DNA from: Nymphaea colorata | Taxonomy: Eukaryota > Streptophyta > Magnoliopsida > Nymphaeales > Nymphaeaceae | DNA length: 64,000 bases | NCBI RefSeq assembly: GCF_008831285.2 | Contig: NC_045150.1 | Location: 62,001-126,000 of the forward strand | Direction of reading: 5' to 3' | In this document: positions 1 through 64,000 of the stretch, piece by piece | Layout: each line of letters starts with the position of its first letter | How positions within the stretch are numbered: the first letter of the stretch is position 1 | The notes under the pieces: generated by a model | The model's database searches: none | What the model was told of the DNA's origin: nothing | The model's input: only the letters and a program-made list of their open reading frames with translations | Made by a program: the position numbers and the translations under genes

Positions 1-758
1 AAAGGACTCGTCACAGAGCCACCAAAACTCAAAACGAAACCTGGCGCGCCTGGTATCAACCCTATCCCGAAGAAGGGAAAGGAGCAGCGAAGCATGATCA
101 GACAAGTGTCTTGGTCCTAAAACCAAGGAGAACAAAGGAAAAACAGAGAACGGCTCAGGCGAGAGGAAGACACAATCCAACCTACGGAGAATGGGAGGAA
201 TCCTATTGTTGGACCAAGTGAACTCACCATTATTCAGAGGCACGTTAAAAGACTGAACTCTTCAATGAACGAGCAAAAAGCAGAAATAAATGGACCAGAA
301 GTGACAAAGGAGGATGAATCAGCTGGGCTAAGCAAACAATTAAAGTCTCGTACCAAAAGTCAAGGCGAATGAGCAAGCTGACGAGCATGATGTAGCTCAG
401 CCCATAGCTGGTCACACAAAGCCCCAACGCAAGGGCCGTAAACCACAGTAACTAAGACCAAACCAATGGGCCAGAGACCACTGAGAGAGGCTGAGATAAA
501 GTACCTACCAACATACACAACAACACCTGTAAGAGGTGGAGACCAAGCCAATAGGATGCCGCCAACGGCCCCATCAGCAGGTAAGAACCTAAAGGACAGA
601 TGACGCAACAAAGTATAAACACAAACATGAGAGATCACAAACAGCTTAGTCTCAACCACGATAAGCATTGAAGGTTCATGTTGACAAACCCAAGAAAAGA
701 GATATCTAGGCTGATAACAAGCACTCAGGCCCCGCACTCTCCAGCATGCAACCCTCAT
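1..758 (-). mobile_element. LINE (L1-type) ORF2, N-terminal endonuclease domain, degraded and cut by window edge
   Basis: Read on the minus strand from 758, the translation opens with MRVACWRVRGLSACYQ and soon shows VVETKL. This is the usual start of the apurinic-type endonuclease of plant L1 LINEs (WN-RGL, then ETK). VVYGP and a short RDFN segment near 340-360 follow. A change of frame near 255 leads into NGEFTWSN, RRLDCVF, then SDHASLLL and FRFEFWW at the window edge, which match the end of the family's endonuclease domain with its catalytic SDH histidine. At least one stop (near 360) and one frameshift break the frame. The usual GDFN has become RDFN. The reverse transcriptase would lie to the left, outside the window. 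The element is old and inactive in this region. Confidence 0.8.
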
Positions 759-1153
759 GGGTAAACCACACGAAGCGACGTACGCCTGGCCATCGTAGCC
801 GCACCGGGAGGGAGGATGGAGGCTGCGGAAGCCCCAATCCTACGCAATTTCCTCCGCAATCTGGCAAGGCTAGAATGGGAGGCAGGCGCAACAGCGACCA
901 CAAAAGAAGAACATAGGAAATCAAGTTTCTCCTGTGGGAGATAGACCTTAAGAGCGGGAAGCACATTTGAAAGAGAAATGCCTAGCTCAACATCTAACAA
1001 GAGAGAGACAGGTGGCAACCCATCGGGCAAGAAGGGACTAACAACAGGTCCAGTGGTGGGACCAGGCAACTGAGTAGGAGAGATAAGAGAGGACAAGGGT
1101 GTGTTACTAGTGGACAAAGAATCAGGACGCAAGGCGGGAGAAGAAGTGTACAC
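755..1153 (-). mobile_element. LINE ORF1 C-terminal fragment overlapping ORF2
   Basis: This minus-strand frame encodes a Ser/Pro-rich stretch and then a basic tail (LARLRRKLRRIG). It stops at a TGA that overlaps the ATG of the endonuclease ORF in the arrangement ATGA. Plant L1 LINEs often have a low-complexity ORF1 tail that runs directly into ORF2, so position and overlap support an ORF1 remnant. I see no intact CCHC zinc knuckle or DUF4283-like core. The open frames from 1154 to about 2500 on both strands are Ser/Pro/Leu-rich low-complexity translations and probably represent decayed ORF1 and 5' leader. Confidence 0.5.
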
Positions 1154-2759
1154 ATAAGGAAGTGGGGGAGGGCAGGGCTAACACTGTGGAGGGGTAGGCA
1201 GGCGGGGTTGCGAGGACAGCCGCGACTAAGTCCAGAAAGCATTACATGAAAGGAAGGCAAGTCGGTGGTAAAGCTACAGCCAAAGGAAACAAAAGGAAAC
1301 CTGAGCAGGTGAGTGAAGGAGAGGGTCCTGGGAGGTAGAGGGGGGCAGTAACAAGGATAAAGAGCAAGGAACAGGCAACAGAGGAGGATGGGCTGACTGG
1401 GGTGATGAAACACTAATGATCAAGACAATAGAGGCCGCAGTCGACAAAGAGCGAGCAACAACTGCAACCTCAAGGGGACGACCCCCAGCAAATGGGCAGA
1501 CAGTTGACTGTGACGGTGCAAAGAACCGGACGTGGCCAAGATCAGACTGAGCAGCAAGCAGCACCGGGTGGGGGCATCCCGAGGTGGACGCGTGCGAACC
1601 CCCACCTCGCAGAGAAGAAAAAGGAAGGGGCAAGCAAGGTACCTCAGGGGAGCACGGTAGAGAGGAGGCAGGACTCTGTGAGGAAGGCGAGTCTGGCTCC
1701 AGTGGTGAGGGAAGCAAGTGCGGGAGCTGTGACGGTGGGAGCTCGGCAAGTGAAGAACACTGGTGCAACAAACCACCTGGGTCGAAGAAGGCAGACCCCG
1801 TGTGCCAGGAAAAGCAGGCCCAGGCCAAGGAAGTCTGATAGAGCCAAAGAAAATAGAGATAGCAACTGAAGAAGGCGACAGAGAAGTACCTGGTAGAGGA
1901 ACTAGAACCCAAAAGGAGGAAGCAACCGCTGCAAAGCCATGCCGCCGACCAAAAAGTCGCGGATCATTCTGACAAGCAGGAAAACAACAGCGAGCATGAT
2001 GGCCTGACGACCGTTCAAGGAAGCACACCTCTGACACCACCACTGGCCCCATCTGACGTGGATAGAAGCGACAGACCGAAGAATGTGATGAAGCTTGGAA
2101 GCACGATGGGAAGAGGGGACACACCAAGGTGAGGGATTGACCTACCGACAGAGATCACCTTGGGGAGTCTCGGCCGCAAGGAACAATCACCCATCTGCAA
2201 AAGGAGAAACCAACAGCGTGCAGGTGGGAGGAATACTTGGAAGAGGCTGCAAGCATCTTGCAGCTGAAACGAGCTGGCAAAGACACAACAGAAGATGGTA
2301 GACTACCAACTGAATGACAACACCAAAGCCTGATGGACCCCCTCAGGCGAGCAAAGAAAACTGATCACATCACGACAAAGCAAGCGATTAAGGGTGGGGA
2401 GGTGGGGGGGGGGGGGGTTACTTGGCTTGATACCACAGAGATTGGTACCACTAACCTAAGCTCACTGGGGTGGTCACAAAGGCGGAGGAGGAGGGAGGGT
2501 GGCCATCACACCAACCCTCTGCACGAACAAAGTGGCCGGTCCAAAGCAACGAAGCCAATCACATGTGTGTGCCCACCCACTGCCAAGGCAGCTGCATCTG
2601 AGCCCGGTTGGCCCCGTAGGCTGGTGAGACACAACTTAGAGCAACGTGAGAGCAAGGCACCGAAAGAGGACCAGTCAGCTAACAAAATGCTCCAAAGGAC
2701 GGTGAGGAGAGCACAAGCTGTAAAAGACATTTCATCGAACAGTTGCCGCATAGCTCCAA

Positions 2760-3095
2760 AGAGGTGAGGAGACGGGAGGTGAGTAGACGGGCGGAAGACC
2801 GAGATGCGCGGCAGGTCAGCAGATGGGAGGTGAGCAGGCAAGCAGGCGAGCAAGTGGGAGGCGGGCGAGCAGGCGGGAGAGTAGGTGAGGAGACGCGCGA
2901 GCGGGTGGGACAGATGGGCGGGAGAGATGGGCGAGAGGAGACGGGCGGGAGAGACGGGCGGGAGGAGTTGGGCAAGAGGAGATAGGCGGGAGAGACGGGC
3001 GGGAGGAGACGGGTGGGAGAGATGGGTGAGGAGACGGGTGAGGAGATGGGCGGGAGGAGACGGGCCGAGAGAAAGAGAGAGAGACGAGAGAGAAA
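2760..3095. repeat. Purine-rich GC minisatellite
   Basis: Imperfect tandem copies of short units such as GGGCGGGAGAGACGG and GGAGACGGGTGGGAGAGA fill this stretch. Almost every base on the plus strand is a purine, broken mainly by CG steps. The open frames over it on both strands (Arg/Gly-rich, or Ser/Pro/His-rich) are products of the repeat and not genes. It sits at the presumed 5' side of the LINE and ends in an AGAGAGA run. Confidence 0.85.
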
Positions 3096-3299
3096 GCCAG
3101 AGATGTGCTAGTACTTTGCTTGTTAGCATGACTCATGCTGCCTAACTGCATTATGTTAAAAAGTAGGGCCACTATTAAATATAGTTAAATATACACAAGG
3201 CAACAGGCTGTCGTTTGGCAACACAACCCAAAATATTGAAACAGATTCATGAAACGTAGCAACGCATACTTATATTACTGTTTCCATAGCTATACCAAT

Positions 3300-3301
<2 letters not shown>

Positions 3302-3370
<69 letters not shown>
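3302..3370. repeat. (TA)n microsatellite
   Basis: An uninterrupted run of about 34 TA dinucleotides. It is likely to be length-polymorphic and prone to forming hairpins. Confidence 0.98.
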
Positions 3371-3373
<3 letters not shown>

Positions 3374-6300
3374 TTTCTGTTTGTCCCTTTCAACTGATAC
3401 CCACCGTCGGAATATAGAACATTGAGCACCCATTTCACAAGTCCATGTTTCATTCGAATCTGGAGCAACATGTATATTGTACCACTGGAGTATGACCGAG
3501 TATTAATATAATCTAGATCTGGGATCCATTATTTTGTATCAGCTACGTATAGTACCAGATCCTTTGGAAGGTGATATGGTATCAGCTCAACCTTGTGGGC
3601 CTGTGGCCCACCATTAATGCAATATAATGTGTCCTATATCTTCATTTGCAAAATCTGACTGAGTCTTCTTCTGTAGTTCAATTCGTACTTGGACAAAACT
3701 GGGTTTCATCCCAACCACTCCTAATTCAAACCATAAATATTTAATGTGGAATTTGCTACCCATGTTTAATCAACTTATGTCCTACAGCTTTAAATCTCGC
3801 AACGTCAGTCGTTCCATCCGATCCAATGGTACAAAATATGGTGACAATTTGAGTACTTGTGTTTTTTTCTTTCGTACTGAAAATATGTTTTACCAGCTGC
3901 CAACGGTTTAATTTGAGTCATTAATTACAAACCTTGATACAACATCTACATCACATTCATGGGATCAGATTGATTTATAAAATAGATTATGCAGAGTGAT
4001 ATATATGTTATTTCATCAGGTTGGGAGAATATTTTTAAACCAGTATATGTATGTATGTATATTATTTCTTCAAAATCAAAATAACTTGTACAAAGGCTAA
4101 TAACTGTGACCTTTCTCTCTTTCATAAGTAAGAAGTAAAAAAATCAAAATTTCGAAAGCAAGGCCAATTTTGGTAGTAAATTGGGAAAATTAGGTTCTTG
4201 GGTATTGTAACATGAAATTTTTTTGGACTTTATTTAGCTGACCAAAAAAATATGGTTGTCACAGATTAGTAAAATTGTGCCTCATGTGTTCACCCTTCAT
4301 GAAATTATATATTAACCTAAAGAGCTGTTTAACAATGGGAATACCATGTGAGTGTAACATAAATAATCTGTCCCAAAAATTGAGGATATTCATGAAATCA
4401 CTTACTAAAATCAGACTGAATTGACCGATTTAAATCTAATCAGATCGTTTTCAATTCGATGGAAGATCTGATTAGAAAGCCTCAAAGAATCGACAGTTTT
4501 TTTTACATTTAGCCATAAATCGACCAATTCTAAGAGAATCTGTCGTTATTTTTATTTATTTATTTATTTTTTTCAATAAGCTGTTCCTAACACCCTTTCT
4601 TGTGGGTGTTATGGCATACTTAAAGGAGGCCAGTGACCTTATATTATAGGCATTTATGACATTAATAAAGGAGTCAGATGTAATAAATAGAGAAGATGAC
4701 TACCCGTTTCAGTGCTTAGTTAAAGCAGGTGACTTTTTTACTGTAGGCATTTTTTCAATCAGCCCCTCCTTTCCTGCTCATGCTTAAACTTGTAGTAACA
4801 CGAGAACATTTGCGTCAGAAAATCTGTAGCTGGGTTATAAAATTGGACGTGCCCACTTCTTGTTCACACATTTTCTTTCTTATTTTCTCAATCATATTCG
4901 TTCAAAGGCATGTTCCTCTCGCTCTCTCTCCTTCATCCTCTCTCTTTCTCTCTCTCTCTCTCTCCCTCAATCTCTTTTTCTCCATGTATTTTATATGCTC
5001 ATTTTTTATTACTTATCTTTATTTTAGATTATATTGCAAAAAAGGTTATGCCAATTGCCACATCAACTATAGATACTAAATTTTGTCGACAGTTCTTTTT
5101 TTATTCTTTTTCTTATTTCCCATTGTTATGAATTTTATTTAGCACTTTTATTATTTATTGGTTTCTTTTTTTGGAATAATCATGAGACCTATAGCGGTGA
5201 AATGGCTATAGGTCGCTTGCTTTTAATGGCACAACGGTCGGATCAATGAAAAGCTTTTTCACGGACGCAAACATTCCATCAGTAAAACTGTTACAGTTTT
5301 AGTGACGGATTCTTGCACCAGTAAAAACGACAAATATAAAATGTCAAAATCAATTTTCAGTGACATTTATTCTTTCGTGTCACTAAAAGGTTAATTTTTA
5401 TTAACATAATGTCAGAATGTTAGTAAAAGTATCAATGACACTATTTTTACTAACGGTAATGGTAAAACATTAGTAAAACCTTCTGTGGTTTTTTGCTTAT
5501 TTTTATTGATATTTTTTTTGCGTCGATCAAAACTTTTTTTTTTGGGCAGTGTTCATATACCTTGGTTAGCAGAGCCAAAGGGTAAAAATTGGCCACTTTC
5601 TTGAATACCTGGGAATCGTTGAAGGTGCATATTCCCATGTTATATTTAATCTATTAGTTTCTCATGTTTTGATAGAAAAAAATATATATTTCCAACAAGA
5701 GGGGCAGGGTATCAGAGAATGACGATAAAAAAATAAAAAATGGGGGCAAGAGCATTTCCCTTGTCAAACATGATCGAAGTATTTTTCTATTAAAATATTA
5801 TTATTAAGGTATTGTTATTAGGTTAATATATTGACTATTATTGATTATTGTTATTATTGTGTAAAGTGGGAAATATCATTATTTTACAAATTAAAATAAA
5901 AATATATATTTTAATTAATCCAATTCACAAAAACTTGTGATTTCAATTTGATTTAGCCAATTCACTCGATGATAAGCTTTCTGATTCTACTCAAAAACCA
6001 ATTTTGATAACATTACGTAGAACACGTTGTTATATTGATGATGAAATACTCACAAGGCATTCCTAAAAAATAAATATGACAGAAAATATGTGATTAACTG
6101 AAAAGTTAGGCGGAAAAATTAAAGAAAAGGAAACTGCGGTTACTCAGCTTTTACCTCATGTATACGACTTCTCCAGACATAGATATGTTGGATCCATTAT
6201 TATTTAAAAATTAATTTTCAAAAAAAGCTAAACCACGGTTACATAACATTTCATTAACAAAGCTCATGCATGTAGATTCTCAGCTCAGTCTTGTTTGTGT

Positions 6301-7060
6301 TTATGTTTATGTTGAGCTCAACTTAACCCTTTTTTAACTTTTTATGTTTATGTAACTTTAACCTTTCTTTTTTTGCTTACTTGAATTTTGTCGTTCCTTT
6401 GGCAATACAACACACTGGTAATATGGGTATACTACTTTTATTTTTCAAAATTAATTTAAAATATTTAAGTTACTTTGAAATAAAAAGTCTAATATATAAG
6501 CAAACAAAAACATGCACGAGTAGTCATGCGAGAGGTCATGCATATCAACTGATATGTCATGTCATTAAGCAAACTGATATAAACTATTAAAATGTTAAAA
6601 ATAACGTTAAAGCATTACAAAAAATATCAAAACTTTATGAAAAAATTATTTGTGCCTGATGAGTACGGATGTGCGCGCATCAAACACAAACTGTGAGAGA
6701 TGATGCACATGATGCGTGATGCGTGCGCTTCTAATAACATTTGCAGCAACATATGTCTTATAGCTCTTCTAACCTTATAGTTATCTTCACCAACGTGATG
6801 GAATGATAGATTATTTACCAATAGAGCTTGTTCCTTTTTTATTTTTTTTCCTTTTTACGATGAAAAAATGAAGGCTTGATTTATGGGGCACATCATTTTC
6901 GAAAAACTACAATGGATGGCAATTGTCAATTCTACAGATTAAAAGGTGACTAACAAAAATGAAGAAGATAACGAAAGCCCAACAAAGGAAGGCCATCCAC
7001 TCATTGTCTCCCCGTCTCTCTCTCTATCTCGTTCTCTTTGTTTTTCTATATAAGGCTCTT
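3371..7060. other. AT-rich intergenic DNA without a recognisable gene
   Basis: No coding exon was recognised. It contains a CT-rich tract near 4917-4970, several homopolymer T/A runs, and a stretch near 5250-5490 with repeated TTAGTAAAA and GTCACTAAAA-type motifs in both orientations. That stretch could be the subterminal repeats of a non-autonomous DNA transposon. The short open frames here lack family motifs. Confidence 0.6.
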
Positions 7061-7419
7061 CAATATCGTGGTTCTTCCTTCAGATTAACTTCGACCAGTT
7101 TTTGAACCGTGAGTTCTCCAAGGAAGGGCGATTGATTTTTAAGGAGTCAAGGCAGAACAATTTCTTCACGATCAATATTGCTGGGCTGGTAAGGCAAGGT
7201 AACTGCTCCATTTCTCATCTTCAACAATTTTAGGTTACACAATTCACTATTTCATTTTGAAGTGATATAGTGTAGTGTCATTGTTGGGTGAGTAGGAAGA
7301 ATATTTTATATGGTCACCCAACAAGAGAACTGAAGCCCCTGCCCTTACCATTCAAAGCTGTGTCAATGCTTGCACTGACATCTTGGTTTCATGATTTCAT
7401 GAAGATACCAAACTTTTCT

Positions 7420-7725
7420 CCCGAGATGCATAGCACAATATCTTGGCTCTCGCCTAGATGAAGAACGTAGCGAAATGCAATACTTGGTGTGAATTGCAGA
7501 ATCCCACAAAACATCGAGTTTTTGAACGCAAGTTGCATCCAAGGCCCTTCGGCCAAGGGCATGTCTGCCTGGGCATCACGCTATGCATCGCCCCTCTCCA
7601 TACTCTTGTGTTTTCGAAATGGCCAAGGAAGAGCGATGGATTCGCCTTCCCCAAGTTTCAATGACATCGTAGGTTGAAACATTTGGCTTACAATTTGTTT
7701 TGATCGCACAACAAGCGGTGGATTT
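7420..7725 (+). pseudogene. 5.8S rRNA plus ITS2 fragment, decayed
   Basis: The run GATGAAGAACGTAGCGAAAT followed by ACTTGGTGTGAATTGCAG, CATCGAGT and TTTGAACGCAAGTTG is the conserved core of plant 5.8S rRNA. The 5.8S part ends near 7582 at CTGCCTGGGCATCACGC. An ITS2-like stretch follows and ends with ACAACAAGCGGTGGAT at about 7725. No 18S or 26S sequence flanks it, so this is a dispersed fragment and not part of an rDNA array. Many differences from the usual plant sequence are CG to CA or TG changes (for example AATGCAATAC where the standard is AATGCGATAC). This is the pattern left by deamination of methylated cytosine. The small open frames here are chance translations. Confidence 0.88.
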
Positions 7726-9317
7726 CCCATAGCTGATCGAACTGGTAGGCTGCTGAAAGTCCCGCCTTTAATTCAATCTTCATAACCACTACTCTGCTAA
7801 ACCAGCAGCGGAGATACATGGCGGCTGATGTGGGAAGGGAAAAAGTTTGAGTTTTATTGGAAGGGTCATAATCACATTGTGGTGACTCAATAATTAGATA
7901 GGATGCCTAAAAGGGAAAAAGGAATGGACTTTGGCGTCAAAGGGAAAGAACTAGGAAGGGTTTTTCACCTCCTCATAGTATTTTCCACATTACATCAAAT
8001 TCTTGATATATTTTTTTCCACATTACACTTTGATGTATACATTTTTCTTCATCTTTCACTCAAGGGTCGAGAGTTTTCATTACTATTGATGCTGATGTAA
8101 CGTGTGCAGACGGGGAACAGCCTGTTCCGCGTCCTGTGCGATGGCGCGTTTGCGAGAGCCTGCAGTCCCCATACAATACCAACTTCTGTCCACTTGCAGC
8201 CTGTCTTTGTCTTTGACAGCGCAGGCCGAAGGTATCTTTTGTCCTTCACATGGCCGTCCAACCTCAAAAGGACGGCCTGCCTAATTAAGTGCGCCACCAC
8301 TTCATTTTTGCGGATCTCGTGCAAAATATAATCCAAACCGTTTTGGACGGGGCTTTGCTGACCCGAACCTTAATCGCATATTGGTATTTTGAAAACAATA
8401 CGAACGTGCCCAGGAATATAATGAATATTAAAAGAAAAGTTTAAAATGGGATCAGATCTTGGACCAGATTTAAAGTAAATAAAGTTTGATTTTATTTTGC
8501 TAGGGTTGTGAGTACATTGAGGTTTTTGATATATGATGGATTTATATATTTCATTAAAAATGTTATATTCGAAAGAATAAGGAAGAGTATTTTTTTTCTT
8601 GACAAATTGATGAAGATAGTGTTAACTTGTTTATGGATTGGATCTGACATGATCCATTTAAATCAATTCACGCAGTCACCGATCAACTGATTGTGGGGTT
8701 CCTGTACAGGTTTTTAGTGGGGGCCAACTTCTTATTTTTTGAAAATTTTACTGGGCAGAACTAATAAAAAAAAATCATACGTAAATTTGAAAATTTCGAA
8801 ACTTGAGGAAGGGCCATGGCCCCTGCCAGCCCTCCCTTCCCTTCACCCTGGTTGGAGCAGATATATAGTCACTGTCATCTATAAAGTGTACATTTTTCTT
8901 TGTCATCTGCCTAGGGAGTCCAATGAGTTTTCATTAAGAGTGGTGCTCATGAGAATTGAAGCCTCACCATCTGTCCAGCAATCAGGGACCAACTTTTCGC
9001 TACACTAATCTCTTGGTTTTGATAAGTTCATTTCATATTGTAGTGCCAGCACTAGACCTAGGTCTGTGACCGAAGGGCCCTTCAGCCAAAAAACTCCTAG
9101 CTCTAACACTAGCACTGAAAAAAGAAAGAAAGCCTCCTTGACTCAAAAACACTTGGAAAGCTTTGCTTTCGCTGGGGTCAGATTGGCAGGAACAAGCATG
9201 ATTACCCTACCATATACTTCATGGGAAGAAGTGGTATTCCGTGTTGGGCACAACCCTTCCTTTCATATAGTATCAATACACACTCGTGCAGTGCGCAGGT
9301 CCTAGTGGACAAGGTCA
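7726..9317. other. Intergenic DNA, no confident gene
   Basis: A GC-richer island at 8105-8340 follows a splice-acceptor-like GTGCAG and translates for about 75 codons without a stop (reading TGNSLFRVLCDG), but I recognise no family. A second possible exon fragment lies upstream at 7084-7192 (NFDQFLNREFSKEGR, ending at a GTAAGG donor). The two could be leftovers of one gene. Nothing else here supports a gene. Confidence 0.4.
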
Positions 9318-9724
9318 TAGGCGGCATTTGATAGCCTTAATTGTGATTCTATAATTAAAATTCTACATATAATATTCCACCTCAGACTGGAATTAGAATA
9401 AAAATTCCAATTCTATTTTCTCTTTGCGTTTGATAGTGTGGAATTTTTATTCCAAATTTTGACAATGATGTGCGTGATTGATAAACAGGAATTAGAGTTC
9501 TATAATTGATCAATTAAAACCATGTGTCCTAAAGAGAGATGAAAAAATTCTAAAATTCTGGAATCATCATAATTCCACCAACCTAGGATAGAAACTCAAT
9601 TCGGGAATTTTGATTCAAGAATGAACCTATAATCACTAAAACAAAATTCTTTGTTTGATACTGTTAAATTTATCAAAAATTAATTATAGAATTCCACAAT
9701 TCCAGTCTCATCAAACACCTCTTA
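9318..9724. mobile_element. MITE-like inverted-repeat element
   Basis: The left end (TAGGCGGCATTTGATAG, continuing to about 9365) is the imperfect reverse complement of the right end (about 9675-9724, CATCAAACACCTCTTA). The arms are about 50 bp and share the ATTCTATAATTAA core. The element is about 407 bp, AT-rich and without coding capacity, as expected for a miniature DNA transposon with hAT-like GGTGTTTGATG ends. No clear target-site duplication was seen. It ends only 40 bp before the first coding exon of the CPA-synthase pseudogene. Confidence 0.7.
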
Positions 9725-9764
9725 AATAAAGAAATTGCTACATGGTTTTGCAGGTGAAACAAAG

Positions 9765-12700
9765 ATGAGGGTTGCGGTGATTGGTGGGGGAGTGAGTGGC
9801 CTGGTTTCAGCTTATATCTTGGCCAAGGCCGGAGTTCACGTGGTTCTCTATGAAAAAGAAGCTCACTTGGGTGGCCATGCTCAGACCGTCCATGTCAATG
9901 GTGTCGATTTGGACCTTGGATTTATGGTGTTCAATGGAGTATGAAATATTGAACCTATACATGTCTCCTTCTTGTTCTTATTCTTCTGCTTATAAACAAG
10001 CATAAAGTTAGTGTTGTAATTCATTTCCACTCGAACTGTATTGAAATATGTAAAAAAAGTAGATTAGGTCAAAATGGGTATAGTAAAAAGGAAAAAAAAA
10101 AGCAACACCATATCGTAGTTGTTTACATTCCTATATGCGTTTCACACACACATTATATATGTTGATTTTAGGTGCACTAGTCACTTGCGTTAGATAATTA
10201 ACACGTAAAAAATTTTTCCTAAACTCTCAATTTTATTGCAGATTTTTCTTGGATTTGACAAGAAAATGAATCATGCCAACAATCGCTGTCTGTTTCGTTA
10301 GGTGGTTGAACTTAAGACTTAGCAGTCAAGGTTCAAGAGTCAAATACCAATAATTTTTAGGTAAAACAGTGCATGGGTTGCATCCCTTGGTATTGGAGTC
10401 TGATGTCCCAGGAGCAAAAGCTCTCCTTGCCTTCTTTTTCCTAGGGCTGTTTCGGTACCTGGGCCGGAGACAATACACCCCATCAACTAGAGTGCTATTG
10501 TTCTCACTATTTACAGTCCGGAGGAATAATGCCCAAAAAATCGAACTGTTGACAGGAATTTCACCAGCTAGCCATCTCTTTGAACAAGCATAAGTATAAC
10601 TTTCAGATAAATTAATTCATATACAACCTTATTTTCTAGTGATCATGGTAATGAAATTGACTTAATGTTTGTGTTCAGGTCACGTATCCCAATATGATGG
10701 AGCTTTTCGAAAACCTTGGAGTTATTGTGCAAAGAAGCGACATGTCCTTCTCAGTGAGTTTGGATGAAGGTAGGACCTGTGAGTGGGGGAGTAGGAATGG
10801 GCTGTCCAGCCTTTTGCCCAGAAGAAAAATGCCTTTAGACCTTCCTTCTATCGAATGCTCCGAGAGATAATCAAATTCAAAAGTGACGTCTTGAGGTAGA
10901 CTTCGAAATCAATGGATGGGTTTTTCTCAATGAAAAAATCCCTGTTACTCTTAAATTGGCACCAGTTTAGGTCTCATACTTGTGGATGAAATTACTTTTG
11001 GCCAATTTATTGTAAATAAAAAACAATGGCATGTTTGAATTAGGATATGAAGTAATCTCTTTCTTCTTCTCCTTATTAAGCGATAGGTTGTAGGTAAACT
11101 GAGATTATGCATATATCTCACTCAACATTCTTGACTGACTCGAAACAATGTTAAAATCATTCGACATAAGAATGTGATTAAACTAGCAAATTTAACAATA
11201 GAGGAACCTTGAAGTCCTATGGTTGATGATGAACCCCAAGATGAACCCGGACTGGAAGTGCATATAAATGGAGAATTTCTCCACATCTGCATTTTGTTCC
11301 CTAGACCTTTCATACCAAAAATCATAATAAATTGGGCAACGGAAAATACTACCTTGAAAGAACCATAAATTTCCAACTGGACACTAGTGTCCCAATTGTG
11401 ATAACATGCAGTGGAAGACCACATGTCAGCAGACCCCACAAACCAAAGTAGTTCACAACCAACAAGATGAACAATGTTCACCTAAGAGTTATTTTTTCAA
11501 CTAGCTAATAGACAAGCAAACAATTGATGATCACCAAAACAGAATAGCAAACCTCAAAAACAATTTCTCCCAATGACTATATCCGAACATGACACAACCA
11601 GTAGAACCATCAACTTGTTCAGATTTTATTTACCAAAAAAATTGAGTAAAGACATTGAAAAATGAAAATCAAGCAGCTAATTCAAAATCTATCGTTAAAG
11701 TGAATCGCATGGCCAACTAGTTCAAGAGTCCTGGAAAGCAAGCTGTAGGACAACTCTGGAAAGTGGAATATAAGCTAATCTCGTAAAGAAGATGACAAAT
11801 CTCTCAAGAAGAATGAAAGCAATAAGAAACACTAGTTGGTTGAAGTGGTACTAAATCAAAGAAGGCACTTGCTTTTGCAGCTACCTTGAGCAACATGAGA
11901 ACAACCTTGACCTTGATCGCAGTGAGACACTTGGACAGTTCATCAAGTCACTGGGTTACTCTGATGCATTTCGGGACCATTATTTTGTAAGTCTTGACCA
12001 ACCCATTCACCTCCATTTTATCTTACTTCATCTTGCATTGACAACCATAACTTGAATCCAACTGTTGAATCATGAAAAAGATGTGCTTGGGCTGCAGATC
12101 CCGATGTGTTCCTCAGTTTGGTCGTGCTCCTCTGAACAAATGCTCAACTGCTCTGCTTACTGTGTGCTCTCATTCTGCCGAAACCATCATGCCCTTCAAG
12201 TGCCTGTAACCTCCTCATTCATAAATTTTTTGCTTCACTTATATGGGTGGAGAAGGAAGGAAACGAGACCCTTGTCAGAAGGCTGCAAATGAAGCACATT
12301 TAGGATAAGAAAATTTATTACATATCAGATGGACTTGGCTTCATCCCACACTAGCCTATCAAAAATTTCATTGAAATGAAGTTGGACATGACATCTTTCC
12401 ACATGCAGTGTCGTCACTAGACCCAAATTGGTGACTCAAGTGCCCCTTAGCAAAACAAAAAAAACAAAAAAGTCCTATCTCCATTGATCTTTGGTGCTTT
12501 CAATTTTAAAAAATCTTCAGACCAATAGCAATCTTCCTACCAAGTAAGCAAATTTCTTTTCTTTTTCTTTAAATGAACCTTGTATTTTTTGAGGCACCTG
12601 AATGCAGCCCACATGATAGTTTAAGTTGAAGACTTGAAGTTTTCCGATTGAATGGTGGTAGGGATCGCTCTCTATCAAGACAACCAACATGGTCAATGGT

Positions 12701-15700
12701 TCACCGAAACTCCAAAATTCGGTTGCCAGAAATGGCAGTCCAAGGCTACCATTCTTTCCTTGGAGCAGTTGCAAAAGAATAATCACAATTTGCAAGAGTT
12801 GTGGGTATTATTTGTTTGAGACCATAATAAAGCTAGGACTCGTCCTTCAAACACTTGATGAGGAAGGTCGAATCAATACTATTGTTGCAGTATGGGAATG
12901 AAAAGGTCGAGTAGAAGTCTCTTCATTGTTGAATTAGTAATTGTTTCCCTTTTCTCATCTTTGTGTTTGCTTTTTGGCTTTCTGTTGTATAATTTATCTT
13001 CAAAAATCAGCTCCTATTTACACATGTTCTCCTTGTAGGATATGGTTTCCATGAAGATGGGCTGAAGGTAAATATTGTTGTATACAAATCTCCAAGAATG
13101 CTGAATTGGTAATGTACAAAAATAATCTTAGAAAAGGTCATGCTCATCCCTTTTGAAGTAGCCATCAAAGTTCAATCCTCAAATGCAATATCTGACCTTT
13201 AGTGGCTATACTTTGTCTATGGTTCATAGACGTTGACAAATTCTCGTGTATAGAATGCTTCTTTTCTTACCAATTCAGTTTTTATTTAGTTTATTCATAT
13301 TTACATTGTTGTTTTCTTTCTATAGGCTGGAAAGGTTGCAGCAAAAGGCTTATTGGGATCAAAATGTGTTCTTCTGGATGAGAGAAAAAGTATGACACAT
13401 TCCGTAATGGCCAGGGGAGCAAGCTTATTGTCACTAGATTCTTGCAAAGTTATGTTTCAACAGGTTACTTGAGGCAAGTTCCCTCTAGGATGTTCCTCAA
13501 TTCCTACATTGTGTAAAACGTATACTTGTATCTCTTAATAGCTGATTTGTTTTCACAAAATGCTATTATGGACATTGTAGCTAATTTTGTTTTCACAAAA
13601 GGCTATTATGGACATTGTACAATTGGGACAACAGAAAGCAAAAAAAAAATGAAATGGATAGAGGACGAAGAGGAGGGCCTGAAATCTGGTTTTGATTTCA
13701 AGTTGAATTGATTCAAGTAGAAGCAAAGATGAGTATAAAAGTTCTTTTCTTCTTCTGAAAAGAACGTAAGAGATTCATAAAAGCTGAATACCAAGTATGC
13801 AAAATCACAAAGATGGTATTCCAATTGACATGAAACCTTTGCATAAAAGATATGGCAAAATACAATTAAAATTCGTAAAACTTGGCTATCTAAATAACAA
13901 ATGGAATACAAGCATAAAAGATGCTCATTACACAAAAATAAAAAGATGAAATGATTATTAAATTTGTTTTGTAAAACCTGCAGCTTGCTAGAGGAAGGTG
14001 GCATATTGTTTGAATTTTGTGGGGCAAATAATAAAGATGGCCTCAAATCTGTGATGAAAATTCACTCTCCTTTGTATTATTGGAAGGTATGTAACTTATA
14101 ATCTAATTATAGTCCTTTATTTTTATCAAAATAGACATTTCTTTGGTGTCTGATCACATCTTCATTGTGCACTTGCAACATTAATTTGGCATATTAGCCT
14201 TATTTTGTCATAAGATCTTCTTTAATGTAGGTTGCCATAGAGGCTGATCTAGGGCTTGCTGTTGCATATATAAGTGGTTATATATCTTTTATGGACAAAG
14301 GAGAAGGCCTTCTAAACCTTTTTTTGGTGATCACTACTTTCATCATTACACATTTAGTAATAGAAGTTTAGCTTTTTTTGGTGTGTAATAATAATTTGGT
14401 TATCTGTTTTGTAGATACTCATTGATGGTAGGAATAAACGTAACATTTCTATAAATTGCATGAATCAAGGGTAACATCTGGCTCACTACTATCTTGTGTA
14501 ATCATAGACTAGTGCTCTACTTGGACAACCTTCTGACAAACAAAAATGTTTGATATGATAGGGGTTGGTGGAAACCAATAATTTTAACTGCAGGACTTGC
14601 ATCTGCAAAGTTTTTCTTTCAGCATCTTTCACGACGGAATACAGTCACACAAGCTCAGAGAAACATTGCCTCTCATTATGATATGGTCTTTACTTTCTAC
14701 TCCTTCTTTTGCTTGATGTATTCGATATGAAAGTATATTTTTTCCATTGTGCCCGGCCGGTCACAAAAGGTTTCTATGTTGAATAGAATAAGTTTATGGT
14801 TGCCTTCTATTTTTTGTTGCATCAGTCACTATGCCTTACTTCCATTGGTCCATTTCATCCATCTGAATGGAACACATGTATGTCTCTCAAGAATTGCCTC
14901 AAATGGTTTGCATGTATGTCACATTAAAATGTGATGGCTTACCATAACCTATTTTTTCGTTAAGAATAATAAAAAAGCCATTTGGTTATCTTATCGGTAC
15001 ATTTTCCTTTCCCTGATTGAAAGTTGACACTTCCTTTTACCTTCTGTTTTAGAGCAATGAATTTTTTTTCGCTATTCTTGGATGAAACTATGACATATTC
15101 TTGTGCAATTTTCAAGGTTTGTATGGTTTCATCTTCCATAAATAGCTTAAAGACATGAATATATATGTGCATGCTTGTCAAAGGCTTTAGTTTGCTTTTG
15201 CCATTTTCTACTTATGTTGTAGGGAGAGAATGAAGATCTCAAAATTGCACAGATGAGAAAAATTTCCCTTTTGATCGCAAAGGTGAATTACTTTCCTACA
15301 AGGTCTTATAATCTGGAACATTTTGTGATGTTTCTAGTTATGGTTGATGTGCAGGCAAGGATTACCAACAACCATGAAGTTCTTGAGATTGGCTGTGGTT
15401 GGGGAAGCCTCGCACTGGAAGTTGTCAAGCAAATCGGATGTAGATATACTGGAATTATGCTATCAGAAGAGCAACTAAAATATGCCCAAGAAAAGGTTAA
15501 AGAAGCTGGTTTAGAAGTAAGCCATTACTGTTGGGCTTCATCTCATTAAATTTTCATCTAGCCATATTTACAAACATTGTTTAAATTTAATTATACTCAA
15601 CCACATACACTCTTCTTAATCAAACATTGTGTTCTTGCTTACTTATATATGTGGTCGTTGATGGATAATAGTTGGAAATGCTAACTATTGAAGTTGACCA

Positions 15701-16083
15701 AATAGTACAATGTCATGGCCCATTTGTGCACAAAGTTGTTGTACCATTTGATTGCTTTTTATTTTGCTCATCGTCATGGTTAGCTTTGAATTGGTATTAA
15801 GAATGGATTCATCATAGTACTTGCTGAAGTTATAAAGTTACTCAACATGTTACTGTTGTGCTAGGAACCTCTTGATGTATAGGCATGTTCAATTAAAGAT
15901 CAAAGTGTGTATTTTAGTTTCTTTTCAATGTTGCACACCTTCTTCATTGATAACAGTCATAACTCATAAATTTACTAGAACATGTTCATCCAACACTTGT
16001 ATCTTTTATGTTTTGGATACCCACCATTCCAGCTGGTGGATTTTTACTCCAATTTGGAAATGGAATGTGCATACTTGTTAAGT

Positions 16084-16119
<36 letters not shown>

Positions 16120-18103
16120 TTTTTGCAAATACATGGCATAAACTCCACATAGGCTTTATTATAATAATTATATCAAAATTCAGCCACTTACAAGACAAAG
16201 GCACAAAACTAGATTTGTGGGAACATATTTCATGTTATGAACTTCTTGCAATTTGTATCAACAGGACCACATTAAACTTCTTTTGTGCGACTACCGCCAA
16301 CTGCCAAAGTTTCAGAAGTATGATAGGATAATATCTTGGTAAGTCATTGTTTGCTTAGGAGCTAGATGTAAAAGGTGATCTGATCATGTTACAATCTTGT
16401 CACTTTCTCATATTTAAACAGTGGGATGCTAGAAGTTGTTGGGCATGAATGCATGGGAGAGTTCTTTGGCTGCTGCGAGTCCTTATTGACTGAAGATCGA
16501 ATTTTTGTTCTTCAGGTTTTACAAATATTTCTACTTTATTTCTTTTATTACCTTCCTTTTTGTTTTATAATATGTTTCATATTACAACATACAAGAAGTC
16601 ATTATCTTGACACCTGACGGGGAAAACTAAAACCAGTTAAGTTCCTAAGCGACTAACTAAGCAGGCCTAGATGGCTCGTGCCTGTTTACTTTTTCTATTT
16701 AGCATTTTAGTGTTTTAAAGTTCTAAAACAAGGTTTTCAGCTATCTTGTGTAGTTTGCTAAATTGCATTAAAATATTATAGGTGAGTGAGAAGTTAACAA
16801 CCCACAGCTTGGAAAAGAGTATTGATTCCACGGCCCCCAACCAAACACCTCTAGGGTCCTAGGCTATGTTTGCATTAGTAATGACAGCAATGCACTCTTC
16901 AACTTAGTACCGAGGCTCCACTTAGGCATAGTGCCCACATATCCAGTTTCAAAAACTACATGTGCCTCATGAGACTAATTGCTTTTAATTTTTAAGTTAA
17001 CCATTTAACATTTAGTTTTATGCATCTCCAGCTTCACAACTACCTATGCATCTCCAGCTTCGAGATCCTTTAGGGCCATATGGCAAAGAGAATGGTTTTA
17101 ACTATTCCATAAATATGCTCTAAAGATTGGGGCAGATTCCTTAAATATTTGAACAAATATTTGGCATGTTCATGAAAATAGTTATAAGCTTTTCTCATTG
17201 TCAAAAGGCACCTTATGCTGTTCAATCCTGCCTAAGCATGTGATAGTCATTTTGGAGACCTTGCACCTAAAAAGTGACTATTGCTTTTGATGATCACCTC
17301 TATGGCCAACCCTTGGGATTAATAGTATTATTTGCTTTTGAAGCTGCCAAATCTTGTTTTTAATGTTTATATATCTTCATGTTGGCATATGTGTATTTGT
17401 ATGTGCACACATACAATGGCAATTGAGGTGTATAATGGCATGAGCTTGATTCGACGTCCAAAGTTCATTGCTTTGTCTTTGTATCAACCAAAATTACTTT
17501 CTTTTGAATCTGGCTTTAGATCTGATAATGAGCCACTCTTAAATAAACGTGTTTATGAGAGACTATAGTGTGTGCACTTATGTACAGTAGAAGAAACATG
17601 CAAACAAATTATCATGTCTAGGTTAAATAAAATCTTTCTTCATCCATATATGAGCCCAACCCTTCCTCTTGTCATGTTATGCTTAATCATGTGGTTCTGA
17701 ACCTTTGGCCTTAGATTTTGATTTCTATCTCTGACACAAGGGTCCATGTGGAGGCCTACATGGTTCCACCAAACCACTTATCCTAGTGAAGTTCAAAGGT
17801 TACATCACGGGCAAACAGTCTTCCCAAGTCCATGTGTTGTGACAACTATGGCTTCAAAATGAAGTTGGAGTCATATTTTGCTCATAGAAACCAGAATAAT
17901 GTGTCTGCGAAGGCATATAAAAGCCACAAACATGTGCCTATGAAAGTATATGTTAATTGTTTAAATTCAATTTATTAAGTTTCTGATTAGCAATTTTAAG
18001 TACTGACATGAGATGAGATGACATGTTGGTGTAGGTTGTGTTGTCTCGGCCTGGTAACTTGAGTGCCTTCAGTAACCCCTACGAGTGCATGCCTGCTTCT
18101 TGA
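9765..18103 (+). pseudogene. Cyclopropane-fatty-acid synthase (FAD oxidase-CFA methyltransferase fusion), broken copy
   Basis: The plant enzyme transfers a methylene group from S-adenosylmethionine to an unsaturated acyl chain of a phospholipid. It carries an N-terminal amine-oxidase-like FAD domain. Exon remnants, placed by homology and splice sites: 9765-9938 (MRVAVIGGGVSGLVSAY, FAD fold, ATG in good context after an acceptor-like TTTTGCAG), 10679-10895, 11881-11986, 12098-12199, 13039-13067 (GYGFHEDGLK), 13326-13473, 13984-14086, 14231-14326, 14415-14470, 14562-14685, 15053-15116, 15223-15282, 15355-15516 (SAM motif VLEIGCGWGSLA), 16265-16338, 16422-16515 (MLEVVGHE), 18035-18103 (SRPGN to stop). 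Splice phases agree throughout. Single-base frameshifts occur in exons 2, 6 and 11. The exons for the second half of the FAD domain (expected between 12200 and 13038) and for the C-terminal catalytic region (16516-18034) were not found. A functional product is therefore unlikely. Sequencing error could explain a homopolymer shift but not the missing exons. Confidence 0.88.
16085..16117. repeat. (AG)n microsatellite in a pseudogene intron
   Basis: A perfect AG dinucleotide run lies between the SAM-motif exon and the following exon of the CPA-synthase pseudogene. Confidence 0.97.
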
Positions 18104-18979
18104 GCTTCCTTGACAATCTAAAATAGATATTGTCTGCCTCTATATGGTGAGTCATCTCCTGTACTTGAGCGTGAAGATTGTTGTAAAGGTTCACCTTCTC
18201 TATGATCTGCACACAAACTTGAAGCCATATTTATTGTTGTAGATTGCAACTTGTTTATGGGTTTCTCTAGACTCTGGCTTTTCCAAGCATCCAATAATAA
18301 AATAACCATATTTATTGTTAGATTTGCTTATCTCCCTGTTTGAGGAGACCGCAAGTCATAATTCGATATTGTATCTCAAAACGATGGTTTCATGATCAAC
18401 CAGATTATGTTTACAAAAGCTACGCACCTTAGGAAGACTCGATTTAGATGTTCTGGCCTCTCTTGACAGCCTCACCTGAAAAAGGAATCTGATCTACTGG
18501 CCCTCAATTTAGTTGGAAATCCAAATAGGATCCAAACCCAAACCTAAATTAACCATCAGGCTTTGAGCAAATCTGATTAACTTAGTGACGATTGGTGTAT
18601 CGAAGGGCAAATCATATATGACACTGGTATTGATATTTACAACATTGATTTTATTCATGATCTCCAACGTCCATTCTCATAAGGTGCATGGGAAGATTGC
18701 GACAAACATGATCGGTTGAAGATTGTGTCCTAAAAAGATCATTGTAAAAGAGAACATTGACCTTGTGATGTTCGTTGCCATGCATGGTGCATTTGCATCG
18801 AATAATTTATTTTCACATACTGGCATTTCGAGGAAAGTTCTGGTCGAGGGTTACAATTTTTGAGGCATTTATATCTAAAAGTATTTATCACATATAAATG
18901 TAAGGAGTCAGCGACTCACATTTTTGAGATTATTTGATAATTGAGAACACTCAGACTATTCCACACTAACCAGAGTAGT
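18104..18979. other. Intergenic DNA downstream of the CPA-synthase pseudogene
   Basis: No gene was recognised. The first few hundred bases would be the 3' flank of the broken gene. The 63-codon open frame on the minus strand at 18118-18309 has no family motif. Confidence 0.5.
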
Positions 18980-19260
18980 CACCAATCAATATATATATAT
19001 ACTCTAAGTTTTCAAAGTCAACCAGCCATCTAACTGGGGCCTTCAAATTCATCGTTATATATTAAGAAAAAAATAAAGAGAAAAATGTGATAGACATTTT
19101 TGTCATCTACATTAATTCACATCTTTTTCTCTTTGCTTTTTCCTCAACCATCCATCTGCTTTAAATATACGGCCTAGTTAGATGGTTGGGTAACCTTAGA
19201 AAGTCAGAATCATCATTCACTATATATATATATATATATCTAGAGAGAGAGAGAGATTGG
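18980..19260. mobile_element. Fold-back/MITE-like element flanked by TA repeats
   Basis: The left arm (near 19000-19040, TTTTCAAAGTCAACCAGCCA then TCTAACTGG) is an imperfect reverse complement of the right arm (near 19168-19207, CCTAGTTAGATGGTTGGG then AGAAAGTCAG). Short TATATA tracts lie outside both arms and an AGAGAG run follows on the right. There is no coding capacity. Exact ends cannot be set by eye. Confidence 0.5.
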
Positions 19261-19496
19261 CAGGTATGAGGCCCCTAGGTGTGAGACCGGTGAGGAATCA
19301 ACTTGATCATTAACCATTAGAAGATGAATGAATAAGAGAAATTCAAAGAGAAAAAATGAGATGTGATATTTTAGTTATGTACCCTTAATTAACATTTTTT
19401 TCTCCTTAATTTTCTCTCAACCATCTATCCTTGAAAAAATCAATGGCTAAGATAATTCTTTTATTAGTCTTGCACCTAAGTGTTTCGTAACTAACA

Positions 19497-19500
<4 letters not shown>

Positions 19501-19544
<44 letters not shown>
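19501..19544. repeat. (CT)n microsatellite
   Basis: A perfect run of about 22 CT dinucleotides in intergenic DNA. Confidence 0.98.
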
Positions 19545-19546
<2 letters not shown>

Positions 19547-22376
19547 CTACTACGGCCATTACCTATACAATATCAACAATGGATGAACTATATCACACTA
19601 GATTAGGGCGCAAAATGACTGGATTTTATTATATGGGTTACTGTGCAGATCGATTCTGTAGATCGATTTGTACCCCAAATTGGACTTTCAAAAAGTTTGA
19701 AAACTCGTTGATTTTTTTTAGGGAACTTTTGTCCCATTGCACCTCTTAAATTCTTTAAAAATATGATTAGGTTACTTCAAAGATTGTAAAGAAAAACTTA
19801 ATATATTATATAGGTAATGGCCATAGTACCAAAATCTGTTAATTTAATTCCTTTCTGTTAAGATCCAGGATTATGGACGACACTAACTTATTGGGGGCGG
19901 TTTGGGATCCAGAGCACAACATTGTAAGTGTTCTATAGATCTGTCCAAAACTTTAGGGCAGAATATTCATACAACCCTCACACAGTGTTTTAATGTCAAA
20001 TGGCTTTTTAGGTTAATAATTTCCTGAAGGGTTAAGGTAGCTTCTTTCTTGGCCAGGTTCGAAGGGGCTTTCTGATGTGTACAATTTTGACAATCAGACC
20101 GAAGCATATTTTTGAGCTAAATAAACACAGAAATAATTCTGAATTCTGGTTACATAATTCTGAATAAAAATTCCAGTCCCTCAACAAACCAATTATGTCA
20201 CTTTCTCGCCAGAATTAGTCTTTGTACAGGTGTTTCAAAATGTTTTTTTTTTCCTTAGTTGTGAAAGAGAGAAAGGTCCTATTTATTGCCCTTTGTACAA
20301 GATATTTTAATTTTGAATAATATAGAATATATTTATTAGTTTTTCTTTTTTGTCTATCCTCTTATCGGTGATGGGTAACCGTTCCCCCGCATTTCAGAAG
20401 GGTTCTGGGTCCAGCCCATCGGGTGCAGACCCAGATCCAACAGATTTTGGGATCAGATATCCTATACTTGGATTCAATATAGGAAGATCATGTGACATGT
20501 TTAGGGCTGCACAAAGAGTCGAGCCAGCTCGAGCTTGACTTGAACTCGCTTATCTAAACTCGAGTTGACTGAATTCAAATGTATGCTCGAAATACTAAAT
20601 GAGTCGAATTCAAGTTGTAAGAACTCGACTTGTCTCGACTAGATGTTGAATTATAATGAGAAAATAGTTAAATGAGAAACAACTAAACGAGTTAATCGAG
20701 TTTAACGAGTTAAAAGAAACAAGACATGCCTTACATAAATGAGTTAAACTATTTAAAGGAGTCTAGTTCGAGCTTGACATTGCATTGTGGAGTCAAGCTC
20801 AAGCTTGTCCTATCGAGCTCGACTCAAGTTCGAGCTTAAGTTTTCTAAGTCAAGTTGACCAAACTGGAGCTCGCCTCTTCTCATGCATGTCCGACAAGTC
20901 CAAATAGATTCTGAACTCCTTCTGGGACGCTGGGAGGCCAAGTACCTGACTGGCTTGATCTTGACTACTTGTAACTTTTCAGTTGAGCCATATGGTGAAT
21001 GCATATCCCACTGTCGACTGTTAAGAGCTCGGATTGGAGATCTTGGGCTTTTGGAACCATAAGAACGTTCGTTTCATCATAGCCTCCCGAAAATCTGGTG
21101 AGGGTACAAGTTTACATTTAGAGTGGGGAAAGAGAGAGAGAATGGGGAAGAAGGGGAGACAACTGACAACTTTCATCCACTCAAACCACTGAATAATACT
21201 CATCACCTCAACTCTCGACGGCAGAAGGGGAAGAGTGCTTGCAGGAATCAAACAAAAGACGTTTTCAATATCAAACAAAAGACGTTTTCAATACAGGTAT
21301 ACTGCCCGACCAACTAGGATACACGTTTCTAAAACCTTGGTAAGTCGGTCATTAATTTGGCTTTGTCATTGAAAGATCTAGAACGGAGCTTCACAAGTTG
21401 GAAGCGAAGGCCTACATAATGGATATTGCTAGATTTTAGTTAAAGGTTGCACAACAAAAGCTTAGAAGAAAAACTCCTGAAATTGACTGAACAAAATTGA
21501 AGATGACTGCTTTTTTTTTAAGCGAAATAAGTAAAAGATCCTTTCCATGGAAAATATAACTGATGACTAAAATTGGGCGGACCATTAAAAAAGCGTTTAA
21601 GCTTGAAGGCTCCGAAAAAAAATAAATGAATAAGAAACTGAAATTTTCACAAAGGAACTTGAACGAACCACCGGGAGATAAGGGAGAATTGGTAAATTAA
21701 CCTGGAATCGTTAATCAGAAAAAGAAAAGGGCATTCTAAATTGCTAACTAGATATTAACGGCTAATAGAAGAACAGATACGATTGAACCCAAAAACAGTG
21801 GAATATGCTATTCAGCTTATTCAAATCGATTTCCGCAACGTAAGGCTGCAGATAGCAAGGAGAAAAGTGTACAGAACATCACTACATTTCGATCCAACTA
21901 ATAATACGGACGGCTGCAAAGACTGACCATTCTAGAAAGCCACGAGAGGCAACAACTCACTTGGTAGCCAACTGAAACCACTTACACACTGACCATTCTA
22001 GAAAGCCACAGTTGCATGAATCGTGGCTGCTCGGACACAGATACAGACAATCACCAATGACACCCCAGTTGGGGAGTTGACTGACAGACCAAACAATCCA
22101 TTGCCGCCAACAGGTGAACTATAATGGTGAGTAAAATTAGTTCACGGCTAAACCATAACCAGCCATCTTTCATCGATCATCATAAATGAGAAAATAGGCA
22201 AAGAAAAAGGAAAAAGAATCAACACACAATACCACTGCAGACCCCTTCCTAAGCCAGAATACAATTTTTCTAGGTCCACATTCTGAAAATCTACAGAAGC
22301 AGACAACAAGCAGATTAAGGAATTGTTGATACACAACTAGATAGAGAGGAAAGCAATTTAAGTAGGACACAGGTAC
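19545..22376. other. Repeat-rich intergenic DNA
   Basis: No gene was recognised. Positions 20516-20860 hold many short copies of CTCGA, GAGCTCGA and GACTCGA, a pattern also seen near 29.8, 40.2 and 52.5 kb in this window. A short direct repeat (ATCAAACAAAAGACGTTTTC) occurs twice at about 21247-21290. The remainder is unassigned. Confidence 0.5.
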
Positions 22377-22990
22377 TCAGGCAGCTGACTTCTCCTCCAT
22401 TTCCTCTTGCTCGCACTCCTTGGCTGCAGTTGCATCCTGGTTCTTTTCATATCCAACACCAGGTTGTTCATGTTGCTCTCAGCCTTTGACTCCATCTCAT
22501 CCATGTCTTCACCAGTGTACACAGTACAAGAAAGCTTTCCTCCTTCACGTAGCCGTGGATTGCTCATTTATGCTGCAAAACATCTAATGGATGGATGTAG
22601 ATTTGCCAAGGAATGTCGGACTTGATGTTGGGAATGCACTCAATCGAGGAGGAAGAGTTCTTATTCTGAACATTAATTATTACCTGCTCATGTACTTCTT
22701 GGTGCTTCTGTGGCAATAAAATAACTGCCATGATGAGGGTGTGCACTGTGCAGCACACATCATGTTCTTGGCATCCCACAATTGTTGGGTGAGCTCAGGA
22801 ACAGTGAGGGCATGGAACCGCTGGGATCCACAGGAAGAGAGTTGGGCAAAAACAGACCATGAAGAAACGGAAGCCTGGGTAGGGGATAAGGTTCACATCA
22901 GGTTTCCAGAATCAGAGTTGAGCTGGCCATGGAAACTAACGAAGCAGGTCACACCACTCATGGTTGCTGAGATGAAGTGGCTGAGATCTT
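22377..22990 (-). pseudogene. Beta-tubulin C-terminal relic
   Basis: Minus-strand frames give, in order: [34 protein letters not shown] (another frame); [33 protein letters not shown]; then YTGEDMDEMESKAESNMNNL, and finally QDATAAKECEQEEMEEKSAA in a shifted frame. These match the second half of plant beta-tubulin from about residue 222 to the acidic tail, including the family's [23 protein letters not shown] and YTGE-MDEME blocks. At least three frameshifts and several stops are present, and the segment between the NVQNKNSS and YTGE blocks is shortened. The N-terminal half was not found upstream, so this looks like an isolated last exon that has decayed. Confidence 0.88.
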
Positions 22991-24432
22991 CAACTGACAT
23001 TGGTGACTGGTGAGTTCAGGCAAAGAGTTTGTCACAAATCAGCATAAACTAAGAACTTCATCAGAAACAGTGACATATATGACCGGGAGGAAAATATGAA
23101 GCCAAAAGACGTGGATATGCTGGAAGTTCATTCGCAGTATGAAGAGAAATGAAAAGAACAGTGAAATTCTCACTGCAAAATCAAGGTGGCAGAATCTTGG
23201 ATAAAAAATGCTGCATTCTTTAAGGCCATTAGGATGTAAAAAGTTCAAGTAAGTTAAAGCCAATGAAACACTTCTCCCACACGAAATTGCAGTTACCACA
23301 AAATATTTTCAGCAAGGCTTTCCTCTGCTCTTTTAGAATGTTGTTTCTCCAAAAAATAACTTTTAAGCTTAAGAAAATGAAAGATGAAACTAGTTATCAG
23401 ACAACAAATTTTCCAATAACCTCTTTTGTAAAAATATAAAGATAAATGTTCACAAAAGATTTAAGAAATTGAGAAGAGCTAAATGATCCAAACAATATGC
23501 TTAGAAATATTGAAATGAAGGGACATTGAAAAGACAGGGAAAATGTATAGCAATTAGCAAGATACTGGAAACATAACATCTTTTTTGAAACTAGCATGAA
23601 AATTAAGATAATGTTGCAATATCGAGAACCTCAGGAGTATTGGTGATCATGTTAATGGATTGCTTGTGAGCACCCCGTAAAGTAGGAAGAAAAGCAAGAA
23701 TACAGTACAAATCAAAATAAAATATCCAAGCATGTCTTGCACACCTCAGAATACTAGCTATAGTCACAGTTGTAAGAACTAAGAAAGCATCTGATTTACA
23801 TGAAAAAGGCAAACAAAAAACAAGGAAAATTATTTGTAAGAACAGGCAAAAGATAATTTCAACAGCACAAAGAAGAAAATCCAAATAATAAGAGAGCTCG
23901 TGCACAGGGAATGGGCAAAATTGTGCTCAAATCCTACGACAATGACATATCGAACCCAAGGCTGTAGCTTCAGCTAACGACTGGAGAAAACAAAGACAAA
24001 TTAGAAATTCAAAGACTAATTTACTTGCAAGTGGGTGTAGCCAGCTTAAATGTCTGGAAGCAGATGGCAAAGAGGGCCTCATTGTAAAGAACCATATGCT
24101 CATCTACATTTTCTACAAGCTGGAGAACTTGAAAAAGTTGCATTTTCTACAAGCTGGTGAACAGAAAGTGAGCATGTATTATCTTCACCTGTCTCCTATG
24201 TGTGACCTACACCAAACTAATTTGGCTATTAACAGACTGCGTGAAAGCTAAATTAGCTATTGAAAAGATGCCAAATGATATGCTTGAAGTATGCAAGAAA
24301 TAAAGTAAGATGCTCGATCTAGTCCATTACAATTTCAATAAAATCATTCTCAACGGATTTCTATATAAGCCTTGAAAGTAACAACTTTTCCTGGATACAA
24401 ACTGTTAGTTTTCCAGCCTTATAGTTACACTA
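22991..24432. other. Intergenic DNA upstream of the tubulin relic
   Basis: No exon of the missing N-terminal half of beta-tubulin was seen here on the minus strand. The short open frames are AT-rich and carry no family motifs. Confidence 0.45.
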
Positions 24433-24785
24433 TAAGTCACATGGGTACGGGTACAGTTTGGATACAGGTACGGACACGACAACTTTAACAAATGTGGGTA
24501 CGAGTGTACGGCAGGATATATGTATGTATATATGCAAAATAGCACAAAAAAAAAAATCAAAATGAAAGCAACATTTTAGTAAACAAGTGATATAAATAAA
24601 AACATTAGCATGTTAATGAACAATAACTCTAAAAATAGATTGAAAAGTAAGGTGGAAAAAATTAAATCAAAGTAAAACTAAACAGTTTGAATCTAAAGGT
24701 ACCCGAGTGTGTCCAAGTACCTATTTTAGGTACGGGTACGGCAACACGGGTACGTGAACCTTACTGAAGTACCCATGTGACTTAC
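24433..24785. mobile_element. MITE-like element with perfect 16-bp terminal inverted repeats
   Basis: The left end TAAGTCACATGGGTAC (24433-24448) is the exact reverse complement of the right end GTACCCATGTGACTTA (24770-24785). Inside both ends are GGGTACGGGTACGG-type repeats facing each other. The 353-bp element has no coding capacity. No clear target-site duplication is visible. Confidence 0.75.
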
Positions 24786-25830
24786 ACAAGGTAATGTGTT
24801 TTAGCAACATCTTGCCAAGACCAAACTTTAGTTAAAAATCAAATTTAAGACTCGAACACGTTGACAGGATTATATTTTGACAAGATATGATGTTGGGGGT
24901 TCATTTGGTAACATATGCAATAGTTCCCTGTCCAACTGCACCCAAGCAAAGCATACTGCCCAGCAAGACTTTGCAATGCTTACAACAGAATATAGCAAAA
25001 GGAGTACTGCAATTTCATGCTTGTATTTTGTGATTTTCATCAAGCTCGTAGAAGAAGCCTACATGGGGAGCGTTTGTCTTGTCCTCTTTGTATGAATCTT
25101 TTAAGGGATGCAACCCAATTTGTGTAACACATGTACGCATCCTTCCACTAACTCTTTCTCTAGACGTGTTCTTGTTTAATTCTTAATGAATGCATGCTTA
25201 TACAATTCTCCCTCTTAGTTGAAATTAAGTTTTTCACAGTTAAATTCAGCAATCCCTTTCCATTCTGTGAGTGCTTTTGACATTCTTCTTTAGGTTTCCA
25301 TCTTATACTGATAGTTCCAGCATTATTTGGTTCAGCTGGAGAAGTAGCAGCTGAAACTTACACTATGCTATTTAGCAGTGATCTAATTTATGGGCCTACA
25401 ATTAGCACTGAAGCTGCAAATAATTAACTGCATCTAGAAAAGCAGAAAAATAAAGCATAAGCAGAAGTAAGAAGACACATCTTGCAGGACTATCAAAATC
25501 CATGACTGCTCCCTTGGTATTTGATTTACATAATAAGGTTAAGTGTGCCAAACAATTATCGAACTCTCACTCTCTTCCCAACTTTTGCTTTGAGAAGACC
25601 TCCTCTGAGGATGTTTGGTATAGCATCCGCCGATATCTAAGTAAGCAACATCTCAAATTTTCATATCAATGTTCAGAGGCTCCACTGACAATTTTCCCTC
25701 ATATCACAGTCTCTCCCCATTTCTTTTTTTATATAACGGATGCGTTCAAGCATTCACCTGCACTCAATAAAGCGGGGACGATTTTAGGGTTCAGACATGT
25801 AATTGTTAGAAATTATCACAGCATTCATTA
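24786..25830. other. Intergenic DNA downstream of ABCI1
   Basis: No gene was recognised. The 109-codon plus-strand open frame at 25502-25831 has no recognisable domain and no coding-like base composition. Confidence 0.4.
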
Positions 25831-26086
25831 AATAAAAAAGTGCATAATTGAAAACATCGATGCCCTTACAGACATTCTGAGAATCAACACCATGACAGAG
25901 GAATATGAAATGGAAACAATTAAGGTGGGCACTGGGCAAGACGACAGATAGCTTCTAGTTCGTAATTGGGTTGATGGGGTGGGGCAAATTGCCAAGGTAG
26001 GAGACGGATTGAGGAGGAGACAATGTTCACGCACTTACACTCTCCTGGACTGTCGATTGGATTCGTCCGCAATCAAGAAACAGGGA

Positions 26087-26755
26087 TCAACGCACAAGGT
26101 CGACGAGGATCTTCCTCCGGGGGAACCTGGGCGGCAGCCTAAGATTCATGGCATCCTCCATCTCGATGGGAAGGTGAGTGGCGACGAAGACGATGCCCCC
26201 CTTCTTCCGGTGGTCAGCGATCATGGCCTCAAGGAGTTTGACACCGTCGTAGTCGAGGGCGACGGAGGGCTCATCCATGAGCCAGATCGGGCGGTCAATG
26301 GCCAGCATGCGGGCCAACTGGAGGCGCTTGCGCTGTCCCATCGAGAGGATGCGGGCCTTCTCGTGGACGAGGCGGCCGAGGCCCATGAACTCCAGGGCAG
26401 GGAGGGAGCGAAGGCCATCCTTTTTCTCGAGCACCTCGAACCATTGAACATTGTCGAGGACGGTGAGGTCTTCCTTGATCGCGTCCTTGAGGGAGAGCCA
26501 GTTGAGCTGCAGACGCCACTGGGCAGCGACGCCTGCGGAGGTAACGTCGTGGCCATCCCATAGGATGCGCCCCGCCGATGGCCGTGAGAACCCGGCCAGC
26601 ATGCGGAGGAAGGTGGATTTGCCTGCACCATTGCTGCCCGTCAGCACGAGTGCCCCGCCGTCGTGCACGGAAACGTTGATGTCGCGGAGCACCACTTGGG
26701 CGTTGCGCATGCACGAGACGTTGTGTAAAGCCACCCTCGGAAGCGGAGGCGGCAT
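26087..26755 (-). CDS. ABCI1: ABC transporter I family member 1, CcmA-type ATPase for mitochondrial cytochrome c maturation
   Basis: This 222-residue protein is the length usual for plant CcmA homologues (ABCI1). CcmA is the ATP-hydrolysing subunit that works with membrane protein CcmB in the mitochondrial inner membrane to release haem for apocytochrome c. It is a single ABC ATPase domain. Visible parts are Walker A GSNGAGKST at residues 40-48, the Q-loop glutamine at 83 (LQLNW), the signature LSMGQRKR at 137-144, Walker B IWLMDEP at 157-163, the D-loop VALD and the H-loop histidine at 194 (THLP). NVSCMRNAQ near the start and AMNLRLPPRFPR near the end are typical of this family. There is no membrane segment. 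The coding region is uninterrupted and much more GC-rich than its surroundings. The ATG at 26755 gives the family's usual N-terminus, and a stop follows DLVR. Confidence 0.95.
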   Translation of the reverse strand: MPPPLPRVALHNVSCMRNAQVVLRDINVSVHDGGALVLTGSNGAGKSTFLRMLAGFSRPSAGRILWDGHDVTSAGVAAQWRLQLNWLSLKDAIKEDLTVLDNVQWFEVLEKKDGLRSLPALEFMGLGRLVHEKARILSMGQRKRLQLARMLAIDRPIWLMDEPSVALDYDGVKLLEAMIADHRKKGGIVFVATHLPIEMEDAMNLRLPPRFPRRKILVDLVR

Positions 26756-27455
26756 GCTCTCTCCCCCTCTCTCTGATACGCTCTCTTCTGTGACGAATCT
26801 TGCACTCTCACCCTTCCATGCCGATGCAGGATATGTGTTCAGCCCAGAACTAAAAAAAGATAGAACTCAGAACGGGTGAAAATGCTCCTGGAGATTGGCA
26901 AGAATGAAGAGATGAAGAGAGTCAGTCTTTTCTATATGAAGATTAAAACGCCCCAACACAGGAATACCATCAGCTATCTCTGGTCTACATGCCTAAAAAA
27001 CGTGTATAAACGTATATACAAATGACACACAATAGTGATCCATCAGGTATTACAGCTCAATAAAGAACAGTTCTTTCAAAAGCATTCAAATCAAACATGT
27101 AGTTCAAGATAACATATTAGACCATCTTTCTTAACATTTGCTGTGACATTGTAGGGCAAATTAAAAAAAAAAAAAAAAGAACTGCATGAGAAAAACGATA
27201 AATTTAGAATTTAGCGGAAGCATAAAGGACAATATTGTTTAATTAATTCTGCAAGCAAAATGCATAAAATTAGGTGAGGAAGAATCTATTTTTCAAGTTA
27301 GATAATTTGCATCCAAAATGGAATGGGACAGGTTACGGATGACTGAAGATAGCAGCATAGTGAAGATTGAACAACAAGAGGAGAAGAATAGAACAGCTTA
27401 CGGATGACTAAGAATCTGGATTTCTGGACGAAGAATGAGAGTGTCTAGAGCCTAA

Positions 27456-27502
<47 letters not shown>

Positions 27503-27570
27503 CATGGAAGCGGAAGCACAAAGCAGGAGATGAGCAGTGAGCAGCAGCACAGATCAGTGGGTTTTAGGGC
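26756..27570 (-). promoter_or_regulatory. ABCI1 5' leader with inferred intron
   Basis: On the minus strand, an AAAACCC-type leader motif and a CT-rich tract (the complement of the AG run at 27472-27501) lie near 27480-27560. A donor-like CATCC/GTAAGC follows at about 27397. A polypyrimidine stretch with TTTTTTTAG sits near 26852, about 100 bases before the ATG. This suggests a first noncoding exon of about 160 bases and an intron of about 540 bases in the leader. Transcript data would be needed to fix the ends. Confidence 0.5.
27456..27501. repeat. Compound (AC)n(AG)n microsatellite
   Basis: A perfect AC run is followed directly by a perfect AG run. It lies in the presumed first noncoding exon of ABCI1, where it reads as CT-rich on the transcribed strand. 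Confidence 0.95.
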
Positions 27571-28950
27571 TTTTTCAAGAAAACAAGGGGTGGCACGCGG
27601 GAGGCGAACCCCGCCGCCTTCCCCCGCTTCTGGAAAACAGGGATAAATTTACATAAACGAGTATAATTTTAACATATTCCGCAAAAGCCTAACATTTAGT
27701 TTTTTAAAATCAACGGGCTCATGTTAAGTTAAGAACATAATCCACAAAAGGCCGCCCCCGGCCCCATTCAATGAAACATCCATATTTTCTAAAACCATCA
27801 TAATAACAATTTTATTTCAAACTTCCAAGAAATTAGACGGCAGAAAATCACTAGGACGAGTAGTTAAAACAAGGCTTCCCATTCTATGCTTTCATAATAA
27901 GGTTAAAAGTAGTTGAACTGCTCTGATCAAGTAATTCACATCTCCCGAAAACATGCAATAAAAACTATTTGACATCCATTGACATGTAGAAATTTTCAGA
28001 GAAATTTGAAAGAACATAAGCAATACGAAAGGACATTTAATTTTGGTACATTTATTAAGTTTACTCTGCATTCTTTTCAGTTTATTATCTAACGACAGGG
28101 AAACAAATTTCAAACAGATTGAGCAACAGAAATTAAAGCATGCCACGTTATTCAGTAAGCCATGTCATGACAGCTAGGAACATAAATCCTGAAAATAGAC
28201 AAAACATGTCTAAAGATGAGGCAGGAAGAAGATGATATCTAAAAGAATTTGAACAGTTGCTCTAAGGGGCTGCTCCGTAGAGAAGAAAAGAAGGCGATAA
28301 TACAATCCACAACCACCAACACAATACATTAACCTCTACCACTCAACGAGTTCAGCGTGTAGGTTGGCCATCCAACAGATTACAGCATTATGGATCATTA
28401 TTCAGATCGTTTCAGCAATGTGAAAACCAGAAAAGGAGCCAAAAAAAAAAAAGGAGCATCTCCACATGACGACGCAGTTGCCGTTATTCATATAGTTTCA
28501 CGAACTCGAACAGAAAAAAGAAAAAACCAAAGAGGGGAAGGGCAAGCACTTCCTCTTGCTCAGCAATGTGATTCCACAAATCTGATCTTTCCGGGAAGTG
28601 CCAAACCAAAACGCAGTGCTCCGACTAATTGGGCGACCTTTTTGGGCGTTTCTGAAAGGGAGAGAGGGAGAGCGAGTGGGATGAAGAGAGAAAGACAGAG
28701 ACGCAAAAACAGGCACAAATAACCTTTTTTGAAGGACCCACAGCCGCAAAAATCGGCTTTTGAAGGAACCATTGGCACACCTAAGAGCAAAAATAATTGT
28801 TTGAGGGAAACACAGTCACACAAGTTGAAAAAATTGGTTTCTTTAGGGAAATGCAGGCACAAAATCGCGTTTGTTCCCCATTCTTTGCGGATGAACAAGA
28901 GTAAACAAGCGACAGAAAGAGGAAGAGAGAGAGAGGGGGGGATTTCGTTT
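27571..28950. other. Intergenic DNA upstream of ABCI1
   Basis: This includes the presumed ABCI1 promoter (minus strand, near 27600). No coding exon was recognised. A stretch at 28730-28870 reads as three loosely similar units containing TTTGAAGGA or TTTGAGGGA, followed by CACA-rich sequence. Confidence 0.4.
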
Positions 28951-28957
28951 CTTACCT

Positions 28958-29119
28958 GACGACTTCGGGGTTGAAGGAGACAATGCCCTGTTGAAGCTTG
29001 AGATGGGGCTTCGGTTGCTTGAGTTTGTGAGGAAGCCTACAGTTTGGGTGAGAAGAAGAAGATTTCTGCGACAACTGAGAAGATGACAACGAAATCATCA
29101 ATGGCAAAATCTCATACCA
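28958..29119 (-). other. Possible first coding exon with an organelle-targeting-like N-terminus
   Basis: On the minus strand a frame beginning MISLSSSQLSQKSSSSHPN continues through basic, Ser/Lys/Pro-rich sequence to SFNPEVVR. It then meets a good donor, CAG/GTAAGA, at about 28957. Serine-rich, basic and free of acidic residues for most of its length, it resembles a plastid or mitochondrial transit peptide. No following exon was found between here and ABCI1. I do not recognise the protein. It could be a gene fragment or an orphan exon. Confidence 0.25.
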
Positions 29120-29179
29120 AACGCGGGTGGATGACTGTCTTTTTTGCACTGTTATCAGTGCCAGCAACAAAATCATACC

Positions 29180-29990
29180 TTGTCTTGTATACTAAAAATG
29201 AATATCGATCTGCCCGGTTGTGCTGAAACAATAACTTAAAATATTATTTCGAGCCTCTATGGACGAAAAGATTCTTATTCCAGATTTGAGCCTATACGTT
29301 CTCAATTCATCAGGGTTTCATCAGGGATTGGGGATGTTAACATATAGATTTGAATCAAATATATTATTAATCACATCTGCCTTTTTGAGTACTCGTATAG
29401 CTGAATCGAAAGACAAAAAGTCACATCAATTTCAATTCAAAAATCGATTCAACAATATGAATCCAATTCAAATCTATTTTTACATGCATATTTGAATATA
29501 AATATACATTTTGAACGGAATTTAACCAATTTTTAAAATGTAATAGCATAACATGAATGATATTGATTTAAACATAAGTCTAATTTGAATTTGTATTTGA
29601 ATCCGATCAAATATTTAAGTATATCTGAAGATGAATCCAATCGAATATTTATGTATATCTGAATTGAAGAGTCAGACTAAGTTCCACTATAAAAAGAATG
29701 TTAAAATATAAAAAGAGGATAGTTAAACGAACCACAACTATATAAGTTAAACAAGTTAATGAGTAAAAAAAAACGAATCAGACTTAATAGAAACGAGTTA
29801 AAAGGGTTAGACAAGTAAAGCTTGAGCTTAATGTTGTATTTTCAAGTTGAGCTTGAGCCTATTCTATGGAGGTCAACTTGAGTTCGATGTGATGTGAGGG
29901 CAAGCCCAAGCTCAACTCAGCTTGTGTGCCCCACTTTGTTTGGGGCCCAAACGTATAATTTTGTGCACTTAAAAGGTGACTATTTTCAAG
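29180..29990. other. Intergenic DNA
   Basis: No gene was recognised. The region 29815-29935 holds short GAGCTTGA/CAAGCTCAA motifs of the dispersed family also seen near 20.6, 40.2 and 52.5 kb. Confidence 0.4.
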
Positions 29991-31230
29991 TGCTTTTTCC
30001 AAGAGAGCATTTTCTATGTTACCCAGTCAACGTGGAAAAGCTATGTCCCTGCTTTTCACCAATAAGGGTATTTATGTAATTTTATATTCATTTTTATTTT
30101 TCTTGTGAAAGGAGGGGATCTTCCATTCAACAAGGAGGATTGATCATTTTCAGCTCATAACATATGGTCTCTTGCTGTGGATCATGACATACAACTGGCT
30201 TTATATACCATAGAGTACTATATCAAGAACAAAGAATTGCTTTATAAGCAAAAACCATATAGCAAAAGAAGTGAGCTGTTTTATTACTAGCACATAATAG
30301 GACACTTTTTGGGTCATGTGGTTAACATGGGAAAGCATGTGCCTACGCTTGGAAGGGCATTTTTGTCATTTTATGATAGAAAATTTTTTAAATCATTTTC
30401 ACTTATAAGTGAGAGAACAAACAAGGACATTTTGGTCATTTCTACTACACAACACATGGTCCTTTGTTAGGTTGTTAGGTTGCCATAACATGCTCCAGCC
30501 ACATAACATATAATTGTCATGTTATCTTCAAACTATATATAAGTAGAAAGCCACTCTTGTGATGGATGGAGAAGTCATATGCTGCTCAATTTGAAAACCA
30601 AGCTCTAGTGAATTGTCAAAACTGAACACTATGGAATCTTCAGGGGTCATTTAGCGACATGAACACTATGTGAGTGTCCCATGAATCTGCTTCCGTGCTT
30701 GAACATATTCATAGAACATTAGCCCTAGTGTCCCAAATGTATCAACGTTTTTTAAGACAACTTGACCAAGTTCAACATTCCCTTGAATCCTACAAAGCTC
30801 CACTAATCATTAAATTTGATTTCACTCCATGGCATCCATCAAAAACCACTACTTTCTCATACATCACTGCAGCCAAAGAAGGCGTAGAACTCGTGGCTAG
30901 TGACGGTACTGCCACGGGCTCTAGGGACTGTTTGGCATTGGGAACAACTTACTCTTGCTCCATGAAACTGTCTTAAAGATTGAGTTAAATTTATGAAATA
31001 CAATGTATGATGAATATACCCCAACCGATTCGCCGATTCGTAGAACAATAACATATTGTTGCTATTGTCAAACAGCCCTTAGGGACTACAGTCATTTTAT
31101 TTAACTCATAGTAAACGACAACAAGCAAAAGACATGGAGCACTTTCCATGTCATATCGCTAACATGGGAAGGCATGTTCCCATGTTTTAGCAGGATGGTA
31201 CTTTCTTGATTTTTATAATGCTCTTCTTAC
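29990..31230. repeat. Three diverged copies of one ~100-150 bp repeat
   Basis: Segments near 30000-30090, 30300-30380 and 31135-31215 share the order CACTTTT/GCATTTT, GTTAACATGGGAA (or a variant), AGCATGTGCC and AGGGCATTTTTGTCATTTT (or variants). All are in the same orientation. The best conserved part is TAACATGGGAAGGCATGT. They are noncoding. Confidence 0.55.
30641..31084. mobile_element. MITE-like element related to the one at 43.2 kb
   Basis: The left end (AGGGGTCATTTAGCGACAT) and right end (TGTCAAACAGCCCTTAGGG) are loosely inverted. Internal text such as TCCCATGAATCTGC and ATTCATAGAACAT is shared with the short element at 43130-43283. A 100-codon open frame inside (30674-30976) has no transposase motif. 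Another related fragment lies near 32872-32940. Confidence 0.4.
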
Positions 31231-33380
31231 CATCTTTCAAAATTGTGAAATAGGTAAATAAATTTAATTTGGATATAAATATCCAACCGAACTGTTTTAA
31301 AAATTGGGTGTGGAAAAAAGTTTAATATCCGATTAAGAAATTATATTTATTTGAAGTTAAGAAATGCCATCCAGTTGTACTAGGATTTAGATTTAAATAA
31401 ATATATGATTTGATTTAGTTTTGAAGAATGTTCTATTTCTAATGTTCAAACAATATAATGTAGTTCAAGTTCAGTTCAAAAGAAGATTTCACATTCAAAT
31501 GTGAATTTAAGAATGAAATTCAAATAATATCCAGATTTGAATATGGTATAGACTTTTCTTTGTTCACATTCAAATTCAGGCCTTAGTAAGATGACCTTTG
31601 AAGAGACTGGTATAGTCAGAAACTTTTGGCCATGAGTTGTTTGAAGGGACAACATATATCAATAAGTAAATAAGTATTAAAGACATTTATGTAAAAATAA
31701 ATAAAAATTTTGTTATTAGCGTGGGCAACCGCCCACACGAGCCTATATGTAGCTCTGCTACTGTTTGAAACTCTAAAATTATTGATAAAAATGAAGGGAC
31801 GGTTTGACATATGGAACATTGTGCGAGTAGTAACTGTGACGCGCAATAATAAAAACTTGGTTTTATGTCGACGGAAGAAGTCAAAGCCGAGGAGAGAGAG
31901 TAGTAACTGCCACAAGAATCAAATGCTTTTGTTTCCTGCATTTATTCCTCGGCCTTCTCCTTTTTCGGTTTTTTTTTTTTTTCACCTGATAAGAAATCTA
32001 TCGCTCTTATCATCAACCGATTCAATTTGAGTTGAAGATCAACTGGTTCGATTCTCTGGGCCAATGAAGAGTGTCAATGTTTAACTAAGCATTTTATTTT
32101 TTATTTATTTATTTTTTAAATAAATCTTTTAACAATTTTGGCCGGTTCACAATCGATTTAGCCAAATCAATGAATCATCCATGGTAGGATTTTATAGATT
32201 TTTTTTTTCTTTTACAACAATGATGAAAAATAAAAAAAAAGGAATGATTGTGACACTTGAATTACCTTTATATTTGGTAAACTTTTCCTGAGTTTGTCCA
32301 AAAAAAAGAGAAAAGAATAAGCAAGAAAAAAGAAAAGACAAGCCATTTAGGTATTAGTTGACGGTGACCAAACAAAAGGGATAGCCGTTTAGGTTTGAAC
32401 GATGTGACTAGTTGTGCGTGATTGTTAACCGTTAGTCTTCTCTCTCTAAAATGTGCATGGCGTTATATGAGAATCGGGTTTCGCGTCAAAGTGGTGGCAA
32501 GCCGATTCGATCAAGAATGCCGCATGTCAAGTATGTTTTATTTTATTTTCAAATTTTAAACCATAATAATATTATGAAAAGAACTGAAAAACCGAAAATA
32601 TACATTTAATTATCATTATGAACTGTTTGAATTATTAAGAAAAATAGAAGCAACAAAATGGCGAAGTTGTGACTTGATTTTGATTCTCATTTCACTTTTG
32701 ATATTCTGGGGCTGGTAAGTTTTGAACAATATTTAATTTTGGTTTGTGTTTTTCTCATTAATAAAAAAATATTTGTGATTTTTTTTAAAAATCATACCTT
32801 TTATAGCAGTTTTTAAATAAAAAGTTAAAGTAAAAAAAACTATTAATTGAAAGGATAAAAATATAATTTAAGAGGTTGTTCGACATTAGCAATACATTGT
32901 TACTATCACATCATAAAATAGAATAGTGAAACTAATATTTCATGAATTTATTTTAACTTTTTAATTAAATTTATGAGATAATAACAATTGTTAGAAAACA
33001 AATTGTAGATATTTTTTTAATTAACAAAAATGTAATGTAACGTCTTAATAGGCAGTTTTCACGCAAGGTGCTATTTTTTAAAACATAAAAATATTTTCTA
33101 ATTATGAGAAAAATGGAAGCTCAAAAATGGGAATTTCCCAAATTTTTCTATTATTTATTTATTTAACATGACATATTTGCACTCTTTAATTAAAATGATG
33201 AGAATGCACGATTCGCATGTGATTTTCAGAGTTGACGACTTTTTGTGGTTTTATTACTTTACAATTTTTGTGAAAAGAAGGGAGCGAACTTGATTAGGAC
33301 AGGTTTATGAACCGGAGCTAAAACAAGACGGGGCGATACGAGACGAAACAATGGTCTTAACCGAGTCTGAGAGTGAACCA
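31231..33380. other. AT-rich intergenic DNA upstream of the nucleotide-sugar transporter
   Basis: No gene was recognised. It contains long T and A runs (for example 31968-31982) and a MITE-like fragment near 32872-32940. The last few hundred bases before 33480 are probably the promoter of the downstream gene. Confidence 0.45.
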
Positions 33381-33491
33381 CTGAACATGTGCTCGGTCAT
33401 AGACCTCCCTCCAAATCGCTGAAAAAGTTTACGACGAAAGGGAGAGACGCATGTAAACGAGACGGGGGAAGTCGAGGGAAGAGGACGTTAC

Positions 33492-33493
<2 letters not shown>

Positions 33494-33532
<39 letters not shown>
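33494..33532. repeat. (GA)n microsatellite in the transporter 5' leader or promoter
   Basis: A perfect GA run starts about 315 bases before the start codon of the transporter gene. GA/CT repeats at this position are common in plant core promoters and leaders. Confidence 0.95.
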
Positions 33533-33535
<3 letters not shown>

Positions 33536-33808
33536 ACGCCGTTGGTACGCCTTCGGTTATGGAGAGCAAAGCAATCACCATTTGTTTGCGCGCAGAGGAG
33601 AAGGAGGAGGTGGTGAGAAGGGGAGGGAGAGAACGAGAGAGAGAGAGACAGCCGCTTTCTTCACCGTGATTGACAACTTTCGCGTCTGATCCACGTTTGT
33701 TCGCCTTCTCCTTCTTCCTCTGTTTCTTGGTGGCCTGCTTTTGTTCTTGTTGCTCTCCTCTGTTGTTGTTGTTGTTGTTTCTTTCTCCTCTGGTCCGTTG
33801 GTTGTGGG

Positions 33809-36800
33809 ATGGAGGAGAATCACCGGTTGATCCAGTGGGGAGTCATCAGACCGCTGCTCGCGATTGTCCAATGGTGGACGTTCAACGTCACCGTTATCAT
33901 CACGAACAAATGGATCTTTCAGGTTCATCTCTTTCGCTTTCTCGTTAACTCTTGTTGTTTTTACTTTATCCGAGTCCTTGGGAAAAAAATCATGATAAAT
34001 CTGAGAAATGGGGAGGTTCTGAAACTTCAAAATCAAAATTGGCATGAATTCTTCTCTTACCCTCCTCCGGTCCTCGATCTCTATCAATGAATTCAACACA
34101 CGTATTCTAGCCATTACACTGACAAACTCGAGTTCTCGACTATAATTCGGTCGCTTTTTCTTAGCAACTTGCAGTTATCATCATCTTCTCACGATCATCT
34201 GTCTTGTACGTTCAATTTCACTTCTAGGATTCTCATCCTGAAAGTAGATAAATAAAAATCAGAAAGAGGGTTGGCAGTAGCGTTTCTATTTGATTGCTTT
34301 TCTTTTTCATTTGCTTGTCTCCTCTGCGTGGGGGAATACTGCATGAAGCAGTGAGCCTTAGACATGTCATCCATCAAATCACAGCAACAGAACTCTAAGC
34401 ATGTCATAACAAACTAGCTCGTACGTTGTATTTGGTCCTATTGGTTGGAAAAAGGAAGCATCCTTTTTCGTGAACGTACCAGTTTGCTTACTCTATCGGC
34501 ATAAAAAGGACGAAGAAGTCGAAGCAAACCGTCTCTTTCCTTCCTAAAAATCACTTTGCTGCTCCCTGTTTGCTTCCCACTTTCCAGCATCTCGTTCTCG
34601 GTTATCGTGTCATTCTTGAAAATTATTCGCTTCTCTGCTTCTGCTTCACGTATCGTCCGTTCTAGCTCATCATGTCATTCTTCAAAGCCTCTGCTTCTAC
34701 TTCACGTATCGCTTCGCATATTTCTTTCATTTGCTGCAATATTGGATGGTACATGAAAATCAGTAGTGGAAGGCTATGATTCTGTGAATTGAGAATAGAG
34801 GGCATCTGTTATACTAAATATCTTTTTTCTAAAAACGTAGAGATCATAGCTGGAAGGACCTGGTTTGAGATTGACGGATCTCGAAAAGTTAATCTGGTTT
34901 GTTTGTCCAGATCCAAGTTAAGGAAGCATCTTCTTTGGTATTAAAACAAGTATAGCATACGTGATAAACTCCAACGCTTTCTCATTTTTCGAGTAGTTGG
35001 CGGTATTTGGCATGACAAGGGAAGGATATTAGCCTATGCACTGTAAAATACTGTTAGCCATTTGACAAAGTGAATGTAAATAGTTGGCCAGTTTTATTTA
35101 TGCTAATGGTTGTGACCTTTTAGTTTATTAGCAACCGGATAAACTAGTGGGAGATGGTTTACAATGCTATGAAATTTAATAAACTGATGTATGTAAAATT
35201 TGTGATTCTGCAACTATGAGCCTGTCTTGATAAATAAAGGTTCTTCATTTTCTCGAGAAGAAAGACATGCTCTTTACACATCGAGCTGCTTTTCTTTCAG
35301 CACTTTTCAGAAGCTTAAGTATTTGTTGTAGGATGTTTATATATTATTTTCCTGGATCTCTAGAGATAATATTAATATTCACGATAAAAAGGTTGTTGGT
35401 TTCTTGTATTACTAGAGCATAGGCATATTTAAATGCTCTTTGTATATGTGTATCTGATACAATCTAGTCTGTGCAGAAATTGGATTTCAAGTTTCCCCTG
35501 TCTGTGTCATGTCTCCATTTTATATGCTCATCCATTGGATCATATTTGGCAATCAAAGTTTTTAAGGTAAAACCTTTAATTGAGATTGAACCTGAAGACC
35601 GTTGGAGAAGGATATTTCCCATGTCGTTCGTCTTCTGCATCAATATAGTGCTGGGAAACATGAGCCTAAGATATATTCCAGTTTCTTTTATGCAGACGAT
35701 TAAGTCATTCACCCCTGCTACTACAGGTTAGTTGAGGTCTCCTATTTCTGTTGTTTTATCTTGGCTTATCATGACTGAGCTCTTTATGTCAATAACATAT
35801 AGATGCTGCATTAAGCAGTTGTACTCCAGTGGCTGGTGTGGAAAAAGTACTTTGACTGGCGAATTTGGTGTTCCTTGGTGCCCATTATTGGGGGCGTTCT
35901 TCTTACTTCTGTTACGGAGCTAAGTTTCAATATGTTTGGATTTTCTGCTGCACTTTTTGGCTGCCTTGCTACATCTACAAAGACAATTTTAGCGGAATCA
36001 TTACTGCATGGCTTTAAATTTGACAGGTGCGTATTTTCTTCTGCAATAATATTTGTCAAGAATTTTGAACTTGCCTGTATCCTTCATGTAGCAGTCCTTT
36101 TTGGGTGTAAAAAGGGCAATGAAGAGGGTTGAGCCTTCCTGATTCTTCTCTTTCTTGCACCTGGAACTGTTGATTGATATGTCAGAAAGAATTATACGTT
36201 CACTGTGTGCCACATGCATATATATATGCGATTGCTGCTCCATCTTTTCTGTTTGTTATTCAATTAACATTTGCATAACGAATGCAGTAAATCCAATCTA
36301 AAGCACTATAATTGACTCATGCACCAAACAAATTTGCAGTAATAAGAATGGAACAAGACAAATAAGTGGATGGAAAAGGATTGGGAAAATTGGCCTCCAC
36401 ATAGGACTGGTCCAATTTCGGACAAATTGGATGCCAGTCTGCCCGTTGACGACATCCATGGTTTTGGCCATTCTCATGTTGCTGGTGCTGCATTCATGTC
36501 TGGCCTTGTGAAGACAAATACAGCTGCCGACATGTCCTTTTCACATAGTTGCCATTTGGAATTTTTACTCAATTCTCTACCTCACACACTTAGATGCAAA
36601 GAGGAAATAGAATTTCTATTGTCATGTTGTACACTAACATGTAATTAAATTTTCACTACTTCCAGCTTGTACATGATCCATAATTCATAGACAAATGTGG
36701 AACCTAAGAGTTTGGCTTATGAAATTTAAATTTACAACAAGTATATCAATTAGCTAAGAAGAACGTGCAAGGCTTTCTGTTAATCCAGTGAATGCTCATA

Positions 36801-37961
36801 ACTAAGCAGCAGAGCAATTTTTACAATCAGGGCTTATGTTTCGTATGTGTTACAGATGTAGCATGAGAAGTTACTGCTGAACATAAGAGTGAAGGATTTC
36901 TGATGCTAGTAATATCATTATCCATCTTCATTGTAATCTAGATAAAATTTCGTGTTTATTCAGGTCCACCTCAACAGATTAACTTTATGATTGGGGATTC
37001 AACCTTTATCTTCCCTATTTCCTTTCTTGATGACCTCCCCAGGAATGAACTCCTGAAAGGTGCCCACAGAGTAACACATATTTGAGTCAAGACATTTACA
37101 TGTTCACAACTGTAGCTTAGTCAGAGATGCTGAAAGTGAAGAAAGCAGGATATAATGAAAGCATTTTAGTGTGCCTCAGTCACCCCACTCTATAAGCATG
37201 AATATGAGCCATTGCCAAAAGTTCTATTTATGATGACATCAAATACCACTCATATGGGCTTCTGAAAGATGTTTTTTCCCTCTTATGGTTCTGGGTTTCC
37301 TGATTCTTGAATTAGTGATAAATTAATAATTACTAAAGATATTCTGCTGGTAGTGTTTGACTCATTAAACTTGAAAATCTGTATCCCAATCATGTGATCA
37401 AGTTCCACTTTAATGCAGCATAAACACGGTATTTTATATGGCACCATTTGCAACCATGATCTTGGCTGTGCCAGCTCTTGTGCTAGAAGGGACAGGTGTT
37501 CTGCAGTGGTTTCAAGTTCATCAAACCATCTTCACCTCGGTGCTGATCATCTTAAGTTCTGGGGTGCTTGCTTTTTGCCTTAATTTCTCCATTTTCTATG
37601 TGATCCATTCAACAACAGCTGTCACATTTAATGTTGCTGGCAATCTTAAGGTGATACTCATTGATATAGCTTTGAAGCAAACTAGCCCTGTGATTTCAGA
37701 TTTCTCTTAAATAATGAGCTAATAATTCTGATCCATTGTTTTCCTTGGCAGGTAGCAGTGGCTGTCATGGTCTCATGGGCGGTCTTTCGAAACCCGATAT
37801 CTGCAATGAATGCTTTAGGATGTGGAATAACACTCTGTGGCTGCACATTCTATGGGTATGTGAGACAGAGACTCTTGCAGCAGCCAGGCACACCTCGATC
37901 TGCTGTCAGTAGAATGGAGATGCTTCCCCTTGTAAATGATAAACTGGATGGCAAGGTTTAG
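33809..37961 (+). CDS. UDP-galactose transporter / GONST5-like nucleotide-sugar transporter
   Basis: Five exons, 33809-33922, 35477-35726, 35819-36026, 37419-37650 and 37752-37961, join in phase into 337 residues, close to the family's ~340. The protein is a triose-phosphate-translocator-type drug/metabolite transporter with about ten hydrophobic segments. It should move nucleotide sugar into the Golgi in exchange for UMP or a similar nucleotide. Landmarks are FNVTVIITNKWIFQ (exon 1), KLDFKFPLSVSC and LRYIPVSFMQTIKSFTPATT (exon 2), the KT motif of the NST-KT group at residues 176-177 (ATSTKTILAES, exon 3), FYVIHSTTAVTFNVAGNLK (exon 4), and a soluble C-tail ending PLVNDKLDGKV (exon 5). Closest known plant proteins are UDP-galactose transporter 1 and GONST5. 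Substrate cannot be told from sequence. The first donor, CAG/GTTCAT, is weak. An AATAAA near 38248 could serve polyadenylation. Confidence 0.94.
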
Positions 37962-38586
37962 TTGGTATACCACTAGATGCATCATGATTCTGGTCTGAAA
38001 CTTTTTCAGTGTAACAATTCATGTAATGATAGTGCTCCTGCTAGTCTTCTTCGGATGTGTCGATAGGGCATCTCTGTAAACTATAGTTGCAGCTGAGGGT
38101 TGCCATTGGCTTTCTGTTTCCTACTTGAAGGAAAAAGATATTTATCATTACAGTTGTTGCTCTTTTCTGTTGGTTTCTCGCAGCTGTAACCAGTTGACAG
38201 ACACTTAGTTGGCACCTTGGATTTTCCGTGCCTTGTGAATTGTTATGAATAAAAGATACAGAAAACAAGATCTAGATAGCTTGCAAATTTGTCACGGGGA
38301 TTTAATATTTAGCACTAGATTTCAGGTATCAAATCATACAGACAATTTCAAGTGCCATTTTCTCCTTGATATTTTGCTGGAATTGATTACCACATTGCTT
38401 TCGATGTAATTAGTGTGGCCACCAGCTGCCAAGCTTCTCCGGAAAGGGATTAGACTAAGATAACAGGATGTACACACCCTTTAACGACCAAAGAATTAGG
38501 GTTAGAAAGTCTTTCCTAGTTTCATTCATGATCTGGGGAGTTCATCATAGTACCTCATAGTGCGATGTTCTTCTTCATATTTACCG

Positions 38587-38920
38587 TTGGATCTCCAATA
38601 TATGATCCGCCTATGATGGGCAATATCTGGAGCAAGCGTTGAAGGTTACAACACAATATAAAATTGTGAACTAATGGTTGCCTTGTATATATACTTCAAA
38701 GGGTGTCGGTGAATGATCGAACATTCTCTGCAGTGAGGATTGTGAACCGAAGTCCTCCTCCAATATGAAAGGACTGCCCTTGTCGAGATAAAATGCTGCT
38801 CATCAATTTTCCTGTATTTCGCTGGCGCATCTGAGTAAGAGGTATGTATATATGCTGGCGTTATATATAGTGGATTCATGCTTTGAGATTTTTCTTTATA
38901 TATATATATAGAGAGAGAGC
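38587..38920 (+). mobile_element. Copia LTR copy (left), diverged
   Basis: Starting at GTTGGATCTCCAATAT, this stretch aligns over more than 300 bases, with gaps, to the sequence at 42300-42680. Shared blocks include GATCCGCC, ATGATGGGCAA, GTGAACCGAAGTCCTCCTC (with changes), AGGACTGCCC and CATCTGAGTAAGAGGTA. The usual TG at the LTR start reads CG here. It is either the 5' LTR of the copia relic to its right or a separate solo LTR. No primer-binding site was recognised after it. Confidence 0.6.
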
Positions 38921-40470
38921 CCATGTTCATAACGAGCTCCACAGTTCGAAGGGATTTACTTCTAGCTTCTTCCTCTTGCTTGTTGTCCAAACCACTATAT
39001 CTGGTTGGAGGATTGACATCTAGCCAAAGAGGCAGCGAGACTGCCATCTTCCGATCGATCATGGACATTGCCAACTGATGGTTGGACGTTCGGATGAGGG
39101 GCAGCATCAGCTGCCACTCACCAACATAACCAGCGTTCCTTTTATAATTACAGAAAAAAGGATACAACAGAGAAAAGAGAATACACATATTTGTTGGACG
39201 TCGACCATGCCATAACGATTGATTTTTCGGTCGCCGGATAGGTGATGGTGGGTCGTCGCATCCTGCTTGAGCACTGCAAGCAATATGAGGAGACAAGAAT
39301 TGGGAGAAGACCAGGATGCCCAAAAATTCAACGCCTTATGGTGGCTGCAACTTGACTTGAAAAGGCATTTTGGACATGCCTTTATTTTTCCAACTCAAAC
39401 AAAAAATGAAGGGCTGTGAACCAACATTGGTTCCTTCTCTGTTTCGTTTTTGTTTTTGCTTTTGTTTTTGTTTTTTTCCTGTTTTTGTTAAAGGGAACGT
39501 TAGTTAGTTCTCTGCCTACGCTCCTCCATAAACAGAACCTCTCCTTGCTATCGAAAGAGCGCATGCTTGTTCCCGCAGCATTTTTTTTTTCTCCATGTCT
39601 ACAAGACTACACCGATGTTTAAGACATCGGATCCCAACTAACCATTATATTCCATTTCGTTTCCTGTTTAAACAAATTAAATACATCTTTTAATCAATAA
39701 TGTCATGCTGTTTTGGTGTACATGTGGTGGCGGTTTACAAATCCTTATATTCTTTTCTTTCTTGATATGCTTGAAATATTTTTTTCTTTATTGATGCATG
39801 AAACTTGATAGTTGCTCATTTAGATTTTTATTGGATCCAATAATATGGATATGTTAGGTTTATGAAATGTATAATGTTTTTTTTTATATCAGATCTGAAT
39901 TCTAGATCTTTTTTTTAATATATCAGTTTTAAGTTATGAAAAGAATATTAGTTTTTTTTTTTTTCAAATCGGAGCATTAGTTCATTTTTCAGATCTGAGT
40001 TCTATTAACCAGATATATTCTTGTTTTTGGATCTGAATATTAAGTTCTATTTTGCATTCAGATCTAAACTCGTGACTATAGTATTTCTGTTTCAGATCTG
40101 AGTTATGATCGAATATTTTTTTTTCCTATTGCCAGTGCATGGCATATGATTGATCTGAAACTAGGGCTTGACTTTTATTTTCCTCAGCTCAAGCTTGACT
40201 CGAGCTGGAGCCGAGTTTCAAAAGTTAGCCCGAATTCGATTCGGTTGACAATGAAGGAACTCAAGCTCAACTTGAGTTGGGCTCATCAACCAAATCATGA
40301 TAGTGGGAGTGAACTATATCTGGGTTAGAGTACAAATGTGGTGCCTCATCAGAGTACGAGAAAAAGATAGCATGCCCTAGATTTGAGATAGAATGTGAAG
40401 TCATAATGGCAATACCATATGACATTGATGTTCCGAAATTTATGTGTGAGACTCTCTGTTATTTAAAAAA
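38921..40470. other. Degraded sequence between the left LTR copy and the copia pol remnant
   Basis: No gag or protease was recognised. A T-rich TTTTTG repeat lies near 39440-39475. A cluster of CAGATCTGA-type motifs recurs at 39892, 39985, 40030, 40060, 40093 and 40150. Positions 40180-40325 carry the dispersed CTCGAGCT-type repeat. Confidence 0.45.
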
Positions 40471-41130
40471 AAAAAAAGAATGGAAGAAAGTAATAGAAGA
40501 GGAGATGAGATCCATGAGCAATAACAAGGTATGAGAACTTGTTGATCTTTCTTCTAGAAGGAAGACTAGTGGGAACATATGAGTTCTCAATGTAAAAAGA
40601 AATGCTAATGGATCTATGAATAGGTTCAAAGCTTGTCTTGTGGCAAAAAGATACACATAGAAAAAGGCATTGACTATGACAAGACTTTTCTCTAGTTGTC
40701 AAGATGATTTCTGTTTGCCTTATATTCATTATTGTTTCATATATGAACACCTGAAACTATGTCAGATGAATGTACGAACAACATTCTATCAACCATAGAT
40801 GCAGAATTTGTAGTGGATCCATAGTGGTGCAAGAGAGTATCCGGTTGAAAAAATATTCAAACATCTTGATATTATGTCAAAAGTGAGTACTATGATTGAC
40901 ATTTATTGTGATAACTAGCCTGTGATTGAATATGTCAATAACCTCAAATTTCTTTGTAAAATCAAGCATATCGACACTAGACGTAAGTACTTGCAAGATG
41001 TTATACAAAAAGGAAAAACGTCAGTAGGTTACATTTTTACTCATGAAATGGTGGTAGAACTTACTAAGCGGATCACTGTTGATGTATTTAAGAAACATGT
41101 AATGTCTATGAGACTTAATAGAATATAAGC
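40470..41130 (+). mobile_element. Ty1/copia reverse transcriptase and RNase H remnants
   Basis: Plus-strand frames at 40475-40690 read EWKKVIEEEMRSMSNNK, then WVLNVKRNANGSMNRFKACL and KGIDYDKTF. This matches the start of the copia reverse transcriptase (W-A-E---L--N-TW, then DG--RYKARLVAKG, DY-ETF). At 40797-41128 the frames give STIDAEFV, then IEYVNNLKFL, KIKHIDTR, then YIFTHEMVVELTKR and FKKHVMSMRL. This is the copia RNase H with its KHIDI-type block and 3' end. Several stops are present, and most of the reverse transcriptase core between the two parts, including the YVDD site, is missing. It cannot encode a working polyprotein. Confidence 0.87.
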
Positions 41131-42284
41131 ATTAATTAAAGTATGTAAATCTCATAATTGAATTCTTTTATGTTGTATGTTTATATGTAAATATGCTGCC
41201 AGGTCTAGATTGTTTTCTCATACAAAACGGTTGTCTCAGGCACTGAGTGAGAAGTGAGATGAGATTGTCAAAATCTAAGAACAATTTAGAAAGTGATAGG
41301 TTTTGTGGATTTCAAGTGTCAGTGAACTAAAATGGGTTGAGTGAAAAATGATATAAAATGCTAACATTTTATACAAGTTTTATTTCATCATTAGCTTGAT
41401 TGGATCAATATGAAGTCTTACATTATGAAATTAAATGACCAACATGATTTCTTAAGATCATATAGACCTGAAAACCAGGTCTAAGGGCTCCATTATCTTA
41501 GTAGGACTAAGAATAGTATGATTGAAAACTCTAATAAACCATCTACAGAGTGTTGGTTTTTTTACTGATCTGTACAACAATTTTTTTGGCCTGCCTAAAC
41601 TTGTAATGGCGAGTTGTTGTTATTGTAATACATGGGACATACCACATATGTTGTACTAAACAAGTCAACTAAGTCTGGAAATGAATGATGATCCATACCA
41701 CTTCATTATGTGAGTCCCTTAAGATACATGATTTATATCCTTGGATGTATCTTATTTTTGATGCCCTCATGAACTATTGATTGTATTTGAAGATGATGGA
41801 CTAGTGTTGATGCTCTAGTATGTTGTCCTAATGCCAAGTGGTTCGGTTGAATGGGGTGTATCTAGGAAAGAAGCTAGTTTTGATCAACGAATATATGTAG
41901 AAGAGAAAGATCATTTGTCATTACATGTACTTATATCTACTGCCAACAAATAGGATTGCCAAGTGAAAGACATGATTAGTTAGTAAATACAACATATAGT
42001 GGGTGGCCTCAATTTAACACATTCAGTATGACAAAGTGATAAAGGATGGAATGTGTTGAGACTAGTCTAGATAAGCTTTGATCTAGGGCACAACGAGCAT
42101 GTTTGTGCAACTGAATGCACAAATTTTCTTTCTTTGCAGGTTGAGCCGCTACGTCACACTAACCAGTGCACAGTTAGTTAATTTTTGGTTAGTGCTCATA
42201 GGTCTCACAATCTGATCACCAATATGATAGATGAGAATGTGTGGCCAAACATTTGAAAACTTTTACTGACTTTCTACCCATAAT
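41131..42284. other. Noncoding 3' internal region of the copia relic
   Basis: No coding segment was recognised between the RNase H remnant and the polypurine tract. A long untranslated 3' stretch is plausible for a copia element, but insertions cannot be excluded. Confidence 0.4.
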
Positions 42285-42472
42285 GTGTGAGTGGGAGAAT
42301 GTTGGATCTCCAATATTTGGATCCGCCCATGATGGGCAAGGTCTAGAGCAAGGTGTTAAACGTTGTAACACACTATCAAAATTTAAATTTATAGTTGCCT
42401 CATGATTTTCCTATCGAATGACAATGGAAAACCCAAGAGACACAAGGACGAGTAAGCACACAGTTCAAAATG

Positions 42473-42506
<34 letters not shown>

Positions 42507-42690
42507 AAATCAAACATTATTTGCGGTGAGAATTGTGAACCAAAGTCCTCCTCGAACGTGAGAGGACTGCCCTCGTCGAGCTACAATGCTATTTATCAAA
42601 TTTCTCATCTTCCATGGCACATCTGAGTAAGAGGTACGTATCCTGGCCTTGAATATAGTTGATTCATGCTATGTGGTTTACACACACACA
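42285..42690 (+). mobile_element. Copia polypurine tract and 3' LTR
   Basis: GAGTGGGAGAA immediately precedes TGTTGGATCTCC at 42300. This is the characteristic junction of polypurine tract and LTR start in plant copia elements. The LTR includes CACA repeats (42473-42497) and aligns with the left LTR copy until about 42680. Its right end is not clear because the sequence merges into gypsy-like sequence. Confidence 0.68.
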
Positions 42691-43129
42691 TATATGTACA
42701 TACACACACATCCAAGAAAGATTTATAATGTATACTCCCAAGTGTTCATCAATTCTCCTTCCTTAATAAACACATTGTCCTCAAGGAGTGAGCATGGGAA
42801 AACACTATCGGATTTTAGAAGAGTCATTCCTTAGTACGTGCCACATGTTCTGTATCTTGCCGTTCAATTTAGCCATTGTATGATGGATTGGCCCTTTCTT
42901 TGAACTGATCTCTATGGCGTGATGCGAGATGGAATGATAGCTCCTTGGGATGTGGGATGGGAGAGGAGTAGGTGGAGTGTTTGTAATGTTTTGGAATAAT
43001 GAGGCTTTAATGTAGATACATAAAAAACTAGATGCACAATGGAGTCTTTGCGAAATTGAAGCTCGCATGTGACCTTACCGATCCTTTAGAGGATAAAATA
43101 AAGGCTTGAATACCTTACAAAGTTGTTTG

Positions 43130-43283
43130 GCATTAGGAATAAAGTGTGAATGTTCCACGAATCTGCCTTGAATTTAAGGTAGATTCATAGAACATCTGAA
43201 CAATTGTCTCATAAATCTACTTTAATTTTGTGGTAGAATCATGAAACACTCATATGTTGTTACTAATGCCAAATGACCCCAAC
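43130..43283. mobile_element. Short MITE-like element (about 154 bp)
   Basis: The left end TTTGGCATTAG and right end CTAATGCCAAATGACCCC are inverted copies (TTTGGCATTAG is exact in both). Inside, two direct copies of an ATTCATAGAACAT or AATCATGAAACA type motif appear. The ends resemble those of small hAT-like elements. It lies inside the gypsy relic and so inserted later. Confidence 0.65.
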
Positions 43284-44094
43284 AGTAAACTAATTTAGCA
43301 GTTTTTTTTGTTGAGTCTTGCCGCTAAGAAAATTCTTTAAGTACACTCATATCCATGCACCCTTATTGTGCTGCCGAACCATTTGATTTGAAGCTGCTAC
43401 TAGTCTTGTCTTAATCACATCTAGTACTTTCTCAGGACTTAAAAGTTGAATATGGTTACTTCATCTAATTGGTCAGCTTGAGGACATGGAGAAGAATTGC
43501 TGTAGACCAATTTGAAGGGGGACAGTCTAGTGGCTGAGTTGGAAGGGATATTATGGGCAAACTCCACTCAAGATAAGTATTTTTTCCAATTACATGGTTT
43601 AAAGTTATGCACAGACGCATATCAAATAAGTCTCTACAAAACATTATTGACAACTTCCATTTGGCCGTCTATTTGCATATGATGGGCTGTACTTAGCTAG
43701 AGCTTGGACCCTTGCAAGGCAAAGTAGTTTTAAAAGAGTGAGTGACTTAGAATATTGAATCACAATCACTAACAGTCTATCAAGGCATACTGTGGAGAAT
43801 GATCACACTCTTGAAACTCGTTTACCACTTCCTTGGCTAAGAATGGATTTGGAAAGTCTATCAATAGCCAACAATATTACTGATTTTCTTTTTTCAGGAC
43901 AGCCCTTTTATAAAATCCATGGACATGTCTTTCTAAATGTGTGTAGAGATTGAAAGTGGTTGTAAGAGACCCATTGAATGAGGCATCTCATGTTTGTGCC
44001 TTTGACGTACTTGACAAGCTCTTATATATTCACAGACATTTCTTTTCATGCTTGGCCAGTAAAAAGTACAGCTAATATTTCTAGAGGTCCCTTC

Positions 44095-44514
44095 AACACT
44101 TTGATGCTCTGCCACCAATGCATTGTGTAAGTGCACTAGCAATTCGGCAATCAGATTTGAGTTTGCCACAATAGTTATACCATTTTGAAAATATCTACGA
44201 CCTCTTTCTATTGTATATGTAAGTTCCAACCTGATTGATGGCAAGATCCTTTCTAATTTCTTGGACAGTTTAGGATGACCTATGTTCTTTTTTAATTGAT
44301 TCTCAGCACCTTGATGGTCTGCCACTAATGAATTGTGCAAGTGCACTAGCAATTAGGCAATCAGGTTTGAGTTTGCTACAATGGTTATACCATTTTGAAA
44401 ATATCAGCACGACTCCTTTCAATTGTATCTGTAAGTTTCGGCCTGATTGCTGACCAGGTCCTTTCTAATTTCATAGATAGTCTTTTTTCTAATTGATTCT
44501 TAAAGATTAGCTAT
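44095..44514. repeat. 210-bp tandem duplication inside the gypsy relic
   Basis: The sequence GTGCACTAGCAATT occurs at 44131 and again at 44341. The sequence on both sides continues to match (CAATCAG-TTTGAGTTTGC, TGGTTATACCATTTTGAAAATATC) at a constant 210-base offset. Read on the minus strand, it duplicates the histidine-containing LLVHLHN block. Confidence 0.85.
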
Positions 44515-44640
44515 AAGATGAAATATAAAATTACATGGTTTAAATGCTTCTGAATCTTTAGGCTTCAATTTCAAGGTAGTCCATCGACTATCATATTTTC
44601 TGCTCCTCTCTTGTAGAAGAGCTTGAACTCATAGTTAATC

Positions 44641-47600
44641 ATCATCATCCCTTTCTGTTGGGCAGGTTGATGGCCTTCTGCTACATATTGAAATGCAGGC
44701 TATTGTGGTTAGCATACACAAAAATTTTGTCTTATCAAAAGGTGCTACCGTTTTGAATAGCGTACACACAAATCTCGTAAGCTCGCAATAGTAGAAATTT
44801 TCATAGTCTCTGTACATTCTTTCATATGTCCCATGATGCAGTTTTTGGTATATGCCTTTAAATTCAATAAATGCCAAAACTTTGGAAATCGATTTTTGTA
44901 GTTACAATATAAAGTGAAACCATACACCAAATAATAATTTAACTAAAGTCACTAGTAGTGAGTGCCGGGTTGAACTTAAGGAACATATTATTGAGAAGCG
45001 AAATAAGCAGTTAAATCAAACTTTTATTGCTTCACCAGTGACAATGGTCTAATTTCAAAAAATATTAATAAAAAAATAAATTTTAAGCCTTGCTTCAAGA
45101 GGACTGTGAATTATGAACTAAAGTTAAAAATCACCCAACGTATGCAAGGAAACTCACAACTATGTTTAACTAGATCGATTAAAGCTTATGAGAATGAGAA
45201 ATCACTCTAAAACCTTAAAAACAATAAAATGTGACAAATGAGGCGACATGACAACAAAAGGGATCTTACACCCGTGACACGTGAGGGACATCGCCAGGAT
45301 ACAATTAAAATTACTTAAAAAGTCCTACAAAATGTGCAAAATGCTTTCACATCTCTAAAACATCTCTTAATCTAAGCCTATATCGGAAAATCCTAATTCG
45401 GGCTGGATCCTAGCCAGCTCCAACAACGGAGACGTGACAAATAAAGACATATTATGTTAAAAAAAACAACTTAGCTATGAAAATAAAAATCACTCTAAAA
45501 CATATTATCGGCTGGATCCTTGTGCCCGAGGCATCCCATGTGGAATTCTTGCCAAAGGAAAATAAAAATGTTTTCAAATTTGGTGAACTTTAGGTAAAAC
45601 TCAACCAAGAAACAGTAAATGACACGTTGGACACAAATTTAACAATCTGGACATACAACACCAATAAAAAAACTAAATTGATGACTGCCAATGCAACTAA
45701 GGAGTTGCTGGCTGCTCTTCTTTACGCAAACCTGTGATTTATAGGAATCATGACCAAAAGAATTTTTTGTAGCTCTCAGACACGTTCTAACTATAACAGC
45801 AACACAAACTAAGGGAAGAAACGCATGTAGAACTAAAGAAGTTTTCAACTACCATCCTACGGCCATAATATATAATCTATATGACTCCTTATCAATAAAA
45901 TGTGAGTATAACTCATACCAGCAACCTATCACAAATTTTCTACTTATTCTTAGAAGTCCGAAAGCATAAAGTACACTAGTGCTTACTAGGAAATCAATTA
46001 TAAAAAAAAAAAATTACAAAAAACCAAACCATGCCGACCTATCAATGAATCCTAATTCATATCCCTGTGTCAATGTAAAAATGCATAAAATATATATAAA
46101 AACCTCAAATCCTGACTTGTCCACAACTTAAATCAGAGGAGAAAAGACGATACAAACAATAAATCACATGAAGAACATAACCCTTGTAAATCAAATTAAA
46201 AAGAAAACATATAAATTATCTAATACTGATTTCTGTAAAACCTTGCTGGAGAACACAATAGAACAATCAATAGCAAACTGCAACAATAAAAAACTAACAA
46301 CCGAATCTAAGCACGCCTAGGATATGCACAATAGCAAAACAAAAAACGAAACTTTTTTTGATGGAGGCTACAACAGAAAATTAGCTCCTTATCCCAAACT
46401 TTGGCTTATAAACTGGTTGAACACATTGGTTTCTCGTAATTGGGTTTCCCCGAGATTTTTAATGAAGCCAATGCAAACCAGAAAAAATACACAAAACCTA
46501 ACCTATCAATGAATAGATGAGAGATTGAATATGGTGGAAAATGTAGGAAACATGCAGATAACATGAAGAACATGCAGAAAAAAGATTATGCAATGCATGC
46601 ACCTAAATGAGTCATATTCTATGATGAAAGGAAAAAAAAAACATGAACTCTAAAGAATACATACGCACCTTGGGGTTGGCTAGAAGGTCGAAAATGCTTG
46701 TCAGCGAGATTTGTAGCTGCTGCCTCTCCAAGACCTTCGATGGGGTGAGATTCTTAGGCACAGATCTCCATGAAGAGAACATGGTCATGAGACAAGAGAA
46801 GAAGAAGATGAGTCAAGCCAAATGACCTGATCCTAAATTGATAATGGCCTTCATGAGTTGGAAACAAAATTTTTAGAATATTTTTACGAGGCATTTTGAT
46901 TTGATGATATCCTACCCATAATTAAACTTGGATAATATTAACAAGCTTCAAAGCTCATTGACCAACTCATCTACAACTAGAATCAAGTATCTGCTCTTGA
47001 TTATGATGGTATTTAAGACACTTAAATCCACACAAAACTACCACAATTTGTCTTTTTTCTTCAAAAACAGGCTGGGAAAAGAGTATAGATTCTTATCAGG
47101 TGACAAAAGTTAAAAAAAAATAGTGGCCTTGATAACCTCATTTGATCCAATTATAACTTCAAAACATAAATAAAAAATGTACCAGAATGTTTTTTATTTC
47201 TTGTTCCAATTTCCAATGATGTGCCAAACTCCAAGTTCCTTCTCATATGAATCAAGTTTAGTTAGGATATCACATAACTCTGTTGTCACAAACACTGTAA
47301 TTTATAAGCATTCCATTAACTTAGAATTTAGTCTCATATTCTTGAGGACATCATCATCAAAATAAAAATACATGTTCAAATAATTGCAGTTTGTTGACAA
47401 TGGTGTATTTAATTGCCTCAAATTATTTCTTAAATTTTTCATATACTTTTTCTAATTATTGTCTACATTGTATTATTTATTCTTTTGCCCTTCTTATGTG
47501 ATTATACAAAAATCCAATAATTGGTTGGTTTATATGAATCAATAATTTTTTATGCTTTTATTAAAGATAATGTGACTTTAATAATTTATACATGCTTTTC

Positions 47601-48220
47601 TGCTCCAGAGTTGCTTGTTTCTTTATTTGTTAATTCAAGTTCTTAGCTAATGTGGAAGGAGAGGAAAAATATGGGCTGGTATACCTCAACCTGCTAATGA
47701 TTAGTTTTGAGGCATTAGTTCATTGTCCGTTGTTTTTGGCATTGCTTTGTGCTACTCAGTTTAACATTTTCTCTCCCTTCCCTCTCTTTCGAGCCAAATC
47801 AAAAGCTTCAAAATTTTTTCATTCATAATTTGTCATATTTATGTCCTTTGTGTTTTTGAATCATGATTCATACAGCTTGGTTATATATATAGTTTTCACC
47901 TAAAATGTGTACATTTCTATCAATCTTACCATTTAATTAACTAATTGTAAATCAACTACCGTTTAGTTCTAAAAGATTTACAACAGCGAGAATTGTGGCA
48001 GTGTTAATTTGAGTGTCAACACAACTCTAAGAAGTACCTTGCGGATTGTTCTTTTCATTTGATGGTGAAAGCGTCATTCTATCTTTGTTTCAGCAACTTT
48101 TAGACAATACAATTGTTGGGATTTTATTTTATGAATCATTGCAGTTATTTGTAATTTCTTGAACAGTTAGAGGATTCTTGTAAATGATAAACTTTGCGAA
48201 GGCCAGAAGTCACACTCTTT
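44641..48220. other. AT-rich intergenic DNA upstream of ZIP4
   Basis: No confident gene was recognised. A short coding-like stretch lies on the minus strand at 46661-46790 (MTMFSSWRSVPKNLTPSK, continuing to LLANPK before a GTGCGT donor-like site). It has no family match and no following exon. The last part before 48220 should hold the ZIP4 promoter. Confidence 0.4.
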
Positions 48221-48308
48221 TGTGCAAAATCCAAAATTCCTCTGCTCTCCTCTCTCTCCGTCTCTCAGCAAAGAAGGCGGGAAGAAACAAAAGCAATTGG
48301 CGAGGGAA

Positions 48309-51300
48309 ATGCGAATTTTGGAAATCCGGCCTGCGGCCGGCGACTCCACCGGCGCCAATATCGTCACGCACGGCCAAATAATCGACGCCATTGAGTCATG
48401 CATCCACCAGGTAGAGCTCCTGTCGCCGAAGAACCTCCAGCCGGAGCTCTCAGTAGCCCTGCGCTCCTCCCTCTCCCGCCTCTCGTCCCTCCCTCCGCTG
48501 CCAGAACCAGCCAAACTCCGCCTCTGGAAGCTCAGCTACCGTCTCTGGAATGCCTGCGTGGATCTCGCGAATACCGCAGGGCACTCCGACTCCGACTGCG
48601 TGAGTCCCTCTTTCTACGAGGAGCACGCAAAGCTACGGCAGGTCGCGGCCGACCTAATCACCTTCGCCGGGAGCATTCCGGGGGTCCCCTCCGCGGACCT
48701 GAAATCTGCCTCGTTTCTGCAGAAGACTGGCGTGTTGTGGCACGGACTGAGACGCTTCGACCTTGCCTCGGCGTGCTTCGACCGAGCGGCCGAGCTCGCG
48801 TCCAAGATCGAGCCCGCTTCTAGCGAAGAGGATCGCCGTTTCCTTCTGGACCTAAACGTGTCGCGTGCCGCCACCGCGTTCGAGTCTCCGTCCGGGCGCG
48901 TGCTGGCCCTCGCGTTACTCGGCCGATCGAAGAAGCTAGTTGCCGGAGATCCGGATAAGCACCGGCTGCTCGCCGAGCAGTACTTTAGCTTTGGAAAGCA
49001 GCTTTTGGCTAGGGATCAGAGTTCCGAGGCCGAGGAATCGATCAAACTCCTGAACGAGGCGTTGGACCTTAGCGAGAGAGGAATCAAGATCGCAGAGAGC
49101 GAGGACGAAACCGCCGCACTAAAAGATCTGAGAGCGAAAACTTTGAGATTCATGGCGGCAGCGCATTTGCAGAGCGAGGGCTACGAAGACGTGCTGAAGT
49201 GCGTAAAGGCGATGAGCGAAACGGTGGGAGGGGGTGGAGACCACCCGAGTCTAGGGTTCCTAGCGATGAAGGGGTATCTAGGGCTGGGTCGGTACGACGA
49301 GGCGGAGAACGAGCTGATGCAGATGGCCGAGAATTGTCGGATACCGGCGGAGGTGTGCCTATCGGCGGTGGAGGTGTTCATGAAAGAGGCGGCGGAGATT
49401 GGGGTGGAGGGAGCGAAGGCGGTCTTCATGGGGCTGGTGGAGCGGGGCGCCGTGTGTCCGTCCGTCGCGGTGAGAATAGTGGAGAGGGTGCTGGTAGGCG
49501 GGGGCCCGGTACGGGCGAGGCTGGCGGCGGAGTTGGCGTCGGAGGAGAGGGTGGTGGCTCTGTTCAGGGAGAACGGGGCGGGAAAGGATCGAGCAGTGAT
49601 GCACGCCATTCTGTGGAACCAGTACGTCTCTCTGCTCTCTCTCCCTCTCTCGACTCGTTACATTTCATTGCATCGTTGCCGTCCATTTCCAAAATTCACG
49701 GTTGCGATAGCGGCAGGCACATCCACAAACGCAACAAAAGAAGAGAAGACGAACCCATCAAACCGAGCAGGGTTTGTCTGGGCTTGGCCCGTTTACTACG
49801 AACGGCAACTTGTGTCTGTTGTGGCCATTAACCAAAACAAGTCCTCTTTTAACTCCCCTCGTTTGTTGCGGGGTGTACTCGCCTGAATGTGAAAGATAGG
49901 ATAATGTAAATGCGTGCTTCCTTCATTTTTAAGGCCTGTCCTTTCATTTTCATGTATTTTATTTTTGCGATTTCTCGTCTTAGAGAAAAGTTCAACTTCA
50001 AAATTAGATCAAAAGAAAAAAAAATTACATGTCATTAAATTTTTGGGTGGCGTCAGGTCAGGCTCAGCCGCTCGGCCCGGTCCGGAAAAAACCTCGCCTG
50101 GGCCGGGTTCGAGCCCGATAGGGCGGCCCGGATCAGTTTTGGTCAAATCAATTATTTTTTTAAATTTTTTTATTTTAATAATATATATTTATTATTAACA
50201 AATATATTTTATATTTAATTAAAAAATTATTTTTTATTTTTAAACAAACCGAGTCGAGCCCATACCCGACCCGACAGGCCCTACCTTACCCCGATCTCAC
50301 CCTTTGGAGAAACTTCAAATGTTTTTGATCTCACCCTTTGCAGAAACGTCAAATGTTTTTGCAAAATGTTTTGGACTTTCTGCACAACTGTTATCTATAA
50401 AAAGTTACTTGCACACACACACATATATAAAGACTAAAATTTTCTCTCCATACAAGTGTCTTTTCATCTTTTTCAAAAACATAATTTTGATTATTCCCGA
50501 TAAACTTACATTCATTTTTTATACTATATCTACTTGGTTGGTGCATTTGGCTTGAAGAACATGGAGAAATGGATCTGCATGCGTTTTTTTTTTCTAAAAC
50601 CCGAGGGATCAAATCTCTGTATTATGGACTCTTAGGGAATCCACTCTACCATGGGTCCATTCGATGTATTACTTGAATTTTGATAGATCTAAATTTTGTT
50701 TTATTTTATTTTTTTTAACGTTTCACAACATACGGTATGTAATTTTCATGACCCATGAAATCACACTTACAAGCTCGTGAGGGTGGATCAGTAGTTTTGA
50801 ACTAAAAGATTGCAACAACACCATAGAAGTTAGAAAACAAAATGCACAGGTTTATCTTTTTCTTTTCTGGCAACTACGTCGCACTCGATCCTCATTCATT
50901 AGTATTGTGTTCGGAATTTGCATGAGAAGGGGAGCAGATCTCTTCCGTTGCAAAGACTACAAAACGAGCTCGCTAATGTTCGAGAAGTCGATGCTGTATA
51001 TCCCATACGACGCAGAGGGTAGGAGCCTTAGAGCCAAATGCTTCAGGGTGCTTTGCCTCTGCTACCTGGCCCTCTCTCAGTGTGATCGAGCCCAAGAGTA
51101 CATCAACGAAGCTGATAAGGTTTTTTCCTCTTCCTCTGACTTCTTCCATGTTTTACCTTCCTACGCAGGAACCAAGTATAATTAGTATAGTTAAACGAGA
51201 AAAAACTGATCAAAGACAACCTTATTCAATTTTTTGAAAAAAAAAAGAATTACCAATAAGTAAAGAATCACAGCAGTTAAATATTATAGTATTACAAAGA

Positions 51301-54300
51301 TGATCCTGTAAAACTTTAATAGGGTTTGTATTTCTAATTGTTTTTATCCGTTTTTCAATTATTTAATAAATATAAAAATGAAATTGGGCTATGTGGTTCA
51401 TCCTACTATTAATCAGCTAACTCTGTGCCGGTGGCAATACTGACAATGCTAATTAAATTGAGCCATGTTGCTAGTAAAAGTACTGGTCTGTGTCAAGAAA
51501 CTCCTGAAAATGAGGCCTGTAATAAAAACAGTGACATAATGAAAAATTCCTTGCGCATCTTGATAAAGGTATCGTTTCCGCAAATACGGATGCTCCTTTT
51601 AAATGCATTTGTAAGAAATTTCACCTGAAGTTATCGTGGATGATAATAATTTGATTATGCGATGAGGACTTGTAACTAGACGCATGGACCCATCTTCATC
51701 GTTTCTGCGCATTTATTGTGGTCGCCTTTTCCTTCAAAAATTTGGCTAACTCTGCTTGTGGTGCTTCTTGTGCAGCTCGAGGCCGGTATCGTCTCTGCCT
51801 TCCTCAAGGTGAATGCTCTCAACTTAGTACATCGTACTTGATAGTCGTGGTTAATTGTGCCATAGGTAGAGTGCAGGTGGGAAACAGGCAGTTCTAAAAG
51901 GCTATAATAAAGATCCTGAACCAAGTCTGAACCTTTAAGCGCTCTGCATTCTGAACCCTTTGTATAGTATCATCCTTGTTAAGCATGTGATTCACGCTCA
52001 CATCGCATTTACAAGACAGGTTTGTTTGGAGGCCATAACTGGTGTTAATTATTATAAAGCTGGATTTCGGGCTGAAGACCAGCTTTTTAAACTAGTTTAA
52101 TTTGGTTTTAAAATTAAGATTCTTGGTTAGTGGGTAATACTTAGAAAAGCCGTGGTGCGGCTTGCAGTTTCCTTTGAATTTGTTAAAAAGCCTATGGTTG
52201 AAGGTTTCCGTGGTATGGCAATACACTTTTGATTAATCTTGAATTTTTTTCTTTAGTTTAATCACTTTTTCTTGTCATTTACTGGTTAAGTAGACTTGCA
52301 AATTTAAATCTAAGCTTGCTTTTGTGACCAACAAAAAGTTTATCAGCGTAATTTTGTATAACGTTCTTATTGTAATATAGAGACCAATTTTTCAAAGCAC
52401 AAACTTTTACGTGGAAGGCAACTGTATACCGCATATTATACAAGCATTTTAAAGAGTCCAACCTAGCTAATATGAGTCGAGCTTATACAACTGAACCTCA
52501 CTCGTTAATTTCTCGAGTTCAATTATTGACTCGAACTTAACTCATCCTGAGCCGACTTTACATGACTCGAGTTGGTGTCAAGCTTGAGTTGCCCGACAAG
52601 AAGAACGGCCCATTTATGGAACAAGCAGATGAGTTGCCATCAAGATATTCAGAATGTTAGAGTGCTGACATGCCAGGGTGAAATAGGAAATAAAAAAACA
52701 AAGTCTCTTTTGTTTTGTTATAGAAGTCATTATTCATAGGCTGGGAGTGTAACATTGTGTTCTATTGCAAAACAACCCCATAAATCCAATAGAATAGGCA
52801 AGGTTGGAACAGGAAAATAATTTGTGTGTAATAATATACACCCACTGCGGTTGTAAAATCACAAGTTAGTGAAAAATGACGTTGCTTCTATTTAAGATAC
52901 TTTTTTCAGCAGAGGGTGAGAAAGAGAGGAAAGAATGAGAATAATGATCTGCCCGCATTATCTTAAGATCCCTAATTACTTCATTTCTTGTCAGCCAATT
53001 CGGAGAAACTATGTCTGAAAGGAAAAAGCTGATAGAGAGGAGGTCGGCAGGTCATGTTTGAACAGTCAAAACAAAGGGACCAATGGAAAGAAGAACATGG
53101 CTATTTGCCAAGAAATTTAGGAAAAAAAAAGAAAAGTAGACTGGAATCGTAGTCGGCACGGATCTGATGATTGGCTAAGAAATCTAACTTCGTATAAATA
53201 AGATAATAAACCAAAAAATGTACAACATAGAATTCACAGCTAGTAAAAATAAATAAATAGATTAGTGAAGTTTAGGTTTTTCGTTCTTTTTTATAAGATT
53301 TTTAAATGCATTGAGCATGCAGTTCAAGGTCAACCTTGAGAAGAAGGACGACGATGGCGCCGTTGCCCAAATCCAGTCCATGACGAACTGCATTGATTTC
53401 GACCCCCAGTTCCTGACCCTCGCCTCCCACGAGGCCGTCGCCTGCAAAGCTCTCACCGTCGCCGTCTTCGCGCTATCCGAGCTCCTGAATCGATGCACCT
53501 CTTCCTCCTCCTCCTCCTCCGACATGCGGGAGGTCTCCATCCTTCGCAATGCCCTCGTCCTCCTCCTCCGCCTCCCGGAGAGGGAGCAGGACGCCCTTGT
53601 TCTCCTCAGGCGCGCAAGAGACCGAATGGCCGAGCTCGGAGCAGAAAGGCTCTTCGGCAACCACAAGGACACGGGAGGCCGCGAGCTCAAATGGTTTGCC
53701 AACCACGCCTGGAACATGGGGATGAAAGCCGGCAAGGACAGGTGCTACGCCAACAGCGCCGAGTTCCTGGAGTTGGCGTCCGAATTCTATTGCGCCATAG
53801 AGAACGGTGACGATGGCATGGCAGACGGAGAGGAGATGGCCTGCAAGTCGTTGATACTTGCGGTATCCGGAATGCTCAACGCGGAGAACGAAAGTAAGTT
53901 GGCCATGACAGACTGCGACGTGAGGAAGGCGCTGTTTCTTCTCGACAAGGCCGGAAAGGTATGTAACATTGAAATACAGAAGCCCGAAAGATATTCCGTT
54001 CTACCTTTTTGCTTGTTTTCCAATAACATGCATAATTTTCGGAAGCCATGGCTAGTGCTGTCAAACAAGCTGCCTGCTTGGTTGACTTCATTAAAGCGGG
54101 TGAAGGGGCTGTCTAATTCCAGCACCAGTTGAATAAAAGAAGTTCTCAGTCATAGTCTCCATCTTGTTAGCAGAAATTTCTAATTCACTTTTATTTTCAA
54201 TATTTTGAAATCCATTTTCTACTTGAGCAAATTCAATCTTTTTACTTCAGACTTTCAGTTGGCAATAGAAAATTTCAAATTGAACCAACACCACGGTCTA

Positions 54301-55636
54301 TCTTAAATTAATTCGAGGACGATTTTCTATATAACTTGAAAAATTATGACTTGGAAACTCTCTCTCTCTCTCTCTCTCTCTCCCTGTCTGTAACCGTGTG
54401 CTGTGTGTGCGCGTAAGCGACTTTTTCTTTTTATAGCAAGTTTAACTGTGTAATGTGATATCCATGTTGAAAACCCAAATGATTTTAACTTACAGTAACC
54501 TGTTTTTCCATTGTATAGATAAGATCTTTCGAGGATTTCAACTGTAAAAACTTTTTTAGTTCACAAACTTACAATTTTTTTTATGTCAATTGCTAAGTTT
54601 TAAACCTGGCCTATAGTTAGTATTTCAGAAAACTCATGTAAATTCAAAGAACTTATCTTTTATTTCTCAGGGTGAAAGTCATTTTTTTCTGCCAATAAAC
54701 CCAGATCAATCTCCTACTTGAGTTAATTTATGGGTGGGTTGGAAGGATGAATTTTATTCATACGTCAAAAGAGAAGAGGCTAGATTTGCAGAATGCAAGT
54801 GATAAATCTAAGAAGCAACCACATAGCTAGTGGCCAAGGGAAAAATAAATTACTCCATGAAAAAAGTCGAGGCTCAAGGAACGCATGCAACATTTTTATT
54901 ATACATACGCTATGCCAGAATCTGTAACACAGTACTGTGATTCTCAGGCTTGTCTTCTTGCATCTCACTGGTAGAACAATCTGCCTTACAGATTCTCTCA
55001 GCGATCCTCAACAAGCAGTTCGCTGAATCCACCATTGAAGCCAACTTCGTTTTCCTCTACACATTCAACAACTTCGAGTTAAGAGGCAGAATCAACGACC
55101 CATCATCGCAGGTGCAAGCAATCCAAAGTTACATCAACACAAAGTTCTGCATTGCCAAACACCTACTCCAACTTGGCCTTCACGCCGCAGATGGTGCACG
55201 CGCCAACCCGGAAGCTGCGAAGTTGGCACTGACTACCTGCCTGAAGATTGACCTTACATCTCCCTCCCCAGACTACAGGACTGTCGCCCTTATCCTTCGG
55301 AAACTGATCGGAGTTTCCATATCTCGGAAGGGCAGCAGAGAAGAAGCAGAGGCAGCGGCCATGGAAATATACCAGCAAGCGCATCAGATAATCGTGGGGC
55401 TGCAAGGAGGAGAATACCCAGTTGAGGAGGTGAAATGGCTGTCCACCACAGCATGGAACCGATCTGGTATGCATGTGAAGCTTGGCCGTGTCACTGCAGC
55501 ACAGAAATGGATGAAGATGGGGCTGCACCTTGCGAAGCTTGTGCCAGAGATGGAAGCGTATGCTGTCTCTATGATCCAATGTTTGGCTCAATTTGAGAAG
55601 ACTGAAGCTGGGTCAATGGAAAGAGGAAGCGCGTGA
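48309..55636 (+). CDS. ZIP4: ZIP4/SPO22 homologue, TPR-like meiotic crossover protein
   Basis: Exons 48309-49621, 50930-51119, 51776-51808, 53323-53958 and 54992-55636 join in phase into 938 residues, matching plant ZIP4 (about 930-940). ZIP4 acts on meiotic chromosomes as part of the ZMM group that promotes interfering crossovers. The protein is a long alpha-helical array of degenerate TPR-like repeats (SPO22 family). Landmarks are MRILEI at the start, LRKLWKLS-type helices in exon 1, then LFRCKDYKTSSLMFEKSMLY and LCLCYLALSQCDRAQEYINE (exon 2), SHEAVACKAL and WFANHAWNMG (exon 4), NFVFLYTFNNFELRGR, SPSPDYRTVALILRKLIG and EYPVEEVKWLSTTAWNRSG (exon 5). I chose the ATG at 48309 because MRI matches the family start. 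An in-frame ATG at 48222 would add 29 residues. A Ser run at residues about 572-578 comes from a TCC microsatellite. Exon 1 is GC-rich. The frame is fully open. Confidence 0.95.
50040..50290. repeat. GGCCCGG/CCCGACCC-rich repeat around an AT-rich core in ZIP4 intron 1
   Basis: GGCCCGGTCCGG and GGGCCGGGTTCGAGCCCG at 50070-50135 face GAGTCGAGCCCATACCCGAC and CCGACAGGCCCTACC at 50250-50285. An AT-only stretch lies between them. The arrangement is loosely inverted and may be a small transposable element. The GGTTCGAGCCC resembles a tRNA-type B box, but there is no matching A box or tRNA fold. Confidence 0.45.
54357..54383. repeat. (CT)n microsatellite in ZIP4 intron 4
   Basis: A perfect CT dinucleotide run between coding exons 4 and 5. 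Confidence 0.95.
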
Positions 55637-56918
55637 GCCTCTGGCTTTGGAGTTTAGGTACGTTGTCTCTCACTGGCCTTTGCTTGTGCGGAAACTAGAA
55701 AGTCTGATACGCTGTTACTATATGTCAATTTGGCACCAGTTCATCGACAGGATCCACATATTCATCGAAAAACGTGAAGAAGGATCTTTGTGGTCTTTTG
55801 TAGAATAAAAACCCATAATATTGTTTTCAATCAAAACTACCATTTAAAGGTCAATTCATTCGAAATAATCATTCAAAGGGACTGAAAGTTTTCCAGGTTA
55901 ATATGTTTAATGCAAGCAAGGTGAAAGTTTCTTCCTTTCCTCCATCCAGGTGTACTTAGGTACTTTTTTTTTTCTTTGCTTATTTTTCCCCTGCATTCAA
56001 AGACGAGTTTAGGGTTTTTATTACGTGGAGCGAAGGGATCCCTTTCCATCTCATATCATCAGTTAGGATCCAATAAGAGATAGTTTACGAGAACGAACAA
56101 TTAGTGTTCAACTTCCAACATTTTCTTGTCTGCAAATTTAACAGTGGTTACATCATTAATTTATATGGTTGATGGAAGAAATCTTCAAAAAGTCTTGATG
56201 TTGTTAAATATGTGTTTGAGTTGTTCATGGTTAATTGGAGATGTCAGAGTGATTAGCGATCAAGTTTGCTGTTGAGTGCTGTTATATATTTACCATACCA
56301 TACAAGTTGAGTTGGTTGACGCAGCAAAACTGAGCATACACTCCACAGAGACAGTTGCTTCATAGTTCTTGGTGTTATTCTCAAGCAAAATTGATGTTAG
56401 CCTCATCAGCAATTTGTTCAAAATCTTCTGCCTACTCAAAGTTTGGGTTTTGATTGAATCCTACAATGCTGAAGTTTTCATAACTAGAATGAAACATAGA
56501 AGCTGCAATAAAATCTGCCACGAAGCAAAAACCAGCTCGATTGAATTCCATTGCGACAATGTCTAGAGCGGTTAACTTCTGCGGACTATCTTTTCTGGCT
56601 ACAGTGTATTCATCTCATGCACCAACATTCTCAACATAACAGATGACATTTCTGACATGCCTTCAAGCTTTCTTTCTCTATTCCATCTAATCTAAAGAGA
56701 CTCAGCATTCAAATCCTGCAGTTCAATGAGCTGTGAATTATGATATTGAAAAAGATAAAAAGCAAAGAGTTAAATGGTGTTTTTCCTAAGAAGACAAGAT
56801 TCTTGAACAGACAACTCAGCGATACTGCAGCCATGAGATACTCTAGGACATCCTCTTAATATTTCAACGGTCACCAAGAGCAGATCCATTCCTTCGCTTC
56901 TCAAAAGCTCAAACTACG
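55637..56918. other. ZIP4 3' flank and intergenic DNA
   Basis: AATAAA at 55806 is a possible ZIP4 polyadenylation signal. A minus-strand stretch at about 56430-56565 reads for roughly 45 codons with coding-like residues (AMEFNRAGFCFVADFIAAS), but it has no recognised family and ends in stops. Confidence 0.4.
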
Positions 56919-58955
56919 TCATGAATCAAATGAACTTTCTTAGTAAGACAACTTCCTATATAAACCATGTTTCTGATTGACCCAAATTTGGTTTTGGATG
57001 AATGATACCTGCAAAGCATTCTTACATTGCAACTCAAGACATCCTTGATCAGCTTAAACATTCTGGATAGAACCCATGTGAAGATACATAATCTATAAAA
57101 CATTTATGTGGTAAGAGATGCAATTAAGCATCATGTTCAAAAAGATATGGTTGCAACATGACCTCAACACAAGAGGTATGCGATATGGCAATTGTTGGCA
57201 AGAGGATAGATGCTGCACAAACATAATGCATGGTGTAGATTTATCTTTCCACTATCACCCCAAATCCTGCAAGCTACAGTGAGTCATCTAATAAGCTGGA
57301 AGTGCATTTACTGAAACAATATCACCTAGCCACTTAAAAACTTTGAATTAAAATGCTACAAATATCTTGATTTAAAGAAATCCCTTTTCATAAAATCACC
57401 TCGAAAAAACTTAATTTTGCTGGGTACGGTAAATTCTTTGTCCAAAGCATATTTACAACATCATAATCAGTAATTAGAATTCTAAAACTAACTCCTTTCA
57501 TTTTATCTATTCCTTTGATGTAATATGCACTCATTATCAAATGAAATACCCTCCCTTGTCAAAAACCACACGTTACTTGAGATGACAATCTTGCAATTTT
57601 ATGCAAATTCCACATTATCCTTCAAGCAAAGGCTTTTTAAAGATAACATGCATGATGAGAATCTATCTGGTCAAGGTCTAAATGAGCAAAAGGACGTACA
57701 AAAGCTAGTAAACAAAAAACAGTTCATTGTAGGAAAAGTATATGTATACTTAACTATACTAAAACTGGGCATCACATATTTACCTGTTAATGACCCGAAG
57801 ATCCAATGGGAAGTGATGCTACTAATATGGCATTATTGAACTTCTAGTCATTATAACAAATGATGGGGTTAGGGTATCTGACCATTAATGTATTATTTTG
57901 AGTTGGGAATGCTATGAATCAAATGAACATAGTAAGACAACTTTCATATACAAACCATGCTTATGATTGACCAAAATTTGGTTTTGGATGGATGATACCT
58001 GCAAAACATAACTCAACAATCTTTTGCTTTGTCTACAGATAACATCCTTGATCAGCTTGGACATCCTGGATAGAACCCATGTGAAGATCTAGAATCTATA
58101 CAATGTTTACATGGTTAGAGATGTGATTAAGCATCATATTAGAAAAAATACAACATGGAACTCAAAAACAAGAAATATGCTATTGACAGCCGTGCCTAAT
58201 GACAATTGTTGCAAGAGGACATATGCTGCACAAACATAATATAGAGTAGATATATCTTCTTCTCTCTCGCCAAATCAGTTCAAGCTACTCTAAGTCATCT
58301 TAGCTCCAAATGCATTTACTGAATCAACATCACCTACCCACTCAAAACTTTGAATTAAAATGCTACAAAACTCATGTGTTAAAGAAATTCCAACCCATGA
58401 AATTACCTTGAAAAAACTTAACTTTGCTGGATATTATAAATTCTTTTTCCAAAGCATATTTACAAAGTAACATTATAGGTGGTACTTAAAATTCTAAAAC
58501 TAATTGTTTTTATTTTAATGAAAAGAACTAGTTTTCTATATGCTTATTTCTATACAATATCCACTCATTATCAAATGAAAGAGCCTCTTATCGAAACCCA
58601 CATGTTACTTGATATGAGAATCTTGCAATTTTTATGCAGATTCCACTTTATCCTTCAAGCAAAGGTTTTTTTAAGATAACATGCATGATGAGAATTTATG
58701 TTGTCAAGGTCTAAATGAGCAAGAGTATCACAACATTGTATGGTCGTATGGAAGCTATTTAACAAACAACAGTTCATTTTAGAAGCATGTGTACATAAGT
58801 ATACCCAAAGCCAGCATCACATATTACTTGGTAAGGACCTAAGGTTTCAATGGGAAATGATGCTACTAATATGGCATTACTGAATTTCCGGTCATTATAT
58901 CAATTAGTGAGGTTAGTGTATCTAATAGTTAATATTATGTTGAGTTGAGAATGCT
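56919..58955. repeat. Tandem duplication of a ~1-kb noncoding unit
   Basis: Unit 1 (about 56919-57917) and unit 2 (about 57918-58955) align in the same orientation along their length. Matching landmarks are TAGTAAGACAACTT (56941 and 57930), TTTGGTTTTGGATG, CTGGATAGAACCCATGTGAA, CATGATGAGAAT (57651 and 58684) and ATATGGCATTA (57825 and 58869). The offset grows from 989 to 1044 because of small indels. No coding potential is conserved between the copies. Confidence 0.88.
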
Positions 58956-61899
58956 AGAATTCACCGACTCCTTTGAAGGCCATTAAAGATCCAACTTCAT
59001 TTTGGATGTCAACATTTTATGAAAATAACCTTTACACCTATCCACTTACCATCTAAATAAAGTTCATAAAAGTATGTGTAAATGGAATGGGGCCTCAAAG
59101 TGTCACTATGAACCACAAAATAGTGAAAACATGTAAAAAAAATTCATTTGAAACATTAGCAACACAATGCAATTCAAGAATGAAATGCCTCTACAATCGA
59201 AATCTTATAAAGCTCAATTAAAATGTGTTTTGAAAATATAATGATAACAACTTAGCAACTGCACTTGATTAGTAGAAGAGGTGCTCAAATACCTTCAACT
59301 AACTTGCCCTTGGTAGTGAATACAAGAATTATCTACAAGATGTAACTCATCCAACAGCCAACTTTCTTGTGTTGTCCAGTTCATTTAGAACATTTCAATA
59401 TTAACATGTGCATTTTTAGAACAACAAAAAGGTAATTTACATACATCATTGCATTAAACATGACCACTACCCAAAGGGAAACTTGCACAATGTGCTTTTG
59501 ACTAAGATGAATATTAGCAATGAATTAACAAGAATCCAAATATATCAAAGAAAACGTAATATTAAAGCATCATTTACTATATAGAAAAGATAATCACCAA
59601 TGATTTTCTTCACACTTTTTTGTTCGTTAATGTGGACATACATGTCCAATCTAGAAATCCATATATACATCAAGCCTAACCAAACATGCATTGTTGTCAC
59701 TTATGGAATTTGTTAATTGTAGTAACAAAATGCATGCTGGTTCATTTTAGATTTCTACATGTTCAAGGAAAAAGGAATAACAATTTTAGAAAATACAAAA
59801 AATTACTAGTGAAGGTCTTTTCAGATTACTTTATTTTAGTTAATCCTCTTGTTTATTTTTCCAAGATAATGTGTATCTTACAAAATATTAAATAAAATGT
59901 CTAAAAGTTACAAACTTGGAGGGCATAAGCTAGTAAAAGTGGCAACTCACAATGAAAAATATTTTTTTTTATATCAAAAAGAGAAGTTGCATCCAAAACA
60001 AACTAGAAGGGGAAAGACATATACATTTGTCTTGGAATGTCAATCATAATGACAAAAGAATGTACTTAAATATATTTATGCATGTGGAGACATATATGTA
60101 GTTGCTATGATGGCTTGTAAAAACTTACCAATATACAAAAACCTTCATATTGTCAACTATCTCCTAGTAAAAATATGAGTTACATGTTAGATAAAAGATT
60201 TTATTGAACAACTACCACATGGAAGTACCATTCAAAAAGATATTGAGATCCCCTAAATAAAGCCCATAAAATATCTCAAAAATAACACTACCGTTCCAAG
60301 TATTTATGAGCACTTTAAGGAAACATGAATATTCAGAACTTACTTTCACAACTTTTGTGTTGTTGATGCTTGGTATCTAACAATTATTCTTTGATGGTGT
60401 GTGTAAATGATGTGAAACAATTGGAATGGATGTATTGTCAAAGGATTTTGAGGTATGAGTGTGCACTGTCCGATCCACTCTACTCGGATGGTAGAGATAG
60501 AGTCAAAAAAAGATATAAGTTTTCACTTTAATAAAATCTGATGAAAGGTTGTATAGGTAGTCCCCTTAAAATTTTCATTGTTGCGTAACTCTTTAGCTTT
60601 TCCTTTTCGGTATTAGATTTTATTCCAAATCATAAACCAGCATTGATTGCATGAGGTCACGTACATGCAAGATTAAAATACAATTAAAAATAACATACCT
60701 TCATTTGATATTCTAAGAGAAGTTACTAATAGACCTATGAGCTCAAACATAACATAGTATGCATAACTCAATAAAAGTCTTCTCACCACAAAAAGAAAGA
60801 AAGAGCTTCCCTAATCAGTAGGGTGTCCAGGCTCACCTTTGCAAGTGCCCACGTGTGTCAATCCACCAAAACATGTGAAAAATGTAAGTATATACCAAAT
60901 TTTGAGTATGAAAATTTCTTTTAAGTCCCTAAATCTACACTACAACTTTTTTTTTTTTGACTTTCCTAATCCACCGTAAATATATTAACTTTACTTTTCC
61001 CCTTTTAAGCAATTCTGACCAATTAAGGTTCCTAAAAAGCTAACTCAATATTTCAATAATTCTTTTTACATATTAAAGTGCTACCATATGAAGCTGAAAT
61101 CAAATACCTTATTACTACAAATAATGAACTTGTTCTCTTCTAATAAGTAATAACCCACATCAATTTTTAATCAGTCATCAGTTTTTCTAAGCATACAGGT
61201 CTTTTTTATAATCAGAGAATCCAAAATCACTACTCATGCCAAATAAAAATGGAAATCTCTATCAAAACTTATGAATAATGTATTCTAATATGCCTGTCAA
61301 TTAAGAAAAACTAAGAAAAATTGAAAATAGATGGAGAGTAAATCCTGATTACCAAATTTCAAAATCAAACCGTCTCTCTTCTCTCTTTACCCCTCATTTT
61401 CCCATTTCTTTCCCTCTCTTCCCCTTCTGTTCTCCCTCCCTCCTTCCTTCCCCCTCGTTTACCCATTCTTCACTCCCTTCTTCCTCCATCTCACGCTCTA
61501 CCTCTTTTAGTGCTTATCAAAATATAAAAAGGGTAAAATGGCAAACGGGGTCGAACTCTCCAAATAAGAAAACAAATTTAAAATGACCCAATAGTTTTAC
61601 AAAATACCTCATTTCATTAGTTTTTTTTCAACTAGATGCTCCATCTAAAATTCAAGCATAGCAATTATTCTCCCCTACAATTAAATTTCATCCTTGAATT
61701 TTTTTACTAACCTAAGGAGAAAAAGATAAGTGTAGCAGGATCTCTTGTCATCCCCTCTTTTCCAAATGCCATTTGCTTTAGATACATATGTCCATTGCAC
61801 CTTTATTAATGATGCCTTCTTCCCATAGATATGTGAATTCTTTCGGTTCACCACACATATGGGCTTGATTGAATATGTCAAATATGCTTTCAATTAAAT
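58956..61899. other. AT-rich intergenic DNA
   Basis: No gene was recognised. A strongly pyrimidine-rich stretch (CTCTCTTT, CCCTTCTTCC) occupies 61375-61510. Its position to the left of the minus-strand gypsy relic is compatible with a decayed LTR or polypyrimidine tract, but nothing confirms this. Confidence 0.4.
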
Positions 61900-62650
61900 T
61901 GGCTGCTCCTTTAAAGTATGTTGGGGATCAAGTATGTACTATTTCAACATGGATACATAAAATATATGATGAATCCTAGATAGCCCTAAAAGTCATTTTA
62001 GCTTATATGCCACATCACCAATCTTTTTCATTATTTCATATGGACCAATATCTCGCAGGTTTAACTATGCACTCTTTCATGTATAGACAATGCCATTCTA
62101 AGATGTCTTTCATGTTTTTCCTTGCTTATTGAGTAAATCAAAATTTCATTGGTGAAGACTGTCATAAACTGATCTACATAGAGTTAAGAAACCCAACTCA
62201 TCAAAGCCATAAAACTTGTTAGAACAATCGTTAGCATGAATGACATGACTGGGAATTCAAAATATCCATTACAGTACAAAATACAGTTTTAGGCACATAT
62301 GTAACCTTAATTATGAACTGATGATTCTTAGACCTCAAATCAATTTTTGAAAAGACACATGCACCTTTAAGTTGATCGATAGATTATTAATGCAGGGTAA
62401 AGGATATTTGTTGCACATAGCCACCTTATTCAATTGCATATCATCAATACATAACCTTGGACTGACATTTTTTTTCACAAATAATACTGATGCACCTCAC
62501 AGTGACATACTAAGTCAAATAAACTTTTTCTTCACCAACTTCTACAACTAAACTTTCAACTCTTTTAACTTGGCTAGAGCCATTTTGTGAGGAGCTATAG
62601 CAATTGGTTGAGCTGCTAGAGTAAGTTCAATAGTAAACTCAACTTTGCAA
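61900..62650 (-). mobile_element. Ty3/gypsy relic: reverse transcriptase start joined to integrase C-terminus
   Basis: Read on the minus strand, frames near 62660-62400 give GLPPDCKVEFTIELTLAAQP, then PHKMALAKLKELK, GASVLFVKK and NKYPLP. This is the order at the start of the gypsy reverse transcriptase (GLPP-R--EF-I-L-PG--PI, APAEL-ELK, WGAPVLFVKKKDG, N-YPLPRID). At about 62065-61925 the frames give LRDIGPYEIMKKIGDVAYKL, then LSRIHHIFYVSML, which is the integrase C-terminal block (RYIGPF-I---IG-VAYRL, L--VH-VFHVS-L). The rest of reverse transcriptase, RNase H and the integrase core are missing between them, so a large internal deletion has occurred. Many stops are present. Confidence 0.82.
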
Positions 62651-63543
62651 TCAGGTGGCAATCCAAGTAATTATTTTAAGAACACACTGGAAAACTCACA
62701 AAGAACAGGAACATTTTTTAGCTCCTCTTTTAAAACTAAAATGTTATCACTGACGCGAAAAAAGCTTCATACCTGTTTGCATCCCCAAAATGTATTTCGG
62801 TTTTGGAGTGCTTCAAAAATATGGAGTTTTATTTTGAAATGAGAGAAAAAGAGACTCGCCCGTCGATACAAGGTCCGGCCATTCCCCACGCCAATATTTG
62901 AAATGTCATCCTAAATCCTATATGTATGTGTGCTCAAGTCTAAATAACATTTTTTTAAAATATTGAGACAAATTTTGAAATGATTAAAATATAGTTAAAA
63001 AAAAAGTGGTGTCCTTAGGTCTAGAACTATGGTATTAAGGGTCAACAAACCCTTAATAATTAGTAACTTTAGAAACTTAAGATTGAATTGTTGGAATAGC
63101 CAAATAGTATAGAAAACAAATTGCTTAAAAGGGGCACTTGTAAGATCATTTGAGTTCTTCAAATGTTGTCACTGGAACTCAACTAAAAGATAATTTATAT
63201 TTGAAGATAGTTTTGAAAATCAAAGTTTTCTACTTGTTTGAGGAAATATGATCAGGAATATACTTGTAAATTACTTATTTTGCAAAACATGACTTCAACT
63301 TGTCATGCTTTGTTGTTATCAACCCAAATTTTTCAAAAAAAAGAAAAAGTTTGTATTTTATTATCTGGATTTAAAACCAAGATCTGGAATAGCTTAGCAA
63401 TTGTTCGATCCAAAATAAATCTTTAAACCCAGGTCATTTTACCCAAACACAAATTTGAAACTCTACCTTAGACGCAAGATTTAAATCTAGAACACATTTC
63501 TTTTGGATTAGATATGTGTTAACGGGTCTAGTCTAAACCCAGA
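62651..63543. other. AT-rich intergenic DNA
   Basis: The first 200 bases may continue the gypsy relic upstream of its reverse transcriptase on the minus strand. No gene was recognised in the remainder. Confidence 0.35.
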
Positions 63544-64000
63544 CCCAACTTACTAACTTGTATCATCCAATGTTTGTGTGTAACCCAGGTGAGAAGGTCG
63601 AGTCAGTGCTTTAGAGGTTGACCGTTCAACTATCACGTGATGAGGATGGCGTACAACAACTTCCAACCACCGCCACTGCAGATTCAAGCAGACTGCATGA
63701 GAATCCAACGAGTAGCATTAGATGACATCGCAAGGAGCCGTTGGGCGTGCTTTCTCACCCAACCATCGCTGCAAGGGGCGGATTTCCAAATGACACCTTC
63801 GAGCGTGAAGGCGTCAGTCTCCAACCACTGTCGCTTCAGCTTCCTACAATCTATGGAAGTCTCAGGCATTTAGCGACAGAAGGACGATGCAAGCGATCGG
63901 CTGACTACAACCTATCGAGTGGCTCCTTCCTACAAGCAGAGTTCCAATGTCCGGCAGCTCTGCTCAGGCGTTTGCAGGGGCTATAGGCGAGTGATGCCAG
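63544..64000. other. GC-richer unassigned block at the window edge
   Basis: Base composition rises sharply here compared with the DNA to its left. Open frames of 61-81 codons overlap on both strands. The minus frame reads CRKLKRQWLETDAF then LEGVIWKSAPCSDGWVRKHA, which looks more protein-like than the plus frames, but I recognise no family. The block continues beyond the window, so it may be an LTR, a transposon or the edge of a gene. Confidence 0.3.

Follow-up and report, generated by a model that had tools for sequence, protein, structure and literature searches.

The gene remnant at 9765-18103 of the 64-kb stretch of DNA analysed here (the window, C13:62001-126000) belongs to a FAD-oxidase/cyclopropane-synthase (CPS-type) fusion gene and is probably an unprocessed composite pseudogene. 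In this remnant, copy B, the 5' half of an old paralogue would have been replaced by that of a copy resembling two relatives, A and C, through ectopic recombination, C-terminal exons would have been deleted, and the upstream region and exon 1 would later have been exchanged with copy A. Read from the sequence, the features that argue for this are the missing exons, three segments of apparently different age, a break within intron 1 at which the copies stay in register, and an apparently intact paralogue, copy E, elsewhere in the genome.

Results

Structure of the gene remnant

The exons of copy B were placed by translation and splice borders, and 16 of them were found in order on the + strand (Table 1). 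All 15 internal acceptors are AG and all 15 donors are GT or GC, the single GC following exon 6. The start codon is intact, as are exon 1 and the splice sites, and exon 16 has a stop codon of its own, 6 bases earlier than in copy E. A preliminary description of the window had proposed an unprocessed copy with sixteen ordered exon remnants and matching splice phases, and this holds, with 15 introns retained; a processed copy was rejected given the presence of introns.

The translated exons were compared with Pfam, and in the N-terminal FAD/oxidase domain NAD_binding_8 was complete (4.7e-19) and Amino_oxidase was matched at positions 1-177 of 443 only (1.1e-15), while the C-terminal CMAS domain of the same gene was incomplete (positions 4-169 of 273, 1.3e-49). 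The translation also matched the sequence of a solved bacterial cyclopropane synthase (7e-39). As sequence likenesses, these domain and structure-sequence matches are far beyond chance; the name cyclopropane synthase is used here as a family label from homology only, for a putative enzyme. Both B and E have the SAM-binding motif VLEIGCGWG. Homologues on bacterial plasmids (268 records) were all below 60% identity, with 28-34% among the 20 matches listed, and are too distant to inform on copy B.

Eight of the 24 exons of copy E are missing from copy B, namely F1-F5 of the FAD part and C1-C3 of the C-terminal part, in agreement with the earlier proposal that the exons for the second half of the FAD domain and for the C-terminal catalytic region were lost. 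These exons were sought in the 64 kb as peptides from A and from E, and no tblastn match below E = 0.1 was obtained (best 0.12); two exons that are present served as controls and gave 4e-23 and 3e-30 with the A queries and 6e-23 and 1e-28 with the E queries. With the missing exons as DNA, 2 of 16 queries hit short stretches well away from the gene, one of 22 bp at 39316 (E = 0.020) and one of 14 bp at 23535 (E = 0.079), and both were taken as chance. At the sensitivity used, the peptide and DNA searches ruled out a location of the missing exons elsewhere in the window.

Relative to copy E, exons 2, 6 and 11 have length changes of -1, -1 and +1, as the preliminary description had noted, with the exon 6 change at about 13420-13424 instead of near 13430; the remaining exons keep the frame. 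No other copy in which the respective exon was seen has the same length change. Copy D has eight T in exon 11 as in B, yet is in frame. Two of the three indels lie in T-runs, and the three could in part be sequence errors. The exon losses are independent of whether the indels are real.

Table 1. Coordinates of the exons and segments of copy B, of its joins and of the six copies of the fusion gene. Positions are those of the window unless a contig (C12, C13) is named; A: denotes positions in copy A.
Feature	Position	Strand	Observation
Exon 1, FAD-binding start of oxidase domain	9765..9938	+	0 differences to copy A at 173 shared sites; A lacks one base here
Exon 2, 1 base short (T-run 10812-10815)	10679..10895	+	Translation, splice borders, length compared with E
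Exon 3	11881..11986	+	Translation, splice borders, length compared with E
Exon 4, followed by absence of F1-F5 of E	12098..12199	+	Comparison with E
Exon 5 (numbering of remnants)	13039..13067	+	Comparison with E
Exon 6, 1 base short near 13422; GC donor	13326..13473	+	Translation, splice borders, length compared with E
Exon 7	13984..14086	+	Comparison with E
Exon 8	14231..14326	+	Comparison with E
Exon 9	14415..14470	+	Comparison with E
Exon 10	14562..14685	+	Comparison with E
Exon 11, 1 base long (T8 at 15062-15069)	15053..15116	+	Comparison with E and other copies
Exon 12	15223..15282	+	Comparison with E
Exon 13, SAM-binding motif	15355..15516	+	Translation, splice borders, comparison with E
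Exon 14	16265..16338	+	Comparison with E
Exon 15, followed by absence of C1-C3 of E	16422..16515	+	Comparison with E
Exon 16 with stop codon	18035..18103	+	Translation, splice borders, length compared with E
Segment I	1..10393		99.1% (blastn) to C13:4388-14781; within a 14.8-kb block beginning at the contig's first base
Segment II	10565..12930		About 4.4% from both A and C
Segment III	12931..18900		17.7% from A, 17.8% from C; A and C differ by 3.8%
Join, young 5' part / old 3' part	12916..12931		5' side about 96% to A:17780-17929; 3' side matches A from 22443; A:17930-22442 (with F1-F5) skipped
Second gap in B relative to A	17679..17715		A:27112-28177, holding C1-C3 (27597-28103), has no counterpart in B
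Copy A	C13:14154-28513	+	24 exons; one base missing in exon 1, one in exon 9
Copy B	9765-18103	+	16 exons; lacks F1-F5 and C1-C3; three indels
Copy C	C13:3800833-3786666	-	24 exons; one nonsense codon in exon 3
Copy D	C12:19235823-19257333	+	24 exons; one base missing in exon 11
Copy E	C12:19269390-19282455	+	All 24 exons and their splice sites present; frame open over 866 residues
Copy F	C13:3741628-3733968 (part seen)	-	Exons E1 to F5 (nine in all), F5 lacking five bases; a run of 100 N follows at 3733610-3733709

Relatives elsewhere in the genome

The genome (407,766,735 bases in 783 contigs) was searched with the CMAS and Amino_oxidase families, which were found at no fewer than 13 and 45 places, respectively, both numbers being lower bounds. 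Five of the 13 CMAS places are this gene (A-E); the remaining eight are other methyltransferase genes, whose match to exon 13 reaches only 28-38% identity. Among the 45 Amino_oxidase places, the comparison covered the five that were assigned, namely the first exons of B, C, D, E and F. The fusion gene is thus present at at least six loci (A-F), five besides the window copy, with D and E forming a tandem pair, and further partial copies may exist. A pattern scan of the genome contigs for relatives gave 55 matches, none of which was confirmed.

Only copy E, one of the five copies seen in full, reads as intact, with CMAS complete (4-272 of 273) and Amino_oxidase matched at 1-260 of 443. The preliminary description had left a choice between loss of cyclopropane lipid synthesis and a functional paralogue elsewhere and had proposed a genome search for the latter. 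Copy E, with its predicted protein of 866 residues, is a candidate for that paralogue, whereas loss of the pathway is not supported. The exons of copy D are 89-100% identical to those of E (exon 1 100%, exon 2 99.1%). Copies A, C and D carry one or two small lesions each, and calling them dead would be premature.

Copy F is 99.59% identical to A over 8,311 columns and ends beside a run of 100 N, the usual length of a scaffold gap. The exon 1 indel of A is absent from this near-identical twin, which suggests that some of the small lesions among the copies may be errors or allelic. Since F tracks A and runs past the join in B, the idea that F is a second copy of B was rejected.

Conflicting relationships along the gene

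The blastn identity of B to A decreases stepwise along the window, from 99.1% at 1-10393 to 96.7% at 10565-11111, 94.4% at 11173-12930 and 77.3% at 12916-17679. Copies A, B and C were compared in a three-way alignment using gap-free columns only, and segment I was counted over 4000-10393, with window positions 1-3999 left out. The differences for the pairs A-B, A-C and B-C were 0.61, 7.51 and 7.81% in segment I (n = 6018), 4.28, 4.47 and 4.47% in segment II (10565-12929, n = 2056) and 17.73, 3.77 and 17.80% in segment III (12931-18900, n = 5540). The ratio of B-unique to C-unique sites shifted significantly both between segments I and II (Fisher, p = 1.5e-21) and between segments II and III (p = 1.6e-21). 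The trees conflict as well, with A pairing with B in exon 1 and with C in exons 5-16, each at a bootstrap of 100; the tree of exons 2-4 alone was unresolved (bootstrap 65). Such conflicting relationships among segments of a single copy, as judged from these alignments, indicate exchange between paralogues.

Segment I itself is patchy, with 17 of the 26 B-unique sites located within 6912-8085 and the identity between A and C ranging over about 88-98% when taken in windows of 400 columns, which suggests a history of more than one exchange. Over approximately the first 3.1 kb of the window, copy C has no homology.

Joins between the segments

At the break in intron 1 (10393/10565) the copies remain in register, which points to homologous exchange. 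At the join at about 12930, B is out of register and skips 4.5 kb of A, where F1-F5 are located (A:18304-21821). The two blastn matches that meet there overlap by 15 bases of imperfect likeness, and a maximum chi-square scan gave 12875/12877 as the best-scoring break, about 55 bases from this join. The loss of the second half of the FAD domain thus coincides with the switch between paralogues of apparently different age. Given that the join is out of register with a short imperfect overlap, a single event is indistinguishable here from a conversion followed by a deletion.

An assembly artefact, in which B would fuse parts of two loci or haplotypes and sequence errors would account for the indels, is unlikely. 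It would fit with the 14.8-kb block at 99.1% that begins at the first base of the contig, with the end of F at 100 N, with the two indels in T-runs and with the exon 1 indel of A that F does not have. However, C13:1-136000 contains no N, which places A and B on a single gapless stretch, none of the copies found (A-F) carries the old half in another context, and the two breaks are at different places. At the contig start and at the gap beside F there is scope for assembly or haplotype effects, and a haplotype duplication is accordingly possible for A and F, but it would not account for the 18%-diverged half of B.

Also improbable, and more so, is a simple decay in which one duplicate suffered two internal deletions and point indels with no exchange between paralogues. 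The exons in order, in a single orientation and with splice sites kept, are what such decay would leave, but B stands closest to A at one end of the gene and apart from both A and C at the other, and one history cannot yield 0.6%, 4.3% and 17.7% for the same copy. The preliminary description of a decayed gene was right as to a pseudogene and overlooked that it probably combines paralogous segments that differ in age; this composite origin is not visible from the window alone.

Past constraint on the 3' half

In segment III, B differed from A at 10.6% of exon sites (114/1077) and at 19.7% of noncoding sites (895/4540), a significant difference (p = 2e-13). Substitutions in exons 5-16 were assigned to branches by simple counts of few changes, with gap-holding codons left out, and give an order only and no dates: the B branch had 29 nonsynonymous and 23 synonymous changes, compared with 837:228 for neutral sites (p = 2.5e-4), and the A/C stem had 9 nonsynonymous and 22 synonymous changes (Fisher against B, p = 0.023), so that the ratio on the B branch falls between neutral and that of the A/C stem. 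No stop codon had arisen by substitution on the B branch in exons 5-16. Together, the site counts and the lack of such a stop indicated that purifying selection appears to have acted on the old half of B during most of its history, with a late relaxation.

Discussion

The composite history that we prefer would begin with an old, long-constrained paralogue whose 5' half was swapped by ectopic recombination for that of a younger A/C-like copy, with the join in the intron after exon 4 and the five FAD exons left out. A separate deletion would have removed the three C-terminal exons, and a later re-exchange between B and its neighbour A would have involved the upstream region and exon 1. The break in intron 1 could stem from gene conversion or from unequal crossover, and the join at 12930 from end-joining or from a conversion combined with a deletion. 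As with this order and these mechanisms, we infer that B makes no working enzyme, and any function of the family in the plant would fall to E. That B is still expressed, as a shortened product or a regulatory RNA, is very improbable, given that an intact start codon, an intact exon 1 and intact splice sites are set against a frameshift already in exon 2 as assembled, the absence of half of the FAD domain and of the end of the CMAS domain, and the finding in a cotton study that partial loss of the oxidase domain of GhCPS1 lowered the product more than its complete removal (PMC3132707).

The same oxidase-then-CPS fusion is found in plant CPS with an N-terminal oxidase domain, for which that study names cotton GhCPS1-3, Sterculia SfCPS and five Arabidopsis homologues (PMC3132707). 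The cotton proteins have 865-873 residues, compared with 866 predicted for E. In contrast to intact fusions, 8 of the 24 exons are absent from B, which also contains indels. In the same source, GhCPS1 and 2 make cyclopropane fatty acids, whereas in yeast, tobacco cells and Arabidopsis seed none could be detected with GhCPS3, which clusters with the five Arabidopsis genes and has the motif ILEIGCGWG. The likeness of VLEIGCGWG in B and E to this motif may be regarded as a lead and not as a classification.

With unprocessed (duplicated) pseudogenes in general, B shares retained introns, disabling lesions and an apparently intact relative in the genome; it differs in being a probable composite with parts from copies of different age. 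Gene conversion or unequal exchange in plant multigene families, as described for rice (PMC2277409), resembles B in tracts at odds with the rest of the gene and in the in-register break in intron 1; B departs from it at 12930, where the register is not kept and five exons are lost. Within a narrow set of search wordings, no report of a plant CPS pseudogene was found in the literature. The kind of object, an unprocessed pseudogene, is ordinary; its recombination history is unusually legible.

Given the presence of an apparently complete paralogue there is no ground for claiming that the plant lost cyclopropane-type lipid synthesis, and this type of fusion gene may not make cyclopropane lipids at all. 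A pseudogene read alone can mislead, as the "missing exons" here would mark a recombination join, and the copies A to F, with three apparent age layers within one gene, may serve as a small-scale natural archive of paralogue exchange. It is possible, although we put it forward tentatively and short of calling it probable, that B once existed as a distinct CPS paralogue, maintained over a long time, and that recombination with a younger copy was the main cause of its death; a single ectopic join would have both swapped the 5' half and removed the FAD exons, and the small lesions would have arisen later. If this is true, the locus would document, step by step, how a gene died through exchange with a paralogue in an actively recombining family.

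A repeated block on the window's own contig

Comparison of the sequence of contig C13, from which the window is taken, revealed two copies of a 14.8-kb block that are 99.1% identical (C13:1-14781 and C13:57591-72393) and spaced 57.6 kb apart. The first copy starts at base 1 of the contig and the second takes in window positions 1-10393. G-rich tandem repeats with periods of 12-41 bases were observed within the duplicated block at window positions 2761-3072.

Other copies of the fusion gene

The exons of D and E, the tandem copies of the FAD-oxidase/CPS fusion gene on contig C12, are 89-100% identical; exon 11 of D is one base short and E is predicted from its sequence to be intact. Copy F on C13 is interrupted by a run of 100 Ns (C13:3733610-3733709) and is 99.59% identical to copy A on the same contig. 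F may have arisen by recent duplication of A, or it may represent another haplotype of A. Among the genome matches listed, the top-scoring match to the C-terminal CMAS domain (C6:4434998-4435246) had an identity of just 38% to exon 13, the exon with the SAM-binding motif, and is a different methyltransferase gene outside the fusion family.

Neighbouring genes

The ORF with the ABC-transporter domain presumably resembles a CcmA-type protein, and the integrase domain is likely a retrotransposon remnant. The Pfam search gave zero matches for the ORF at window positions 54941-55636, which we would guess to be part of the SPO22/ZIP4-type gene.

Features in the window and on contig C12
Feature	Location	Strand	Pfam evidence
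ABC-transporter ATPase domain, 259-residue ORF	window 26087-26866	-	7e-28
Triose-phosphate-transporter family gene, fragment	window 35815-36132	+	6e-16
Integrase zinc-binding domain	window 43933-44352	-	6e-14
Meiosis protein SPO22/ZIP4-type gene	window 48171-55636	+	8e-22 (SPO22), from ORF 48171-49886
FAD-oxidase/CPS fusion gene, tandem pair D/E	C12:19235823-19282455
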